A stretch of DNA of 64,000 nt from Halarchaeum grantii (GTDB lineage Archaea > Halobacteriota > Halobacteria > Halobacteriales > Halobacteriaceae), in NCBI RefSeq assembly GCF_014647455.2, contig NZ_BMPF01000005.1, positions 1-64,000 of the forward strand. Reading direction: 5' to 3'. A program made the translations under genes and the position numbers. The stretch's first letter is position 1; every line of letters starts with the position of its first letter. The notes below the pieces were generated by a model. It saw only the letters and a list, made by a program, of their open reading frames with translations. It was not told where the DNA came from and searched no databases. Shown one piece after another: positions 1-64,000 of this stretch.

Positions 1-52
1 CCGATACTACGAGGGTATCGAGCTCACCGAGGGAGGTGTCGCAGACCGATGA
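1..52 (+). CDS. C-terminal end of a gene cut by the window edge
   Basis: An open frame enters from the left edge (frame of base 2) and stops at TGA 50-52, giving the tail RYYEGIELTEGGVADR. Too little is present to assign a family. Confidence 0.4.
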   Translation, partial: RYYEGIELTEGGVADR

Positions 53-416
53 TCGAGTTAGCGAGTCCACGAATATATCAGCACGATAGATTGAAAGCAG
101 CACAGTCAACGGCTCCTCTCCCGGTCGAGCTAAACTGGGGTGTGAGGCCATGTAAACCGAAGAGACCGAGTATTCGAGGGTCCGTTACAGCAAATCCGAG
201 AAATGGCGTAACACGACAGTGTCGCTCGCAGAATGCTGTACGGCATTTTCACGCCCGTAGAGTCGAACGATCCGGAGGTAGAGGAACGATGTTACGGCAA
301 AAGCCAACTAGAATAGGATGGAGGGTACCCGTTGGGAATGGATGGAGGAGCACGAAACCGCTGGGGTGGAGTTGTTCGAATTCTGAGGGTGGTGTGAGTG
401 TGGGAGATGGTCGGCG

Positions 417-1637
417 ATGAGTGACGAGTTCGGGATCGATCTGGACGACCTGCCGGCGGAGCTCTGTGAGCGCGAGCAGTGGGTGGGGTGGCGGGTGGAG
501 GAGCGTGGTGGGAAGGCGACGAAGGTACCGGTGAATGCGGAGACGGGTGGGTTCGGGTCGGCGACGGATGCGGTCACGTGGACGGACGTGTCGACCGCGG
601 TCAACGCTGCCGAATCGGGCGAAGCGGACGGGGTCGGGTTCGTCTTCACGGATGACGATCCGCTTGTCGGCGTCGACCTAGACGACTGTCGTGACCCGGA
701 GACGGGCGCGGTTGGGGAGGACGCTCGGGATATCGTTGAGCGACTGGACTCGTACACGGAGGTGTCGCCGTCGGGAACCGGCTTCCACGTCCTCGTGGAG
801 GGCGAACTACCGGAGGGGCGGAATCGGCGTGGGAGCGTGGAGTGCTACGAGACGGCACGCTTCTTCACGGTGACCGGCGACCACGTCTCGGAGACACCGA
901 CGCGAATCGCGCGCCGACAGGACGCCCTGCGGGGGATTCATCGTGAGTACGTCCAGCCGGACGACGAAGAGGGATTGACGGACGGCGCCGCGACGGCCAC
1001 AGAGGCACCGGGGGACGCGACGCCGACGAGTGACGTCGGTTTGGAGGACGAGGAGTTGCTGGAGAAGGCGATGGCGGCGTCGAACGGCGGGAAGTTCGAA
1101 CGGTTGTGGAACGGTCGTCTCAGTGGGTACGACAGCCAGTCGGAGGCGGATATGGCGTTCTGCTGTCTGCTCGCGTTCTGGACGGGCGGTGACAAGGCAC
1201 AGATGGATCGGCTCTTCCGCGAGTCGGGGTTGCTGCGTGAGAAGTGGGACGAGGTTCACTACGCGGACGGCTCAACGTATGGAGAGAAGACGATTGAGCG
1301 CGCTGTCCAGCGAACCTCGGAGTTCTACGACCCCGAGACGTCGCAGGCAGCGGATGACGTGGATGGGGACGGTCGGAGCGCGGGGTCGCGTGATGAACGT
1401 AGTGAGGCATACCTCAGAGAGAAGAATCGCGTGTTAGCCGATCGTGTCGAAACGCTCGAAGCGACGCTCGAGGAGAAAGACGACCGGATCGCGGAGTTGG
1501 AAGCGATGGTCAAGCGTCTCGAAAGGGGAGTCGATACGGCAGAGGTGGAGCCAGAGACGGATACAGGGGCGGAGCGTGGTGACGAGTCGGAGTCGTCAGT
1601 GTGGGAGCGAACGAAGGGGTGGTTCGAGTCGGACTGA
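417..1637 (+). CDS. Stand-alone PrimPol-type primase/polymerase (NrS-1 polymerase-like)
   Basis: This 406-residue protein has the core of archaeo-eukaryotic primase-polymerases. A metal-binding VGVDLDD stretch lies at about residues 84-90 and the nucleotide-binding SGTGFH at 119-124, followed by an FFTVTGD strand. Residues about 220-300 resemble the small helical domain that follows the polymerase in phage NrS-1-type enzymes, and residues about 345-385 form a coiled coil (ADRVETLEATLEEKDDRIAE). It probably makes primers or copies DNA for the replicon. No helicase domain follows, unlike most phage primase-helicases, so it would need a partner. The ATG has no strong upstream signal. Bases 4475-4525 carry a copy of its last codons. 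Polymerase activity is inferred from the motifs. Confidence 0.72.
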   Translation: MSDEFGIDLDDLPAELCEREQWVGWRVEERGGKATKVPVNAETGGFGSATDAVTWTDVSTAVNAAESGEADGVGFVFTDDDPLVGVDLDDCRDPETGAVGEDARDIVERLDSYTEVSPSGTGFHVLVEGELPEGRNRRGSVECYETARFFTVTGDHVSETPTRIARRQDALRGIHREYVQPDDEEGLTDGAATATEAPGDATPTSDVGLEDEELLEKAMAASNGGKFERLWNGRLSGYDSQSEADMAFCCLLAFWTGGDKAQMDRLFRESGLLREKWDEVHYADGSTYGEKTIERAVQRTSEFYDPETSQAADDVDGDGRSAGSRDERSEAYLREKNRVLADRVETLEATLEEKDDRIAELEAMVKRLERGVDTAEVEPETDTGAERGDESESSVWERTKGWFESD

Positions 1638-1644
1638 CGACGAT

Positions 1645-2060
1645 CTACTCGGAGCTCTCATCAGGGACAGCCGCAGTGCTACTCTGATCCCCACGGTTCC
1701 GCCAGGATGTCTCGGAGTCGTAGGCTGTGGGGTCACCGCCGAGGTCGGCCGCAAGAACTTGGCAAATCTCTTCGTGCTGCTTCTGGATCCCCCTCGCGGA
1801 CCGCCTCAAGTTCGTCGTCGGTCACTGGCGCCTAGTCCTGTGGCATTCTCAGTACTCAGAGCGGACGTCGGTTTCTTCGGCGGCATCCGTCTCACCATAC
1901 CGGTCGGGTCCGGGCGCTGGACGTCACCACGTGGACGCCACCAGCAAGCGATCCCGCTCGTCTTCCGACGATGAACTATCCCCGCCTCGTGGAGTGGGTC
2001 CAAGTGCTGGCGGGTGGACTCCCGCGAGCACTCGTGGCCGTCTGCTGTGACTTATCCCAA
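1645..2060 (-). pseudogene. Decayed minus-strand gene fragments in a 570-base gap
   Basis: No intact gene lies between 1638 and 2207. On the minus strand one frame reads LGGDPTAYDSETSWRNRG and ends PDESSE at stop 1645-1647. Another reads GETDAAEETDVRSEY and ends near 1849. Both look like acidic haloarchaeal C-termini, but neither has an open upstream frame. They are probably remnants of one or two lost genes. Confidence 0.35.
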
Positions 2061-2207
2061 TCCAAAAAATCACAATCATCAATAAAGTCAGCGCTCTATC
2101 CCGATTAGTGTTCAGATAATACAGACTAAGTTCGGTGGTTGAGCACAACAGACACGCAGGGCGGAGAAGCCACTACGCTCTTGAGGGCTTGCGATACATA
2201 TCTGATA

Positions 2208-3662
2208 ATGCGTTCTCGTCCCCTGCTCGTCGTCGTCATCGCGTTCGCGGTTGTGTTCGCCGGTTGTAGCGGCGCCCCGACGATGAATTCGGGTGGAGAC
2301 ACCCTGACAACCACGACCACGACAGCTGATGCACCAAGTACGACAACCACGGGAACGACCACCGTGGACACCCCGAACGGCACACTCTCCGTTCATGTCA
2401 TCAACGTTGGCCAGTCCGCGAGCATCCTCGTTGTTGGCCCCGACGGCGAGACGATGCTCATCGACACCGGTCACTACTACGACGACGGCGAGTACGTCCT
2501 CTCATATCTCCAAGAGCGCGGTATCACCCGCCTCGATCATCTCGTCACGACCCACAACGACGCCGACCATATCGGAGGGAATGCCGCCGTCATTGAGTAT
2601 TTCGAGACGGAAGGTGACGGAGTGGGCGCGGTGTACGACCCGGGAATCGCGGCGAGTACACAAACCTACCAGGCGTACTTGGACGCCGTCGAACAGTACG
2701 ACGTGACACTCTACGAGGTGCGAGCGGGCGATACACTTCCCTTCGAGGGGGCGAACGTGTCGGTGTTGGGACCGCCCGAACCCTACATCGACGGTGAGGC
2801 GCGCAACGAGAACAGCGTCATCCTCAAACTCGCGTTCGGAGAGTCGAGTTTCCTGCTTACGGGGGACGCCGAAGAAACACAGGAGGAGTGGCTCGTCGAA
2901 GAGTACGGAGAGCAGCTCAACGTGACTGTCCTGAAGGCGGGGCATCACGGGAGTTCCTCCAGTACGAGCCCGGCGCTCCTCGATGTGGCGACCCCGAAGG
3001 TCGTCCCCATCTCGAGTGCCTATGACAGCCAGTACGGCCACCCCCACGAGGAGGTGCTCCAACGCTTGGCCGAGCGGGACATTCCCGCGTACTGGACCGC
3101 GACACACGGCGATCTCGTCTTCACGACCAACGGTTCTGCGGTGACGGTCGCGACCCAGCAGTCGGCGCCGACGGCGCCACTCTCGCTTCGGGACGGAACG
3201 TCGATTGAGCCGAGCGCGAGTGGCGGGGTGGAACGCCGTGCCATCTTCAGCGCGACGGGCGGCGGGACGGCTCCGATCGATTCCTCGCCCCCAGAAACAA
3301 CGACGACAGTCGCTGACGGTGGAACGGACCCGAGCGCACTCATAGCCGCTCAGATTCACGCCGACGCCGAAGGCGACGAGAGTTCCAACCTGAACGACGA
3401 GTACGTCGTCTTCGAGAACACAGGCGAGACGGCCCTCGATATGGGTGGGTGGACGGTTCAGGACGAATCCGGGAAGACCTACACCGTCCCCGATGAGTTC
3501 GTCTTAGATGCCGGCGCGCAGGTGACGTTACACACCGGGAGCGGAAGCGATACGGACCGTGACCTCTACTGGGGCTACGGGAGTGCGGTGTGGAATAACG
3601 GCGGCGATACGGTAATCGTCACAACGGATACGGGCGAGGTCGTCATAGAGGAGACATATTGA
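2208..3662 (+). CDS. Secreted ComEC-type metallo-beta-lactamase lipoprotein with lamin-tail domain
   Basis: The protein starts MRSRPLLVV with a hydrophobic segment and a lipobox ending at Cys20 (VFAGC), so it is probably anchored outside the membrane. A threonine-rich linker follows. The hydrolase domain is of the ComEC/Rec2 C-terminal type: HNDADH at about residues 115-120, LTGDAEE, then GHHGSSSS. The last 110 residues (EYVVFENTGETALDMGGW onwards) form a lamin-tail domain, often found in secreted nucleases. I chose ATG 2208 because it directly precedes the signal sequence; the frame is open upstream to 2139. The stop overlaps the start of the DUF3006 gene (TGATG). An extracellular nuclease or phosphodiesterase is plausible; the substrate is not visible. 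Confidence 0.8.
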   Translation: MRSRPLLVVVIAFAVVFAGCSGAPTMNSGGDTLTTTTTTADAPSTTTTGTTTVDTPNGTLSVHVINVGQSASILVVGPDGETMLIDTGHYYDDGEYVLSYLQERGITRLDHLVTTHNDADHIGGNAAVIEYFETEGDGVGAVYDPGIAASTQTYQAYLDAVEQYDVTLYEVRAGDTLPFEGANVSVLGPPEPYIDGEARNENSVILKLAFGESSFLLTGDAEETQEEWLVEEYGEQLNVTVLKAGHHGSSSSTSPALLDVATPKVVPISSAYDSQYGHPHEEVLQRLAERDIPAYWTATHGDLVFTTNGSAVTVATQQSAPTAPLSLRDGTSIEPSASGGVERRAIFSATGGGTAPIDSSPPETTTTVADGGTDPSALIAAQIHADAEGDESSNLNDEYVVFENTGETALDMGGWTVQDESGKTYTVPDEFVLDAGAQVTLHTGSGSDTDRDLYWGYGSAVWNNGGDTVIVTTDTGEVVIEETY

Positions 3663-3940
3663 TGGACGGAACCTCTATTGGAGTTCTGGACCGCTTTGAA
3701 GGAGACTATGCAGTCCTGGTCGTTCAAGAAGGCGGCCAAGACGTCGGCGATTATCTCGTTGAGGCTGCGGATATTCCTCCCGAGGAGCGTCACGAGGACG
3801 CGGTCTTTGAGGTCCGTATCGAGAACAACGAGATTAGCGACTTGGATTACCTAGCCGAGGAGACCGCCGAACGAGAGACAGATTCACAGGCGCGGTTTGA
3901 CCGGCTCTCGAATCGACTTGGTGACGATTCAGCGGAGTAA
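3662..3940 (+). CDS. DUF3006-family small protein
   Basis: A 92-residue acidic protein with the DUF3006 pattern: an N-terminal beta segment (IGVLDRFEGDYAVLVVQEGG) and a C-terminal helix. DUF3006 genes commonly sit beside ComEC-type metallo-beta-lactamase genes, as here. The ATG overlaps the upstream TGA, so the two genes are very likely translationally coupled. Molecular role unknown. Confidence 0.75.
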   Translation: MDGTSIGVLDRFEGDYAVLVVQEGGQDVGDYLVEAADIPPEERHEDAVFEVRIENNEISDLDYLAEETAERETDSQARFDRLSNRLGDDSAE

Positions 3941-4056
3941 TCAAACACGAGGACCAAAGCGGAGCAGATAGAGTGTCACGAACCCATTATGCGATTTGGC
4001 GGCTGCATCCACAGATTCGACCCGCTGCTGTGAGAATGCGGGGACTCTCTTCCGCA

Positions 4057-4413
4057 GGCTGAGTTCCACAAGTCCGTCCGGGCGTTCGTCATCCGCTCTT
4101 AGGATGAACTCGACGCCCCCGTGGACCCTCTCCTGTTCGGCAGCGTAGCCCGCGGCGAGGCCACCGGGCGAGCAACATCAACCGCTTGGTCGTCGTGGGA
4201 AGAGAGAAGGCGCGAGCGCGGTGGGCCGTGCAGTTGATCATGAGTGATCTTGAGGAGACGAAGCTCGACTGGAACTGGTACACGTTCGAGACACTGGTCG
4301 AATCGACCGACAGTACGCGGCGTATCGGCGACCGACTCCGCCAGCAGTTCGACGACAGGATCACATTCGTGGGCTTCGACGAGCTGACGACTCCCGGCAG
4401 AAGTGTACGCTGA
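4057..4413 (+). pseudogene. Broken minimal nucleotidyltransferase (MNT) gene
   Basis: The frame reads AEFHKSVRAFVIRS, an in-frame stop, then DELDAPVDPLLFGSVARGEATG, which is the start of the MNT motif GSxxRG. A frameshift near 4173 then gives INRLVVVG and a continuation to the stop at 4411-4413 (ESTDSTRRIGDRLRQQF). The second catalytic aspartate of the usual SDIDL appears as N or is lost. With one internal stop and one frameshift the gene is almost certainly inactive. MNT proteins are usually antitoxins of HEPN toxins; no HEPN partner is visible. Confidence 0.5.
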
Positions 4414-4474
4414 TGGAGAATAGTGCTGTCGTGCCTGTGCTGGAGGCAGCTGAGGCAGATGGGGAAGCAGCGTC

Positions 4475-4525
4475 GGGGCGTCGTCGGTGTGGGGACGGAC
4501 GAAGAACTGGTTCGAGTCAGACTGA
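4475..4525 (+). pseudogene. Duplicated C-terminal tail of the PrimPol gene
   Basis: The frame ending at TGA 4523-4525 reads GASSVWGRTKNWFESD and a stop, almost the same as the end of the gene at 417-1637 (ESSVWERTKGWFESD). This is a remnant of a second primase copy or a recombination scar. Confidence 0.55.
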
Positions 4526-4552
4526 TTTACTACCCCCGACATAGAGATGATT

Positions 4553-4570
4553 ATTTTCCTCGGAGAAAAT
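4553..4570. promoter_or_regulatory. AT-rich palindrome upstream of the 4601 regulator gene
   Basis: ATTTTCCTCGGAGAAAAT is an 18-base near-perfect palindrome lying 31-48 bases before the ATG at 4601. Because that gene encodes a winged-helix protein, an autoregulatory operator is a reasonable guess. Confidence 0.4.
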
Positions 4571-4600
4571 ATTATCTTTTCGGGTCGTGTAGTGGGTGGT

Positions 4601-5140
4601 ATGACTGACTCGAGCGAAGAGGGGGACGAACCAGCGTACGTGTCGCGGTGGAAGGCAGCGACGACGGGGTTCGACCGGGTGCAGTCGGTCGCGTCGTCGC
4701 TCGAAGAACCGCGAACGGCGGGCTGGATCGCCGACGAGGCGTACGTCTCGGAGCCGACGACGCGTGACCATCTCGAGCGACTCGTCGATCTCGGTGTGCT
4801 CGTCGTCGACGACACGGGGCGCGGGAAGACGTACTATCCGGATCCGGTCTACACGCGACTGACGGCGATCCAAGAACTCGTCGCGGAGAACTCGGAGACG
4901 GAACTCACCGAGCAGGCGATAGATATCCAGGCGGATATCACGGCGTGGACGGAGGACTACGACGTCGAGACGCCACGTGAACTCCGCGCGTCGGTGACAG
5001 ACGACGTCAGCCTCGAGGAGGCTGACGAACGTCTCCGGGTCGCGGCGGACTGGGAGTCCGCACGGTACCAGCTGTCGCTCCTCCGGGACGCGATCGACCA
5101 CTACGACACCTATACTGGACGGCCCTCGGCATCTGTATGA
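4601..5140 (+). CDS. Winged-helix regulator, probable antitoxin-like partner
   Basis: A 179-residue protein with an N-terminal winged helix: helices around RVQSVASSLEEPRTAGWIADEAYVSEPTTR in spirit, a recognition helix near TRDHLERLVDLGVL, and a wing at VDDTGRGKTYY. It fits a haloarchaeal family I recall as DUF7342. The start is ATG 4601, right after an AT-rich palindrome. The end overlaps the ATG of the next gene by four bases, so the two are one operon. Such regulator plus small-protein pairs in haloarchaea often behave like toxin-antitoxin modules, but that is inference. Confidence 0.65.
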   Translation: MTDSSEEGDEPAYVSRWKAATTGFDRVQSVASSLEEPRTAGWIADEAYVSEPTTRDHLERLVDLGVLVVDDTGRGKTYYPDPVYTRLTAIQELVAENSETELTEQAIDIQADITAWTEDYDVETPRELRASVTDDVSLEEADERLRVAADWESARYQLSLLRDAIDHYDTYTGRPSASV

Positions 5141-5694
5141 CCGCTGACGAGGAGGACGATCACGTCGCACACCCCGATCTGGACGGGTTGTTCGACCGTC
5201 ACTCGCGACGGCCGGATGGAGGTCGTGACACATCGCGAGTGGACGTCGAGAAACGCCATCGGATCCTGCGATCACTCCGCGAGCAACTCGAACGACACCC
5301 TAGCGTTGTCGGCGCTCGCGGAAGTCCGGACGGCCGATACGCCGAGATTACGGCCGACGTGACTCCGGCAGACTTCGGCCGCGACGCAGCGTCGGCATCG
5401 TTACGTGTGTCCTGGCAGCCGAATCCACGCTTCCCACCAGGAACGAGCCTCGAGAACCGCCGCCGGACGTCACTAACGTCGAACTTCACCATCCACTATC
5501 AGGAGTCGTCGGAATTCGATTGTGGCGTCCATCTCGAGCCGAATCCACACGCCGAGGGCCACCTCCACTATCAAGAGCGTGCATCGCCCGACGACGAGTA
5601 CGACTACGATGCGATGTCACTCGAGGCAACGTCGCCTGTCGGCGTGCTCTGGGAAGTTCTCGAACTGATCGCGGATCGTCTCCGCGACGAATAG
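5137..5694 (+). CDS. Unknown protein paired with a winged-helix regulator (possible toxin)
   Basis: A 185-residue protein I do not recognise with certainty. The N-terminus is charged (RILRSLREQLERHP). The C-terminal half has a beta-rich stretch (TSNFTIHYQESSEFDCG, then HAEGHLHYQER) and a final amphipathic helix. The His/Tyr-rich strand pattern is loosely like TumE-type toxins, but I cannot show this. It overlaps the regulator gene by four bases, which argues for a two-gene module. Confidence 0.5.
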   Translation: MTADEEDDHVAHPDLDGLFDRHSRRPDGGRDTSRVDVEKRHRILRSLREQLERHPSVVGARGSPDGRYAEITADVTPADFGRDAASASLRVSWQPNPRFPPGTSLENRRRTSLTSNFTIHYQESSEFDCGVHLEPNPHAEGHLHYQERASPDDEYDYDAMSLEATSPVGVLWEVLELIADRLRDE

Positions 5695-5786
5695 TACACC
5701 TCACTGCTGGCTAGTCGCACCGTCAATCGGGTTTGTCGCCCCCAGGAGGGCTGGAGGGGTAGTAGAATGCCTCTTCACAGTCATCC

Positions 5787-6209
5787 ATGTACACAGACGA
5801 CGAGCGACGTGGCCGACGACGTCCCGACACAGAGCTGGAAACCGAACGACGCCCGCGAACACCACTGCAACTCCACGTTCCCAACGACGTCGGGGGATTC
5901 GCGATCCGACGGTTCGTCGAAGGGATCATCTCGACGCTGAAACGCTCGCCAGTCGGCGTCGAGTACACGTCGACGACGCTTCTCGGCGTGAAGCAAACAC
6001 AGTACATCGCGCAGGGGGATGGAGCGGTGTTCCAGAAGCGGCTGTACGACCCACGACTCGGGTGGCGGGAGACGTCCGTCCGCCAACTCACAGTCCAAGA
6101 CGACCTCGTCGCGCGACTCACGCTTGATCGGCCTACTGAGGACGGCCAGTGGGCGCGACGCCGCGACGTGTGTCGGGTTCGCCCCGTGGACGTCCTCCGG
6201 AATCGCTAG
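5787..6209 (+). CDS. Hypothetical plasmid protein with GTTTGTC leader
   Basis: A 140-residue basic protein of unknown family. The N-terminus is Arg-rich; the middle reads FAIRRFVEGIISTLKRSPVG and then strands such as QTQYIAQGDGAVFQKRLYD. There is no transmembrane segment or metal motif. The ATG lies 56 bases after a GTTTGTC leader element (5731), the same spacing as several other genes in this replicon, which supports both the start and joint regulation. Confidence 0.5.
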   Translation: MYTDDERRGRRRPDTELETERRPRTPLQLHVPNDVGGFAIRRFVEGIISTLKRSPVGVEYTSTTLLGVKQTQYIAQGDGAVFQKRLYDPRLGWRETSVRQLTVQDDLVARLTLDRPTEDGQWARRRDVCRVRPVDVLRNR

Positions 6210-6216
6210 ACGGATT

Positions 6217-6257
6217 TTAACCAACAAGCTACGGACTATCGCCGGCGTGTTGGTTAA
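6217..6257. promoter_or_regulatory. Inverted-repeat promoter element, copy A
   Basis: TTAACCAACA (6217-6226) and TGTTGGTTAA (6248-6257) form a perfect 10-base inverted repeat with a 21-base spacer. It follows the 5787 gene and lies 89 bases before the ATG at 6346. Copies recur at 34113, 36962, 44025, 46790 and 50797. Confidence 0.7.
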
Positions 6258-6345
6258 AGGCGAAAGCTGCGCGGAAGATGTCGTTGTTGGTGGGAAGGTT
6301 CACAAGCGACGCAGTCGTCCAGTCGTCTACGCCCATCACGTCCCA

Positions 6346-6606
6346 ATGACGCGATTCTCTGACCCATCCGATCCACGACCACCACTCCCGGAGTGGGTGC
6401 AGGAGGCCTACCAGATTCTCCGCGACGCTGCCGATGGCTCACAGAGCGACTTCACCTACGAGGAGGCTTACGCGCTCCTTGAGGAGGACGACACGTTTTC
6501 CGCCGAACACAGCGATAGTGAGTACGCCGTCGAGCGACTGCTGAATCGTGGCTATCTCTACGAAGCGAATGGTACGCTCCGCGTCACCGAAGTCACACTC
6601 GACTGA
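6346..6606 (+). CDS. Small acidic hypothetical protein
   Basis: An 86-residue protein beginning MTRFSDPSDPRPPLPEW. It looks like a compact winged-helix-type fold (YEEAYALLEEDD, then YAVERLLNRGYLYEANGTLRV), a pattern common in small haloarchaeal plasmid proteins. The frame is open far upstream, but ATG 6346 is where the composition becomes protein-like, and copy A of the inverted-repeat promoter lies just before it. Function unknown. Confidence 0.55.
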   Translation: MTRFSDPSDPRPPLPEWVQEAYQILRDAADGSQSDFTYEEAYALLEEDDTFSAEHSDSEYAVERLLNRGYLYEANGTLRVTEVTLD

Positions 6607-6620
6607 GGAGACACACCATC

Positions 6621-6669
6621 GTTGGTTAAGACGTGGTGGCGGTGTGCGATGACCGCCGTCGGGTTTGTC
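6621..6669 (+). promoter_or_regulatory. Half-site of the promoter repeat plus GTTTGTC leader
   Basis: GTTGGTTAA at 6621-6629 matches the right arm of the repeated promoter, but no left arm is present. GTTTGTC follows at 6663, 58 bases before the ATG at 6721. This is the only copy that seems to have only one arm. Confidence 0.5.
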
Positions 6670-6720
6670 GGCACCAGAGAGCGCTGCGGCGCACACACCA
6701 CGCGTCGCGAGTTTTCACCG

Positions 6721-7005
6721 ATGACTCGACCCGATCGATACGACGACACGAGTGACGATGCGGAACGCTTCGAACGCGAGCAACTCGTCCGCGACCACGA
6801 TTGTGAACTTCGAACAGACGACCTTACGGAGTCAGACGCTCGCGAACTGATCGCCGACCTCCTTGAGGACGACGTTGTAGTGGCGGTGCCGACTGAGCAC
6901 GTGCTCGTCCACGCGCCGACGAACGCCGTTTTCGACAACATCGTCCAACTCGCGGTCTACCACCGTGGCTGGGAGGCGGGTCGCGACGACGAGGGTGGTG
7001 CGTGA
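6721..7005 (+). CDS. Small hypothetical protein, first of a two-gene pair
   Basis: A 94-residue acidic protein (MTRPDRYDDTSDDAERFERE). The middle carries an ESDARELIADLLEDD helix and a VVVAVPTEHVLVHAP strand pair. No family is recognised. ATG 6721 sits 58 bases after the leader element. The stop overlaps the ATG of the zinc-finger gene at 7005, so the two are probably co-translated. Confidence 0.5.
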   Translation: MTRPDRYDDTSDDAERFEREQLVRDHDCELRTDDLTESDARELIADLLEDDVVVAVPTEHVLVHAPTNAVFDNIVQLAVYHRGWEAGRDDEGGA

Positions 7006-7335
7006 TGCAGCAGACACTTGAGGGCTGTGCGTTCTGCGATGCGGGCCCGGAGGTCCGTCTCGGCCCAAGCAGGTTCGTGGGGGAAAGACGAGCTCATCAC
7101 CCATCCGATCTGTGTGGAGTGCGCGCTCCGCGAACAGCCTGACCCGGACGATGCACATCGATTCGCGTGTGACGGCTGTGGGTGTCTTGTCGACGCTGTC
7201 GCCGCCCTCACTCGGTATCGCGTCCAACTCGGCCATCTCGAAGGCACGCTCCATCTCTGCGCTCGCTGTAGTCCGGATGGGCCCGCGACCGACTGGACGC
7301 ACGACCTCGAAGCACATCTCGTCCGCGACGCCTAA
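7005..7335 (+). pseudogene. Cysteine-rich zinc-finger protein broken by one extra G
   Basis: From ATG 7005 the frame reads MQQTLEGCAFCDAGPEV and would end early. The good continuation, GKDELITHPICVECALREQ and on to HLVRDA, lies in the next frame. Dropping one G from the run at 7079-7083 joins them into a protein of about 109 residues with paired CxxC motifs (CAFC, CVEC, CDGCGC, CARC), a typical small zinc-binding protein. The break is in a homopolymer, so a sequencing error is as likely as a real mutation. Confidence 0.6.
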
Positions 7336-7428
7336 GTGGGCGACAGTCAGATCTGTCTGGTGAGGGGGCGCAAGGCGACGCCGGCCCTCGAGAGAAACAA
7401 CTATTGATTACTGGATGAACTTTCTCGT

Positions 7429-7830
7429 GTGAGCGGCGACATCGTCTATCCGTCCGTGGGGTTGGTCATCGACCTCCACGAGCAGGTCGTCGCAGAAGGA
7501 GACGTTACGGAACCAGGCGTTCGATCGAAGAACGCTGTCGAATCGGCACTGCAGTACATCTCGGAAGGATTCTTCGGGGAGGTCCCTGAGACGATACACG
7601 AGAAGGCCGTCCACCTGATGCGGTTGCTTGTCGCCGAGCATCCGTTCGTCGACGGGAACAAACGGACTGCGCTCCGAACGGTTGTTGTCTTCTACATGCT
7701 GAACGACTATACGTTCGAGTACGGTGACGAGGTCCGTGCGCTCCTCCATCGATTCGCGACCACGCAAGCAGACATCGACATCGAAACCGCGGTCATCTAC
7801 TTCCGCGCATGTACTCGGCGCAACCGATAA
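7429..7830 (+). CDS. doc: Doc/Fic-family toxin
   Basis: A 133-residue protein with the Fic-fold active-site motif HPFVDGNKR at about residues 71-79, matching the Doc consensus. Doc toxins modify elongation factor Tu with phosphate and stop translation; in archaea the target is not established. The start is GTG 7429 (MSGDIVYPSVG). No classical Phd antitoxin lies upstream, but a 56-residue acidic protein follows at 7860 and could be the antitoxin in reversed order. Confidence 0.8.
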   Translation: MSGDIVYPSVGLVIDLHEQVVAEGDVTEPGVRSKNAVESALQYISEGFFGEVPETIHEKAVHLMRLLVAEHPFVDGNKRTALRTVVVFYMLNDYTFEYGDEVRALLHRFATTQADIDIETAVIYFRACTRRNR

Positions 7831-7859
7831 ATCCCCACACCATATATGAGTGACTAGAG

Positions 7860-8030
7860 ATGGCGTCCAGTAGTGATTCCTCGGCGTCGGTCGACGACGA
7901 AGTCCAGCAGCTCTACGAGCGCTACCAGGCGGCGGAGAGTGAGGAGGAACGCCACGAGATCGCGCTCGAGATGGGCAAGCTCGATGGACGCCGTCATGCC
8001 GAGATTTACGACGCCTTAGAAGACGAATGA
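7860..8030 (+). CDS. Small acidic protein, candidate antitoxin of the Doc toxin
   Basis: A 56-residue ORF starting MASSSDSSASVDDEV, with a single long charged helix (QQLYERYQAAESEEERHEIA) and the end RRHAEIYDALEDE. It starts 29 bases after the Doc stop on the same strand. An acidic helical protein next to an orphan Doc toxin is a natural antitoxin candidate, but the sequence matches no antitoxin family I know. Confidence 0.5.
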   Translation: MASSSDSSASVDDEVQQLYERYQAAESEEERHEIALEMGKLDGRRHAEIYDALEDE

Positions 8031-8092
8031 TACAATGCGACTCATCTGAGTGTACTATCCACACAGAGCCGTACCCAACCGACTGAAGGCGA

Positions 8093-8482
8093 TCAGGCGG
8101 GAAAATGCGATTCGAGGCGGAGCTTCGCCTCACGTAGTTCACGCAGGCGCCGCGTGACAGCGCGCCACCCACTCAGCCGATCAGAGGCCTCGTTGAGGTC
8201 GTCGTAGTCGACGTCCGCGAGTACGACCGCACCTGGTGAAGACGCCTCGAAGGACGCAGCGAGCTTGCGTTCCCGTTCTCGGTACTCCTCAATCGTGTCC
8301 GCGATTGCCCCGGAGGTCTCGAACTCCCGTGTGAGTTCGGTGACGTGCCGGAACTCGAAGGACGCCTCGTTGCGCACGAAGAGCGCAGGGTTGTCCGCGA
8401 CCTTCTCGAGGACGAGTCTCGGTGACTTCACCACCGAGTGAGCGAACCCCGAGTACCCAATGGTCCACAGTCCGAGCCCCAT
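8093..8482 (-). CDS. Hypothetical protein with helical C-terminus
   Basis: A 129-residue protein, MGLGLWTIGYSGFAHSV onwards. The first part is hydrophobic; the rest is charged and helical (ADTIEEYRERERKLAAS, then RRLRELREAKLRLESHF). The frame stays open upstream (TIRNRYQEQIEA) without an obvious start codon, so the N-terminus may be truncated or lie upstream. It is divergent from the regulator at 8568. Function unknown. Confidence 0.4.
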   Translation of the reverse strand: MGLGLWTIGYSGFAHSVVKSPRLVLEKVADNPALFVRNEASFEFRHVTELTREFETSGAIADTIEEYRERERKLAASFEASSPGAVVLADVDYDDLNEASDRLSGWRAVTRRLRELREAKLRLESHFPA

Positions 8483-8567
8483 CGCTTCGATCTGCTCTTG
8501 GTAGCGATTGCGGATGGTGACCCAAAGATTTTACTGATTCGCTGTAAACTGTAATCAAGAACGAATC

Positions 8568-9164
8568 GTGTCACGCACCTCAAATCGCGCCGACGGCGAC
8601 ATCGTCGAGGACTTCCTCTCTGTCGCGGACCTCCTCGAGGAGCCACAGCTCGCCCAGTTGTACGCGTACCTCGCTAGAGAGGGCGAGGCGACAGTCCAGG
8701 ACGCGATGGACGACCTCGAACTCGCACAGGGAACCGCCTACAGCTACGTCAACCGGCTCGTCGACGCCGGCGTCGTCGACGTTACCGACGACGAGCAGCC
8801 CCGGCGGTACGCCGCCCGTCAGATCGACCTGACCGTGACGACGGCTGCGGGCGACCGCGAGTACACGATCACGCCGGCGCTCATCGACGCCGTCGGCCGC
8901 CGCGAGACGAACGCCGACATCGACACCTACATCGATCGCCACGGCGTCGCCGGCCTCGCGACGGCGCTGACCTACGCCGTCGCCCGCGAACGCGGCGAGG
9001 TGACCCACCGCCTGATGGCGGAGGATCTCGACATCTCGCCGCTGGCCGCGGAGATGATCCTCCAGGCGCTCCACCCCGTCGTCCACGAGCACTACGACAT
9101 CGAGCAAGCAGGGGCAGGACTCGACGAGCTGGACATCAACGACGACGCCGCTGACGACGCGTGA
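8568..9164 (+). CDS. Winged-helix regulator of a PIN-domain pair (antitoxin-like)
   Basis: A 198-residue protein with a TrmB/MarR-type winged helix at about residues 25-85 (QLAQLYAYLAREGEATV, then GTAYSYVNRLVDAGVV) and a helical C-terminal domain rich in Asp. The start is GTG 8568. It overlaps the PIN-domain gene by four bases (GTGA). The pairing of this type of regulator with a PIN protein is common in haloarchaea and is best read as a toxin-antitoxin module. Confidence 0.65.
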   Translation: MSRTSNRADGDIVEDFLSVADLLEEPQLAQLYAYLAREGEATVQDAMDDLELAQGTAYSYVNRLVDAGVVDVTDDEQPRRYAARQIDLTVTTAAGDREYTITPALIDAVGRRETNADIDTYIDRHGVAGLATALTYAVARERGEVTHRLMAEDLDISPLAAEMILQALHPVVHEHYDIEQAGAGLDELDINDDAADDA

Positions 9165-9670
9165 GCCAGCTCCACATCGCCGACACCGGCCTGTTCGTCG
9201 CGATGGGGCAGCCCTCGAACAGTCGGTACCAGGCCGTTCGGCGGTTCGCTCGCCGGAACGACATCACCTTCGTCCTCCCCGAACGAGTGGACGAGGAGCT
9301 GACCGTCGACGACCCGGACGTCGAGGACGTGCCAGTTGACACCGCAATCGACGAGGGCTGGGCGACGGTTGCGGCGCCGCTCGAGTTCTCCGAGCCTGTC
9401 GTCTCCCGGGTGATGGACGGCGTCCAGCGGTACATCGCGAACGCCGACGACCGGCCCGCCGACGAGGTTGAGCGTGCCGACGCCACCCTCGCCGCCCTGG
9501 CTGCCCAGCACCTCAGCGCAGGGACGGCGACCGAGGTCTACATCTACACGACCGATATCGCGGCCGGCGAGGGGGCCGAGACCGTGCTCGCGAGTGAGGG
9601 GTACGGTGACTCGGTGACGTTCGTGAACGGCTTCCGGTTCATCGAGGACCTGGTCGCCGGCAACAGCTGA
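9161..9670 (+). CDS. PIN-domain protein, probable VapC-like toxin
   Basis: A 169-residue protein beginning SQLHIADTGLFVAMG, a PIN-type first strand with an acidic residue (D8). A central AADATLAAL-like helix (residues about 107-115) and the late strand VYIYTTDIAAGEGAE carry further acidic positions. PIN toxins cut RNA. It overlaps its regulator by four bases. Assignment rests on the N-terminal strand and context; divergence from canonical VapC is considerable. Confidence 0.55.
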   Translation: MSQLHIADTGLFVAMGQPSNSRYQAVRRFARRNDITFVLPERVDEELTVDDPDVEDVPVDTAIDEGWATVAAPLEFSEPVVSRVMDGVQRYIANADDRPADEVERADATLAALAAQHLSAGTATEVYIYTTDIAAGEGAETVLASEGYGDSVTFVNGFRFIEDLVAGNS

Positions 9671-10216
9671 TTGATTGGCGGTCCCGTTCGGTAGGGAGAC
9701 CCCTAAAAAAGCCCTCGGCTGTTGGACAGGTAGTGTTCAGATTAGCTGATTCCATACGAAGGCGAAGGCTTGCAACCAATTTTCGACGGTCTCCGCTTCG
9801 GCGTTGCTGAAACAGTTTGAGAACTGGTTTGTTCGACGCTTTACTTCTCTAAAGACACGTTCGACGGCGTTCTGATTCCCGTGCGTTTTGTGTTGGAATC
9901 GGAGGTCATGTCGATGGCAGGCCGCCTGCAGCCACGGCGCGCAATCGACGAGAAAAAGCTCGTCATCGACGAGATGTTTCTCGCGGAGTTCCGAGAGGAA
10001 CATCTCGGTAAGAGTCTGTGTTCTCGTCGGATAGAGACGAACATGGAGCAAGCGATTGGTCGCTGGATCAACCGCTTCGTACAGCCAATAGCGTTCGGAG
10101 TTGAGTTGGATCACCGTTTCACCAACCGCAACGTGATCCGGGTCAGCTCCCTCAACTGGCTGTAGATCGGCTTTCTGCACCCAGTTATGAACGGTGGAGC
10201 GACAGCGATCGACACC

Positions 10217-10962
10217 GGCACTGTCTAGTTGAGCCAGTTTGAGGAACGAGCAGGCCGTTGAGCTTCTTGTTCAAGGATGCTCGCAGACCTGCTCAACGAT
10301 GGCTTAGACGCGGATTTAGAAGAAGCTTGGGAGAACGAGCGGACGGCGACGCCCGTCAGGGCGTTCGCCGTCCGTCTCCACGAGACTGGTTGTTCGCTCC
10401 GCGAGACAACAACGATCTTAGCGGAATTAGGCGTTAAACGCTCGCATGGAGCGGTTTGGAATTGGGTGCATCGGCTTGCTGACAGCGGATACGACCCGCC
10501 TGAGGCGCAGCCGAAGCGGGTCGCGGTTGACGAGACCGCTGTCAAGATTGACGGCGAATGGTCTTGGTTGTACGCTGCAATAGACACCGAGACGAAGCTC
10601 ATTCTCGATGTCGCGTTGTTTGGGCGGCATGGCACCGATCCGGCAGCTGCATTCCTGCATCGACTCGACGAGAAATACGACCTCTCAGACACCGTATTTC
10701 TCGTGGATCAATACGGCTACCGGACTGCCCTCGCTCGATTAGGATTGAGCGGTCGGGTTAACTATACTGAGCGAAACCTGATTGAGAAGTGGTTTCACAC
10801 CCTCAAAATGCGCATCGACCGCTTTCATAACTCGTGGGTCGGCAGTCGGTCGAGCGCACGCGAATGGCTTGAGCAATTCATGCACTACTACAACCGCCAG
10901 CGACCGCACCAAGCTCTCGACGGAAGGACGCCGATCGAGGAGATCCAGAACTAGACAGTGCC
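10217..10962 (+). mobile_element. Inner IS6-type insertion sequence
   Basis: Perfect 14-base inverted repeats, GGCACTGTCTAGTT at 10217-10230 and AACTAGACAGTGCC at 10949-10962, bound this 746-base element. TCGACACC is duplicated on each side (10209-10216, 10963-10970). All parts are intact, so the insertion is recent. Confidence 0.9.
10277..10954 (+). CDS. DDE transposase of the inner IS (IS6 family)
   Basis: A 225-residue transposase. A helix-turn-helix near residues 35-65 (CSLRETTTILAELGVKRSHG) precedes the catalytic core: D in VAVDETAVKID, D in VFLVDQYGY, and E in NLIEKWFHTLK. The end YNRQRPHQALDGRTP is typical of haloarchaeal IS6-type enzymes. The stop codon lies inside the right inverted repeat. 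No internal break is visible, so it is probably active. Confidence 0.9.
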   Translation: MLADLLNDGLDADLEEAWENERTATPVRAFAVRLHETGCSLRETTTILAELGVKRSHGAVWNWVHRLADSGYDPPEAQPKRVAVDETAVKIDGEWSWLYAAIDTETKLILDVALFGRHGTDPAAAFLHRLDEKYDLSDTVFLVDQYGYRTALARLGLSGRVNYTERNLIEKWFHTLKMRIDRFHNSWVGSRSSAREWLEQFMHYYNRQRPHQALDGRTPIEEIQN

Positions 10963-11342
10963 TCGACACCAAACCTCTCCAAGATAGAAACTGTATCCGA
11001 AAGTGATAATCTGGCCAGGTGGAGTCGGATACCGAGCTTCATCGCAGGCTCTGGTGTCGCTTCTCGCTCCAGAAAATCTAACTCGAAGCAGCCGCTACCC
11101 CCATTGAGGCGGTCGGTTTCGAGCATAGGCACTCAAAAATCGTACCGCCTCACTTTTCAGCCTTATCTGAACACCGCCGTTGGACATCCTACTACCGACT
11201 ATATCAGGCCAGATTGGGCGCCCCCAGCAGAGCTTTTTCGAATTTACTCAATTGGTTACTCACTTCTCAAGTTGACGTAACTGGATAGTGGCCACCGATG
11301 GCGATATGCTTATGTGTTGATTGTTAGTATGAAACAGGTTGT

Positions 11343-12644
11343 ATGGAGGTCCCGACCGTCTCAGACGTGGAAGATATCGAACTCTACGACCGACTTGAGC
11401 ATCGGTCACCTGAGGTCCTCTGCCGGGTTTTTAATCACTTCTACTTTGAGAACGGCGAGGAATATTGCGATCCAGATGAATATGATTCAAAAGGCTGGCG
11501 ACGCCTTCTAGCAGGTGCACTCCCTCAAGAGACGCGAGCTTGGCTGCAGACTCACGCCCAGATCGCAAACGAGAGCGTTGACCGAGTCCATGCGGTCGCA
11601 CATCTTAACGAGACGTACGACGTCCCTGAGGAGAAGCGGGGTCCGGACACACTTTATGAACTGGCGATTTTAATCCACGAACTCGGGCTCGAAGAGCGGC
11701 TACCACAGCTCATCGTTTCGGCACGGATTAAACAGAACGAGATGAAACGAACATGGGTCCTCCAGGAGGAGATTCCATTATCAAATCTCTCTGAGAAAAT
11801 CGATTCGTTTCAGCAGTCGTGGAACAAGCGCGAGGACCGAACGAAGGCGGTCCTCGTCCAGCAGGAACTTTCAGATAAGTCTGTAGCTTCACTCCAGATA
11901 TTCGCGGAGAAAGGGGCCGGCGTGACTGAAGAACTCACGTTCGGATTCCGTGAAGGCGAGCAAGACGGTGACACCGATATTCCAGAACGGCCTGAACTCT
12001 CGACGGTACGCTATCGGGAACTCAAACAGATTCGGGTATTGCTAAAAGTTGAGTCGGGTAGAACACTCGTCGTTTTCACGGACGAGCATAGACGTGGGTG
12101 GACAAGTGTCCTGAATGGATTTTTCGAGCACGCCTTCGATATCGAATCAATCACGAACACGATAGAAAAGCAGACTGTCACTGAAGCAGCCGAACTACGT
12201 GAGGAGGCGCATGAATCGGTCGATTTTGACGACAACCCCATTGAGAAAATGGCAGGTTTGATCAACGACCGTTCGGAAGCTGCCCTTGACGCTGTAGACA
12301 ATTCACCACACGGAGCCGAGCGGAAACAGCGACTCAAGACCAAAATCCAAAATATCGAGCTCTCTGGCTCCGAAATCGAAGATGATCCCAATCTTGGCAC
12401 CGAAGAGTTCCGCTTAATTGGTAGAACGAATCTTGATGAAGTGTTCAAACAGGTAGATATTGAAGACGGGTTTTTCCAGTTTCTCGACCGGGCAAGCAAC
12501 GAAAGTCTGGCACTCGTTCTGAATGTCGATGGACGGCACGTCGCTGCCCGTAAAACAGGTCCTCAATCGGTTGATGGCTCTCGGCTTGGCTCGGAGACAC
12601 AAGTCGCGCTCACGTATTTCTTCGACCAGGAGGGGGTACTGTGA
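11343..12644 (+). CDS. Unknown protein, first gene of a candidate two-gene defence unit
   Basis: A 433-residue protein with no family I recognise. It begins MEVPTVSDVEDIELYDRLEH. It has a helical N-terminal half with a possible regulatory region (YELAILIHELGLEERLPQLI), a middle mixed region (RTLVVFTDEHRRGWTSVLNG) and a C-terminal part ending LALVLNVDGRHVAARKTG. No P-loop or membrane segment is seen. It overlaps the next gene by four bases, so the two proteins are made together and probably interact. The pair lies between an IS and a defence array. Confidence 0.6.
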   Translation: MEVPTVSDVEDIELYDRLEHRSPEVLCRVFNHFYFENGEEYCDPDEYDSKGWRRLLAGALPQETRAWLQTHAQIANESVDRVHAVAHLNETYDVPEEKRGPDTLYELAILIHELGLEERLPQLIVSARIKQNEMKRTWVLQEEIPLSNLSEKIDSFQQSWNKREDRTKAVLVQQELSDKSVASLQIFAEKGAGVTEELTFGFREGEQDGDTDIPERPELSTVRYRELKQIRVLLKVESGRTLVVFTDEHRRGWTSVLNGFFEHAFDIESITNTIEKQTVTEAAELREEAHESVDFDDNPIEKMAGLINDRSEAALDAVDNSPHGAERKQRLKTKIQNIELSGSEIEDDPNLGTEEFRLIGRTNLDEVFKQVDIEDGFFQFLDRASNESLALVLNVDGRHVAARKTGPQSVDGSRLGSETQVALTYFFDQEGVL

Positions 12645-14095
12645 ACGAAGATACAGTCGAAGCGCTTGAGTCAGTCATCAATGGGAGAGGGAGCGAGGGG
12701 AGGTACACAGACGAAGATCTCCCAGAACCCCTTGCAGGAACGGAATTTGTTACTGCAAGCGAGGAACTCCCCAACAGATGCCAGCGAGATGGATGTCGAA
12801 TAAGCTGCCAGGTAGTCGAACGGAACGGTGGAGAGGTACGGATGGAATGTCGACGCGAAGAATATCCACACACATTCACAATCAATAGTTCTAAATACAC
12901 TTTCTATGATATCGAATTCGAGTCTGTTCTCCGGATTGTCGCCGAACACATCGGAGAGACAATCAGCTCAGTAGCGTTCGATCTGCCACGCCGAGTTACT
13001 GCAATAACCGATTCTGGTTTGCGGCTCACGATGCCAGTCGCCCCAGCTCGGTTTGAGCGGGAAGTAATGGAAATTTACGCGGAAGCGCTCCGAGACGACC
13101 AACCAACATTGCTACTAACAACAGAAGGAAAGCTAGAGGATCTCCTCGAACTCGCCTCACTGTTTTCAACGGGGAGTCTCGTCTACGCAACACCACTTTC
13201 TGCCATAGCAGAGACGTCGGGGCATCTGTCTACGATGACCGAGACAGCCCAAGCGATTCAGACAATGGAACAGGAGTTCGTTGATGAGCGACATAACGAG
13301 GCTGGCGACCTCATCCACCGGGTAAATATGAACCCGAGATACATTCTCACCGAACTCAATCATATGCGCTTGCTCCGGAAGACGGGACACCTCTCGGGCG
13401 GCGATCGTTTAGAGACAGTGGCTGAACTCGTTTTTTCGCACTTGTTCTCGACATATCCCGGGGAAGGCGGAGAGGACGATAGTGGTCAGAGCGTCCCTGA
13501 TAACCTATTCCATGTTCCAACCCTGGATTCGAGCAAGTACTCAGAATCGATTCTTGGCGTCGTCGACGCTAAATCTGCAGATCGTGCGAAATTCGGTCGA
13601 GAGGAAGCTCGTGGTAAACATGACGAGTACCTTGAGCGGGCAGAACGAGAATCAATCAATACCGACCAAGTCGCACATGCGTTCATCATTTTGGAGTTCA
13701 AAGGCCAACAGGAAATCGAATTTTTCGATAAGATGGAAGAGTTCTACGATGAAGGTACTCACCTCGTGATCTTTACCGCCGATGCGCTGGCGATGCTCAT
13801 GGCAGCGTATCTCGCAGCAACAGTCGCAAACGAATTGGAACTTATTCGAGGCGACTTTCGTGCAGCCATCTACCCGCTGTTCGAGCCAACAGCATTCAGA
13901 GACGCCGGCCTGGCCCGTGTTGAACGGGAAGTCGGTCAATTACAAGAGGACTATCGTGACAGATATCTCCAGCGGTCGGACCTGGTGATCGTCCAGCGTA
14001 GTGTGGTAAAAAAGCAGTTACAACGCTGTCTAACGTCTGAAAAAGAAATCGAACCAATCTTCGAGCGGTATTTCACTGAAATGCCGCTTATTTGA
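12641..14095 (+). CDS. Candidate PD-(D/E)xK-type nuclease, second gene of the unit
   Basis: A 484-residue protein starting at GTG 12641. An N-terminal CQRDGCRISCQVVERNGG stretch may bind zinc. Around residues 285-345 it reads VPTLDSSKYSESILGVVDAK and then SADRAKFGREEARGKHDEYL, followed by HAFIILEFKG. The strand ending VDAKS and the later conserved strand resemble the core of restriction-like nucleases, with D and K of the (D/E)xK motif. This is a fold guess from the pattern only. The 4-base overlap with the upstream gene marks an operon. Confidence 0.55.
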   Translation: MNEDTVEALESVINGRGSEGRYTDEDLPEPLAGTEFVTASEELPNRCQRDGCRISCQVVERNGGEVRMECRREEYPHTFTINSSKYTFYDIEFESVLRIVAEHIGETISSVAFDLPRRVTAITDSGLRLTMPVAPARFEREVMEIYAEALRDDQPTLLLTTEGKLEDLLELASLFSTGSLVYATPLSAIAETSGHLSTMTETAQAIQTMEQEFVDERHNEAGDLIHRVNMNPRYILTELNHMRLLRKTGHLSGGDRLETVAELVFSHLFSTYPGEGGEDDSGQSVPDNLFHVPTLDSSKYSESILGVVDAKSADRAKFGREEARGKHDEYLERAERESINTDQVAHAFIILEFKGQQEIEFFDKMEEFYDEGTHLVIFTADALAMLMAAYLAATVANELELIRGDFRAAIYPLFEPTAFRDAGLARVEREVGQLQEDYRDRYLQRSDLVIVQRSVVKKQLQRCLTSEKEIEPIFERYFTEMPLI

Positions 14096-14759
14096 CCCAA
14101 AATCCGGACTGCCTTTTGGGTATGACAAATGTCATTAGGTAGAGGGATTAAAAAGTGGCTGACACGGCGGTGTGTAGGGAGTAAAAAGCCCTCGGCCGCT
14201 CGACGTACCGCGACCACCGCTGCGCGCCTCGTACCTGCGGTGCTTGCGGGGTCGGGGGACGACCGAGGCGGCCTCGCCCTTTCTGAGTCCGCCAGGCCTG
14301 TCAATGACTCATCGAGCGACGTGACCGGGTGGACAGGTGTGTCCGTATCGGCCCGCCCCGCTCGCCGCTGCCGCCCTCCGCGTCGCTCGCGACCGACCAT
14401 TCCGGGCATGCGGGCGCTCTTCGCACCACCCGCGCCCGTTCCGGGCTAAAGTGGATGTGCCCTCGGCGCCAGCGCTTCTCCCGCTCGGGTCCTGCGGACC
14501 TCGGCTTCGCCGACCGCGACGGACGTAGTTGCGTCGCGGCGAACGGGGAATGCGCTGGGCGCTCGCTCCGGGCGGGTCGGCGCGCGCGGCTGGATGTTTT
14601 ACTTCCTAAGGCGCGCTCTCGCTCGCGCCCCAAGGGGCGCTCGCGAAGGCGCGAGCGAGAGCGCGCAGAGTCCTGTCGGTCGTCGTCGATGAGAAAGCCG
14701 CGATGGTGGTGCATCGCGGCGTCGGCGCGTGAGCGCCTTCAGGAACTAAGTGAGTTCCA
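14096..14759. other. GC-rich non-coding stretch with hairpins
   Basis: The 664 bases between the nuclease-like gene and the OB-fold gene hold long accidental frames on both strands, with biased Arg/Ser-rich translations typical of non-coding GC-rich DNA. A strong stem-loop (14611-14666) is described separately. A phrase AAAAAGCCCTCGGC at 14181 also occurs near 9707, next to the IS. I see no gene. Confidence 0.5.
14611..14666. repeat. Perfect 19-base inverted repeat (large stem-loop)
   Basis: The arm GCGCGCTCTCGCTCGCGCC (14611-14629) is exactly complementary to 14648-14666. The 18-base loop contains its own small palindrome GCCCCAAGGGGC. It lies 94 bases before the ATG at 14760. It could be a terminator, a recombination site or a structured leader. 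Confidence 0.75.
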
Positions 14760-15653
14760 ATGTCCAGTAACAACGCTAGCGGAAAGGTCGTTTCGGTGGA
14801 TGAACAGGCATTCGAGGACATCGAGCGTGAGACGGTCGACGAAGACGGCTTCACGGTCGTGGCGGCGACGCCGGCGTTCCAGGCCACGGTCCAGGAGGAG
14901 ACGCAAGCGAAGGTGGATGCGAACCACCCGGAGGGAATCGCGGACGCGGATCAGGAGCGGATTCCCGGTGTGACGCTCGCACAAGAGGAACGCATTCAGG
15001 CGCGTGAAGCGGAGCTGGAGCGGATCAGCGCACAGGCGGAATTGGGCGAGCAGGAGGGCCGTGCCGAGCGAGCGCGCGACGTCGCGGCCGAACGAAGCGC
15101 CGCGTGGAACAGGGAGTTCGATCGGCGGGCGGCGAGCGTGGACCGGTCGTTGAGCCCCGACCACGACCCACGCGAGATGCTCTCGCGGGATGAGCTCGGG
15201 ATGGTGAACGAGCAAGCGATCAGAGTGGCGGGCAACCTCGATGGGTGGTCGCGGGCGGCGATCAGTCGGCGCCTCGCTCAGGCGGTGCTCGACGGCGCGG
15301 ACGTCCCCACGGCCGTCCTCGACGTGAAACAGGCACTTGAGGCCGCACCTGGACAGGTCATCCCCATCGATCGGGTTGAGGACGTCGATCGTGGCGAGGT
15401 GAGCGTTGAGGGCATAGTCACACAATTGTGGGAACCCGCCAGTGCGAAAATCGCTCAAGTCGGATTGCTTGAGGACGAGACCGGCCGAATCAAGTTCACC
15501 AGCTGGGTGCGGTCGAACGCAAAGCACGTCGAAGAAGGCGAGCGCGTGCAGATTCGCGGTGCGAGCACGAGCTGGTACCAAGGCCGTGTCTCGATCGCGG
15601 TCACCGGCTGGAGCACCATGCACTTCCCCGAGCGCGAGGATTGGTGGGAGTAA
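14760..15653 (+). CDS. OB-fold nucleic-acid-binding protein (SOSS-B/RPA-like)
   Basis: A 297-residue protein. The N-terminal two-thirds is charged and helical (VTLAQEERIQAREAELERIS). The last 90 residues have an OB-fold pattern: VSVEGIVTQLWEPASAKIAQ, then VGLLEDETGRIKFTSW, VEEGERVQIRGAS and GRVSIAV. This is typical of single-strand DNA-binding proteins of the archaeal RPA/SOSS-B group and is common on haloarchaeal plasmids. It probably binds single-stranded DNA during replication or repair. It lies just before the defence array but on its own transcript as far as I can see. Confidence 0.7.
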   Translation: MSSNNASGKVVSVDEQAFEDIERETVDEDGFTVVAATPAFQATVQEETQAKVDANHPEGIADADQERIPGVTLAQEERIQAREAELERISAQAELGEQEGRAERARDVAAERSAAWNREFDRRAASVDRSLSPDHDPREMLSRDELGMVNEQAIRVAGNLDGWSRAAISRRLAQAVLDGADVPTAVLDVKQALEAAPGQVIPIDRVEDVDRGEVSVEGIVTQLWEPASAKIAQVGLLEDETGRIKFTSWVRSNAKHVEEGERVQIRGASTSWYQGRVSIAVTGWSTMHFPEREDWWE

Positions 15654-15926
15654 GGCGACCAGCAGTCTCTCTCTTTTTGTCTGCCGGGCCGGACCCAAGC
15701 CCCGCCGCCCCACCCTCCGCTCCGTGCTCGCGTTGCTGCGCGCGCAGCCACAACCGGACTTGGAACAATTATCGAAGACGCACAGAAGATCCACCAACAA
15801 CGATAGACACTCGAAGAGACACTCGCTACCGCTATGCAACCGAGGTGGGTGTCCTAACTAAAGACGAACCCTGGCTTAGTCTAAGTAAAGGTTATAATGT
15901 TCCGCTTGATTGATGTGAACATCTCG

Positions 15927-16139
15927 ATGACGAAGAAGACTATCGGACAAAACACAGGCCATTCAGGTCGCGTGAATCTATCCGGCCCTGAACTCGAGAA
16001 GTTCGAGGCCGACGTCGGCGACGAGATCAAGGTCGATATCGCTGAGTCAAAAGATATCGCCCGCGCGATCATCCAGAATAGTGATCACGACGAGTTCGTC
16101 ATCGTCTCCAAACCAACCACGGAGGACCAATCCGAATGA
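15927..16139 (+). CDS. AbrB/SpoVT-like small protein heading the defence operon
   Basis: A 70-residue protein (MTKKTIGQNTGHSGRVNLSG). The pattern SGRVNLSGPELEKFEADVGD followed by EIKVDI resembles a swapped-hairpin AbrB/MazE DNA-binding domain. ATG 15927 is preferred over the upstream start because the domain begins there. It overlaps the DUF499 gene by four bases (ATGA). Autoregulation of the array is plausible. Confidence 0.55.
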   Translation: MTKKTIGQNTGHSGRVNLSGPELEKFEADVGDEIKVDIAESKDIARAIIQNSDHDEFVIVSKPTTEDQSE

Positions 16140-19100
16140 GCGACACCACGTACCCGAATCTCTTCGACGCCTGCACCCCTCGTGACGACGTCCTCGACGG
16201 AACACTTCAAGAGGACGAGTTCGCAGCGAGCCTCGCAACCGTCGCCCACGCGCGAGACGAAGCTCCGCCCGTCTACCGTGACACCGAGCTCTTCTTCGAT
16301 ATGACGTACCCCACGGACGGGCTCAAGACACTCCTCAGTAACCTCACAGGGCGCTTCCTCGCCAGCGGTGGCTACGACAGCAACGAGTACACGAGTAGCA
16401 TCCTCTGTCTCGACACCCGCTTCGGTGGCGGAAAGACCCACGACCTCATCGCTTCCTACCACCTCGCGACCAACCCAACAGCGGCCAACGACTTGGGCCG
16501 CCATCTCCTCCCGGGTGACGAGGAGTTCGCGACGGCCTATCAGGACGCCGTCGCGGACGGCCTCGACGTCGATACCGCCGTCTTCGTCGGTGGACACGTC
16601 GACGCGCAGAACGCCCGGAGCGACCGGACTGACCCGAACGCACCGAACACCCGGACGATGTGGGGGGAGATCGCCTATCAGCTCTACGGCGTCGAGGGCT
16701 ACGAACTCCTCAAGGAGTACGACCAGGAGCGCAACGCACCCGGGCAGAACACCCTCAAGGACCTCTTCGACCTCGGTGATGGTCCCGCTCTGGTGCTTGT
16801 GGACGAGATCGCGGCGTATCTCGAGAGTGCCTCCGCGGTCGAAGTCGGCAGCGCGACGCTCGCGAGTCAGACGCTGAGCTTCGTGCTCTCCCTTCTCGAG
16901 ACGGCGTCCGAGTCGGACGACGTCACGATCGTCTACTCGATCGCGGACACGGCCTTCGAGGAGGAAGCGGAGGACATCCGCGGCCTCATCGACGAACTGA
17001 ACCAGATCGGTCGTCGGCAGCACAAGACGGTCACACCGACTGACGAGAGCGAGGTGGGACAAGTACTCCAGCATCGCCTCTTCGAGGAGATTAACGGGGA
17101 CGCCGCGGCGTCGGTCGCGCAGTCGTACTTCCAGTTCTACACGAACAGCGAGCGCCAGTTCCCGCAAGAGGCGACCGACGCGAGCTACGTCGACCGCCTC
17201 GAACGCGAGTATCCCTTCCATCCGACCGTCATCGATACGCTCACTGAGAAGATCGACACGATCCCGAAGTTCCAGCGTACGCGTGGTGCACTAAAACTCC
17301 TCGCGCGCGCCGTCTACTATCGGTGGAACAATCAGCCCGAGCACTTCGAACGCCACTGGCTCCGCCTCTACGATCTCACCCCCGCAGACGACGCCCCGAG
17401 TGGCAGCATCAACTCGACGCTCCACGAGTCGCTCTTCGAATTCGTCGACCTCAGTTCGGCCGTCTCCGCAGACATCTACACCGAAGACGGAACCGCTCAC
17501 GCCCAACTCGAAGACCGGAAATGGACGGAGAAAGGCATCCCACCGCTCGGCTCTCACATGACGACGGCCGTCCTCTGGCACAGTCTCGCCTACGGTGAGC
17601 AGGCCACCGGTTTCACGCGTGCGGAGATGAACGAGACGCTCGGCCATCCTGGGATTCGGTTCGACAACTATGACTCCGCGCTGGACGCGCTCGGGGGGTC
17701 AGACATGAGCGTCGCGTGCTACTATCTCTACGACGAGGAGCGCGTGCGCTTCAAATCCGACCCGAACCTCATCCGGATCATCGACCAGCGCGTCGACAAC
17801 ACTCCCGACGCGCAGGCACGCTCCCGGTTCGAGGCCCGTCTCGAGAGCGAGACCGGGACGGGCGCGTTCGAGCCAGTCCTCTACCCCGAGTCCCCCGCAG
17901 ACCTCCCGGACAAGGCTTCGACACCGCAGATCGCCGTGATGCACATGGACACGGCGCCGGTCACCGAGGACCTCCTCACCGACGAGGGCAACGAGGAGTC
18001 GATCCCGGAGAAGGTGCAGTCGCTCTACCAGAAATCCGCCTCGAAGCAGGGCGGTGACGTCCAGAGTCGCGTCTATAAGAACTACGTCCTCTTCCTCGCA
18101 CCCGACGACGAGCGCGTGCGGAGCGCCGTCGACGAGGCCCGCCACCTGGAAGCGATCGAGGCGCTCCTCGACAACTCGCAGCGGACGGCCGACCTCTCCG
18201 ACGAGCAGTTGGAGGATCTCAAGGAACGCCAGCAGGAGAAGTACGGCCTCCTCGGCGAACTCGTCCGTGGCGTGTATCGCCACCTCTACTACGTCGACCG
18301 CGACGGCCTCACGCACATCACGATCAACGCGACCGAAGCCAACGGCGGAACGAGTCTCGTCCACGCTGTCGAGGAGACGCTCGAGGATCGACTGATCAAG
18401 GCGGACGCTGATGCAAAGGGTGTGGCGTTCTTCAAGCAGAAGCTCTGGCAGCGCACCCAGGACTCGATGACGACCCAGCAACTCGTCGAGCAGTTCGCGA
18501 AGAAGCCCGGACTCCCCTACCTCCTGAGCACGAAGCCGCTACGGAAGACCGTCGCGAAGATGGTCGACGAAGCCGGATACACGTACTGGGACAGCGAGGC
18601 CGAACTCGCCTACTGGGACGGTGAGTCCGCGGACGAGCCGGAGAACTGGTCGAAGCGCTCGCCGTTCGCTGAGTCGCCGGACGTCCGCACCACGATCTCC
18701 GATACGGACGTGAAAATCGGTTCGGAGTACGTCGTCTACACGAGCATCGAGGCGCTCCTCGACGTCCACCATGACCCGATCCGACCACCGGAAGCGACGA
18801 AGGTCGAGTGTGCCGAGGATGGCTGCACGACGATGGTCGAGCCGTCCGGTGACGGCCCCGCCTACTGTGCGGAGCACGAGGAGACCACGACGGCGACCTG
18901 CGAGAGTTGTGGCCGGGAGTTCGAGGAGAGCGAGTTGAACGCGGCGGGCCTCTGCCGGGAGTGCGCCCAGCCCTCGGGGTGGGAGTCCTCGACGAGTCAG
19001 ATGGCGGCATCGCGGGCGTTCAACGAGATTCGAACGCACGCGCTCTCGAAGTCGCCGGCGGACGGCACTCCGGGAATCTCCCAGGTGACAGTCGAAGTGA

Positions 19101-19462
19101 TGGGGGAGGACCGCCTCTCGAAGGGGTCGTTCATCGCCCAGCGGGGCGCGTTCACCGACCGCGAGGAGCAGGTGTCCGTCCGGATGAACTACGACGTGAA
19201 GACTTCGACGGGCTCGACGTACAACGCGAGCTATCAGGGGAGTCTCACGGACTTCTCGCGCGTGACGAACCAGCCAGACCCCTTCGGGGAATCAGTCAAC
19301 GTCACGCTGAAGTTCCGGGTCGACTTCGAGGAACCCGAAGCGATAACTGACGCCGAGGACGACGTCCTCGCGGAACTCCAAGCGGGCCTCGGCGAGACCA
19401 ATATCGACGTGAAAGTTCAAGCCAGAGGACCGACCGAAATACCCGCAGAGGTCACTCAATGA
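16136..19462 (+). CDS. DUF499-family AAA-type ATPase
   Basis: A 1108-residue ATPase. The Walker A motif is RFGGGKTH at about residues 95-102 and Walker B is ALVLVDEIAAYL near 220-231, both of the DUF499 type. A long helical middle part follows. Near residues 892-945 two cysteine clusters (CAEDGCTT, then CESCGREF and CRECAQ) suggest zinc binding, and a beta-rich tail ends the protein. DUF499 ATPases occur with DUF1156 methyltransferases and helicases in DISARM-related arrays, where they probably power target recognition or translocation. It overlaps both neighbours by four bases, so it is the second gene of a tight operon. Confidence 0.85.
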   Translation: MSDTTYPNLFDACTPRDDVLDGTLQEDEFAASLATVAHARDEAPPVYRDTELFFDMTYPTDGLKTLLSNLTGRFLASGGYDSNEYTSSILCLDTRFGGGKTHDLIASYHLATNPTAANDLGRHLLPGDEEFATAYQDAVADGLDVDTAVFVGGHVDAQNARSDRTDPNAPNTRTMWGEIAYQLYGVEGYELLKEYDQERNAPGQNTLKDLFDLGDGPALVLVDEIAAYLESASAVEVGSATLASQTLSFVLSLLETASESDDVTIVYSIADTAFEEEAEDIRGLIDELNQIGRRQHKTVTPTDESEVGQVLQHRLFEEINGDAAASVAQSYFQFYTNSERQFPQEATDASYVDRLEREYPFHPTVIDTLTEKIDTIPKFQRTRGALKLLARAVYYRWNNQPEHFERHWLRLYDLTPADDAPSGSINSTLHESLFEFVDLSSAVSADIYTEDGTAHAQLEDRKWTEKGIPPLGSHMTTAVLWHSLAYGEQATGFTRAEMNETLGHPGIRFDNYDSALDALGGSDMSVACYYLYDEERVRFKSDPNLIRIIDQRVDNTPDAQARSRFEARLESETGTGAFEPVLYPESPADLPDKASTPQIAVMHMDTAPVTEDLLTDEGNEESIPEKVQSLYQKSASKQGGDVQSRVYKNYVLFLAPDDERVRSAVDEARHLEAIEALLDNSQRTADLSDEQLEDLKERQQEKYGLLGELVRGVYRHLYYVDRDGLTHITINATEANGGTSLVHAVEETLEDRLIKADADAKGVAFFKQKLWQRTQDSMTTQQLVEQFAKKPGLPYLLSTKPLRKTVAKMVDEAGYTYWDSEAELAYWDGESADEPENWSKRSPFAESPDVRTTISDTDVKIGSEYVVYTSIEALLDVHHDPIRPPEATKVECAEDGCTTMVEPSGDGPAYCAEHEETTTATCESCGREFEESELNAAGLCRECAQPSGWESSTSQMAASRAFNEIRTHALSKSPADGTPGISQVTVEVMGEDRLSKGSFIAQRGAFTDREEQVSVRMNYDVKTSTGSTYNASYQGSLTDFSRVTNQPDPFGESVNVTLKFRVDFEEPEAITDAEDDVLAELQAGLGETNIDVKVQARGPTEIPAEVTQ

Positions 19463-20079
19463 CACCACAACTCGACCCGGCGAGCGCGGGCACGGCGACC
19501 GAGGACGCACCAGCCTCCTCGTTCGGGAGTAGCGTCTACGGCGGTCGTCCGACGTTCGCGCTCGCCCGGCGCGAGAGCCAGAAGGGCGGTGCGGTCACGC
19601 TCTACGAACTCCTCCCGAGTGAGCAGGCGGCCGCGCGTCGCGACCGACTCGAACGCCGCGGGCGCTCACTTCGCGTTGAGGCCTTCGCGGACGTCTTCGA
19701 GGACTCGACGGACGACGTCCTGACGCGGTGGTCGTGGGGGGAGTGGGCGGCCGTGAAGGTCGCCCGCCTCGACGGTGGGCGCTTCCGCGCGCTCGTCCCC
19801 CTCCTCCAGGAGACCCTCGACGGCGCCGGCCTCGACCACACCACCGTCACCGGAAGTGGTACTGGCGACGTCTTCCTCCCCGAGACCGTCGGCGTTCGAC
19901 TCGCGCTCGCGTTTCGGGGCATCAAGCCCATCCAGCGCGTCGACCGCATGCGTGCCTTCTGCCGCGGCCTCGCCCGCATGAGCGACGAAGAATGCTACTA
20001 CTGGCACGCCAAGTGTCGCGCCCCGTCCAGCCCGAACGGCGAAAAAGCACTCCGGACCCTACTCACTGATCATCTATGA
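19459..20079 (+). CDS. Small conserved subunit between DUF499 ATPase and methyltransferase
   Basis: A 206-residue protein. The first 30 residues are low-complexity; the rest has the pattern VYGGRPTFALARRESQKGG, DDVLTRWSWGEWAAVKVARL and the terminal YYWHAKCRA. It occupies the slot where DUF3780-like or related small subunits sit in DUF499/DUF1156 loci; I do not recognise the family with certainty. Four-base overlaps on both sides point to a structural partner of the ATPase-methyltransferase complex. Confidence 0.6.
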   Translation: MTPQLDPASAGTATEDAPASSFGSSVYGGRPTFALARRESQKGGAVTLYELLPSEQAAARRDRLERRGRSLRVEAFADVFEDSTDDVLTRWSWGEWAAVKVARLDGGRFRALVPLLQETLDGAGLDHTTVTGSGTGDVFLPETVGVRLALAFRGIKPIQRVDRMRAFCRGLARMSDEECYYWHAKCRAPSSPNGEKALRTLLTDHL

Positions 20080-22943
20080 CTGACCACGACGACGACCTGA
20101 AACCGCTCGCGATTGAGGGCGAACTACCCCTGAAAGCCGTCGGGATCGAGAACCTAAAAGAGGGGAACCCGAAACATATGCCCCCCCACCGGTATCTACA
20201 TCCGTGGTTCGCTCGACGGCCCACTCCTGCAAGCCGATTAGCGATATTAGCGTCAGTATTACCGAAGGGTTTTGACCATGATGAATTATTACAGCTGATG
20301 CAAATCGGCCCCCGGGAAGGCGTATCCAATATTGCAGAGTACGTGGAGTCAAAAAAGGCTACAGAAGACCAGAGAAGTGGGAATCTGGAGAGCCACTATG
20401 GTTATCCGAGACCATTTACGCGGTCGCCGACTGAGACTCAGAGAGAAGCTTTTCATTCTGAGGTTGAAGAATTGTGGGGGGACTTACCGACAGTTCTGGA
20501 TCCAACCGCAGGTGGCGGTGTAATACCCTATGAGTCCCTTCGATATGGTCTACCCACCAAGGCAAATGAACTGAATCCAATTCCAACTCTTATCTTGAAG
20601 GTTCTACTTGAGTACGCACCATCTGTAGGTGGCCTCAGGCAAGAGCTGGAATATTGGAGCAAAAAAATCGATCAAAGTGCTACCCAATCAATTTCAGAAT
20701 TTTTCCCGTCGAAAAAAGAAGGCAGAGAAATAGACTGTTATATTACTACAAATGTTATCTCATGCCCCACCTGTGGTAGCGATATTCCTTTGGTCGCAAA
20801 GTGGGAAGTGAGAACAAGAAAGGGTGCTGAAACGATCGTCGTGAAGCCAGAGGTACTTGATAACGGATCGGTTAAATATGAGTGCCTAACTGACCCCTCT
20901 GAAGAAGAATTAAATGGATATGACCCCAGTAACGGTCCTGTTTCGAGAGGGGGGGATGCCGAATGCCTTGATTGTGGAGTCGTCACCGAGAGTGAGGAGG
21001 TCAGAAACCGATTCGAGAGTGGAGACTATACGTATGACACATACTGTGTTCGTTATATCGATTCGGATGGGAATTACAAATTCAGGTCGCCTGAGAAGAT
21101 TGATGAAGAGGCTTACGAAGCTACGGTTGAACATGTCGAGTCGGACTACGAGATGTCCACTTTCCTGAATACAGAGATACCAGCGGGTGAGAAAACCACT
21201 GAGCCACGAGAGCATGGTGTTACTCAGTGGAGAGAAATATTCAGCCCTCGGCAATTAGCCTCTCACTATGAATATCTGAGAGCTTATCAAGAGTGCATAG
21301 ATGATATTCGGGAAAAATATGACGAGGAGAAGGCCGAGGCAATTCTGGTGATCCTATCACTCGCCTCCGGAAAGATGATCGATTATAATTCCAGGCTTTC
21401 TCCTTGGAATACGAGCAGAGGCATCCCATCAAATGCCCTCGGCGGGAAACATTTCTCATTACAAAAATCATTTGCTGACGTTAATATGGCAACAGTAGGT
21501 ATCGGTAGTTACCAGTCTTCAGTCAGACGGTTGGTAGACTCATATCAGGACATAGTAAACTATCTCCCTAGCGGTTCACAGACAGGTGAGGTCACCTCAC
21601 GGGATGCTGCGAATCTTCCTTATTCAGATGGGGAAATTCAGTCTGTCGTAATCGACCCACCATATTATAGCAGCATTATGTATGCCGAACTATCCGATAT
21701 ATTTTATGTTTGGCTTAATGAATACGTTGGTGAGCTATTCCCAGAATATTTCGATTCTGACTTAAGCGACAAGGATAATGAGGCAGTTGCCAACCCGAGC
21801 CGTTTTGAGGCTGTTGCAGGTTCTCAATCTTCAAAGAAAGAACTCGCTAGCCAATTCTATGAAGATAAAATGAGTGATATTTTCTCAGAAGCTTATCGGA
21901 CACTAGAGTCTGGGGGGGTTATGACGGTGATGTTCACGCATAAAGAGACTGATGCATGGGACACACTAACGATGTCCCTTATCCGGTCCGGATTCATTAT
22001 CACGTCAACTCATCCGATTACCAGTGAAATGCCAACCAGAATTGATACCCGTGGGGGTGGCTCAGCCGATTCTACTCTCCTCCTCACGGGTCGCAAACCC
22101 CACGAGGAACGCGATCCGGAGAACGCGGTTCCGACCCTCTGGAGCGACGTCGAGGCGGATACCCGGGAGGCCGCGAAGGAGGCCGCCCGCGACCTCCTCG
22201 AATCCGGTGTCTCACTCACGAAGACGGACGTGATCATCTCGGCGTTCGGGCCGACACTCAGAGTCTTCGCGGACGCCTACCCGGTCGTCGACGACGAGGA
22301 CGAGGAGGTGCCGCCGCGGAAGGCCCTCGAAACGGCGCGGGAGGCCGTCACCCAGATTCTCGTCGACGAGTACCTGGAGGGGATGGACGTCGACAATCTC
22401 GACGACGTCACGGAGTGGTACATCCTCTGCTGGCTCGTCCACGAGTCCGAGACGTTCGCCTACGACGACGGCCGCCAGCTCGGTCTCGGGATCGGCGTCG
22501 ACATCGACGACATCAAGCGCTCGACGAAGACGTGGCGCAAGAGCCGCGGCGACATCAGCCTCCGCGGGCACGACGGCCGGGTGCAGAACATCAACGAGAA
22601 ACCCGAGGATCGCTCCAGCCGGCTGCCGGTCGACCCGGACGACCTCTCGTTCCCGCGCGCGCTCGACGCCGTCCACGCCGCGATGCACGTCTACGAGAAG
22701 AAGGGCGAAGCCGCGACCGTCGAGTGGCTCCGCGAGCGAAACTTCGACACCGACGCCCAGTTCAAGGAGACGCTGAAGGCGCTCCTCCAGGTGCTGCCGC
22801 ACAACCACGAGGACTGGGAACTCGCCCGTGACCTCGCGGTCGGTCGGACGAGCGACGTGCTCAACCTCGACTTCAGCCCGAACGTCTTCGCCGAGAGCGG
22901 AGACGAGACGAAACAGACCGAACTGGGCGAACACGAGAACTGA
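20076..22943 (+). CDS. DUF1156 DNA methyltransferase with a mosaic core
   Basis: A 955-residue protein. The N-terminus carries the DUF1156 signature HPWFARRPTPASR (residues about 42-54). Methyltransferase motif I is LDPTAGGG near 141-148 and the catalytic motif IV is DPPY near 527-530, which fits an adenine- or N4-cytosine-type enzyme. A cysteine pair (CPTCGSD) near 230 and another (CLDCG) near 300 may bind zinc. Base composition changes sharply: about 20200-22080 is AT-rich with unlike codon use, while both ends are GC-rich like the neighbours. The catalytic and specificity part seems to have been replaced by recombination. The protein is intact and full length for the family. Confidence 0.85.
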   Translation: MTDHDDDLKPLAIEGELPLKAVGIENLKEGNPKHMPPHRYLHPWFARRPTPASRLAILASVLPKGFDHDELLQLMQIGPREGVSNIAEYVESKKATEDQRSGNLESHYGYPRPFTRSPTETQREAFHSEVEELWGDLPTVLDPTAGGGVIPYESLRYGLPTKANELNPIPTLILKVLLEYAPSVGGLRQELEYWSKKIDQSATQSISEFFPSKKEGREIDCYITTNVISCPTCGSDIPLVAKWEVRTRKGAETIVVKPEVLDNGSVKYECLTDPSEEELNGYDPSNGPVSRGGDAECLDCGVVTESEEVRNRFESGDYTYDTYCVRYIDSDGNYKFRSPEKIDEEAYEATVEHVESDYEMSTFLNTEIPAGEKTTEPREHGVTQWREIFSPRQLASHYEYLRAYQECIDDIREKYDEEKAEAILVILSLASGKMIDYNSRLSPWNTSRGIPSNALGGKHFSLQKSFADVNMATVGIGSYQSSVRRLVDSYQDIVNYLPSGSQTGEVTSRDAANLPYSDGEIQSVVIDPPYYSSIMYAELSDIFYVWLNEYVGELFPEYFDSDLSDKDNEAVANPSRFEAVAGSQSSKKELASQFYEDKMSDIFSEAYRTLESGGVMTVMFTHKETDAWDTLTMSLIRSGFIITSTHPITSEMPTRIDTRGGGSADSTLLLTGRKPHEERDPENAVPTLWSDVEADTREAAKEAARDLLESGVSLTKTDVIISAFGPTLRVFADAYPVVDDEDEEVPPRKALETAREAVTQILVDEYLEGMDVDNLDDVTEWYILCWLVHESETFAYDDGRQLGLGIGVDIDDIKRSTKTWRKSRGDISLRGHDGRVQNINEKPEDRSSRLPVDPDDLSFPRALDAVHAAMHVYEKKGEAATVEWLRERNFDTDAQFKETLKALLQVLPHNHEDWELARDLAVGRTSDVLNLDFSPNVFAESGDETKQTELGEHEN

Positions 22944-22969
22944 CGACGACCACAGATCCCCCATATCAC

Positions 22970-25201
22970 ATGCTCTCCGAGATATTCGACGATTGGAGTC
23001 TCAGCGACGCACACCTCCTGCGTACGGACATACGCGGGACCGAATACGAACCGATCGATGTCGAGGCCGCGGCGTCGAGAGCGAGAGAGGAACTCGACAT
23101 TCGCGTCCCGGAGAAGAACGGGTACGCCGTTCCGCTGTTCGAGAAACACGAGCCGGTACCGACGGACGAGTACGTCATCTACCGACCCGAGAAGGGACAC
23201 ATCGGCTGGTACGACTCGGGGTTCGGTATTGGCGGCGCCGAACGGTTCGCCGACTGCGAGCGGCTACGTGAGAATGAGATCGGACACCGACTGCGGTTCT
23301 GGCTCGACGAACACCGCACCAACGTCGAACTGGACGTCGACGAGGCAGACCTTCCCGACGAACGAGTCCATCCGACCGATCGGCTCAGCGAGGACGCCCG
23401 GCGCGGGTTCTTCGACGATTTGAGGGGCTTCGTCGACTCCGAACGGGAGGCCGAACGCCAAGGGAACTGGGAGCGATACGAGGAGATCGGTCTTGAGGAC
23501 TCCATCCAGCGAAATCAGGTTTCGGGTCCGTTCATAAGCCTCGGATCGACGTCCAGGGAAGGCGAGACCCTGTACAGGTACCAGTTCGCGGACGACGAGG
23601 ACCAAGATGACGAAATCGTCGTCGACCTTCGCGACGACGAGGGAATATTCCCCGGGAACCGATGCATCCTCGACATCGAATCCGACGACCAGCATTTCCC
23701 GATCGAAGCCGAGGTCCGTTCGGTCACCGACCCCCAGATCACGATTCGGCCCGTCTGGGATAGAATTCCCGACCGGAGCGTAGTCGAGAAGATCCTCACC
23801 AGCAACGACGCGGAGGTGTGGCTGCACGAGCTACTGAATCCGGTTCCGTACGATAGGCGTATCGACGCGATCAATCAAGTCGAGCAGAACGACCGAAAGC
23901 GGGACCTGTTGACCGGCGACCGTCCCATCGAATACTCCGTCAACAAGTACGCCCCACCGAACCCCGGACTCGAACTGAACGAGTATCAGCAACTCGCCCT
24001 CGTCTGGGCCGATAGTGCGGAAGACGTCGTGTGCATCCACGGCCCACCGGGGACGGGAAAGACTCGAACCCTCACCGCGTACGTCAGGCACGCCGTTTCG
24101 CGTGGTGAATCCGTCCTCGTGACCGCCCACTCGAATCAAGCCGTCGACAACCTCCTCGTCGGCGACAGTTCACTCGGAACGCCGGAGGATGGGACGCTCC
24201 ACGCGATGGCACAGGACGACGACGTCGACCTGTCCATTGCACGCGTCGGGAATAACTCCCGGAGCCGGGTCGTTCAGAACCACTACACTGGTCGCTCGAC
24301 GAGCGAAGCCGACGTCATCGCCGCGACGACGAGCGGCACCGCGACCTTCGACCAAGACGAGTTCGATGTCGCGGTCGTCGACGAGGCGACACAGGCGAGC
24401 CGGCCGGCGACCGCGATCGTGTTGAACAGCGCCGAAAAGCTCGTCTTAGCCGGCGACCACAAGCAGCTGACACCGTACTGCGCCGACGAGACGAAGAAGG
24501 AAGAGGACATGCACATCTCGTTGTTCGAGTATCTCCTCGAACGGTACGATGGCGCGCTCTCGGTGCTGTTGGAGAAACAATACCGGATGAACGAGGAGAT
24601 CGCCGCGTTCCCCAACGAGGCGTTCTACGACGGGAAACTCAAGACCGCCGACCGGAATCGCGACTGGTCGATATCCGACCTCAAACCGTTCATGGGAGTC
24701 GACATCGACGGACGGGAAAAGACACCGAGCTACGGGAATTCGTACTATAATCCGGACGAGGCTGAGGCGGTCGCAAAGCAGGTACAACTCTTAGCACAGA
24801 GCGGAGTTGCATCGGAGGACATCGGCGTCATTTCCGCGTATAGCGGGCAGGTATCCGAGATACACGATCGGGTGAACCGACTCGACATCGAGGACCCGCG
24901 AGCGGTCAGTGTCGACACCGTCGACTCGTTTCAGGGTGGGGAGCGAGAGGCGATCATCGTCTCGTTCGTCCGGAGCAATGATGACGGCTATAGCGGCTTC
25001 TTGGAGTTCCCCGACGAGGGCCCGCGACGACTGAACGTCGCGCTAACGAGAGCACGGAAGCGTCTCGTATTGGTCGGCAACTGGGAGACGTTAGGCACGT
25101 GTGCGCCCCACCGGTCGAGTGGGGAGAGCTGTGCTGACCTCTATGAGAATCTGGCGGACCACATTCGATCGCGTGAGAGAATGCTCTCGATGAAAGAGTG
25201 A
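22970..25201 (+). CDS. SF1 helicase of the UPF1/DNA2 type
   Basis: A 743-residue helicase. After about 340 N-terminal residues without clear family comes Walker A GPPGTGKT (about 359-366), QAVDNL, the Walker B/motif II VVDEATQASRP (about 469-479), motif III GDHKQL, then VDTVDSFQGGE (motif V) and NVALTRARKRL (motif VI). All core motifs are present, so it should be an active ATP-driven helicase or translocase. It starts 27 bases after the methyltransferase stop and continues the operon. In this array it probably handles DNA or RNA of invaders; the exact substrate is unknown. Confidence 0.85.
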   Translation: MLSEIFDDWSLSDAHLLRTDIRGTEYEPIDVEAAASRAREELDIRVPEKNGYAVPLFEKHEPVPTDEYVIYRPEKGHIGWYDSGFGIGGAERFADCERLRENEIGHRLRFWLDEHRTNVELDVDEADLPDERVHPTDRLSEDARRGFFDDLRGFVDSEREAERQGNWERYEEIGLEDSIQRNQVSGPFISLGSTSREGETLYRYQFADDEDQDDEIVVDLRDDEGIFPGNRCILDIESDDQHFPIEAEVRSVTDPQITIRPVWDRIPDRSVVEKILTSNDAEVWLHELLNPVPYDRRIDAINQVEQNDRKRDLLTGDRPIEYSVNKYAPPNPGLELNEYQQLALVWADSAEDVVCIHGPPGTGKTRTLTAYVRHAVSRGESVLVTAHSNQAVDNLLVGDSSLGTPEDGTLHAMAQDDDVDLSIARVGNNSRSRVVQNHYTGRSTSEADVIAATTSGTATFDQDEFDVAVVDEATQASRPATAIVLNSAEKLVLAGDHKQLTPYCADETKKEEDMHISLFEYLLERYDGALSVLLEKQYRMNEEIAAFPNEAFYDGKLKTADRNRDWSISDLKPFMGVDIDGREKTPSYGNSYYNPDEAEAVAKQVQLLAQSGVASEDIGVISAYSGQVSEIHDRVNRLDIEDPRAVSVDTVDSFQGGEREAIIVSFVRSNDDGYSGFLEFPDEGPRRLNVALTRARKRLVLVGNWETLGTCAPHRSSGESCADLYENLADHIRSRERMLSMKE

Positions 25202-25204
25202 GCG

Positions 25205-25648
25205 TTACTCCTTCACACTGACTCGTCGACCAACGAGATATCCTTGTTCGGCCTGGAGGCGGACACGGATCGTTTCGCCAACCGTACCGCCCTCGATGTG
25301 CACTTGGTGGTTCTTGTAGCGCCCCATCGTATCTCGGGTACCACCGTCAGACTTGATCGTCACTTCAACTACCTCCCCTTCGATCTCGGATTGTGAGACT
25401 CCCGTACCCGAGGAGCGGGATGAGCGCGACGTCGTGTTCGACTGGTCATTGCTGACTTCTGCGTTCGATCGCCGATACGATTCTTCGGATTGGACTTCGC
25501 CGTCGACGATGACGTTACTGTTCTTTCGAGCGCGGTCGTGGAACGTGCCTTTGCTATCACCGACGTCACCTGGCATCGACTCCCCAGTATCGTACGCCGG
25601 GTCGTTGCGGTGACCGTACCCGTAGCGATCCTTGTTATCTCTACTCAT
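25205..25648 (-). CDS. TRAM-domain protein with disordered N-terminus
   Basis: A 147-residue protein. The first 80 residues are hydrophilic and Ser/Asn-rich (SNAEVSNDQSNTTSRSSRSS). The last 60 form a TRAM-like beta-barrel: GEVVEVTIKSDGG, GRYKNHQVHIEGGTVGETIR, then VRLQAEQGYLVGRRV. TRAM domains bind RNA. It converges on the helicase gene with three bases between stops. Whether it belongs to the array or is a passenger is not clear. Confidence 0.65.
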   Translation of the reverse strand: MSRDNKDRYGYGHRNDPAYDTGESMPGDVGDSKGTFHDRARKNSNVIVDGEVQSEESYRRSNAEVSNDQSNTTSRSSRSSGTGVSQSEIEGEVVEVTIKSDGGTRDTMGRYKNHQVHIEGGTVGETIRVRLQAEQGYLVGRRVSVKE

Positions 25649-25942
25649 ACCAGTAATGTGTACCTTCTTTCATATATGTCTGCGGGATATATTCGCTTTA
25701 GATCAGTACTGTATTCAACCGACGACGACAGAACGGTAGAATCAATCCCGATGACATGATTTGGGGCCGTTGACGCCTTCAGGATGCATTTCTCTTTACT
25801 CCGTGGTCTGTTTCACACAACGAGGATCGGGAGTCCGGTCGCTACTTAGCCTTGGCTAGACGAGCGATGTTCTCAACTCTACATTCATTCCGAGCGTCTT
25901 TGCCGACAAGGTCGACGTAACGCGATAGAGCGGTCTCGAAGA

Positions 25943-28138
25943 CTACTGACCGTCTAACTCCCCATCTTCCAGAGGTCTGGCATTATCAGATTCTCCGCCC
26001 GTATCGAGGAATTCTGTCTGTGAATCGGTGGTTGCGATATCGTCCATGAACTCCGGCATTTCGAGTTCCTCATCTCCAAGCTCGTCCGCCTCGATTAGTG
26101 GGGAGTCGAGTACCTGCTCGTATTCGGCGCGTGCATCGCGATAGGTCTCGAAGCGATCCTGGAGCGGCGATAGCACCGCAGCGTCCTCCGTAAACAACCC
26201 CAGTAGCTGTCCCGAAATCGAATACCACATCGCCGCGAAGACCGGATTCTCAGCACGTCCGAGCTCCTCACCAGCAGCTTCGATGAACTGGATGACCCAC
26301 TCCGAATCATCCGCCATGCGACTCGCGAACTCACCGATTCCACCGAGAACCTCCATGAAGAGGTCGTCCTGCATCTGAACGAGCGAGGTGCGAACCATTC
26401 CATCCTCACCGGCGTCATCAATCATCGATCCCACCCGTGACTCAAGAGCAGTCTCGACGTCGACGTTCGACTCAAGCGTGTCGAGGAACGTGCGGCACTC
26501 AGCGAAGAATCCGAGGGCGACTTCGCGGTCGAGACCATAGGTTTCGAGAACATCGAGAATCTCCTTCTGCTGCTCTCGCTTCTCCTCCTCGGTCGTAGCC
26601 TCACGATATATCATGACTCGACAGAGCATTTCGAGCCCATCCTGTACCGCCGCACCATCTGGTTCGTCGAGATAATCTGTGAACTTGTCTTCCTGAATCT
26701 CTTCAAGGACAGACTCATAAATATCGTAAGCAGTTTTCTCAAACTCGACTGGGCCTCGTGAACGGACCTGACCACGGAGAAGATTGATGAGAAGGAGACC
26801 AACGCGATAGTCAGCTTCCTCGCCCTCCTCGACCTCCTGTTCAGCGAACGTCTCGTAGAAACGGTCGATCTCCGGAACCAATAGTCGACTATGGTGGTCG
26901 AGAGGGGAATAGGGAGCAAAGCCCATTACGAAGTTCAGACGCTCTCCCGGACCAAATCCGAGCTGTTCAATCTCCGACGCGAGCTCTGTGGGAGACGGGT
27001 TCTCACCGAGAAGGTTTTCCAGATGAATACCGGCGAACGTACTGTACGCGAATCCTTGAAGAGGCGCCAGCTGGGACGTGTCCTGTTCGGCGAACGCCTC
27101 GTGCGCGTAATACTGGAACGCCGCTCGATGAGTCGTGTCGGTCTCATCTGTTCGCTCGTAGAGGAACTCTCGGAACAGTGGGTGTACGTCATAGACTAAC
27201 AGTCCAGATTCATCCGACCGCCCGAGTTCCCGGATGATGATTTTCTCGCGGAGGCTCTCGAGTGTCTGTCGAACCTCGCTCCTCGAGAAGTCATCAAGGA
27301 TGTTCGTACAGAGTTCTGCATCCAGTTCAATGAGTGGAGACGTATAGCGGAGGAACGTCTCTTCACGCTCACTGAGCGACTTGAGGTACTGTTTCTCGAT
27401 GTAATCATAGACGTCGTCGCGGATCTGGAGTTCAGGCTCTGTATCTGAGGTCTCGATGAGAAGGTCGAGATAATAGGGATGGCCATCGACAGCAGAATGA
27501 ATCTCCTCGATACGGGACTCAGAGATACCCTCGAACGCATCCCGGAGGATTATACCGGATTCCTCTAGGTCGTACATTTCGAGTTCTATCGAACATGCGG
27601 CCCCATCGTATGGGATACGGCCCGTCGTCACGAGGCGAGCTGCGGGACCAAGCGCCTCAGAGAGTTCTCTAAGGAAATCACGAGTCTGCTCCGGCGAGTC
27701 AGGAGCGATCTTGTGCACGTCCTTCAGATAGAGGACGAGTGGATCGCCGATTGAGAGATTCTCCGTGAGCAATTGGAGTTTCTTGAGATGCCGAGAGCGA
27801 TCATCCAACTGGACACCCACGGAGAAGTTCCATATTCCGAGGTCTACACCGGTAACCTGATTTTTGAACGATTGGATGACGCCCGCAGCGTCCCGCGCCC
27901 CAGCCAATAGGTCCTGGGCGATAACGTCCGGCGTGTGCCCCCGGCGAACAGTTACACCACGGACTCGCGATCGATCCTCGAGATCTTCCAGCACGTCATC
28001 AAGGAACTGATTAACGCCGACTCCAGGTTCGCCGTAGAGGTGGACGGTCTGTTCGCCAGCGTGGATCGCCTCATGAACGGTGTCCAGTTCATCAGAGCGA
28101 ACGTTGGATCTCAAGATACATCTGGGAACGAGATACAC
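25943..28138 (-). CDS. STAND-like ATPase with a degenerate P-loop
   Basis: A 731-residue protein built like a STAND or Orc-type ATPase. The N-terminal module begins TVHEAIHAGEQTVHLYGEPG, then a strand-rich core with PLVLYLKDVHKIAP as Walker B-like segment and RLVTTGRIPYD as sensor-like strand. A winged-helix part (LREKIIIRELGRSDE) and a long helical C-terminus follow. The Walker A motif is GEPGVGVN (residues 36-43): the essential lysine is valine and the next residue asparagine, so ATP hydrolysis is probably lost. It is on the minus strand inside an otherwise plus-strand array. A sensor or scaffold role is my guess. Confidence 0.65.
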   Translation of the reverse strand: MYLVPRCILRSNVRSDELDTVHEAIHAGEQTVHLYGEPGVGVNQFLDDVLEDLEDRSRVRGVTVRRGHTPDVIAQDLLAGARDAAGVIQSFKNQVTGVDLGIWNFSVGVQLDDRSRHLKKLQLLTENLSIGDPLVLYLKDVHKIAPDSPEQTRDFLRELSEALGPAARLVTTGRIPYDGAACSIELEMYDLEESGIILRDAFEGISESRIEEIHSAVDGHPYYLDLLIETSDTEPELQIRDDVYDYIEKQYLKSLSEREETFLRYTSPLIELDAELCTNILDDFSRSEVRQTLESLREKIIIRELGRSDESGLLVYDVHPLFREFLYERTDETDTTHRAAFQYYAHEAFAEQDTSQLAPLQGFAYSTFAGIHLENLLGENPSPTELASEIEQLGFGPGERLNFVMGFAPYSPLDHHSRLLVPEIDRFYETFAEQEVEEGEEADYRVGLLLINLLRGQVRSRGPVEFEKTAYDIYESVLEEIQEDKFTDYLDEPDGAAVQDGLEMLCRVMIYREATTEEEKREQQKEILDVLETYGLDREVALGFFAECRTFLDTLESNVDVETALESRVGSMIDDAGEDGMVRTSLVQMQDDLFMEVLGGIGEFASRMADDSEWVIQFIEAAGEELGRAENPVFAAMWYSISGQLLGLFTEDAAVLSPLQDRFETYRDARAEYEQVLDSPLIEADELGDEELEMPEFMDDIATTDSQTEFLDTGGESDNARPLEDGELDGQ

Positions 28139-28461
28139 TTACAAAAACCTAGCCGTGTTGAAACCTTCTCCCGGTCACAGAGCCACTGTGCAAGCTACAG
28201 AGGAGGTTATTGGAAATCCGTAGTTTAAGGAATCTGTTCTCGGACTTGAAGCAGCGCGTACCCGACTCCCAACCACAAGGCTAGCGCGGCTAAGAAGCCA
28301 AGTATGGCACTTACGAGCATACTCACTAGAGCTGGTACTTCAATAATAAATCCTTCTCGCCAAGAGTCTAATTGAGTCCAAGTGTCGGGGACCCAGAAGG
28401 TGGAACCGACGCAGAGGTGGTGGTTAAGTATCAGCCCCGAAAACGATGAGCCATATCACCG
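28139..28461. other. Divergent intergenic region before the PLD-SNF2 helicase
   Basis: This 323-base gap separates two divergent genes and must hold both promoters. It also has a short minus-strand membrane ORF (separate entry). I see no further feature. Confidence 0.4.
28225..28326 (-). CDS. Possible tiny single-pass membrane protein
   Basis: From GTG 28326 a 33-residue frame reads MSMLVSAILGFLAALALWLG and ends LLQVREQIP at stop 28225-28227. It has one clear transmembrane helix. The frame stays open further upstream (VPDTWTQLDSWREGF) to about 28450 without a standard start, so the true start is uncertain. Coding is plausible because of the clean hydrophobic helix but not proven. Confidence 0.3.
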   Translation of the reverse strand: MSMLVSAILGFLAALALWLGVGYALLQVREQIP

Positions 28462-31400
28462 ATGGCTGAGCTCCCGGAGTATGACTGGCAGTCGATTTAT
28501 GAGAGCCAACCCGCGACTACCGGCTCCAATCTCGTCAACGAGTTCTATATCCCCGCACTCAAGCGCAGCGTTCAGTACGACCGTGTCGCCGGTTACTTCT
28601 CGAGTAGTGCGCTCGCCGTTGCGGCGCGTGGGATTCACGCGCTCGTCGAGAACGATGGCGAGATGCGGCTCATCGTCGGTGCAGAGCTCTACGAAACGGA
28701 CCGCCCGGTTCTCGAAGCCCTGACTGACGAACTCGGCGAGGACTTGGACGAACTCGACGACGAGCAGTTGAACGCCCGCCTCCAACTACTCGCGCATCTC
28801 CTTCGCGACGGCCGCCTCACCATCAAAGTCGCCGTTCCCCGCCGAGGCAACTGGGGGATCTTCCATCCGAAAGTCGGGATCTTCCATGATAACGCGGAGA
28901 ACGCGATATCCTTTGAGGGGAGTGTCAACGAGACCGCGGGTGGGTGGGAGCGGAACTACGAACGCTTCAAGGTACATCGAGAGTGGCGGGATGGCCAGCG
29001 CGAGTACGTCGAGGGGGACATCGATACGTTCGAGCGACTCTGGACGGACGATCATCCCTACGTCGAGGTCTACGACCTCCCCAAGGCCATCGAAGAAGAG
29101 ATCATCGACTGGAAAGCACCAGACTCGGATACAGAAGTCGAGACCGCCCTCCAGGTCGCTCGTGGCGAAGCGCCACCCACGGAGAAGGACAAGGCGAACA
29201 TCGTCGCGGACGCCCCACTCAGTCCCGGTGGACTCGCCCTCGCGGAGGAAGGCAGCACCATCACCCCGTGGCCGCACCAGCGCGTCGTCTCCGACACGCT
29301 CGTTAACACGTACCCGAACAGCTTCCTCCTCTGTGACGAAGTCGGCCTCGGGAAAACGATCGAAGCCGGCCTCACGCTCTCCCGACTCGGCCTCACCGAC
29401 GAGCTCGAAACGGGACTCCTCCTCGTCCCCGCGAGCCTCACGATCCAGTGGCAAGAAGAACTCTGGGAGAAATTCAATCTCAACGCCTATCGCTTCGATC
29501 GCGGCAGCGGGAACCAGTACGTCTTCCACGATGCCTTCGGCCGTGAACACACGCCACCGTCCGCTACCGACCTCGATCTCACTGCCGACAAGCGCGAGGA
29601 AGCCTGGTCTGAGAGTCCGATATGGCGATTCCTCCACCAGCAACAATCCACAGCCACAAGCACTGGCCCGACAATCGTGATCATGTCGTGGCATACAGCC
29701 CGCCTCGACGACCGCTGGGACCAGGTCGCCCCCCGCGACAACGGAGTCGTCCGCACTCGGGACGACGTTCCAGCAAGTGTCCGCGGTCGGAACGCTAACG
29801 ATCGAGACGGCGTCTGGGACGCGGTCATCATCGACGAGGCCCACAACGCACGGTCGGGCAGTAAGTTCTACACGCTCCTCGAGCGCCTCCGCGAGCACAC
29901 ACAGGCGTACTACCTCCTGACCGCGACGCCGATGCAGTTGCATGCCGGGGAGCTCTACGACCTGATGACGCTCCTCGACCTCCCTGGTCGATGGGACACC
30001 AAGGAACGATTCGTCGAGTTCTTCGAGACACGGCAGGCTCTCACACAAGCACTCAGACAGCAGCTCGACGGCGAGACCACGACCGAGGACTCCTGGTCGG
30101 CGCAAGCCACACTCGACAAGCACCGCTATCAGGACCGACTGCCGACGGAGCGAGCGCTCTCAGACCAGATATTCGACGCCGTCGGAGCCGAACTCGAGAT
30201 CGGCGACGAGGATCAAGCGCGTGCACGCTCGAAGCAGCGCGTTCTGGAAGCCTGCAACCTCGCCAAAGACTACGGTGCACAGTACGACGGCTACCTCGAT
30301 CGCTTCGACGCCGCGGTCCGCGAATACGACGTCGACCCGTTCGACGCGAACGAGGACGAGAAACTCAAGTACCTGCTCTATCCCGACTGGAAGGCCGAGG
30401 AGGAGTGGCTGACGTACTCGCGGAACGACCGCCTCGGTGCACTCGATGACCTCTCCGAGGCGGGATGGCGCGTCGTCAAAGACGTACTCGCAGAATCGAC
30501 GCCCGTCGATGCCCTCATCCATCGGAATACACGGGATACCCTCCGGAAATACGAGCAGGTCGGGCTGCTCGACACCACCGTCCCCGACAGAAACCCCGAA
30601 CAACGCCAGATCAAACTCACCGAAGAGACACGCGAGGTCTACGACCGTATCGACGACTACACGCGAAAATTCTACAAGCTCGCCCAGCAGTCCGACGAGG
30701 CCGAAACGCGCGCCATCGGCTTCGTGATGACCACCTACCGCCAGCGACTCACCAGTAGCGTCTACGCAATTTCACAGAGCCTGCAGAACCGTCTCGCAAC
30801 CCTCCGCACACAACGAACCGTCCTCAAGGGGAAACAACGCGCCGCCGAGCGAGAACACGCGGACACCCAGCAAGTCATCCTCGAGACGCTCACCGAGTAC
30901 GACCTGGATGATTTCGATGCCCTCGACGAACTCGAGGGGAACCTCGAGGAAGCGGATCTCGCAGACGTCATCCCGAATGTAACCGATCAGGGGATCAACC
31001 TCCTCGAACAGGAAATCGAGGAACTCGAATCCTTCGTCAACGACTTGAAGCGGATCGACAACGACCCGAAGATCGGCCAACTCATCGATGACCTCGATGA
31101 GCTCGACCGCGACGGCCACAATCGCGTCATCATCTTCACGCAGTACACAGACACGATGGACTTCATCCGCGACCGGCTCACGTCCATCCACGGGGCGACA
31201 GTCGCAACGTATTCCGGACGCGGCGGCGAGCTATATGACGCCGAGGACGAGACGTGGACGACGGTTGGTAAAGAACGAGTGAAGCGAGAGTTCTCGACGG
31301 ATGACGGGCGGGTCGACATTCTCGTCTGTACGGACTCCGCGAGCGAGGGATTGAACCTCCAGGAGTGTGGCGCGCTCATCAACTACGACCTGCCGTGGAA

Positions 31401-32397
31401 CCCGATGCGTGTCGAACAGCGAATCGGTCGTATCGACCGTATCGGCCAGCGCTTCGACGAGGTGACCATCCTCAACTATAGCTACAAGGATACCGTCGAG
31501 ACAGACATCTACGACCGACTCGACGACCGGATCGGGCTCTTCGAGGACGTCGTCGGCGACATGCAGCCCATCCTCTCCGGTGTGAGCCAACAGATTCGTG
31601 ACGCGACACTTAACGCCGAGCGCGGGGAGAGCCAGCGTGCTGTCGAGCAGGCAGACCAGCAGTTCAGCGAGCAAATCGAAGACCAAGAACAGGGTGACAG
31701 GGTCGACGTCAGCGAATCACTGGACTCGGTCGATAGTCTCGTCCCCCAGGACGTGATTGATGAAGCGAAACTCGACGCATGGCAGTCCTACTCACACCCA
31801 GATATCGTCGACGTCGGCGATACCGACTACGAATACGCAGCGCCGTACCGAACGCCAAGCCTGCAGGCCGTCCTCGTTGGGAACGAAACGCTCGCCGAGA
31901 GCGGGGTCACGTTCACGTCGGTAACTGACGTCGAAATCGACCTCGATGACGGAGAATCTGCTGAGGAGTTCGCCTTCGCCGAGGATACCTATCGGGTTGC
32001 ACTCGGAGAATCCTCTATCGAGGCCCCGGAGACAGAGGGGGAGCAGACACTCGCGCAGGCGATCGCACCAAGTGAACGGCAGGTGGCAGTGACGTTCTCC
32101 GCAGAGTGTGCTGACGAGTTCCCGTCCGTCCAGTACCTCGCACCCGGGAATCCCCTCCTCGATGATCTCGTCACCACACTCAGACGGATGAGCGAGGAGC
32201 CGACTCGTCTCTCCCAGCAGATCCAGTCTCGGCCAGAGCAGACCGACTCTCCAGTTATCTGTGGATGGGGGCGCGACGGCAATCTTGGCCGCCTCGAGAA
32301 CGATGGAACGGTAGCCGAAGATCAGGCGATGCGTATCCTCCAGTCGTGGTGTGAGACGTTCCTCGAAAACCGCGAACAAGCGGCCCACTCCACATAG
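28462..32397 (+). CDS. PLD-nuclease/SNF2-type helicase fusion of the defence array
   Basis: A 1311-residue protein. The N-terminal about 200 residues are a phospholipase-D-like nuclease domain with HPK at 135-137 and the later GSVNE (about 153-157), one HxK...N half-site. An SNF2/RapA-type helicase follows: EVGLGKT (about 292-298), IIDEAHNAR (about 457-465), LTATPMQ, a long coiled insertion, then DSASEGLNL and RIGRIDRIGQ. DrmD of DISARM type 1 and helicases of DUF499/DUF1156 arrays are of this class. It probably translocates on DNA and may cut it. It is separated from the methyltransferase operon by two minus-strand genes. Confidence 0.85.
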   Translation: MAELPEYDWQSIYESQPATTGSNLVNEFYIPALKRSVQYDRVAGYFSSSALAVAARGIHALVENDGEMRLIVGAELYETDRPVLEALTDELGEDLDELDDEQLNARLQLLAHLLRDGRLTIKVAVPRRGNWGIFHPKVGIFHDNAENAISFEGSVNETAGGWERNYERFKVHREWRDGQREYVEGDIDTFERLWTDDHPYVEVYDLPKAIEEEIIDWKAPDSDTEVETALQVARGEAPPTEKDKANIVADAPLSPGGLALAEEGSTITPWPHQRVVSDTLVNTYPNSFLLCDEVGLGKTIEAGLTLSRLGLTDELETGLLLVPASLTIQWQEELWEKFNLNAYRFDRGSGNQYVFHDAFGREHTPPSATDLDLTADKREEAWSESPIWRFLHQQQSTATSTGPTIVIMSWHTARLDDRWDQVAPRDNGVVRTRDDVPASVRGRNANDRDGVWDAVIIDEAHNARSGSKFYTLLERLREHTQAYYLLTATPMQLHAGELYDLMTLLDLPGRWDTKERFVEFFETRQALTQALRQQLDGETTTEDSWSAQATLDKHRYQDRLPTERALSDQIFDAVGAELEIGDEDQARARSKQRVLEACNLAKDYGAQYDGYLDRFDAAVREYDVDPFDANEDEKLKYLLYPDWKAEEEWLTYSRNDRLGALDDLSEAGWRVVKDVLAESTPVDALIHRNTRDTLRKYEQVGLLDTTVPDRNPEQRQIKLTEETREVYDRIDDYTRKFYKLAQQSDEAETRAIGFVMTTYRQRLTSSVYAISQSLQNRLATLRTQRTVLKGKQRAAEREHADTQQVILETLTEYDLDDFDALDELEGNLEEADLADVIPNVTDQGINLLEQEIEELESFVNDLKRIDNDPKIGQLIDDLDELDRDGHNRVIIFTQYTDTMDFIRDRLTSIHGATVATYSGRGGELYDAEDETWTTVGKERVKREFSTDDGRVDILVCTDSASEGLNLQECGALINYDLPWNPMRVEQRIGRIDRIGQRFDEVTILNYSYKDTVETDIYDRLDDRIGLFEDVVGDMQPILSGVSQQIRDATLNAERGESQRAVEQADQQFSEQIEDQEQGDRVDVSESLDSVDSLVPQDVIDEAKLDAWQSYSHPDIVDVGDTDYEYAAPYRTPSLQAVLVGNETLAESGVTFTSVTDVEIDLDDGESAEEFAFAEDTYRVALGESSIEAPETEGEQTLAQAIAPSERQVAVTFSAECADEFPSVQYLAPGNPLLDDLVTTLRRMSEEPTRLSQQIQSRPEQTDSPVICGWGRDGNLGRLENDGTVAEDQAMRILQSWCETFLENREQAAHST

Positions 32398-32453
32398 CGA
32401 CTCCCCCTCTCGAAGCGGGTGTTACTTTGTGGCGAGAGTGAGCCGAGATAGGT

Positions 32454-33041
32454 ATGACCGAGCCCGATATCGAAGTTCTGGATGACAGTCAGGGGTATCC
32501 CTACTCCTCACACATCAGCGTTGAGGGAACAGAAGTCCAACATGGTGATCTCCTGCTGGTGTTTGAATCTGGGGAGAGTCGAACTGTCGACTTCTTTGAG
32601 CGCGTGTACGTGTTCACTTGGAAGGGGATCATCACTCACCTAATTGACGGTCCATTACCTGCCGAATTTCGCGAGTTCGAGGAATTCGCTGAAGACAAAG
32701 AGAGCGGACGGATCGCCGTCGTTCCCGAACGAGAGCAGGCCAGCTTCTTCAAAGACGACGAAACCATCCGGACAGTCTCCCTGTACCAGTACATCTACCA
32801 GGAGGGTATGCAGCCTATCCTTGTGGATGAGCAACGTGACCCAATCGATCGAGATCCGTATGAGCAGAGAGTTACGCTGTGTGGAGATTCGGATGAGGTC
32901 ATTGAAGAGCTATTCTCGAATACCCCACCAGCATCAGTAGATGAGAGTCGGCATCTTCGGAAATTCCTCCTTGCAGCGGGCTACAATGAGAGCAGCCTCC
33001 CAGAATCTGATGAAGCCCAACTGAATCAGTTTACTGAGTGA
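32454..33041 (+). CDS. Unknown protein downstream of the PLD-SNF2 helicase
   Basis: A 195-residue acidic protein (TEPDIEVLDDSQGYPYSS). It has beta-strands with GDLLLVFESGESRTVDFFER and VFTWKGIITHLIDGPLP, then a helical acidic C-terminus. No family is recognised. It follows the helicase by 56 bases on the same strand and may be an accessory gene of the array. Confidence 0.5.
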   Translation: MTEPDIEVLDDSQGYPYSSHISVEGTEVQHGDLLLVFESGESRTVDFFERVYVFTWKGIITHLIDGPLPAEFREFEEFAEDKESGRIAVVPEREQASFFKDDETIRTVSLYQYIYQEGMQPILVDEQRDPIDRDPYEQRVTLCGDSDEVIEELFSNTPPASVDESRHLRKFLLAAGYNESSLPESDEAQLNQFTE

Positions 33042-33541
33042 GTCTCTGACGAACCAGCTGTTACAGTGTTGGTTACAACTCAGTCATCCGGTCTGATTGG
33101 GTTAGCTGATTATTCAAGCTAGTCGATGATCCCTCGAAGGTCAGCCTCTAACGAGTCTCAGTCACTCCTACGCCATTCGAACGTCTCCGCCTTTCGTGGG
33201 CATTCTCCTCAATCGGGGCATCGTCGCAACATCGTCACGAGTGAGAGGGGAAGCACTCGCATATCTCGAACGAGTGTTCCCCGATAGAATCCCGATGCTG
33301 ACATCTGCGCTGTGTTCGAACAGTAGGTAACCCCCAAGATTGCACGAGTTAGCGATCCCCCACTCCTCCCCCCACTTTGCACGAGTTAGCGAACCCCGGG
33401 CTGCATTCTCAGAATTCGGGAGCCGTTGGATACGGAAGCACTTGAAACGACCCTTGTGAATTACAGAGGCGTGTTCTTGGAGGTTGAGGAGCGTGTGTAT
33501 CGCTATGTTCGATAGAGGGGAGACAGAGGTCGTTTCGAGTG
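33042..33541. other. Replication-module debris with iterons
   Basis: This 500-base gap has no gene. Bases 33240-33330 are a remnant of the DUF6735-like gene (compare 44699-44784: the phrase CTCGAACGAGTGTTCC is shared). Two iterons follow at 33331-33392 (separate entry). Bases 33435-33470 resemble 44850-44885 (ACTTGAAACGACC type). Confidence 0.6.
33331..33392 (+). repeat. Type I iterons (two copies)
   Basis: CCCCCAAGATTGCACGAGTT at 33331-33350 and the shorter ACTTTGCACGAGTTAGCGA at 33374-33392. The same unit occurs at 34568, 34601, 44787 and, inverted, 34799. These look like Orc-binding repeats. Confidence 0.6.
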
Positions 33542-34123
33542 TTAGGTCGGGGGTGATTTGATTGATTCGCGAACCTCGATTACAGTCTCCGGGTCAAGAT
33601 TGACTGACCAGACATAGGTGCGGCCACGGCTGAGACCTTCGTTGAGCGGTTCTTTTGTGAGGAAGCCAATCATCTGCAGATCGCTCAAATGATTGAGGAC
33701 GCTTTTGCGTGTAGTGAGCGGCGAGTGGCCGTGTTTCTCCGCGCTCGCTTCGTAGGCAGCACGGACGCGATCCGTCCGAATTGAGCCGTCATCCGCGAAT
33801 TGTGCAGGAGCGACGCTCTCAAGCACCAGTTGGGCGTGAGTCGCCTGATCGCGAATACGATGGAACTGACCGCGGTTAACCTGCTCGCGAATCGCCTCGA
33901 CGTGCGCTTCAGTAATAGTGTCATCACGGTCGCGTTTTGCTTTGCGACCTGCTTCTCGAAGCAGGTCGATTGCTTGGCGAGCACTTCCGTCGTCTTTCGC
34001 GGCGACGGCGGCGCAGTACAGGATGGCTGCCGGCTCGCAAACATCGTCCGGAAAGGCAGCTATCCCGCCTCTGTGTGGGGCGAAAAAGCACTTGAAATGA
34101 CCCCACCGTTGATTAACCAACAT
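33542..34123 (-). pseudogene. C-terminal fragment of an Orc1/Cdc6 gene
   Basis: The frame encodes the lid and winged-helix parts of Orc1/Cdc6: AKDDGSARQAIDLLREAG matches AAQDTGSARQAIRLLREAGE of the intact gene at 44973-46229, and LNHLSDLQMIGFLTKE matches its HLSDLNMLGLI. The N-terminal AAA part with Walker motifs is missing; homology starts near 34075. The nominal ATG at 34123 lies inside the promoter repeat and is not meaningful. The fragment is probably not functional. Confidence 0.75.
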
Positions 34124-34203
34124 CCGGTGAACAGCATAATATGTTGGTTAAGACGCTGTAGAGGCCACTGTGTGGCTGTTTGTCAACCCCAGAAGGGTAA
34201 GGG
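34113..34203. promoter_or_regulatory. Inverted-repeat promoter copy C and GTTTGTC leader
   Basis: TTAACCAACA (34113-34122) and TGTTGGTTAA (34142-34151) with a 19-base spacer. GTTTGTC starts at 34178, followed by a CCCC...GGG hairpin, 67 bases before the ATG of the TFB remnant at 34245. It matches copy F in front of the intact TFB gene. Confidence 0.7.
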
Positions 34204-34244
34204 TTCAGCGTGACGGCGCGTTCGGTGGAGTCCTCGTAGTCAGG

Positions 34245-34442
34245 ATGACTTCGAGAGACATCTACGCGAACGACTTCAACGAGGACGTCCAGCACGATCA
34301 GACGAACGGACGCCCTGCCCACGGCGACACGTCACGATCGCGAGCTCTCAACGACGATCGGATATCGAGCACTCCGGGCGGTCATCTGTCGCGACCGCAT
34401 CCCGTTGATGACGCCTACATCGTGAGGAGTTCAACGTGGTAG
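34245..34442 (+). pseudogene. N-terminal remnant of a TFB gene
   Basis: MTSRDIYANDFNEDVQHDQT matches the start of the intact TFB (MASREIYANGFDEDVQTDDQ). The zinc ribbon is gone: an internal deletion joins this start to DTSRSRALNDDRIS, which resembles the part near 47147-47180. The rest is unrelated. It cannot give a working TFB. Confidence 0.7.
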
Positions 34443-34556
34443 TCATCGTCGGTTCCCACCTCAATCGCGGCGTCTTCGTGAACCACGACGCAACGCTCAG
34501 ATACTCGAACGAGTATTCCGCGAATGGAGTGTCGATGCCGACGACTGCATCTCACA
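34430..34556 (+). pseudogene. Fragment of the DUF6735-like gene
   Basis: The DNA around CGCGGCGTCTTCG and CGAACGAGTATTCCGCGAAT matches the 3' end of the gene at 44149-44784. The frame is broken. It is followed by type I iterons, as is the intact gene. Confidence 0.65.
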
Positions 34557-34567
34557 CACCTGCCGGA

Positions 34568-34821
34568 CCCCCCCAGATTGCATGAGTTAGCGATCCCCCA
34601 CCCCCCACTTTGCACGAGTAAATGGACTTGAGAAGGGGAGAGGGACGAGATAAGTCCTAATCGGTGGAGAACGACTAAGAGGCTACAGGGAGAATAGCGT
34701 CCGCAGACCACGAGTGAGCGGGGTGGTTAGGTGGTGTGTTCTGCTGGTGTTCCCACGGTCGTAGCTGATAATCCGGGCAGAGGCAGTCTTGTGCAGGATT
34801 ACTCGTGCAATCTGGGGGGTG
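34568..34821. repeat. Type I iteron cluster before the orc gene
   Basis: Direct copies at about 34568-34594 (CCCCCCAGATTGCATGAGTT) and 34601-34620 (CCCCCCACTTTGCACGAGTA), and an inverted copy at 34799-34821 (ACTCGTGCAATCTGGGGGG). They flank the upstream region of the Orc1/Cdc6 gene at 34906 and probably form its replication origin. Confidence 0.65.
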
Positions 34822-34905
34822 GGTATGCGTTCTCAGGAACGCTGTGAATCTCGTGAAGCTCGTGAAGAGGAGGTTTATGTGGGTCGAGGAACCAGACCAA
34901 GACCG

Positions 34906-36114
34906 ATGGGGCTCAATTCGTTCACCCGGGACAACTCAATATTCGAGAACGAGACCGTTCTCAGAGACGAGTACACCCCAGACGACCTCCTCGAACGTGA
35001 CGACGAGCTCGCCGCCTACCAGAACGCACTCCGGCCCGTGATCAACGGCGCGCCGCCGAAGAACATCTTCCTCTACGGGCAGACCGGTGTTGGGAAGACC
35101 ATCTCGACCGACCTCGTCCTCAGCCAACTCCAGAGTGACGCGGAACAGTATGACGACCTCGGCGTCGAAACCATCTATCTCAACTGTAAGGATCTCTCGA
35201 CCTCCTACCAGGTCGCCGCGAATCTCGTCAACGTCTTCCGTGCGGACGACCCCGACCAGTCGACCATCTCGACGACCGGCTATCCGCAGTCGATGGTCTA
35301 CGATATGCTCTGGGAGCACCTCGAAGACCTCGATGGCACACACGCCCTGATCGTTCTCGACGAAGTCGACTCGATCGGCACTGACGACGGCATCCTGTAT
35401 CAGTTGCCGCGTGCCTCGACAGCCGGTCACGTCACCGACACCTACGTTGGCGTGATCGGGATCTGTAACAACTTCACCTTCCGCGACAATCTCAGCGCCC
35501 GCGTGAAAGATACGCTCTGTGAGGAGGAACTCCACTTCAAGCCGTATGACGCGAACCAGCTGGGCACGATCCTCCGCCATCGCGCGGAGAAAGCCTTCTT
35601 CGACGATGTCCTCGAGAGCGACGTCATCCCCGCCGCCGCAGCCTACGGTGCGCAAGAGTCTGGAAGTGCCCGTCAAGCACTCAAACTCCTCTACAAGGCT
35701 GGCGATCTCGCCCGCGAAGGTGAGCGGAGTACTGTCACTGGTGAGGATGTCGAGAACGCGCGCGAACTCATCGCGAAAGACCGCATCGGCGACGAAGTCA
35801 ACTCCCTCCCCACACAGGGCAAGCTCGCACTTACAGCCGTGTACACACTCGAACGCCGCGGTGAAACACCATCGAAGCGAATCCAGATCCACGAGGAATA
35901 CGAACGGCACGCGAGCGCCATCGACGCAGACGTCCTCTCCATCCGGTCGATTCACGACCGACTCAGCGACCTGCGCTTAAAGGGTATTCTCGACGGTGAG
36001 GAGCGAAACGACGGCCGTGGTGGTGGCTCGTACTACCAGTACCAGCTCGGCGATCGCGAGGACATCATCGGAGAGATCCTCCAAGAGGACGAGCGGCTCT
36101 CCGCTCTCTTTTAG
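34906..36114 (+). CDS. orc1: Orc1/Cdc6 replication initiator
   Basis: A 402-residue AAA-type initiator starting MGLNSFTRDNSIFENE. Walker A is GQTGVGKT (about 59-66) and Walker B LIVLDEVDSIG (about 146-156). The sensor and lid helices (GSARQALKLLYKAGD) and a winged helix (RSIHDRLSDLRLKGIL) follow, all as expected. It binds origin repeats and loads MCM helicase. I prefer ATG 34906 over the TTG at 34789, because conserved Orc sequence starts there and the extra part overlaps an iteron. Iterons lie directly upstream. Confidence 0.9.
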   Translation: MGLNSFTRDNSIFENETVLRDEYTPDDLLERDDELAAYQNALRPVINGAPPKNIFLYGQTGVGKTISTDLVLSQLQSDAEQYDDLGVETIYLNCKDLSTSYQVAANLVNVFRADDPDQSTISTTGYPQSMVYDMLWEHLEDLDGTHALIVLDEVDSIGTDDGILYQLPRASTAGHVTDTYVGVIGICNNFTFRDNLSARVKDTLCEEELHFKPYDANQLGTILRHRAEKAFFDDVLESDVIPAAAAYGAQESGSARQALKLLYKAGDLAREGERSTVTGEDVENARELIAKDRIGDEVNSLPTQGKLALTAVYTLERRGETPSKRIQIHEEYERHASAIDADVLSIRSIHDRLSDLRLKGILDGEERNDGRGGGSYYQYQLGDREDIIGEILQEDERLSALF

Positions 36115-36382
36115 TGCGAATCGAGAGCTAGTCCTGATGTCTAAACGAAAGCAGCGCGAATTCTCTACCCCACTGTGGGCGGGGGTGAAGCGCGTGCACT
36201 CGGCAGCGTTCCTATTGCAGAGAGAGCACTCACCCCTTGGAACACCTCCGGGAAGGCACGGTCTCTGTGTAGTAATGCGGGCAGACACTATCCAATATTA
36301 TCGCGCAGAATGGCGAACACCAAGTTGGACAACAGACGCCGGCACGGGATACTTATGGATCGGCAGATAAAGTAGAACCATA

Positions 36383-36652
36383 ATGGCCAGTTCGTCGTCG
36401 AACGAGAGTACGCACACGGGGGAGATTCGGCTCTGGCGGGAGGACGACTGGTGGATCGCAACGGACGTCGAAACCGGCGTCACGACGCAGGGGGAGTCAC
36501 GAGCGGACGCGCTCGATAATCTCGATGAAGCAGTCGCCCTCCACAAGGGCGAGATCGGTCACGAACCCACTGAGGAGGAACTCCGCGAGCTGGGCATCGA
36601 TCCCGCGGCGAACGCAACTGGCGAGGACGAACCTCCGGACGTCCTGAAGTAG
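36383..36652 (+). CDS. hicB: HicB-family antitoxin
   Basis: An 89-residue protein with the partial RNase H-like HicB fold: EIRLWREDDWWIATDVETGV, then TTQGESRADALDNLDEAVAL. It directly precedes the HicA gene with no gap (stop 36650-36652, start 36653). HicB binds HicA and usually represses the operon. Here it comes first, the reverse of the classical hicA-hicB order, which is common in archaea. Confidence 0.85.
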   Translation: MASSSSNESTHTGEIRLWREDDWWIATDVETGVTTQGESRADALDNLDEAVALHKGEIGHEPTEEELRELGIDPAANATGEDEPPDVLK

Positions 36653-36904
36653 ATGGGGCGGCGGACATTCTCCGGAATGGAGGTCGTGAAGGTCCTTGTG
36701 AACGCCGGGGGATTCGAGTGGCGACGTACAACGGGCGATCACGCGCAGTTGTACTACGAGCATCCGACAAACGAAGACGATCGCCGACAGGTGACGGTTC
36801 CACTTCACGACGAACTACGGACCGGGACACTTCGAAGCATCGCGGACGACGCTGGGGCACGAGACTTCGAGGCGTTCTGCGAATGGATCGACGCGAACTC
36901 GTAG
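36653..36904 (+). CDS. hicA: HicA-family toxin
   Basis: An 83-residue protein with the double-stranded RNA-binding-like HicA fold. It has the SGMEVVKVLVNAGGFEWRRT start, the catalytic His in GDHAQLYY, VTVPLHDELRTGTLRSI and a final helix. HicA cuts mRNA. The motif is intact. Confidence 0.88.
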   Translation: MGRRTFSGMEVVKVLVNAGGFEWRRTTGDHAQLYYEHPTNEDDRRQVTVPLHDELRTGTLRSIADDAGARDFEAFCEWIDANS

Positions 36905-36961
36905 CACGTCCACCAACGATTTTCCTCGTCACTCTCGCGTGCTGTACGCCCTCCGCCAAGA

Positions 36962-37042
36962 TTAACCAACATTCCACCGAGGAACCATTCTGTGTTGGTT
37001 AACTCGGTGTAGCTGGCTCCGTGTAGTCTGCGGCGTTTTGTC
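36962..37042. promoter_or_regulatory. Inverted-repeat promoter copy D with degenerate leader
   Basis: TTAACCAACA (36962-36971) and TGTTGGTTAA (36993-37002), spacer 21. GTTTTGTC follows at 37035. No gene follows on the plus strand before the convergent helicase gene, so this copy may be an orphan left by a deletion. Confidence 0.65.
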
Positions 37043-37122
37043 ATCTAGGAACGAGAAGCTATTCCTCGGGAACCGAGGGCAGGCGTCAGTATCGCCGTGA
37101 TCCGCCGCTCGGGACTCGGACG

Positions 37123-40100
37123 TTACTCAACTCGCTTTGCGATCCGCGTAAGGTCGGTGCGGAGGCTCTCCCGCTCATCAGCAGTCCACCGGAACGTCTC
37201 CGTCTCTCGTGCATCCGTAAACCGAAGATTTACTCGGACTTCTCGACTGGCGTCCTGTCCGAGAAGCGCGAGCGCGTAACTCATCATCTGTGGGCGGTAG
37301 TGGTCAGCGAGCTCTGCGGTCGTCCGCGATCCGAGCCGGTTCGTCTTGTAGTCGGTGATGACGAAGGCGTCCGGGGTCACGCGGAGGTGGTCGATATCGC
37401 CGACGATACGGAACTCGTCGAGGTCGACGCTCACGGAGAGTTCTTCGTGTGTCTCTGCCGACCCGTATCGGTCGACCTCGGTGTCGAGGAACGCCTTCGC
37501 ATCCTCAGCATGCTCGACGGCCTCCGTAATGTCCGCATCAGTCGCGTCGAAGCCGTTCACGGCGGCGATGCGGCGAGCGAGGTCCGACCACCCCGAGCGG
37601 GGCCGGTCGAACTCGAGGATGCGGTGAACGATCGTCCCGAACTCGTTGCGCGGAAGCGCGTCATCGGACTCGCCACCCCCGCTCGTGTGCCGCTCCGTCT
37701 CGGCGGCGGCCGCGTCGACGAGCTGCGTGGCGGTGACGCGTCGGCGCTTCGAGCCAGCCGGCGGCGGTGCCAGTTCGATCTCGGGGTACGCGTCGCGTTC
37801 GTCCTCCCCCTCTGGCCGCCAGTCGACACCCTCGCTCGGCAGCCGGACCGTGTACCTGGCGTCCCCAATCCGTGTGTCTGCTCGCCCGTGGTCCGCGAGC
37901 GCCGCCGTGACGTCGTCCCGCTCAAGGAGCGGGCCCTGGAGCCAGTCCCGCCACGCGCTCGCGTCAGCGGGATCGTTAGCGGCGTCGAAGGCGAGTTCGT
38001 CCTCGACGTCGTCGAACGTGTGCGTGCCACAGAGGAGGAGGTGGTCGCGGGTCCGCGTGCAGGCGACGTAGAGGAGGCGTTTCGCCTCGGCACGCTCCCG
38101 CGGTCGCTCAACCCTGTCGGCGTAGGTGTGCGCGGTAGTCTTCTCGACGTCGAAGGCATCAGTCGGTGACGGGCCGCCTGCGGCGAGGAATGGCGCATCG
38201 TCGTGATCGGTGACGAGTCGGACGTAGCCGTAGTCGTCGACACTCCGCCCGAAGTTCAGGCGACTCCCGAGGTCGGGGACGGTGACGATCGGGAATTCGA
38301 GGCCTTTCGCGGCGTGAATCGTCATGATGCGTATGCCCTCGGTCCCGTCCGGCACTTCGGCTTCGCCCTCTCGGGGGTCGAGTTCGGCCTGGCGGTCGAT
38401 CCGACGGAGGAGGCTCGCTGCCGTTCGCGTGCCACCCTCCGACCAGTCCCGAATCTCGTCACGGAACTTCTCGATGTTCGCGACCGCCTGTGAACCGCCT
38501 TCGTCCGCGCCGACGCTCACGAGATAGCCCGTGTCGTCGATGACCTGCGTGAGTACCTGATTCCACGGCCGCACGGTGAGGTGGTCGCTATGCACGCAGC
38601 CGGCGAGTTCACGCCATTCCGTGAGGAGGCGGGCCGCATCCGCGAACTGTTCGTCGTCAGCGCTCTGGAGAGCATCCCAGACCGTCTCCGCCGAGGCGGT
38701 CAGCGTCGCGAGACGGTCGTCAGTGAACCCGAAGAGCGGGGAGCGCAGGACAGCATAGAGAGAAATGTCGTCACTCGGGTCCGCGAGCACGCGAAGGAGG
38801 TTGGTGAGTGCTTGTACTTCGGGCGTGTCGTAGAAGCCGACGCCCGAAATCACGGAGTACGGGATGTCTTGGTCGTCGAGCGCGCGCTGGTAGCGGTCGA
38901 GGTGGGTGCGTCGCCGCAGGAGGATCGCGATATCCTCCGGACGGGCGGGACGTTGCTCCTCGTCGTCCTCGTCGTAGACCCGCGGCGGGTCGGCGAGGAG
39001 TCCCGAGAGCCGGTTGGCGAGCGCCGTCGCTTCGGCCGCAGTCGTATGCTCGGCGGCGGCCGCCGTGATGGAATGATCCTCGCCAAGTAGCGCTGCCGCG
39101 TCGCCCTCGTCTTCCGGGACGACCAGGTACTCGACGGATCCCTCGAGGTCGGCGACGTCCTCGATGCGGTCGCGTTCGAAGGAGAGCGCCTGGGGGTGGG
39201 CTTCGTAGTCCGCGTACGTCTCGCCTTCAGGTTGGAAGACGCTCTCGAAGAGTTCGTTGAGGAACGTGAGCGGCTCCTCGAGCGTCCGGAAGTTCCCGGA
39301 CAGTTCGAGGTCCGTGGGGGACGCCTGCTCGCTCTTCGGGATGGTGTCGCGCCCGAGGGCCTGATTCTGCGTTCGGAGGACGTCGCGTGCGGTCTCGAAC
39401 GTCGTCACGTCGGCGCCGCGGAACCCGTAGATGCTCTGCTTCTTGTCCCCGACGAGGAACACGTTGTCCGTCTCGACGCCGTCGTCGGCGAGGCCGGCAA
39501 GGAGCGCGACGAGCTCCCATTGATCGTCGTCGGTGTCCTGGAACTCGTCGACCATGATCGCCTCGAACGAGTCGCGGAGAGACGAACACACCTCGTCGTT
39601 TTCGCGGAGGAAGGACGTCGTGGTCTCGATCAGGTCGGGATAGTCGAGCGCGTCCTGTGTGTCCTTCTCCGCCTCGTACACCTCGAGGACGTCCGCGAAG
39701 ACGCGGGCGAGCGCCAGCACGTAGTACGCACTATTCCGTTCGAGGTCACCCGGCGTCGTCTCGAGTTCGTCCTCGATCTCCCGAAGCGCGTCGAGCAGTG
39801 TGTTGAGCGCGTCCTTGCACGCGCTGTAGGCGTCCGTTTCGTCGTTCCACGTCGCTTTGGTCCCGACCAGGTGGTGACTCGCGCTCGAATAGAGCCCCCC
39901 TGAGCTCGTCTCGAGCACGTCATAGAGTTCACGGCACGCACGCTGTTCGGCGTGTGCGTCCGTGGACGCCTCGTTCTCATCAACGGCCTCCGCAATCCGA
40001 CGAAGCACGGCCACGCCGTCCGCGCCGTCGTCGACATCGAACGTGTCGTCAGAGAAGCGACGCGCGGTCGCGAGCGCCGCCTCCACGTCGGGATCGTCGA

Positions 40101-40791
40101 AGAAGCCGGCTGCCGTCTCTGCATCGAGATCGCAGACGTGCTCCCAGAGGTAATCCACGTACGCCTCGACATCGCGACCCTGCCATGCTGCGAGCCACGC
40201 TTCGCTCTGCGGACGAGCATCGAGGAGGCCCGTCAGGATGTCCACGAGGCGGCCATGAGAGCCGAAGAGTCGAGAGAGCAGGTCGACGTCGTCGTCGGCC
40301 CCATGCGAATCGAGGTAACCGACAACGACCTCTCTCTGTAGGTCAGCCGCGTCATCCTCGTCGAGAACGTCGAACTCCATCGGCACCGGGGCTTGGACGG
40401 CGTTCTCCCGGAGGAGCCGAGAGCAGAACGCGTGGATCGTATGCGTATACCCATCGTCGAGCTCGTCGAGGACCGTCCGCCAGCGCTCGTACTCTGCGTC
40501 CGTAGATGCATCCGCTAGTTCGTCGTAGAGCTCGGCACGCACGCGCGTTTGCAGTTCCGCTGCGGCCTTCCGCGTGAACGTGATCGTCACCACGTTCGTC
40601 GGCGTCGCGTCCGGGTTCTCACGGAGGAACTCGAGATACCGTCGCGTGAGCGTCGTCGTCTTCCCCGTCCCAGCGCCGGCGGTAATCGAGACGTTCCGAT
40701 CGAGGACCAGTGCGTCCTCTTGTTCGTCCGTGAGCTGGATCCCGCCGTCGGCATCTCTGTCTGCGTCGACCGAGCTGTGCTCCTCAGTCAT
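37123..40791 (-). CDS. addA: AddA/RecB-like UvrD-family helicase-nuclease
   Basis: A 1222-residue UvrD/Rep-type helicase. Motif I is TAGAGTGKTT (about 37-46); VDEFQDTDDDQWEL is motif II; GDKKQSIYGFRGAD is motif III; motif V MTIHAAKGLEFP and motif VI VACTRTRDHLLL are present. The C-terminus carries a RecB-type nuclease: IVHRILEF, D in FRIVGDIDHLRV and DYKTNR. Paired with the AddB-like gene, it should process double-strand ends for recombination. ATG 40791 overlaps the stop of the upstream gene by eight bases. AddAB-type genes on an archaeal plasmid are not common. Confidence 0.85.
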   Translation of the reverse strand: MTEEHSSVDADRDADGGIQLTDEQEDALVLDRNVSITAGAGTGKTTTLTRRYLEFLRENPDATPTNVVTITFTRKAAAELQTRVRAELYDELADASTDAEYERWRTVLDELDDGYTHTIHAFCSRLLRENAVQAPVPMEFDVLDEDDAADLQREVVVGYLDSHGADDDVDLLSRLFGSHGRLVDILTGLLDARPQSEAWLAAWQGRDVEAYVDYLWEHVCDLDAETAAGFFDDPDVEAALATARRFSDDTFDVDDGADGVAVLRRIAEAVDENEASTDAHAEQRACRELYDVLETSSGGLYSSASHHLVGTKATWNDETDAYSACKDALNTLLDALREIEDELETTPGDLERNSAYYVLALARVFADVLEVYEAEKDTQDALDYPDLIETTTSFLRENDEVCSSLRDSFEAIMVDEFQDTDDDQWELVALLAGLADDGVETDNVFLVGDKKQSIYGFRGADVTTFETARDVLRTQNQALGRDTIPKSEQASPTDLELSGNFRTLEEPLTFLNELFESVFQPEGETYADYEAHPQALSFERDRIEDVADLEGSVEYLVVPEDEGDAAALLGEDHSITAAAAEHTTAAEATALANRLSGLLADPPRVYDEDDEEQRPARPEDIAILLRRRTHLDRYQRALDDQDIPYSVISGVGFYDTPEVQALTNLLRVLADPSDDISLYAVLRSPLFGFTDDRLATLTASAETVWDALQSADDEQFADAARLLTEWRELAGCVHSDHLTVRPWNQVLTQVIDDTGYLVSVGADEGGSQAVANIEKFRDEIRDWSEGGTRTAASLLRRIDRQAELDPREGEAEVPDGTEGIRIMTIHAAKGLEFPIVTVPDLGSRLNFGRSVDDYGYVRLVTDHDDAPFLAAGGPSPTDAFDVEKTTAHTYADRVERPRERAEAKRLLYVACTRTRDHLLLCGTHTFDDVEDELAFDAANDPADASAWRDWLQGPLLERDDVTAALADHGRADTRIGDARYTVRLPSEGVDWRPEGEDERDAYPEIELAPPPAGSKRRRVTATQLVDAAAAETERHTSGGGESDDALPRNEFGTIVHRILEFDRPRSGWSDLARRIAAVNGFDATDADITEAVEHAEDAKAFLDTEVDRYGSAETHEELSVSVDLDEFRIVGDIDHLRVTPDAFVITDYKTNRLGSRTTAELADHYRPQMMSYALALLGQDASREVRVNLRFTDARETETFRWTADERESLRTDLTRIAKRVE

Positions 40792-43700
40792 CGCTCTCAC
40801 CCCAGGAGTCGACCGCAAAGTCACGCGCTGTCGCCCGGACTGGCACGTAACTCTGCGAGTCGTCATTGAGGACGTTCACACGCTCGCGGCGCTGATTCGG
40901 CCGCACGTCGCACGCTCGCCGGTACGAACAGTACTCACAGCCAGCCTCCCGCTGTGAGAGAAGCGTGGTGTAGAACCGCCCGTGCTCGATCGCACTCGAC
41001 ACCGTCTGGAGGCGCTGTGGAACCACCTCGTCGAGGAATCGGCGTAGCTCCGCCGTAGAGTCGAATTTCGACTCGATGCCACGGGGTTCCTTGAACCGGT
41101 TCGGCGGCTTCGTCTGGTAGTAGGTCGCCGAGAGCTCGTCGAAGTCATCGATGTCGCCAGCGAGGACTTCCTCTGCGGCGAGAAGGTAGAGGGGGAGCTG
41201 GAACGTCGTCCCGCCAGTGGTCGTCGTCATCGCCGGCGTCGAACCCGTCTTGTAGTCGAACAACTGGACGTGCGCGTCGTCGGCGTCGACAGTGACGTCG
41301 ATGCGGTCGATGTAGCCGTGGAACGCGACGCTGCCCCCGTTCGGGAGATCGATCTCGAAGGCCTCGAGTCCGCTCTCACCACGGAGGCCCTCACCGAACG
41401 GGGCTTCGAACCACGTCGGGAGCGCGTCGCCATTACGGCTGTGCTCGCGCTCGACGAATCGGACGAAGAGTCCGCGGTCGACGCCCTGATGCGGGCGAGG
41501 ATTCCCGTAGTGGGGGTTCTCGTCGGGGTCGCCAAGGCCGGCGAAGAACTGCTCCAGCCAACGTCGATAGAACACGCCCGAATACTCGAAGTCCGCACTC
41601 GCGAGTTCGTCCAATGCGACGTCGAGCATGTGGGCTTCGAGTCGATCGCGGTCGTACGCAGCCAGATCGACGCCGTCACCAGCCCCGTCTTGGAGGTCGG
41701 CGTAGAAGCGCTCGAACGTATCGTGGACGAACGTCCCCGTCTCGAGCGGGTCGGGCGTCCGTTCGACGCCGTCGTCGTCCTCCACGTCGAGGACGTGCTC
41801 CATGTAGAACTGGAAGCCACAGTTCACGTAGCGCTCGATACGACTCGCGCTGTACGGCTCGCGTTCGTCTTTCGGGTAGACCTCAGCGACCGTCTCGGCT
41901 TCGAGTAGGCCGTCGTGGGGTGACAGATCAGGATCCGCGCGCTCGCTCGCACACTGACTCCCACGGTTGGCGCGAATCGTCTGCGTGGCCGTGAAGTCCC
42001 CACGTTCGCCAGCAGCATCAATCGCTTCCCGTCGATCGTCCCTCGGCGCGATGTGCCGCTGGAGGTCTTCACGAGACCCAACCCGGTCGTCGACGCCCGT
42101 CTCGGGTTCGATATCGGTCACTCGCTGCAGTTCGTCCAGGATGGGCGAGCGGACGACGGCCGTCGCGTCCGGATCGGTCTCCGGCGTCGTGAGCGTCACC
42201 TCACCAGCGTTCGCGAGAAGCGTCGCGAAGATGTACCGATCGCGGAGCCGATCATCGAGGACCTCGAGAATCGGATGAGCGTCGACCATCCGCTCGAAGA
42301 ACGCCGCATGGCGCCTGACTGCAGGGAAGTGCTCGCTCGTCAACCCGACCAAGTAGAGCTGGTCGAACGCGAACCCGGTTGCATCGAGATGGTTGAGAAT
42401 GGTGACCTGGCCAGTCGTGTCTCGATAGCCGTTCAGCGACGCCCCATGGAGGGCACGGCGAACTGCAGCACCTGGTGACAGAGCCATCGAAGCGTCGTCC
42501 ACCTCTTCGAACGATGCGAGGATGCGGCGAACTTCGTCCAGTGCCGCCCGCTCGCGTCCCACATCAACTGGCGTCGTATCCTCGTCGAGGGCTGATTCGA
42601 TTCCGAACTCTGCGAGGCAGGTCCGGATCGCCTCGATACCCTGGGTCAACGATCCGGTATGAAGACTTTCGAGCGTGTCGAGCAAGTCATCGATCGCGGA
42701 CGCGATCTCGCGGTCAGTGTGGTCGCGTACCGCTTGGAGGCGAGCTGAGTCGACGCGGCGTTCGGTCGCGACGACATCGGTTTCCGCATCTGTGTCGAGA
42801 ACGTCGACAAGCGGGTTCGTCACCAGCTCCGTGAACGTCGCCGCACGCGGCTCTGGCTCTGAGAGCGAGACGAGATTCTCGACGACCGTGCCGACGAACG
42901 TGTCTGTAGGAGCACTCGACGTCTCGACAGAGTACTCCAGATCGAACGTCTCGAATGCATCCGCAAAGTACCCCTCGTAGGCCTCGAACCCAGGAATCAC
43001 GACCCCAATATCGGTCGTCTCATCGGTTGCGAGCTGAGATTTGATATCGCGGGCGACGAAGCGCGCCTCTCGTTCGGGAGTTGGGAGTTCTCGCCACGTG
43101 AGGTCGTCCACGACGGATCGCTGCGCTGGTGGATCGTTCTGGTAGAGTGAGCGAGCGAGTCCTGAAAGCGCCGATGAACCATGCGTCTCCTCAACCTGCT
43201 CGACGTCGAAGTCGGCAGATCGATAGAGGTCCCGAATGGTCTCTGTGGCGGGATCAACGCCCTCGGCCCCGTCCGGCGTGAACGTTGGGAGCACGGCCGC
43301 CGTTGGGAACGCAGTAAACAGCGCCTCGAGAACCTGTTGTTCGAGCGCCCCTGGATCGAAAAATCCGGACACGACGATGACGTCGACGTGTGGATAGAGG
43401 TCCTCGAAGTCAGCATCTGCGATGGTTTCGAAGGCGTGACTGTAGGTGACGGTCCAGGGTTCCGAAACGGATTGCCGTCGCTCGTAGTACGTCTCGTAGG
43501 CTGCAACTGTGGTGTCCCGTATCCGAGCGGGGAGTTCGGAGTTCTCGAACTCTTCGCGAACGAGAGCTGGTGTGGTGAGCCCGACGTTCTGGAAGCGGGC
43601 GAACCGTCGGTCGAACGCATCAACTAGACTTGCCGGTGCGTGGGATTGCGATGAGAGCCAGTCGCGGTCGGCGATTATCGAATCGAGACTGAGTTCTAAC

Positions 43701-43972
43701 GCTCGGCGGTCAGTCGCCTCGGGGAGTTGTGTGTGGGGCCCAGTGGCTTTCTCGTAGGCCTCGTATACGAGACTGGGTAACGTGTCGGTGGTGAGTGAAA
43801 GTGGGGGCCGCGACGCTGCCCACGAAGCCTGAACTCGTTCGTGTCGGTCTGATGCACTTGAGAGATAGAGTACTCGACCAATGCCATCTTCAGATCGCGA
43901 GTGCGCCCAGTCGAACGCCTCTTCCTCCAACTTTTGCTGATTCGGACCAATAAATAACGTCCGCTCTGTCAT
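40784..43972 (-). CDS. addB: AddB-like nuclease with iron-sulfur cluster
   Basis: A 1062-residue protein, first gene of a two-gene operon. The N-terminal half is an inactivated UvrD-like helicase (GPNQQKLEEEAFDWA); no good Walker A is visible. The C-terminus is a PD-(D/E)xK nuclease: CGFQFYMEHVL, FVHDTFERFY, HGYIDRIDV and QLFDYKTGS. The last cysteines, CEYCSYRRAC, with the earlier CGFQ cysteine give the four ligands of the AddB-type 4Fe-4S nuclease. The start at 43972 is 53 bases from the left arm of promoter copy E, which could drive it divergently. Confidence 0.82.
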   Translation of the reverse strand: MTERTLFIGPNQQKLEEEAFDWAHSRSEDGIGRVLYLSSASDRHERVQASWAASRPPLSLTTDTLPSLVYEAYEKATGPHTQLPEATDRRALELSLDSIIADRDWLSSQSHAPASLVDAFDRRFARFQNVGLTTPALVREEFENSELPARIRDTTVAAYETYYERRQSVSEPWTVTYSHAFETIADADFEDLYPHVDVIVVSGFFDPGALEQQVLEALFTAFPTAAVLPTFTPDGAEGVDPATETIRDLYRSADFDVEQVEETHGSSALSGLARSLYQNDPPAQRSVVDDLTWRELPTPEREARFVARDIKSQLATDETTDIGVVIPGFEAYEGYFADAFETFDLEYSVETSSAPTDTFVGTVVENLVSLSEPEPRAATFTELVTNPLVDVLDTDAETDVVATERRVDSARLQAVRDHTDREIASAIDDLLDTLESLHTGSLTQGIEAIRTCLAEFGIESALDEDTTPVDVGRERAALDEVRRILASFEEVDDASMALSPGAAVRRALHGASLNGYRDTTGQVTILNHLDATGFAFDQLYLVGLTSEHFPAVRRHAAFFERMVDAHPILEVLDDRLRDRYIFATLLANAGEVTLTTPETDPDATAVVRSPILDELQRVTDIEPETGVDDRVGSREDLQRHIAPRDDRREAIDAAGERGDFTATQTIRANRGSQCASERADPDLSPHDGLLEAETVAEVYPKDEREPYSASRIERYVNCGFQFYMEHVLDVEDDDGVERTPDPLETGTFVHDTFERFYADLQDGAGDGVDLAAYDRDRLEAHMLDVALDELASADFEYSGVFYRRWLEQFFAGLGDPDENPHYGNPRPHQGVDRGLFVRFVEREHSRNGDALPTWFEAPFGEGLRGESGLEAFEIDLPNGGSVAFHGYIDRIDVTVDADDAHVQLFDYKTGSTPAMTTTTGGTTFQLPLYLLAAEEVLAGDIDDFDELSATYYQTKPPNRFKEPRGIESKFDSTAELRRFLDEVVPQRLQTVSSAIEHGRFYTTLLSQREAGCEYCSYRRACDVRPNQRRERVNVLNDDSQSYVPVRATARDFAVDSWGESDD

Positions 43973-44024
43973 TACTACGTGTCAGTCGCAACGCTCCTTC
44001 ATCGTTTGGCTGTTCCGCGTTGTG

Positions 44025-44121
44025 TTAACCAACATTGTAGAGTCGATACAGCAGGATGTTGGTTAATTCTGGTTCCACTCCCCCCACGGCGGGTTTGTCG
44101 CCCCACAAGGGGTGCGGGGCG
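44025..44121. promoter_or_regulatory. Inverted-repeat promoter copy E and GTTTGTC leader
   Basis: TTAACCAACA (44025-44034) and TGTTGGTTAA (44057-44066), spacer 22. It lies between the divergent AddB-like gene and the 44149 gene, so each arm could serve as the TATA-like element for one side. GTTTGTCGCCCC at 44093 begins a CCCC/GGGG hairpin 56 bases before the ATG. Confidence 0.75.
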
Positions 44122-44148
44122 TCCCGAAAGGCGTCGCGCGAACTCACT

Positions 44149-44784
44149 ATGGGACATCGAGCTCTCATCGCCTACGAGCGACCAGACGGCCAGTACAACC
44201 TCCACTATACGCACCGCGGCGCTCGAAACCTCCAGTTGAAGCATTCGATTACGCGCGCGACGCCGTTCGGTGAGTACACGCGAGAGAACGAATGGACGCA
44301 TCGTGCCTACGAATTCCTGCAGACCGCTTCAGACGACTCGATTCCCGCTCCGGAAACTCACGAGTCGCGGACACCGACGCGTGTCCGTGTCGAACCACGC
44401 GCCGTCGACGTCACGCTCGAGACGATCCGACGGGAGTACGTCGACTATCTCACCCACGAAGCATTCTACGTCGTCAACCACGAGGACGGTCAGCTCGTGG
44501 TGACGGCGTATCGGGTATTCTGGTTCGGCTTAGAGGACGTCGCGACGACGGCGACACGGGCACCGATGATCGGATATGGAGCGCTCCGAACCGTCACTTG
44601 GCGCGACGGCGAGCGCGTTAACGACGAGTACGTTCGCGGAGAATTCGACGCGCTGAAAGCCATCATCGGGGATTTCCTCGACCGCGGCGTCTTCGCTAGT
44701 GAGGGCGAGGCACTCGCGTATCTCGAACGAGTGTTCCGCGAATGGAGTAGTGACGCAGATCTCGACGTCGTGCTCAATCAGTAG
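44149..44784 (+). CDS. DUF6735-like haloarchaeal protein
   Basis: A 211-residue protein beginning MGHRALIAYERPDGQYNLHY. I recall this start as typical of the haloarchaeal DUF6735 family, whose function is unknown. The end (GEALAYLERVFREWSSDADL) is the part found as fragments at 33240 and 34430. ATG 44149 is supported by the family start and by the 56-base spacing to the leader. A type I iteron begins three bases after the stop. Confidence 0.65.
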   Translation: MGHRALIAYERPDGQYNLHYTHRGARNLQLKHSITRATPFGEYTRENEWTHRAYEFLQTASDDSIPAPETHESRTPTRVRVEPRAVDVTLETIRREYVDYLTHEAFYVVNHEDGQLVVTAYRVFWFGLEDVATTATRAPMIGYGALRTVTWRDGERVNDEYVRGEFDALKAIIGDFLDRGVFASEGEALAYLERVFREWSSDADLDVVLNQ

Positions 44785-44786
44785 GG

Positions 44787-44813
44787 ACCCCCCAGATTGC
44801 ACGAGTTAGTGAG
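44787..44813 (+). repeat. Type I iteron, single copy
   Basis: ACCCCCCAGATTGCACGAGT, then TAGTGA, directly after the DUF6735-like gene. It is the same unit as at 33331 and 34568. Confidence 0.65.
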
Positions 44814-44910
44814 CTTCACTGTGTCCAAGAAGAGAGTGTAGGAGCAGAGCACGAAACATTTGAAACGACCTCTCTCAATACGGGGTGTGACTACTGGTTC
44901 GAAGGGGCCC

Positions 44911-44932
44911 CCTCCACCGTTTCCGAAGCTTT
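44911..44932 (+). repeat. Type II iteron, outlying copy
   Basis: CCTCCACCGTTTCCGAAGCT matches the origin repeats at 46361-46776. It lies downstream of the orc gene, whose other side carries the main cluster. Confidence 0.65.
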
Positions 44933-44972
44933 TCGCGGGACTCTAGGTTCGTCGAATGAGTGAACCGCAGCA

Positions 44973-46229
44973 TTAGTAGCTGGAGAAATCAGATTGGAGG
45001 CGGTTCTGATCGGCGGCTGTCGATCGAATATGGTCCGCGACATCTTCGAAGCGAGAGGTCGCGAGAAGAACGTCGAGGACGGCCTGTAGTGGGACGTCAA
45101 GCTCATATTCGTGATAGCGGCCAGCCGAGAGCCCTTCATTGCGCTCGTAAACCGTAATGAGTCCGAGCATATTCAGATCGGAGAGGTGGTCTCGGACGCG
45201 CCGTTCGCTGACGCGGTCGGCGTCAAGCCGATCGCAGATCGACGTATAGCGCTGGTAGAGATCGCGGGATCGGACCGGGATTTCGCCGAGCGCTTGATGG
45301 TATGCGAGGGCGCAGAGGACGGCGTGCCCTTGGGGCGTGAGTTCTTGCATGCCCTCGTAGAGCTGGTTCTTCTCGAGTTCGTCCTGGGCGTCTCGAACGT
45401 GGTCTTCAGCTATCGTGGAGGCATCCTCTGCTTGAGCGAGTTCACCGGCCTCCCGAAGGAGACGGATCGCCTGTCTCGCGGAACCCGTATCTTGGGCTGC
45501 AAACGCCGCGCAGAGGGGGACGACATCTTCGGAGAGGACACCATCGTGGAACGCTTTATCTGCCCGTGGGGATAGGATCGAGCGGAGTTGATTCGCGTTG
45601 TATGGCGGGAAGAGGATCTCCTTCTCGGCGAGAGTATCTTTGACTTTCGGGGAGAGGCTGTCGCGAAACTGGAAGTCGTTACTGATCCCGATAATGACGG
45701 GTTGAACGTTGTCGACGTAGCCGTTTGAGCGTGCGCGAGGGAGCCCGTAGAGGAGGTCGTCGGAGTCACCGATGTTATCGATCTCGTCGAGGACGATGAT
45801 GGCGGTGCCACCGAGTGCGTCAAGTTCGTCGTATAGGAGGTCGAAGACGCGCTGCTGAGAGTAGCCTGTCGTGCTAATGCGGTCTGCATCTTGGGCATCG
45901 CGGAGTTCGTTCACGAGCGCGACGGCGACCTGATAGGAGGAGGAGAGATTCTCGCAGCTCGTCCAGACTATCGAGAGGTCGACGTCGTCGTATTGAGCAG
46001 CGTCCGATTCAAGATGTGAGAGCATATATTTCGTTGCGACGGTCTTCCCAGTACCCGTTTTCCCGTACAGAAAGATATTCGACGTCGGTCGATTGTCGAT
46101 GATAGGTTGGAGTGCCCGCTGATACTTCGCGAGTTCGTCGTCACGTTCGCGGATATCCTCGGGCTCATACGAATCATCAAGAGGTCCGGCGTCCGCGAAC
46201 ACATGCTGATCCCGCTCAAACATCCCCAT
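44973..46229 (-). CDS. orc: Orc1/Cdc6 replication initiator
   Basis: A 418-residue AAA-type initiator starting MGMFERDQHVFADAGP. Walker A GKTGTGKT lies near residues 57-64 and Walker B IIVLDEIDNIG near 147-157. The lid (GSARQAIRLLREAGEL) and winged helix (RRVRDHLSDLNMLGLI) are complete. I prefer ATG 46229 (or 46223) to the longer frame, since the upstream part is AT-rich and not Orc-like. The type II repeats upstream make this the likely initiator of the origin at 46.25-46.78 kb. Confidence 0.9.
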   Translation of the reverse strand: MGMFERDQHVFADAGPLDDSYEPEDIRERDDELAKYQRALQPIIDNRPTSNIFLYGKTGTGKTVATKYMLSHLESDAAQYDDVDLSIVWTSCENLSSSYQVAVALVNELRDAQDADRISTTGYSQQRVFDLLYDELDALGGTAIIVLDEIDNIGDSDDLLYGLPRARSNGYVDNVQPVIIGISNDFQFRDSLSPKVKDTLAEKEILFPPYNANQLRSILSPRADKAFHDGVLSEDVVPLCAAFAAQDTGSARQAIRLLREAGELAQAEDASTIAEDHVRDAQDELEKNQLYEGMQELTPQGHAVLCALAYHQALGEIPVRSRDLYQRYTSICDRLDADRVSERRVRDHLSDLNMLGLITVYERNEGLSAGRYHEYELDVPLQAVLDVLLATSRFEDVADHIRSTAADQNRLQSDFSSY

Positions 46230-46789
46230 AGTGACGCTCACGCAATACGATAAAATAAAACCACTGTTTCCTGTGCTTCCTAAGCTTCTGAAGCTAGCCA
46301 CTATATAAATAAAATAGACACCAGTGCTTCCGGAGATGGGATTCTTTATGTAATACCCTCCCTCCACCACTTCCGAAGCTACCACAGAATCAGGACGGCT
46401 GACTGGTGAACGAGTATCTAGAAAAGGGAAACCACTAAGACAAAGCTGGAGAAACTGTATCCGTACTGCAGTACAGGAGTAGTTAGAATCAGGGATTGTG
46501 TTCTATCAAAGAGACCACAATCGTCGGTCTTCTGGACTTTGCCGGCTGTACTTGCCGGCTCCACGTGAGTCCCCTCGTCGCTGAGCGACATAGCTCCGGA
46601 AACGGTGGAGTGGGTGTCCTTATCGAAGTGGACACCCCAAAGCTTCGGAAACAGTGGTGTGTGTCCTGCCCAGTCTGACCAAGGCTTCAGCAGTGAGAGT
46701 TCGTTTCCACTCAAATTCTAGGCTGACCAGTGTGCTGAACGCCAAACAAGTACGAAGCCTCCGGAAAGAGTGGAAGGGAGCGCCGGCTG
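46230..46789. other. Probable replication origin
   Basis: Between the divergent orc and TFB genes lies an AT-rich segment (about 46296-46360, with TATATAAATAAAATAG). On its right one direct iteron (46361-46380) is followed by three inverted ones (46592-46610, 46641-46660, 46754-46776); on its left is a degenerate repeat (46261-46295). Opposed repeats around an AT-rich unwinding region beside an orc gene is the usual archaeal origin layout. Confidence 0.7.
46361..46776. repeat. Type II iterons of the origin
   Basis: Direct copy CCTCCACCACTTCCGAAGCT (46361-46380). Inverted copies AGCTCCGGAAACGGTGGAG (46592-46610), AGCTTCGGAAACAGTGGTGT (46641-46660) and GAAGCCTCCGGAAAGAGTGG (46754-46773). The shared core is CCACNNTTTCCGAAGC. 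Confidence 0.7.
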
Positions 46790-46880
46790 TTAACCAACAC
46801 TACATACAGGGGTCACCGAGCGTTGGTTAACACTCAGGCGCTCCACACAACGGGTTTGTCACCCCGAGAAAGGTGAGGGG
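46790..46880. promoter_or_regulatory. Inverted-repeat promoter copy F and GTTTGTC leader
   Basis: TTAACCAACA (46790-46799) and GTTGGTTAA (46822-46830; the outer T is C). GTTTGTCACCCC starts at 46854, 68 bases before the TFB ATG. The decayed TFB copy at 34245 has the same arrangement. Confidence 0.72.
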
Positions 46881-46921
46881 TCCAGTAGAACAGCGCGTTC
46901 GACGGACTCCTTGTGATCAGG

Positions 46922-47842
46922 ATGGCTTCGAGAGAGATCTACGCGAACGGTTTCGACGAGGACGTCCAGACTGACGACCAGGCGAATGGCTGCCCGGAGT
47001 GCGGTGGGCGAGTCGAGACGAACACAGTAGAGACAGTCTGCGAGGAGTGTGGACTCGTCCTGACGGAGCACGCAATTGACCATAGCGGGGAGCCGGTGTA
47101 CGAGGAGGAAACGGAGCGAACGGGTGCACCACTCACGACGGCGCGTCACGATCGGGGACTCTCGACGACGATCGGACGGAAGCGCGACGCGAAGGGGAAT
47201 ACGCTCCCCGCGAAGAAGCGCCGGCAGCTCGGCCGACTACGTCGCGAGCAAAAACGGGGTCGGTTCCGTTCCAAACAGGAGCGGAACCTCGGGCACGGTC
47301 TCGGGGAGGTGCAGCGAGTCGCGAGCGTCCTCGACATCGACAATACGCTTCGGGAGCAGGCGTGCCAGCTCTTCCGGAGCGCCCAGTCCGAGGACCTCCT
47401 CGTGGGGCGGTCGATCGAGGCGATGGCCGCCGCGAGCGCCTACGCCGCCTGCCGGTGCAACGGACGGTCACTCCCACTCGCGGACGTCGTCGAGGCCGCG
47501 CGCGTCGGCGAGAATCGCGTGACCAACACCTACGCGACGCTGAACGAGGAACTCGGACTGCCGGCACAGCCGATGCAGCCCCACGCGTACCTCCCACGTC
47601 TCGCTTCCGACCTCGACGTCCCCGATCGGGTCCGACGACGAGCACGAGCGCTCGCGGAACACGCTGAGGACGAGTGCATCGCACAGGGGGCGTCCCCGCC
47701 GGGCTTCGCGGCGGCCTGCCTCTATCACGCGGCCCGAGAGCCCGAGTATCGGCTCACGCAGACCGAAGTGGCAGACGTCGCAGGCGTCACCACGACCACG
47801 GTCCGAAATCATCGCGAGACGCTACTCGAGGAGCTCCCGTAG
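46922..47842 (+). CDS. tfb: Transcription initiation factor TFB
   Basis: A 306-residue TFB. The zinc ribbon is CPEC (C24, C27) and CEEC (C40, C43). The B-reader/linker region reads LSTTIGRKRDAKGNTLP, and two cyclin folds follow (GEVQRVASVLDI... and SDLDVPDRVRRRARAL...), ending LLEELP. TFB recruits RNA polymerase with TBP; haloarchaea often have several, some on plasmids, which may switch promoter sets. ATG 46922 is preferred because it matches the decayed copy. It is next to the origin and may direct transcription from the replicon's own promoter family. Confidence 0.92.
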   Translation: MASREIYANGFDEDVQTDDQANGCPECGGRVETNTVETVCEECGLVLTEHAIDHSGEPVYEEETERTGAPLTTARHDRGLSTTIGRKRDAKGNTLPAKKRRQLGRLRREQKRGRFRSKQERNLGHGLGEVQRVASVLDIDNTLREQACQLFRSAQSEDLLVGRSIEAMAAASAYAACRCNGRSLPLADVVEAARVGENRVTNTYATLNEELGLPAQPMQPHAYLPRLASDLDVPDRVRRRARALAEHAEDECIAQGASPPGFAAACLYHAAREPEYRLTQTEVADVAGVTTTTVRNHRETLLEELP

Positions 47843-47920
47843 TCCGAGCGGGAGCGGGTCGGAAGTTCGAGAGGACGCCGCGGGAGTGAAGTAGCCAGGG
47901 CGTCAACGTCGTTGACAGGG

Positions 47921-48151
47921 ATGTCGCATCAGATCCGGCTTGACGACGACGTCTACGAACGCGTTCGTGCAGCGAAGCAGGAGGACGAGACATTTAGTGA
48001 TGCGGTCGAACGGCTCATCGGTGGTCGGTCGCTGAGCGAACTCGCGGACGTCTTCGACGATGAGCAAACCCAGGAGATGCGCGATGCGATCGAGGCTGCC
48101 GACGAGCGTGATCACGACGAAGCCCGTCGGGTCGCGGAGCGGTTCGAGTGA
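47921..48151 (+). CDS. vapB: VapB-like antitoxin
   Basis: A 76-residue protein beginning MSHQIRLDDDVYERVRAAKQ, the ribbon-helix-helix type start of haloarchaeal VapB proteins, with an acidic tail (IEAADERDHDEARRVAERFE) that would wrap the toxin. It overlaps the PIN gene by four bases. Confidence 0.82.
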   Translation: MSHQIRLDDDVYERVRAAKQEDETFSDAVERLIGGRSLSELADVFDDEQTQEMRDAIEAADERDHDEARRVAERFE

Positions 48152-48555
48152 TCGTCGACACCAGCTACGTTCTCGATATCATCGACGAGAACGAGGCGGC
48201 ACTCGCCAAAGAGCACGAACTCGAGACGGCGAACGTCCCGCTCGTCATCCCAGCGATGACGATCCTGGAGCTGTACATCGGCGTCGGGAAAGTCGCAAAT
48301 ACAGCCGAAGAACGCCAGCAGGTCGAAAGTATCCTCGAATCGTATCCCCAGGTGGCGATGACACCGAGTATCTCGCGACGCGCCGGTCGGATTCTCGGCG
48401 AAGCGCTCGCCGCTTCCGAGCCTGGCGAGGGCCCCGGCATCGGAAAGGGAGACGCCGCGATCGCCGCCACAGCCATCGAGCGCGACGAACCCGTTCTCGC
48501 CGGTGATAGCCACTTCGGAGCCATCGACGGAGTGGCCCTCGAAACGTACCGCTGA
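48148..48555 (+). CDS. vapC: VapC-type PIN-domain toxin
   Basis: A 135-residue PIN protein starting at GTG 48148. The first acidic residue is in MIVDTSYVLDI; PAMTILELYIGV gives the second; the C-terminal GIGKGDAAIAATAIE and VLAGDSHFGAI give the others. All four PIN acids are there. VapC toxins cut tRNA or rRNA. It directly follows VapB. Confidence 0.88.
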   Translation: MIVDTSYVLDIIDENEAALAKEHELETANVPLVIPAMTILELYIGVGKVANTAEERQQVESILESYPQVAMTPSISRRAGRILGEALAASEPGEGPGIGKGDAAIAATAIERDEPVLAGDSHFGAIDGVALETYR

Positions 48556-48576
48556 GACGCCCGACGCAGATTCATC

Positions 48577-49464
48577 TTGGAAGACGAGAGAATACGGAAC
48601 GTGACGCGAAACCCGGACCGCCGTCGCGACGACGAAGCGTTGCAGCCCCGAGGCGAAGCGACCCAAGAGCCGGACCACGGCCTCGAGCAAGATGACGAGC
48701 TACGCGATCAGTTAGGAGCGATTGAGTATCCCGAGACGGCAGGCGAATCGACTGCGTACTCTAGCGACGGATCCGTCTCTTCAGCGCAAGAGAGGTGTCG
48801 GTCGTCTCGACGCGAACGTGCCGGGATACGCGACGTAAATCAAGACGCCGGCGAGTCAGAGATGGATCTCCTCCATCTCGTCTTCGCGGTCGTCGCGGCA
48901 CGCACCGACATCGCCGCGCTCGCGAAAGGGAGCGCTGCGCATTCGTGCCTCGTGAAGAAGGGCGACACCGCGGTCCACGAGTGCGAACTCGTCGCGGAGA
49001 GTGATGGCGCGCCGTCGCGAACCCTCACCAACGACTGGGGCAACCTTCCCGACGTCGCCCACGTCGAGAGCGACGCCGGCCAGCCGCTCCTGCAGCAGGC
49101 GTGTGACCGAACGCGATGGCGGGATGACGAGGACTCGACGGAACACGCGACGTACCTCTACGACGATGCCGGGCACGCGATCGACTCACGGCAGCGACTC
49201 GCCGTAGTCCGTGCGCAGGCCGAGGACGCGCTCTGGCTCGTCCCCGCACTCGCACTCCAACAGTCGTCGTGTCCCAACGAGCAGGGGCAGCAGTCGTTCT
49301 CGACGCCGTCGCAGCAGGCGCTCACGTGCCAACGCTGCGAGCGTACGACACCACATCGCTTCCGCGGCGTCGAGACCAGTCCAGCCGAACAGTGGGCTGG
49401 GCAGCCGATCTGGGAATGCCGTGTCTGTGAAGCACCACGTCACGCCTCTACTTCCCAGAACTAA
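48577..49464 (+). CDS. Hypothetical protein with zinc-ribbon end
   Basis: A 295-residue protein from TTG 48577; GTG 48601 is an alternative start. The first 90 residues are charged and disordered. From MDLLHLVFAVVAARTDIAAL a folded domain begins that resembles the 50038 protein: ATYLYDDAGHAIDSRQRLAV and LWLVPAL here match VVLYDEHGQGVRDRDRLKR and CWIVPAD there. The end has two CxxC pairs (LTCQRCERT, WECRVCEAP), a zinc ribbon. Function unknown. Confidence 0.5.
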   Translation: MEDERIRNVTRNPDRRRDDEALQPRGEATQEPDHGLEQDDELRDQLGAIEYPETAGESTAYSSDGSVSSAQERCRSSRRERAGIRDVNQDAGESEMDLLHLVFAVVAARTDIAALAKGSAAHSCLVKKGDTAVHECELVAESDGAPSRTLTNDWGNLPDVAHVESDAGQPLLQQACDRTRWRDDEDSTEHATYLYDDAGHAIDSRQRLAVVRAQAEDALWLVPALALQQSSCPNEQGQQSFSTPSQQALTCQRCERTTPHRFRGVETSPAEQWAGQPIWECRVCEAPRHASTSQN

Positions 49465-49723
49465 GAGGGAGGACAGACCAAATAATTCACAGATATCGGG
49501 ATGAAACAACCGTTAGGTAGGCGTGCACAACGACCTTTTGCTGCGCTCCCTTCGGTCGCTTGCAAAAGCTCGACCAAAAGCCGTCGTCACCCCCTTCGGG
49601 GGTTCCTCGGCCTCGCCTTCGGCGAGTCAATCGGCGACCTACCGGGCTCTCCGAGCCGCTCGGTCGCCGAACGCTTGCACCATGGATTGTGCAGCACAGC
49701 CACTTCATTCACGATACAAGCTA

Positions 49724-49885
49724 CTACCACGACATCCCCTCGGCAACAGTAAATTGGTTGTCGCAGTTTCCACAATTCTTCTCGATCTCATCGGCTGAAG
49801 GTGCATCATCAGGAGCAGGTATCGCACTGTAACACGGAACGCTTTCCCCGCAGTCAGGACAATGAAGCTTGGGAATACTTGGCAT
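49724..49885 (-). CDS. Small zinc-ribbon protein
   Basis: A 53-residue frame starting MPSIPKLHCPDCGESVPCYS with a second pair in NCGNCDN and the end FTVAEGMSW. Two CxxC pairs give a typical zinc ribbon. It is the only minus-strand gene between 46.9 and 53.5 kb. The strong Cys pattern and full start/stop support coding; function unknown. Confidence 0.6.
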   Translation of the reverse strand: MPSIPKLHCPDCGESVPCYSAIPAPDDAPSADEIEKNCGNCDNQFTVAEGMSW

Positions 49886-50037
49886 TAAGATGGGGTAGAC
49901 TAGTCACAGTCTTGTCTTTTTTGTAGATATTGTAACACTAAATTCGTCGATAGGTGTGTGAACTTGAATTATATCTGGGAGGTTTGTCGTGCGGAGAGGG
50001 GCGACGCGCGCCCCGAAGGCGTGCGTCAGACTCAAAG

Positions 50038-50529
50038 ATGCACATGCTCATCTACGCCCTCGTAGAGGCATCGACGCGCGACGAAGCACTTGCAGCAGGC
50101 AAATCTGCGTTCGACCGACTGGTCGGCGTCGCCCCAGACGCCAACGCCGTCTTCGACTACTACGTAACGTTCGACGAGGCGGACGTCACTGGAGCGGGCC
50201 AAGCACGGTGGGGTGAGCGGCCGGCCGCGGCGCCGGTCGAGTCTGACGCCGGCGAAGACCTCTTCGAGGCTGGCTGGGAGGCGACCGTCGAGGCGTTCGA
50301 GCAGAACCTCAGGGCGGTTCGCGAGGGCTTGGACGAACTCGACGACGAGGCGATCATGCGTGACGAGGACCTCGTCCGGCACGCCTGCCACAATCTTGGC
50401 GCCTATCGCGGGCCGTCAGTCGTCCTCTACGACGAACACGGACAGGGGGTTCGGGACCGAGACCGCCTCAAGCGGATTCTCGACGGCGCCGAGTCGTGTT
50501 GGATCGTCCCCGCCGACGTCCACTACTGA
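50038..50529 (+). CDS. Hypothetical protein sharing a domain with the 48577 protein
   Basis: A 163-residue acidic protein beginning MHMLIYALVEASTRDEALAA, which looks like a ferredoxin-like fold with a helix DEALAAGKSAFDRLVG. The C-terminal part (VVLYDEHGQGVRDRDRLKRI) is similar to the 48577 product. ATG 50038 is 56 bases after a GTTTGTC element (49982). No known family is recognised. A small zinc-ribbon gene follows by two bases. Confidence 0.55.
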   Translation: MHMLIYALVEASTRDEALAAGKSAFDRLVGVAPDANAVFDYYVTFDEADVTGAGQARWGERPAAAPVESDAGEDLFEAGWEATVEAFEQNLRAVREGLDELDDEAIMRDEDLVRHACHNLGAYRGPSVVLYDEHGQGVRDRDRLKRILDGAESCWIVPADVHY

Positions 50530-50531
50530 CG

Positions 50532-50711
50532 ATGGCGGGCCACACGACTCGTCGACGGCCGCCGTGGCAGAAGCCAATCCCGAAAACCGCCTTCGGCTAC
50601 TGTACGAACTGTCGGGAGGTCCCGGCGGCCCCGGTCTACGCCGCACAGGGTGATCAGCGGTGTGCCGACTGCTACTTCGAGGACGAACTCGCGAGGACGA
50701 GCGACGTGTAG
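50532..50711 (+). CDS. Small zinc-ribbon protein
   Basis: A 59-residue basic protein with two pairs of cysteines (CTNCREV and RCADCYF). The N-terminus is Arg-rich (MAGHTTRRRPPWQKP). It follows the 50038 gene by two bases and is probably in the same operon. Nucleic-acid binding is plausible. Confidence 0.6.
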   Translation: MAGHTTRRRPPWQKPIPKTAFGYCTNCREVPAAPVYAAQGDQRCADCYFEDELARTSDV

Positions 50712-50721
50712 ACACCCCGTG

Positions 50722-50747
50722 TGCAAAGTGTAAATACCTACTTTGCA
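50722..50747. repeat. Inverted repeat with AT-rich centre
   Basis: TGCAAAGT (50722-50729) and ACTTTGCA (50740-50747) enclose GTAAATACCT. The arm ACTTTGCA also appears in the type I iterons (ACTTTGCACGAG). It may be a terminator, an operator or a lone Orc site. Confidence 0.5.
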
Positions 50748-50796
50748 ACCGTTTTAGGCTCTCAGAGGCAGTATTAGGAATTCGGACGATGGCGTG

Positions 50797-50893
50797 TTAA
50801 CCAACAATTGGCAGTGGGGTCGGGACGGTGTTGGTTAAACTGGGCGGGCCGCAATCGCCGTCGTGTTTGTCGACCCCGAGAGGGGTGCGGGAG
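50797..50893. promoter_or_regulatory. Inverted-repeat promoter copy G and GTTTGTC leader
   Basis: TTAACCAACA (50797-50806) and TGTTGGTTAA (50829-50838), spacer 22. GTTTGTCGACCCC at 50865 forms an ACCCC-GAGA-GGGGT hairpin and lies 57 bases before the ATG at 50922. Confidence 0.75.
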
Positions 50894-50921
50894 TGCCCAT
50901 GTGGTGCTCTCGAACTAGACG

Positions 50922-51305
50922 ATGAGTGGAACACTCGACGACGGCACGACGGCAGTACCGACATACGAGGGTGGCGAGATCCGGTACGTCGGCTCTCGTG
51001 AGCGCGGCGACGTGCTCGTGACGACGCATCCGGGCGGCGAGCGACTTACACCCGAGCGCAGCCTCCGAATCGTCCAGCACAGCCCGAGCGGGTTCGCAGT
51101 CGGCTATCGAGGGAGTGGCCCGGCACAGCTCGCGCTCGCGATCCTTCTCGATTACACGGATAACGCGGCTCTCGCCCGCGAACACTACCAGACGTTCACA
51201 GACGAGGTCGTCAGCCAACTCGAGTACGGCGCCGACGGGACGTGGACGATCACCAACGCCCCGATCGAGTACGTCCTCCCCGATGACGTCGCACCGACCG
51301 CCTAA
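50922..51305 (+). CDS. DUF6166-family protein
   Basis: A 127-residue protein. The region LRIVQHSPSGFAVGYRGSGP followed by AQLALAILLDYTDNA and YQTFTDEVVSQLEYGADGTW is characteristic of DUF6166, a family found on plasmids and phages with unknown function. ATG 50922 has the normal leader spacing. Confidence 0.75.
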   Translation: MSGTLDDGTTAVPTYEGGEIRYVGSRERGDVLVTTHPGGERLTPERSLRIVQHSPSGFAVGYRGSGPAQLALAILLDYTDNAALAREHYQTFTDEVVSQLEYGADGTWTITNAPIEYVLPDDVAPTA

Positions 51306-51323
51306 TCCTCCACTTCAGAATTA

Positions 51324-51587
51324 ATGTCCGACTCCACCGAAGCGACGAGCAACGTGACTGACGAACAGGCAACCGAAACCAAGCACGTCGAACGCACTGA
51401 CGTCGGCGTCTCGATCACCGTCCAACTCAAACGCGGGTCCGGAACGCGCGACGAAGACCAGATCACGGGGAAGGTGAAAGCCGAAACGCTCGAGGACGCC
51501 CAAGAGGACATGGACGTGCTTCGCGAGTACCTGCATCGACTCGCCGAAGACACACGCCAGATCCAACCCGAGGTCGAGGACGAGTAA
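51324..51587 (+). CDS. Small hypothetical protein
   Basis: An 87-residue acidic protein. A beta-hairpin (DVGVSITVQLKRGSGTRDED) is followed by a helix (LEDAQEDMDVLREYLHRLAE). It follows the DUF6166 gene by 18 bases, probably in the same operon. The pattern recalls a haloarchaeal family I know as DUF7389, with no known function. Confidence 0.55.
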   Translation: MSDSTEATSNVTDEQATETKHVERTDVGVSITVQLKRGSGTRDEDQITGKVKAETLEDAQEDMDVLREYLHRLAEDTRQIQPEVEDE

Positions 51588-51647
51588 GGGGGTGTCAGAT
51601 CTTCCGGTGGCGTTTGTCGACGCCGCGAGCGGGCGAGGCGTCCATTC

Positions 51648-51857
51648 ATGTCCAGCCAAGAGAGCGAGAATGCGGGTACACTCACGCCCGAGCAGCGACT
51701 CACGCCAACGAATCTCGACCTCCGCCGCGCGTGCATCGTCACGATCGCCGACATCGAGACCGTCCAAGCGTGTGTCGCCTACGAAAACGCACACCAGAAT
51801 CGCGAACCGATCCTCCGTCGACTCGCACAGCAGGCAGCGGAACTTCGGGCAGAGTGA
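51648..51857 (+). CDS. Small hypothetical protein
   Basis: A 69-residue protein with a helical core (NLDLRRACIVTIADIETVQA) and a final ILRRLAQQAAELRAE helix. A GTTTGTC element lies 36 bases upstream (51612), closer than in other copies. Function unknown. Confidence 0.45.
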   Translation: MSSQESENAGTLTPEQRLTPTNLDLRRACIVTIADIETVQACVAYENAHQNREPILRRLAQQAAELRAE

Positions 51858-51953
51858 ATGTCCGTCGTTGGCGGATGCATCCGTCGGAAGAAGGAGATTC
51901 ACCTCCGGCTTTATACGGATGGCTCACCAAGAAGTGTACGGAGTGTTCAGACT

Positions 51954-52244
51954 ATGATCGACGTCGAAGACAACATCGAACTCCTCCAGCAGTCGGGACG
52001 ATTCTCCTCTGAGGAAGAGTTCCTCGAGGAAGCGTTCCGTGCCCTTCTGGAGAAGCGCCCCGAGCTACGCGTCGATCTTGCTGTCGAGCAGTACAAAACC
52101 GGAAGCGTCTCGCTCAACCGTGCTGCCGAGCTCGCCGGCTACAGCCCAGAAGAATTCAAAGAAATTCTCCGCGACCGCGGCGTTAGCCGCGATGTCTCCG
52201 TTCTCAATAATGAGGAGCGGTCCGAGCACCTCGAAAATCTATAG
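51954..52244 (+). CDS. UPF0175-type antitoxin
   Basis: A 96-residue protein starting MIDVEDNIELLQQSGRFSSE. It has the short helix-turn-helix of UPF0175 (GSVSLNRAAELAGYSPEEFK). ATG 51954 is used; the longer frame from 51858 has no conserved sequence. It is followed by a PIN gene after six bases, the normal UPF0175-PIN pairing. Confidence 0.8.
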   Translation: MIDVEDNIELLQQSGRFSSEEEFLEEAFRALLEKRPELRVDLAVEQYKTGSVSLNRAAELAGYSPEEFKEILRDRGVSRDVSVLNNEERSEHLENL

Positions 52245-52250
52245 TGGAGA

Positions 52251-52757
52251 GTGCTCGTCGACAACAATATATTAAGCTCGCTTGCGAAAATCGAGCGGCT
52301 TGAGCTATTGCCCGCACTTTTCGAGCAGGTCGGGACAGTTCCCTCCGTGCTTGACGAACTCCATCGCGACGAAGTCGCCGGCTATCGGTTCGTCAAGCGG
52401 ATAGATGCGGTCAAATCCTATCGCGGCGGCTGGTTGCAGGTATACTCGCCAACAGAGTCTGAGGTTCATCTCGCCGACGACATCGTCAATGCATCGCTTT
52501 CGTTCACTGATGCGGAGTGCATTGCCGTCGCAGCAGCTCGCGATGAGCGACTGCTGACCGACGACGGCCATGCCGCTGGGATGGCGTCCCAACGCGACGT
52601 TGAAATATGGGATCTGAAGTTGCTACTTGAGGCAGCCCTCGTCAAAGACCATATCGAGACCGAGAGCGAACTCGAAACTGTCATCAACGAACTCCGAGAA
52701 CGGGACGGGTATCGATTCTCGAGCCAAGATCGGGCTGACCTGTTCGATCGACTCTGA
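52251..52757 (+). CDS. PIN-domain toxin of the UPF0175 pair
   Basis: A 168-residue PIN protein from GTG 52251. Acidic sites appear at MLVDNNILSSLAKI, VPSVLDELHRDE, SFTDAECIAVAAAR and RLLTDDGHAAGMA. The last gives the end of the PIN core. It probably cleaves RNA unless held by the UPF0175 protein. Confidence 0.82.
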   Translation: MLVDNNILSSLAKIERLELLPALFEQVGTVPSVLDELHRDEVAGYRFVKRIDAVKSYRGGWLQVYSPTESEVHLADDIVNASLSFTDAECIAVAAARDERLLTDDGHAAGMASQRDVEIWDLKLLLEAALVKDHIETESELETVINELRERDGYRFSSQDRADLFDRL

Positions 52758-52770
52758 CCCGCTATCGAAT

Positions 52771-53033
52771 ATGGACGACTCAAACGTGCGTAAGGCCCTC
52801 GACGAGAAGCACGAGCGGAACCGAGAGCAACGCATCGAGGCCGTCAAGCGCTGGGTGGCGTACATCAAATCCGAACCACCCGAGGTCTGGGGCCCCAGCA
52901 GAACGCGGTCGTCGACGACCAACTTGAGGCGGCGCAGAGTGTTGGCACATCGGCGCAGCACCAACAGCACGTCAAGGACGTCGCGGCGGACATCGCAGCC
53001 GTGAAAGACGACGACGCGGCCGGGCGCGAGTAG
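52771..53033 (+). pseudogene. Small gene with a one-base frameshift
   Basis: From ATG 52771 the frame reads MDDSNVRKALDEKHERNREQ and continues to PPEVWG. The natural continuation PQQNAVVDDQLEAAQSVGTS to DDDAAGRE with stop 53031-53033 lies in another frame. Adding one base in GGGGCCCC (52889-52896) restores an 87-residue helical protein. A sequencing error or a recent mutation are both possible. Confidence 0.6.
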
Positions 53034-53109
53034 CTGGTCGGTCATCGCCCGACGATTTTCCGCAGACGTGGGTTCGTCGAACCCCCGGAGAGAGCGGAGG
53101 CTCTCACCG

Positions 53110-53436
53110 ATGGGCGACACACCAAACATAGATGTCCACCATCAAGCAGCGTTCAGTGACGACGTCGAACTCGAAATAGCGGAGTCGAGTGTCGAGACGT
53201 TCCTCGAGGACTTCGGCGCCGACGTCGACCACCGCGACCGTGAAACGCGACGTGATCAACCCGCAGCGAGTGAGTTCGGCGTCGACAACCGCCCCGAAGT
53301 GCAGGACGCGGTCGAAGACGACGAGCAGTCCGCAGTCTTCCCCGATACCGACGAGGACCAGCAAACACTCACGAGCGCGCGGCGACACGCTGTCTCTTCG
53401 AGGACTAACTGGCCAGTACCAGCATCTGTCCGATAG
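53110..53436 (+). CDS. Acidic hypothetical protein
   Basis: A 108-residue very acidic protein (MGDTPNIDVHHQAAFSDDVE). It is mostly low-complexity (EVQDAVEDDEQSAVFPDTDE). No family is recognised; coding is supported only by the start, acidic composition and position. Confidence 0.4.
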   Translation: MGDTPNIDVHHQAAFSDDVELEIAESSVETFLEDFGADVDHRDRETRRDQPAASEFGVDNRPEVQDAVEDDEQSAVFPDTDEDQQTLTSARRHAVSSRTNWPVPASVR

Positions 53437-53607
53437 ACAGAGCGGGCGAAGTGATGCACGGGAAACAGGGTGGTCTATTAAATTAATTGGATATGATGAT
53501 TAGGTGAAGATGGGGAGATATTTGAGGATTAGGTAGGCCAAAGCAAACTTCAAGAAACAGTTTCCTCCGACCGCTTCCCAAGCGAGTAGTCTATCTCCTA
53601 ATCGTCG

Positions 53608-56600
53608 TCATACGTCGTATCCAAATAGTCCTTCAGTGGGTGATCCACCCTCGATCATGCGCGAAACAAGTTCTCGAAGGATCTCGTAGCTAAGAACTTC
53701 ACTCTGGTTTTCTGCTTGACAACCCGAGAATTGGAGATTGTTCCGGCATTCATCAATATCAGGCGGGCAGAGTGAGGCCTCAATTTCATTCTGAAGTTCT
53801 GGCGGGTAGACGGAGGCATGCTCTTGCATTGCGCTATCGATGGACTCACCCTGGAAGCGGCTTTCCACGAGATTAACTTTCACATCAATCAGTTCATCGC
53901 GACTAATATTGTAGTTATCATCCATTCTGCAGATCTTCCGCACAATTGATCTAAGTTCTTCTTGAAGACGCTCTGGGGCAACAACGTTTCTGCCGGCTAG
54001 AAAATCATCAACTGCGGTTGTAAGATCAGAGTCGGAGATGGGTGTATCTTGATCAGGAGTTATCTTTTCAAGATTAGCTCTGTTTCGGCAGAACCGTTCC
54101 GCTTCTAGTTGCTCATTGAATGCAACGCGCTCTAGAGACGAGATAATTCTGTGGATACCATCTTCATTGAGTTCGTCCGTGAGTAGGTCAACGATTCCTT
54201 GTCCACCTTCAGCCTGTTCAAATACGTACACATTATCGATCCAGTCCGAAGACAGATCTTCATTTTCGTTTTGTGTTCGATAGCCATAATGAAGGTCTCG
54301 AGGATTAATACCACTGATATCAGCGATTAGCACGAGGAAAAAGTGAGACGCAGTATGAAGTACAACCTCCTCAATGCCCACAACTCGATCCCCAATAATC
54401 TTGTCCTCCCACATTTCGGTAGATTCCCGGATTTCTGAGAGGGTTTCACTCAAGTCTAGTTCAATACCTTCTGTTGGTAAGGTAACCCCCAGTTTTGGAT
54501 CTCTTGACTCAATGGGAATCTCGTATTGTTGACCGTACTGAGGGATGAACCGATCGCCTAAATAAAATGCTGGCGTTATTTCCAAGTCGATTTTTTCAAG
54601 CATAATTCTCCCCTCTCCACTTCGGCGAATGAGGTTGCCATATCGTGATTCCTCAGACTCTATGTTTGGCAAGTCCCCAAATTCTGTAGATATATATGGG
54701 TCGGAATGGATTTTTCCAAATTGACGCTCGCTATGCTTGCTGCAGGTGTCATTGTCAGTAAGAAGATCGTAGCAAACGGGGCAGAATTTCACGATGCCTT
54801 GACTGTGACGTCCAGATGCATCGTTAATAACTGTCGCCTTTATCGACTCAGGTTCGAAAATGTTGTTATCTGTCTCACCCTCAGCAATGCTGGTAAAATC
54901 CAGACGCGGCCTATCCTCATGTGGGTCAAAGTCAGGCTCAATGACCACCATTCTCTGGCCAGAATCAGCATACATCGCCCGATATGGAGCATACTGAGAG
55001 AACAGCGAGGTCTTATCTTCTTCTACGTAGTCCCCCCCTCTCGAGATAGTCACGCTGGCAGAATTATTTCCGAAGTAATCCTCCGGTACAAAGTATACCT
55101 CATCATCAAGTGATTCTCCAGTCGTGTTTAGTGCCCGATTGAAGTAGTAGGCGGACCGAAAAAGAGACTTTGCAGCGTAAATACTATAGAAGGCATAGAA
55201 TGTGAAGCAGTAATCTTCGAACGCCTCGAGTGACTTTTTCAAATAATATATTTGTCTACTTTGTTTATGAAGGGTATCGAATTGGTCGCTATCCAATTTG
55301 GCCTTCAAGCTGTTGATGTCGTTTAGCGCCTCAAAGACTTCTTCATCAAGCCCCTGAACACGCTTTCGGGTTGTTGGGCCAAGATCCGCCATCATCGTTA
55401 GCTCCGTTGAAATATTACGGAGGTGTCCAGCTGCTTTTCGAAAGAGATCTACCTTTTTGTCCCCTTCAACGAGCGGTAGATTGTCGGCGTTAGTATATTC
55501 TGTTTGTGCATTACTAAGAGCTTCATCGGCATTTTCGATGCGTTCTCCACTCCCGGACATTTCATTTAATACTCCAATATATTCAGAAATGATATAGTCG
55601 AGGGTATCGCTTATTTTCTCAAATGAGTCTGACTGCTGGACGAAACCCCTATCATCGTCTATATTGAGTTCTTCCCTAATCGAAGATTGTTCATCCTCAA
55701 GTTTGTTCAGTACCTCATGATACCCCTTTCCCTTAGTAATTGGTCGGTCTAGACGTCCAATCGAATGCCCTACGATTCTGCTGATTTCATCTCCGGGTGA
55801 AAAGATGAAGTCAAAGAACTGGTCGTATTCTAAAACATCAACAAGAAATCTTCGGAGGAATCTCTTGTCATCTCCAGGTGTTAAAGATTTTTGACCAGGT
55901 TTTTCAAACTCCCATCCCGTTTCATAGAATTTCCACAAATTATCATGTATTGATTCGATAACACGGTTGTTCTCGTTTAGGGGCGTTCGGATATCGCTCT
56001 CAAGAAAACGACTAGCTCGATAGTAGAGGTTCAAGTCATTCGGGGAACTTGCCAAGAACATCATCACAAACGAATTTTCGTCTGGTTCCCGACCTGCCCG
56101 GCCTATCCGCTGAATGAATGAGGAAGCATTCCACGGTGGCCGGTATTGGGCAACAGCCCGAATGTCTGAAATATCGATTCCAACCTCAAGTAATGGCGAG
56201 GCCAGAATCATATCACTCGCAGCCAATTCATCAGGTCGCACTCGAGAACGCGAATGCGCCTTGTCAATATTCAGACTCTCCATAACGGCATTCGGAGAGT
56301 CCCATGCGTAATCAGGTTCAAGTCCATCCCAAGCCCGATCGTTCCCTTGGAAGTGGTGTTCCCACATCCGTTGATCTACATCGGCATCCCGTAATTGGCC
56401 ATACCTCTGGTTAATCTGACTAAGGCTATCAATGAAAGATAGCATCTTCGCAGATTTGTCTTGTTCCGGGAGGATATGATGGCCATATAACATAGATTGC
56501 TGAATGAAGTGGGATCCAACTCCCGTATCGTCTGTCGTTCGAAGAAATTGGTAGTGTTCGACCCCACTTGCCTCTTCCATATCGGGTTCTTCCGACTGTT

Positions 56601-57660
56601 CCGTTTCTTCAGGAGACAATGAGCGAATGACCTCAATAGAACTAGAGTCTGTAATGTTGAATAACCTTTTTCCGAATTGAGTTGGATTGGCGAGAGTCGC
56701 ACTTGAGCCGATCCAGAGGGGAGAGTTGGTCTGATGGAGCTCACTTATTCGTTGAATATTTTTAATTATGTTCATCGCATGGGCCCCATACAGCCCTCTG
56801 TAGAGATGAACTTCGTCAAAAACGAGTGCATCAATATTTTGGATTATACCATAATTCGGCTTCAGAGAGAACATCTCGAGCGATTCTAGCGTCGTAATTA
56901 TAATGTCGGGTTCAACACCATTAGAGCGAATTCCCTCCCGATACAATACGACCTCCTCATCTGAGAATGAATGGTCATGATCCGGATTTTCACACGTAAT
57001 CCGATATCCACCACCATCTTTCTCAACAAGAAGCGAGGAAGAGTCTACACCGTCTTCTTCCCAACAGCTGGCTAGCTGGAACTGGTCATTCCGTTGGTTT
57101 ACAAGTTTATTTTCATCGATAACATCACCCTTATTTCTTGCAGTACTGCCGAAGTAGACACCGATAGACAAGTCGTTCCCATTACTATTCAATTCAGAGA
57201 GAGTCTCTAGTAAACGCTCAAACTGGTCTTCCAACAATGCAGTTCTCGGATAGACCATCGCCACTTGATCAGTATCAGTTCCCCCACATAGCTTCTGTAA
57301 TAAAGGAGCAGTAAACGCATCAGTCTTTCCTTGGCCCGTAGGAGCGGTTAGGAGAACACCTTCAGTAGACGAGTCATCGATCGCATCGTTTATTGCTTCC
57401 CAAGCTCGCTGCTGGAATCGGTACGGGGTATCGAATTCAAAAACGTTTTGTAAAACTCTACTAGAGAAGGGGGGAAGATCTCCATCTACTGGTAGTGCTC
57501 TGTGTTTCGGTTGAGCTTCGTATTTCACCGATTGAGTAACGTATGGTGGATCGTCCTGTGACGGTGAAAAAATCCGGCGGTTATACAGAATGCGTCTTAG
57601 CTTTGGCTCAAATTCGTTGGAAACACGCGAGAGGTCAGAATGCCGGTCAAAGAATTTCAT
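53608..57660 (-). CDS. YprA-type DEAD/DEAH helicase with DUF1998 domain
   Basis: A 1350-residue SF2 helicase. A Q-motif-like TPYRFQQRAWEAI lies near residue 78. Motif I is APTGQGKT (106-113), motif II DEVH (282-285), motif III SSATLANP, and motif VI QRIGRAGREP (near 530). After a helical middle, CPVCYDLLTDNDTCSKH near 958 may bind zinc. The DUF1998-like end has HTASHFFLVLIADISGINPR near 1100 and EQAEGGQGIVDLL near 1150. YprA/MrfA-type helicases with DUF1998 occur in repair and in DISARM, Druantia and Dpd-type immune systems. The DNA is AT-rich compared with the replicon core. It is transcribed last in a three-gene minus-strand group. Confidence 0.85.
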   Translation of the reverse strand: MKFFDRHSDLSRVSNEFEPKLRRILYNRRIFSPSQDDPPYVTQSVKYEAQPKHRALPVDGDLPPFSSRVLQNVFEFDTPYRFQQRAWEAINDAIDDSSTEGVLLTAPTGQGKTDAFTAPLLQKLCGGTDTDQVAMVYPRTALLEDQFERLLETLSELNSNGNDLSIGVYFGSTARNKGDVIDENKLVNQRNDQFQLASCWEEDGVDSSSLLVEKDGGGYRITCENPDHDHSFSDEEVVLYREGIRSNGVEPDIIITTLESLEMFSLKPNYGIIQNIDALVFDEVHLYRGLYGAHAMNIIKNIQRISELHQTNSPLWIGSSATLANPTQFGKRLFNITDSSSIEVIRSLSPEETEQSEEPDMEEASGVEHYQFLRTTDDTGVGSHFIQQSMLYGHHILPEQDKSAKMLSFIDSLSQINQRYGQLRDADVDQRMWEHHFQGNDRAWDGLEPDYAWDSPNAVMESLNIDKAHSRSRVRPDELAASDMILASPLLEVGIDISDIRAVAQYRPPWNASSFIQRIGRAGREPDENSFVMMFLASSPNDLNLYYRASRFLESDIRTPLNENNRVIESIHDNLWKFYETGWEFEKPGQKSLTPGDDKRFLRRFLVDVLEYDQFFDFIFSPGDEISRIVGHSIGRLDRPITKGKGYHEVLNKLEDEQSSIREELNIDDDRGFVQQSDSFEKISDTLDYIISEYIGVLNEMSGSGERIENADEALSNAQTEYTNADNLPLVEGDKKVDLFRKAAGHLRNISTELTMMADLGPTTRKRVQGLDEEVFEALNDINSLKAKLDSDQFDTLHKQSRQIYYLKKSLEAFEDYCFTFYAFYSIYAAKSLFRSAYYFNRALNTTGESLDDEVYFVPEDYFGNNSASVTISRGGDYVEEDKTSLFSQYAPYRAMYADSGQRMVVIEPDFDPHEDRPRLDFTSIAEGETDNNIFEPESIKATVINDASGRHSQGIVKFCPVCYDLLTDNDTCSKHSERQFGKIHSDPYISTEFGDLPNIESEESRYGNLIRRSGEGRIMLEKIDLEITPAFYLGDRFIPQYGQQYEIPIESRDPKLGVTLPTEGIELDLSETLSEIRESTEMWEDKIIGDRVVGIEEVVLHTASHFFLVLIADISGINPRDLHYGYRTQNENEDLSSDWIDNVYVFEQAEGGQGIVDLLTDELNEDGIHRIISSLERVAFNEQLEAERFCRNRANLEKITPDQDTPISDSDLTTAVDDFLAGRNVVAPERLQEELRSIVRKICRMDDNYNISRDELIDVKVNLVESRFQGESIDSAMQEHASVYPPELQNEIEASLCPPDIDECRNNLQFSGCQAENQSEVLSYEILRELVSRMIEGGSPTEGLFGYDV

Positions 57661-57758
57661 CTGGTCAAGGGGTATAGTGTGGTATGATTCTACGGTACAT
57701 TATAATTCTATTCATCGCTATTAGTCTGGAGACTCTGTCTATACGAAGTGGGATACTA

Positions 57759-60200
57759 TCAGTTCTCTCCATCCCCTACATGCTGTCGAGATCTATCTCC
57801 TGACTCGCGATTGTCTCGAAAACGCTGCTGTACTCCGCGGGGGAGTTCCTCAAGCAATAGCTCGTACAGTTGATCCGTCTCAAGTTTTTTATTCGACCAA
57901 CTCAGTTTAAATGATCCAGTACTGTGGATATATTCCGTAATGCTCTCAATATCGTCCGTAGTAAGAGGATCGAACCCATCAATTGTCTCCTTTGGGTTTT
58001 CGGTTCGGCAAACAAACTCAGTTGCAAAAAACACAAAAGCAGCATATAGCAGCTCTTGTTCGCTACCTTCACTGATCACACCATGAGCGATATTTGTCTC
58101 ACTGTTTGAAATCTTTGCAAAATTCACAGACCGCGAAGAGTCTGACGTATAATGGAGCCCCTGATGGCAAATTCCACAAATGTTTCGGAATTTGAATCGT
58201 TCAGACTCAGTTATTTGCGAGACCATCGTTTCCATGTCGGCATCACTAATTGGGCCACTTTGCCACGCTTTTACCACGTATCCCATGGATGCATACCAAA
58301 TTAGGGGGAGTACATCGCGCCGCTCTTCAACTAACCGCGGCCGTGACTTTGGCTTGTATTGTCTAAAGCAATGTAGCCAAAATTTTGAGAACAATTGAGT
58401 GCCATTTTCTGTTTGTAGACTTCGAAGAAGAACTGTATAATTCATTTCGACAGCGTGTAACCAAACTCCCTCACGAAGGGGGTTCGTCGCCTCATTTGAT
58501 CGAATTCCACGTTTCCGGATGGAATCACGAACAATTCTCACCACATCTTCGCTTATTGGCCCCAAATTTCGGGCATGGACCTCATCTAAGTGTCGGCCAT
58601 AATACTGGTCTATTGCATCAATAATCGCGTCTGCTAATGATAGAAATTCCTCGTTTAGTGCATTAGAGAAATGTCTATCCAATACCGCATGAACTTCATA
58701 TGTCTCATCTGTATTTTTAGTCTGTGATAGCTTCATATAGAGATGTACAGACATTTCTTGAAGTTGATTAGCAACCTCAGATCCAATCTCAGCTTCTTCA
58801 CGTATGTTGTTTTCATCCAATAGCTCCTGGCGTTTATCAATTGAGTAGATTATCAGATCAGATAGAACATCTGTATATCGCTCTATTGTGGATATTTCCC
58901 CCTCTTGGACGGATTCCGTCACAATCTCTTTGAATCCAGAGGTTAGGTCATCAAATTCATAGACCCAGTTAGAATTATCCAGTTCGATAGTCCCCGCGAC
59001 AGGCGGTAAGTTGAAATTTGGAGAAGATGCGTCGTCAACCAATTTTAGTATAGCAATAGTCCCATTATTATTATGTTTATGTATATTTGAGGAGAGATTA
59101 ATTACGATGTGGTCCTCGTACGGATAGAGAGGATCAATTGCCTGATTAAATGCAGCGAGGTCAACGTCTACAATGAATTTCCGGGATACAGGAATTGCGT
59201 TTCGGTGAGTGACCGGAAACTGCACACCATTCTTTTTAATTGACATACTCTCGGATAGATTCATCTTATCAGTTATAACCTCAGTTTGAGTACGTTCCGA
59301 AACACTAGGAAACTCTATTGGTTCAACATCTTGATCACGGAAACCGTCAGAAGTATTCACTTCGATGGAATTCAATCGTGACTGTGCTACCTCTCGATGG
59401 GTCTCTGCTTGTAGCTTTCTTTTGAAGTTATCCCTCAATTTCGACTCTAGACCGCGATCTAGAGGATTGGCAAAAACTTCGGACGTAATACGATAATACA
59501 CATAAAATAATGAGATGAGAGTGAGTGTTGAAGAAATTAGAACGATTAGCGAGTAGTTTACCGAATACGATTCCTCGACAGGGTCAAGGAGCAAAGATAT
59601 GCCCCCTACGACAAAGAGCGTTAGAAATGCGGTATATACTGTCGGAACAATCAGAGTACCCGAAATAAAGTCCTGGATAACCGTTCTATCGTGATATTCG
59701 TTTTCAATAAATTGCAATAAAAATACTATCACAACAAAACTGACACTTATTAGAGAAGCCAAGACAGTCCAAGTTGTCTGGACATCACTACCGGTCAACC
59801 GGATCCAGCTAATTGAATCAAAAGAGACCTGAGATAGCACAAGGATAGAAAGAGCTGCAATAGGTAGGATTACGACAAAGCTTTGATTCGTTTTTAAACG
59901 CCTTATCCGTTCCAAGCCAACCCATCGGGCTAAAGATAATCGGTAAAAGTCCTTCCGGCTATAGACTTCAATGCCAGACGTATACCACAGAGAGTCTCGT
60001 GAAAGTAGATGCTTCATACGAACGCACTCCCTGATATCGCGGTAGTATCTATTTCCTCTCCAAGACAGGAGAAGTAATATGATTGCACTAAATAAAAGAA
60101 AGCCAGACAAGATAGGGAGCTGCCTTGTGCCAATCTGCATCTTACTTATGGCGTTGTAAGTCAGCATCTTAAGTTGACGGGTTATTAACCAGATATTCAA
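57759..60200 (-). CDS. Multi-pass membrane protein of unknown family
   Basis: An 813-residue protein. Hydrophobic helices lie at about residues 30-46 (LPILSGFLLFSAIILLLL), 108-122, 143-165 (TVLASLISVSFVVIVFLLQF), 180-203 and 218-240. The remaining 570 residues appear soluble, with a helical C-terminus (DLIIYSIDKRQELLDENNI) and a possible Cys pair in NICGICHQGLHY. No nuclease or ATPase motif is recognised. It lies between the helicase and the transglycosylase genes on the same strand, 98 and 100 bases away. A membrane sensor or effector of the system is my guess. The start could also be Met12. Confidence 0.6.
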   Translation of the reverse strand: MNIWLITRQLKMLTYNAISKMQIGTRQLPILSGFLLFSAIILLLLSWRGNRYYRDIRECVRMKHLLSRDSLWYTSGIEVYSRKDFYRLSLARWVGLERIRRLKTNQSFVVILPIAALSILVLSQVSFDSISWIRLTGSDVQTTWTVLASLISVSFVVIVFLLQFIENEYHDRTVIQDFISGTLIVPTVYTAFLTLFVVGGISLLLDPVEESYSVNYSLIVLISSTLTLISLFYVYYRITSEVFANPLDRGLESKLRDNFKRKLQAETHREVAQSRLNSIEVNTSDGFRDQDVEPIEFPSVSERTQTEVITDKMNLSESMSIKKNGVQFPVTHRNAIPVSRKFIVDVDLAAFNQAIDPLYPYEDHIVINLSSNIHKHNNNGTIAILKLVDDASSPNFNLPPVAGTIELDNSNWVYEFDDLTSGFKEIVTESVQEGEISTIERYTDVLSDLIIYSIDKRQELLDENNIREEAEIGSEVANQLQEMSVHLYMKLSQTKNTDETYEVHAVLDRHFSNALNEEFLSLADAIIDAIDQYYGRHLDEVHARNLGPISEDVVRIVRDSIRKRGIRSNEATNPLREGVWLHAVEMNYTVLLRSLQTENGTQLFSKFWLHCFRQYKPKSRPRLVEERRDVLPLIWYASMGYVVKAWQSGPISDADMETMVSQITESERFKFRNICGICHQGLHYTSDSSRSVNFAKISNSETNIAHGVISEGSEQELLYAAFVFFATEFVCRTENPKETIDGFDPLTTDDIESITEYIHSTGSFKLSWSNKKLETDQLYELLLEELPRGVQQRFRDNRESGDRSRQHVGDGEN

Positions 60201-60300
60201 TCCTCTTTGTGAAGCAGGTTCCTAACAAGGCTAATATTCATCAAAGTTCCGGTAGGCTACAGCGAGTCTTAGTCCCAAGAGCCCAACAAAGCACGTTAAT

Positions 60301-62220
60301 TTATTTGTTCGTAGGTTCGCAAAGCGCCTCTTCAATAGTGTCTTGTAGTTCTCCTATATTTTCATCTCGATACATCTCCCAGAGTTGGAGTCGCTGGGGG
60401 TTAGAGGGAAGAATTATGCCGACGCCGGCGTTGGTAAACGCTTCCTCAAAGACGATTCGGTATTGTTTACTAGTAACATAACCAATCACCTTATCATACC
60501 GATTCCCGTATTCTTGCAAGTAGGATGTCAGCCGAGATATGACGAGTTCCCGCTGCTCATCATCCACACTATTGAGAGCGTAGTCATACTGTGTAATTGG
60601 ATCCAAGTGTTCGTCTGATTCAGGGACTGGACCATAGAGACCAGAAACGGTTAGTTTGGAGTATACTCCGTCATCCAGTTCATCAAGACCAGACTCTACT
60701 ACTTGGTGAGATTTAGATTCACTATATGGTTTAGTCTGGCTACAGGGAATAACCAGTAGCACTGGTGCAGCATCTGGCTCATGCGATCGGTCAAGGACAT
60801 TATAGTCGTCAGGCGTATGTTTTAAAGAAGTTGTTCCCATGGAGTTTTCAACTGGTTCTTCGGAGTCTTGGTCACGGATTAGTGGTTCTGGGTCGACATC
60901 AACAGAGAATGCGACCTTCGGTATATCGTCCCTTAGTTCTGGATCTCGCATCTGTGCCCGTTGCAGCCCTTTCCGAAGATCCGCATTATTTTCAGAGAGT
61001 TTGATAACATGGGACAGAAGAGAGCCCTCCTTAATCGCGTGCCGGACCTTTTCGACTTCTCTTTCATAGACCAAGAAGTTGTGATGTGCCATCAACGCGT
61101 AAAAATCACTTTTGAGGTACTTCGTCTCTGCAATGCTCTGATACGATGTGTCCGACTGCATTACAGTCCGCATTGCATCTATGTCGAGTTCAGCACACGC
61201 TTCACAATTACAGGTCCAGCTGTCAGAAGAAACATCAACGAAAGAAGTTTGTTTCCACGAATCTGGATCAATGAAATTCCTGTTCCGTGCTGTTTGGACG
61301 TAGGTTGTTGAGTCAAAGCTGTCGACTCCAAGCAACGACATCAGGCCAAAAAGTTTCCCACTAACACCAAAGACATGAAGCCCAAATTGATCTCGATATT
61401 CTTCTGGAATTGCATTTACTGCACCCTGAACGATATCGACCAAAGTGGCAATATTAGACCGTAAGGGCACTAGAGAGCCGATTGCAAACCCATCAATCAA
61501 AGATGGATCAGAGACCCGATTAAGCACTTCACCAATGTACCAATCGATTTCCTCGTAGTTGTGACCATGGATCGCGACATATACGGTAGGATCCCAGCCT
61601 TTGGTGTTGACATCCCCATGGTCTTCATTGAGGAGTTCAATTGTATCGAGTGCAGATTGTATACTGCGTTCGAGCCGCTCATCTTTTTCACTATCCCTCA
61701 GATCCTCGGGAATAGGGAAATCAAGAGTGGCAATAATATCCGCACCGAAGTCACGCTGGAGTTCAAGAACGCTTTCTGGGGTGGTACCTATTCCCCAATC
61801 ATTACTTACGTCTTCGCCTCTCCCCACTTGGAACGTATCTGACTGCATCAGTCGATACCCACCCGAGTCGATAAACAACGGCTCCGTAAATGATTCAGGT
61901 TGGGGATGCCAATCTTTTGGTGGGTCATGATTAGTGAAGTGCTCTCGAAGCGTATGTTCCCGCCAGTCGTCTAAATTATCCGGTGTCAAACCGAAATTCA
62001 GGAAGCTTAGTGCCTGATACATCGCTCCGTTAAATTTAGGAGAGCCAAACAGGCGGTTCCGAACCCGACTCCAAATACCGCCGGATTTGACAGTTGTGCC
62101 GCCAATAAAATCGAGAACAGGAAAGAATGCGGGAGTCTCCACACTCCCACTCGGGGTTCGGATTCGACCAGACCTAGCCTCACCGTCTCCATCTCGAGTG
62201 TTGGTTTCAAACGAGCCCAT
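60301..62220 (-). CDS. Transglycosylase (TGT/DpdA-like) fused to an ArcS-type domain
   Basis: A 639-residue protein in two parts. Residues 1-410 are a tRNA-guanine-transglycosylase fold of archaeal type. It has the substrate loop IDSGGYRLM with D118, GFAIGSLVPL at 244-253, the nucleophile in GVDSFDSTTY (D303), the zinc site C337, C339, C342 with H379/H380, and the helix VYEREVEKVRHAIKEG. Residues 486-639 carry the ArcS signature PC-SQT-KPY-SE-S-KS-H (492-505), then YDKVIGYVTSKQYRIVFEEA. No PUA domain is seen, unlike tRNA enzymes. TGT enzymes swap guanine for preQ0; ArcS adds lysine to preQ0 on the way to archaeosine. Both active sites look complete. DNA as substrate is inferred from the context. 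Confidence 0.82.
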   Translation of the reverse strand: MGSFETNTRDGDGEARSGRIRTPSGSVETPAFFPVLDFIGGTTVKSGGIWSRVRNRLFGSPKFNGAMYQALSFLNFGLTPDNLDDWREHTLREHFTNHDPPKDWHPQPESFTEPLFIDSGGYRLMQSDTFQVGRGEDVSNDWGIGTTPESVLELQRDFGADIIATLDFPIPEDLRDSEKDERLERSIQSALDTIELLNEDHGDVNTKGWDPTVYVAIHGHNYEEIDWYIGEVLNRVSDPSLIDGFAIGSLVPLRSNIATLVDIVQGAVNAIPEEYRDQFGLHVFGVSGKLFGLMSLLGVDSFDSTTYVQTARNRNFIDPDSWKQTSFVDVSSDSWTCNCEACAELDIDAMRTVMQSDTSYQSIAETKYLKSDFYALMAHHNFLVYEREVEKVRHAIKEGSLLSHVIKLSENNADLRKGLQRAQMRDPELRDDIPKVAFSVDVDPEPLIRDQDSEEPVENSMGTTSLKHTPDDYNVLDRSHEPDAAPVLLVIPCSQTKPYSESKSHQVVESGLDELDDGVYSKLTVSGLYGPVPESDEHLDPITQYDYALNSVDDEQRELVISRLTSYLQEYGNRYDKVIGYVTSKQYRIVFEEAFTNAGVGIILPSNPQRLQLWEMYRDENIGELQDTIEEALCEPTNK

Positions 62221-62339
62221 TAATATGGATTGAGATCAGCCCCGGAAAGGGTAAACTCTTCTGTTGGAGCATAGTCTGGCATTTCCTCAATAAACATGCG
62301 ATACTATCAAATAGCTACGATCTTATGTAAATCGTAGAT
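62221..62339. promoter_or_regulatory. Divergent promoter region of the two transglycosylases
   Basis: The 119 bases between the two divergent start codons must carry both promoters. AT-rich tracts lie at about 62300-62338. No copy of the TTAACCAACA promoter is present, so this island is controlled separately from the replicon's own genes. Confidence 0.45.
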
Positions 62340-63413
62340 ATGGTACGATCATTACCTGGGATAGAATGGTACGACGGTGCGGCATCAGGACAACAGCGGT
62401 CTGCATTAATGCGATTACAGCCTCAGCGGGTGATGATCTCCTACGCAACAGCGTGTAATACTCCGTGGAACAATCAGTACCAGTCGAGAGACGATTATAC
62501 ATTATTCGTTGATTCCGGGGGGTACCATCATATGAAAACAGGGTCTGGGGAATACAAAACGTCAAATGCCGATTACCTATCGTATATCAAAGAGAACGAG
62601 CCCAGATACTGGGCTCTTCGAGATTTCCCCTGTGAGCCATCACTATTATCCAAACTGGGGAGATCTATTCAGGATCATCAAGAACGGACAACCCAGAAGC
62701 ACGCCGAATTAGTGTCAGCAGTAGAGGATAGTTCTGTTCCAGGAGAGCCTGTCGCGGTACTACAAGGATGGGAAATTTCGGACTACCTAAGCCATATCGA
62801 CGAACTCCGCGAACAAGGGTCTTTGACAGATTACGTTGGGATTGGTTCCGTTTGTAGGCGTCATCAAGAAGAACCGATAGTGGATATTATTCTTGCAATC
62901 AGAGAGGAGCTACCACAGTCAGTCAATCTTCATGCGTTTGGAGTGAAAAATAGCGTACTCCAGTATTCTGAAGTAGTAGACGCTCTTCACAGCGCAGACT
63001 CTAGTGCTTATGATTATTCTGCTAGTCATTGCGCCAATCGGCTCACGGAGTCTTTCTCATATCGTGACAGCCTTTGGTCATGGTTGAATTGGCGGAGAAA
63101 ATTGTATGATCAAGTTGGAAGTAAATCATATATAAATAATACAACATTAACAGGGAATAAAGAAAAGCAAGAAGCGCATTCAAAGATGGCCGTCAGAGAT
63201 AAAGTCTGGTCAGCAGTCCTCGAAATTCTAAGAGGGTCACAGGGTCGGTTTACGATATCTGATTTACTAGAATTCGCCAGCATGAGCGAGTCCCAGAAAA
63301 ATACCGCAAGAAGGACACTACACTCGATGTCATCATCAGGGTGGATATCACATCAACCACATTCACAATATTGGTACCCTGGGCCCAAAGCACAGGCCGA
63401 ATTAACCCACTAG
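62340..63413 (+). CDS. dpdA: DpdA-like DNA transglycosylase with winged helix
   Basis: A 357-residue protein of the DpdA branch of the TGT family. It has FVDSGGYHH (D58), ALRDFPCEP (92-100), VAVLQGW, VGIGSVCRR, LHAFGVKN and the nucleophile in SADSSAYDYSA (D220). No CxCxxC zinc site of tRNA TGT is seen. Residues 283-345 form a winged helix (DKVWSAVLEILRGSQGRFT, then TARRTLHSMSSSGWISH). DpdA enzymes exchange guanine in DNA for preQ0 or a related 7-deazaguanine. It is divergent from the TGT-ArcS fusion gene, 119 bases away, and similarly AT-rich. Confidence 0.8.
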   Translation: MVRSLPGIEWYDGAASGQQRSALMRLQPQRVMISYATACNTPWNNQYQSRDDYTLFVDSGGYHHMKTGSGEYKTSNADYLSYIKENEPRYWALRDFPCEPSLLSKLGRSIQDHQERTTQKHAELVSAVEDSSVPGEPVAVLQGWEISDYLSHIDELREQGSLTDYVGIGSVCRRHQEEPIVDIILAIREELPQSVNLHAFGVKNSVLQYSEVVDALHSADSSAYDYSASHCANRLTESFSYRDSLWSWLNWRRKLYDQVGSKSYINNTTLTGNKEKQEAHSKMAVRDKVWSAVLEILRGSQGRFTISDLLEFASMSESQKNTARRTLHSMSSSGWISHQPHSQYWYPGPKAQAELTH

Positions 63414-63444
63414 CCATATTGTATCTATCATTTTCTCCCGTGGC

Positions 63445-63874
63445 CCCCCAGTCCGAAGGCTTCTTTCCCGGACTGTCGATCGAGGCGATGGCAGCCGTCA
63501 GCGTCTACGCCGCCTGTCGCCGCAACTGTCTTTCTCTGCCGCGTACAGACGTCATCGAGCCCGCACGCGTCGGCAAAAAATCGTGTGACGAACGCTATTC
63601 AGTCTTGAACGAGGAACTGGGACTGCCAGCGCGACCGATGTAACCCCTCGGATACCTCCGACCTCGACGTCCCAGACGAGATACGACGACAGGTGAAGAC
63701 ACTCGCAGAAAGACTGAAGAGACGCAGGTCGTACAGGTATGCACCGGCGGAATTCGCTGCCAGTTGCCTTTATTTCCCTGCACAGCAGGCTGACTATCGA
63801 CTTACACAGTCCGCAGTCGCCGATGTCACGGCCAACATAGTTCGTGGGCATCGCATACTCGAGGAACTAGAGTA
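63445..63874 (+). pseudogene. Decayed C-terminal TFB fragment
   Basis: The DNA matches the intact TFB gene from about position 47384. The frame reads SIEAMAAVSVYAACRRNCLS and ends at a stop after GLPARPM. After a frameshift it continues SDLDVPDEIRRQVKTLAERL and later DYRLTQSAVADV to EELE at 63872-63874. Stops and frameshifts make it inactive. It borders the right side of the Dpd-like island. Confidence 0.8.
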
Positions 63875-64000
63875 GCCCGACTCAATTCGGCAGTTATACA
63901 GAAGGTATTGATTCACGGCGTAGAAGTTGCAAATACGAATAGAGTAAATAGAGGGAGCGACGATGCTGACGAACTAGTTCCCTGCAGATCACTTTGACGC

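What the first reader, a model, noticed from the sequence alone, without database searches (positions are those of the whole stretch)
20200..22080. Methyltransferase with a swapped AT-rich core
Both ends of the DUF1156 gene are GC-rich like its neighbours, while the central 1.9 kb, with motif I, motif IV and the likely specificity part, is AT-rich with different codon choice. The reading frame is intact. This suggests that recombination replaces the specificity core between alleles, a way to change the methylation target and stay ahead of viruses.
Basis: seen in the sequence. Interest (0 to 1): 0.75.

Follow-up and report, generated by a model that had tools for sequence, protein, structure and literature searches.

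The report
Swappable core in haloarchaeal defence methyltransferase
In a salt-loving archaeon's anti-virus gene cluster, the middle two-thirds of the DNA-marking enzyme has been replaced by recombination while both ends stayed put; relatives do this repeatedly, and in the one close pair with published methylation maps the enzyme assigned to the swapped gene reads a different DNA word.

Summary
The DUF1156 methyltransferase gene (20076-22943) has third-position GC of 0.74 / 0.43 / 0.92, with breaks at codons 39 and 680 (log-likelihood gain 112; best of 200 shuffles 10; next-best long gene in the window 17.5).

Composition alone does not show a recent import, because the core is AT-rich in nearly all 36 relatives compared. 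The swap itself is shown by homology. Against the collinear locus of Halarchaeum nitratireducens, the flanks are about 79-86% identical in DNA and codons ~53-668 fall to 56%. Seven relatives place the right breakpoint at codons 664-676. Fourfold-site identity falls from 0.60 to 0.23. Core and C-terminal trees reject each other (AU p down to 1e-49). In the operon only this block fails to follow the neighbouring genes.

The exchanged unit is the whole methyltransferase domain with its recognition insert; some other pairs exchange mainly the insert.

Published methylomes bear on function. Haloarcula marismortui and Natrinema versiforme carry operons about 97% identical except codons 268-877 of this gene (75%). 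The motifs putatively assigned to it are TCGACGG (m4C) and TCCTCGG.

New variant of a known kind: specificity-module exchange, as in Type III modA, here in an archaeal BREX-related/Hma system. Donor and virus link are not shown.

The parts
16136..19462 (+). DUF499 AAA+ ATPase (HmaC-like)
   Evidence: PADLOC HmaC 294 bits, Pfam DUF499 104 bits
19459..20079 (+). DUF7680 protein, overlapping neighbours by 4 bases
   Evidence: Pfam DUF7680 135 bits
20076..22943 (+). DUF1156 DNA methyltransferase gene (HmaB-like)
   Evidence: PADLOC HmaB 190 bits, Pfam DUF1156 30.6 bits against a cut-off of 24
20076..20192 (+). Retained N-terminal part (about codons 1-39; left breakpoint uncertain, codons 28-68)
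   Evidence: GC3 0.74; identity breakpoints
20193..22080 (+). Exchanged core: whole methyltransferase domain with recognition insert (about codons 40-668)
   Evidence: GC3 0.43; 56-58% DNA identity to seven relatives that are 78-88% identical on both sides; fourfold-site identity 0.19-0.26 in the core
20499..20519 (+). Motif I, DPTAGGG (codons 142-148)
   Evidence: sequence; D142, G146, G148 invariant in 41 homologues
20616..21575 (+). Insert between strand 2 and strand 3 of the methyltransferase fold, likely recognition domain (codons ~181-500), most divergent part
   Evidence: model strands at 161-164 and 505-507; median distance 0.51-0.55; insert described for this enzyme class in PMC12839542
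20763..20975 (+). Four-cysteine motif (C230, C233, C297, C300)
   Evidence: invariant in 41 homologues
21654..21668 (+). Motif IV, DPPYY (codons 527-531)
   Evidence: D527, P528, P529, Y530 invariant in 41 homologues
22143..22943 (+). Retained C-terminal part (codons 690-955)
   Evidence: GC3 0.92; 88-93% amino-acid identity to seven relatives with core only 55-60%
22970..25201 (+). UPF1-like helicase (AAA_11/AAA_12), occupant of a variable slot; shared at 89% with H. nitratireducens
   Evidence: Pfam
25736..28435 (.). Second stretch that differs from H. nitratireducens, with minus-strand ORF 25943-28138
   Evidence: identity falls to about 0.5 with many gaps
28462..32397 (+). PLD-SNF2 helicase (HmaA-like effector)
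   Evidence: PADLOC PLD_Helicase 242 bits, HmaA 205 bits; Pfam Helicase_C, SNF2, PLDc_2

Best explanation
The gene is the self-marking DNA methyltransferase of a BREX-related (Hma-type) defence operon. Its methyltransferase domain, with the DNA-recognition insert inside it, is an exchangeable module. Homologous recombination, using the conserved upstream genes with the DUF1156 start as one arm and the conserved C-terminal part as the other, replaces the centre with a divergent allele while the ATPase, DUF7680, C-terminal domains and helicase stay. The likely effect is a new methylation and target sequence for the same machinery. Shown here: the exchange, its borders, its recurrence across haloarchaea and its restriction to this gene. 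Supported by published methylomes but not proven: the change of sequence specificity. Inferred: homologous recombination as the mechanism, and escape from viruses or from pre-methylated invading DNA as the advantage.
For: Collinear orthologous region in H. nitratireducens (rpoB 91% identical) with only the core and one further slot replaced. Against seven relatives the window's right break falls at codons 664-676 and the left at 28-68, flanks 78-88%, core 56-58% DNA. Fourfold sites at conserved codons agree in 0.23 of core against 0.60 of C-terminal cases, so protein-level selection alone cannot explain it. Eight genes that form one starred clade by C-terminus fall into five lineages by core; AU p 2e-49, reverse test 1e-49. 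Distances of codons 1-720 do not follow the ATPase (rank correlation 0.03-0.26) while most of the ATPase, DUF7680 and helicase windows do (mostly 0.55-0.87). Recent cases: L025/L029, flanks about 98%, codons ~176-530 74%; H. marismortui/N. versiforme, operon about 97%, codons 268-877 75%, assigned motifs TCGACGG and TCCTCGG. The exchanged unit spans the methyltransferase strands 140-673 of the model.
Against: No donor: the closest core found is 63-64% identical. Motif-to-gene assignments in the methylome papers are putative, and the N. versiforme gene was matched through a locus-tag offset that I inferred. No methylome exists for the window's own species as far as I found. The left breakpoint is poorly resolved because the N-terminal stretch is short and conserved. 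AT-richness is family-wide, so it does not date the event. The structure model is of medium quality (mean pLDDT 60, C-terminal part poor).
Confidence: 0.85

Rival explanations
1. No recombination: the recognition core simply evolves very fast under positive selection, and the AT-rich composition is a codon-usage quirk.
For: Core divergence is high in most pairs and concentrated in the insert; low core GC3 is common to the family.
Against: Synonymous fourfold sites at conserved codons are also saturated in the core but not in the C-terminal part. Breaks are sharp and at similar places in many pairs. Cores of the same class occur on different flanks, and each tree rejects the other's clades. Some pairs have nearly identical flanks with a different centre.
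Confidence: 0.04
2. The core is the resident part and the rest of the operon, including the C-terminus, has been homogenised by recombination or by operon-wide transfer with GC-biased gene conversion, leaving the unpairable core AT-rich.
For: Operons move between families with 98-99% identity (L025/L029). GC3 contrast is strongest in the clade whose flanks are most alike, and cores of all classes stay AT-rich.
Against: ATPase, DUF7680, C-terminus and PLD helicase agree with one another and only the core differs. In the Halarchaeum pair the wider region is collinear and shared, so the simplest history is one replacement inside the gene.
Confidence: 0.1
3. The exchange is real but neutral for specificity: cores are equivalent catalytic modules, maintained by drift and frequent horizontal transfer.
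For: Specificity has not been measured for the window's enzyme.
Against: The most divergent part is the insert that the literature describes as the recognition domain, and the one close pair with published methylomes has different assigned motifs.
Confidence: 0.1

Closest known systems
DUF499-centred BREX-related (BR) systems, named Hma (helicase, methylase, ATPase) in PADLOC (PMC12839542, PMC8565338)
   Same: Gene set, DUF1156 methyltransferase with an insert and four cysteines, DUF499 ATPase, PLD-SNF2 helicase.
   Different: DUF7680 stands in the second position; a find for 'recombination' in the BR paper gave no hits. The published class is called an N6-adenine methyltransferase, whereas an assigned relative is reported as m4C.
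Type III R-M modA alleles of Neisseria and Haemophilus (PMC3311624)
   Same: Conserved 5' and 3' ends with a central recognition domain replaced en bloc by horizontal transfer.
   Different: In modA the AdoMet and DPPY motifs are in the conserved parts; in the window the whole catalytic domain goes with the insert. A different system and domain of life; phase variation by repeats was not looked for here.
Domain movement of recognition domains in Helicobacter pylori Type I and Type III systems (PMC3983042)
   Same: Recognition sequences fall into homology groups that move between genes at conserved methyltransferase motifs and change the methylome.
   Different: There the recognition domain moves, also within a gene or between non-orthologous genes; here orthologous genes exchange a larger unit.

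Membership tests
BR / Hma defence system | DUF499 AAA+ ATPase | tested here: met
   Pfam DUF499 104 bits, PADLOC HmaC
BR / Hma defence system | DUF1156 methyltransferase with motifs I and IV | tested here: met
   Pfam DUF1156 30.6 bits, HmaB 190 bits, invariant motif residues
BR / Hma defence system | Helicase fused to a nuclease domain | tested here: met
   HmaA/PLD_Helicase, SNF2 and Helicase_C; the PLDc_2 match is below its cut-off
BR / Hma defence system | Recognition insert between strands 2 and 3 with four cysteines | tested here: met
   model and invariant C230, C233, C297, C300
[quoted passage not shown]
   helices predicted but pLDDT mostly below 50 after residue 766
BR Type-2 subtype | Standalone DUF3780 | tested here: not met
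   the small gene matches only DUF7680 in Pfam
BR / Hma defence system | Antiviral activity | not testable with these tools
   needs a viral challenge assay
Type III modA-like allele exchange (works like) | Conserved ends, replaced centre, breakpoints | tested here: met
Type III modA-like allele exchange (works like) | Recognition sequence changes with the centre | tested here: inconclusive
   published putative motifs differ for one close pair
Type III modA (member) | Partner Res subunit and Mod protein family | tested here: not met
   best matches are HmaB/DUF1156; the partners are a DUF499 ATPase and a PLD helicase
Type III modA (member) | Simple repeats for phase variation | not tested
   -

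The most novel reading that the evidence does not exclude
In haloarchaeal BREX-related systems the complete catalytic and recognition domain of the methyltransferase is a horizontally circulating cassette that re-targets an otherwise fixed defence machine to new seven-base, probably m4C, motifs, so the ATPase and effector must read specificity from the methyltransferase alone.
Probability: 0.55. Interest if true: 0.75.

Novelty: new variant of a known kind. Interest (0 to 1): 0.62.

Why it matters
It points to the part of a poorly understood, widespread defence class that sets the target sequence, and shows that archaea exchange it as a unit, as bacteria do with Type I and Type III specificity modules. 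Natural pairs with nearly identical operons and different centres (H. marismortui/N. versiforme; L025/L029) make the specificity question directly testable. Published methylomes also suggest that this enzyme class makes m4C at seven-base asymmetric sites, against the N6-adenine label it usually gets.

Tried and rejected
Viral origin of the core: IMG/VR gave one relative at 24% identity, so no support. Donor search in about 390 Halobacteriales genomes with the core alone: best 63%. Silent spare cores in the same genome: only one DUF1156 match and one core match, no sign of a cassette store. AT-richness as proof of recent import: rejected, family-wide. Sequence search of the PDB with the family profile: no match; the fold search gave only generic SAM methyltransferases. 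An attempt to count core-class changes on the flank tree printed no counts, so no number of events is claimed.

Full report
What is there. The window lies on a 174-kb contig of a 3.0-Mb haloarchaeal genome; a same-genus genome in the collection corresponds to Halarchaeum nitratireducens, whose 108,817-base contig carries the closest syntenic locus. The gene 20076-22943 encodes a 955-residue DUF1156 DNA methyltransferase. It sits between a DUF499 ATPase, a DUF7680 protein, a UPF1-like helicase and a PLD-SNF2 helicase. PADLOC profiles name these HmaC, HmaB and HmaA; a 2026 survey calls the same class DUF499-centred BREX-related systems (PMC12839542).

Composition. GC3 is 0.74, 0.43 and 0.92 in codons 1-39, 40-680 and 681-955. 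The two-break model gains 112 log units, against at most 10 in shuffles and at most 17.5 in 15 other long genes of the window. Among 36 complete operons the core has lower GC3 than the ATPase in 35 and lower than the gene's own C-terminus in 32, with means 0.46, 0.70 and 0.64. The contrast is thus real, very strong here, and a property of the module in general.

Exchange. Against H. nitratireducens the operon is mostly 80-90% identical in DNA on both sides, and 50-60% over most of the core, rising to about 70% towards its right edge. The surrounding region is collinear and rpoB is 91% identical. With seven different relatives the window's right breakpoint is at codons 664-676 and the left at 28-68. 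These relatives share 88-93% of C-terminal residues with the window but only 55-60% of core residues. In the four such pairs tested, fourfold-degenerate sites agree in 0.19-0.26 of core cases and 0.60-0.67 of C-terminal cases, so the core is a distant allele and not a fast-evolving copy.

Trees. By C-terminus, the window and seven relatives form one starred clade with short branches. By core they fall into five separate lineages; H. nitratireducens goes with a different clade and the window goes with Natrinema zhouii, L007, L017, L005 and L011/L018. Holding the eight together on the core data costs 441 log units (AU p 2e-49); holding the window's core clade together on C-terminal data costs 239 (p 1e-49). 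These were quick trees with the LG+G4 model, and the tested groups were taken from the other tree. Sliding along the operon, distances follow the ATPase in most ATPase, DUF7680 and PLD-helicase windows (rank correlation mostly 0.55-0.87), and do not in methyltransferase codons 1-720 (0.03-0.26); they partly recover in the C-terminal windows.

Unit of exchange. The AlphaFold2 model (mean pLDDT 60, methyltransferase part better) places the fold's strands from 140 to 673, with the insert at about 181-500. In the window the whole domain is foreign. In L025/L029 the flanks are about 98% identical and mainly the insert, codons ~176-530, differs (74%). So both a large and a small unit are exchanged. 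L014, L015 and L032 show nearly identical cores on less similar flanks, and two copies in one Salinirubellus genome have identical cores.

Specificity. H. marismortui pNG600 carries a family member that is the only large DNA methyltransferase annotated on that plasmid. Its methylome paper assigns the m4C motif TCGACGG to a type II-alpha enzyme on the 155-kb plasmid (PMC6606915). N. versiforme pNVE500 carries another, FEJ81_RS19870. TCCTCGG is assigned to FEJ81_19855 (PMC6696651), and the GCAAT enzyme FEJ81_20490 corresponds to RS20505, an N-6 DNA methylase, which gives an offset of 15 and so points to this gene; that mapping is my inference. The two operons are about 97% identical in the ATPase and helicase, and 75% in codons 268-877 of the methyltransferase. 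H. salifodinae has an unassigned seven-base m4C motif ACGACGC and a family member on pHTS96.

What is known. Replacement of a central recognition domain between conserved ends is established for Type III modA (PMC3311624) and for H. pylori recognition domains (PMC3983042). I found no description of it for DUF1156 methyltransferases: three papers in the library hold 'DUF1156' with 'methyltransferase', and the one of these that treats the system does not mention recombination in its main text. Hence new variant of a known kind.

Limits. One genome per species was sampled; no donor was found; the mechanism (homologous recombination through conserved flanks) and the benefit (virus escape) are inferred.

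Noticed in passing
22944-28461 and loci L053-L073: Between the methyltransferase and the PLD helicase lies a variable slot: UPF1-like helicase (window, L052, L053, L057, L064), a ~320-aa protein without Pfam match (L059, L063, L068, L072, L056), an HSDR_N/MCM_OB protein (L061, L073), a PHP/ATPase-like ORF (L066, by eye); most members outside this clade have no gene there.
   Followed up: partly
L098, L099, L104: Published methylomes suggest this DPPY enzyme class makes m4C at seven-base asymmetric sites, whereas the class is usually labelled N6-adenine.
   Followed up: partly
L060 (H. salinarum 91-R6 pHSAL2): The copy is broken: the DUF1156 start and the rest are in separate ORFs with a CopG-family gene annotated between them.
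   Followed up: no
L014 and L032 (Salinirubellus salinus plasmid): Two operons on one plasmid with identical cores and different C-terminal ends.
   Followed up: no
18656-19015: ATPase codons 841-960 are unusually divergent between relatives but still follow the operon's history.
   Followed up: no
53500-64000: The last 10 kb of the window are AT-rich throughout (GC 0.41-0.50).
   Followed up: no
34825-36111: Second-strongest internal GC3 shift in the window, at codon 27 of a 429-aa ORF; may be a wrong start codon.
   Followed up: no
25205-25648: Minus-strand 147-aa ORF conserved (82-87% DNA) with H. nitratireducens, no Pfam or PADLOC match; the end looks TRAM-like by eye.
   Followed up: no
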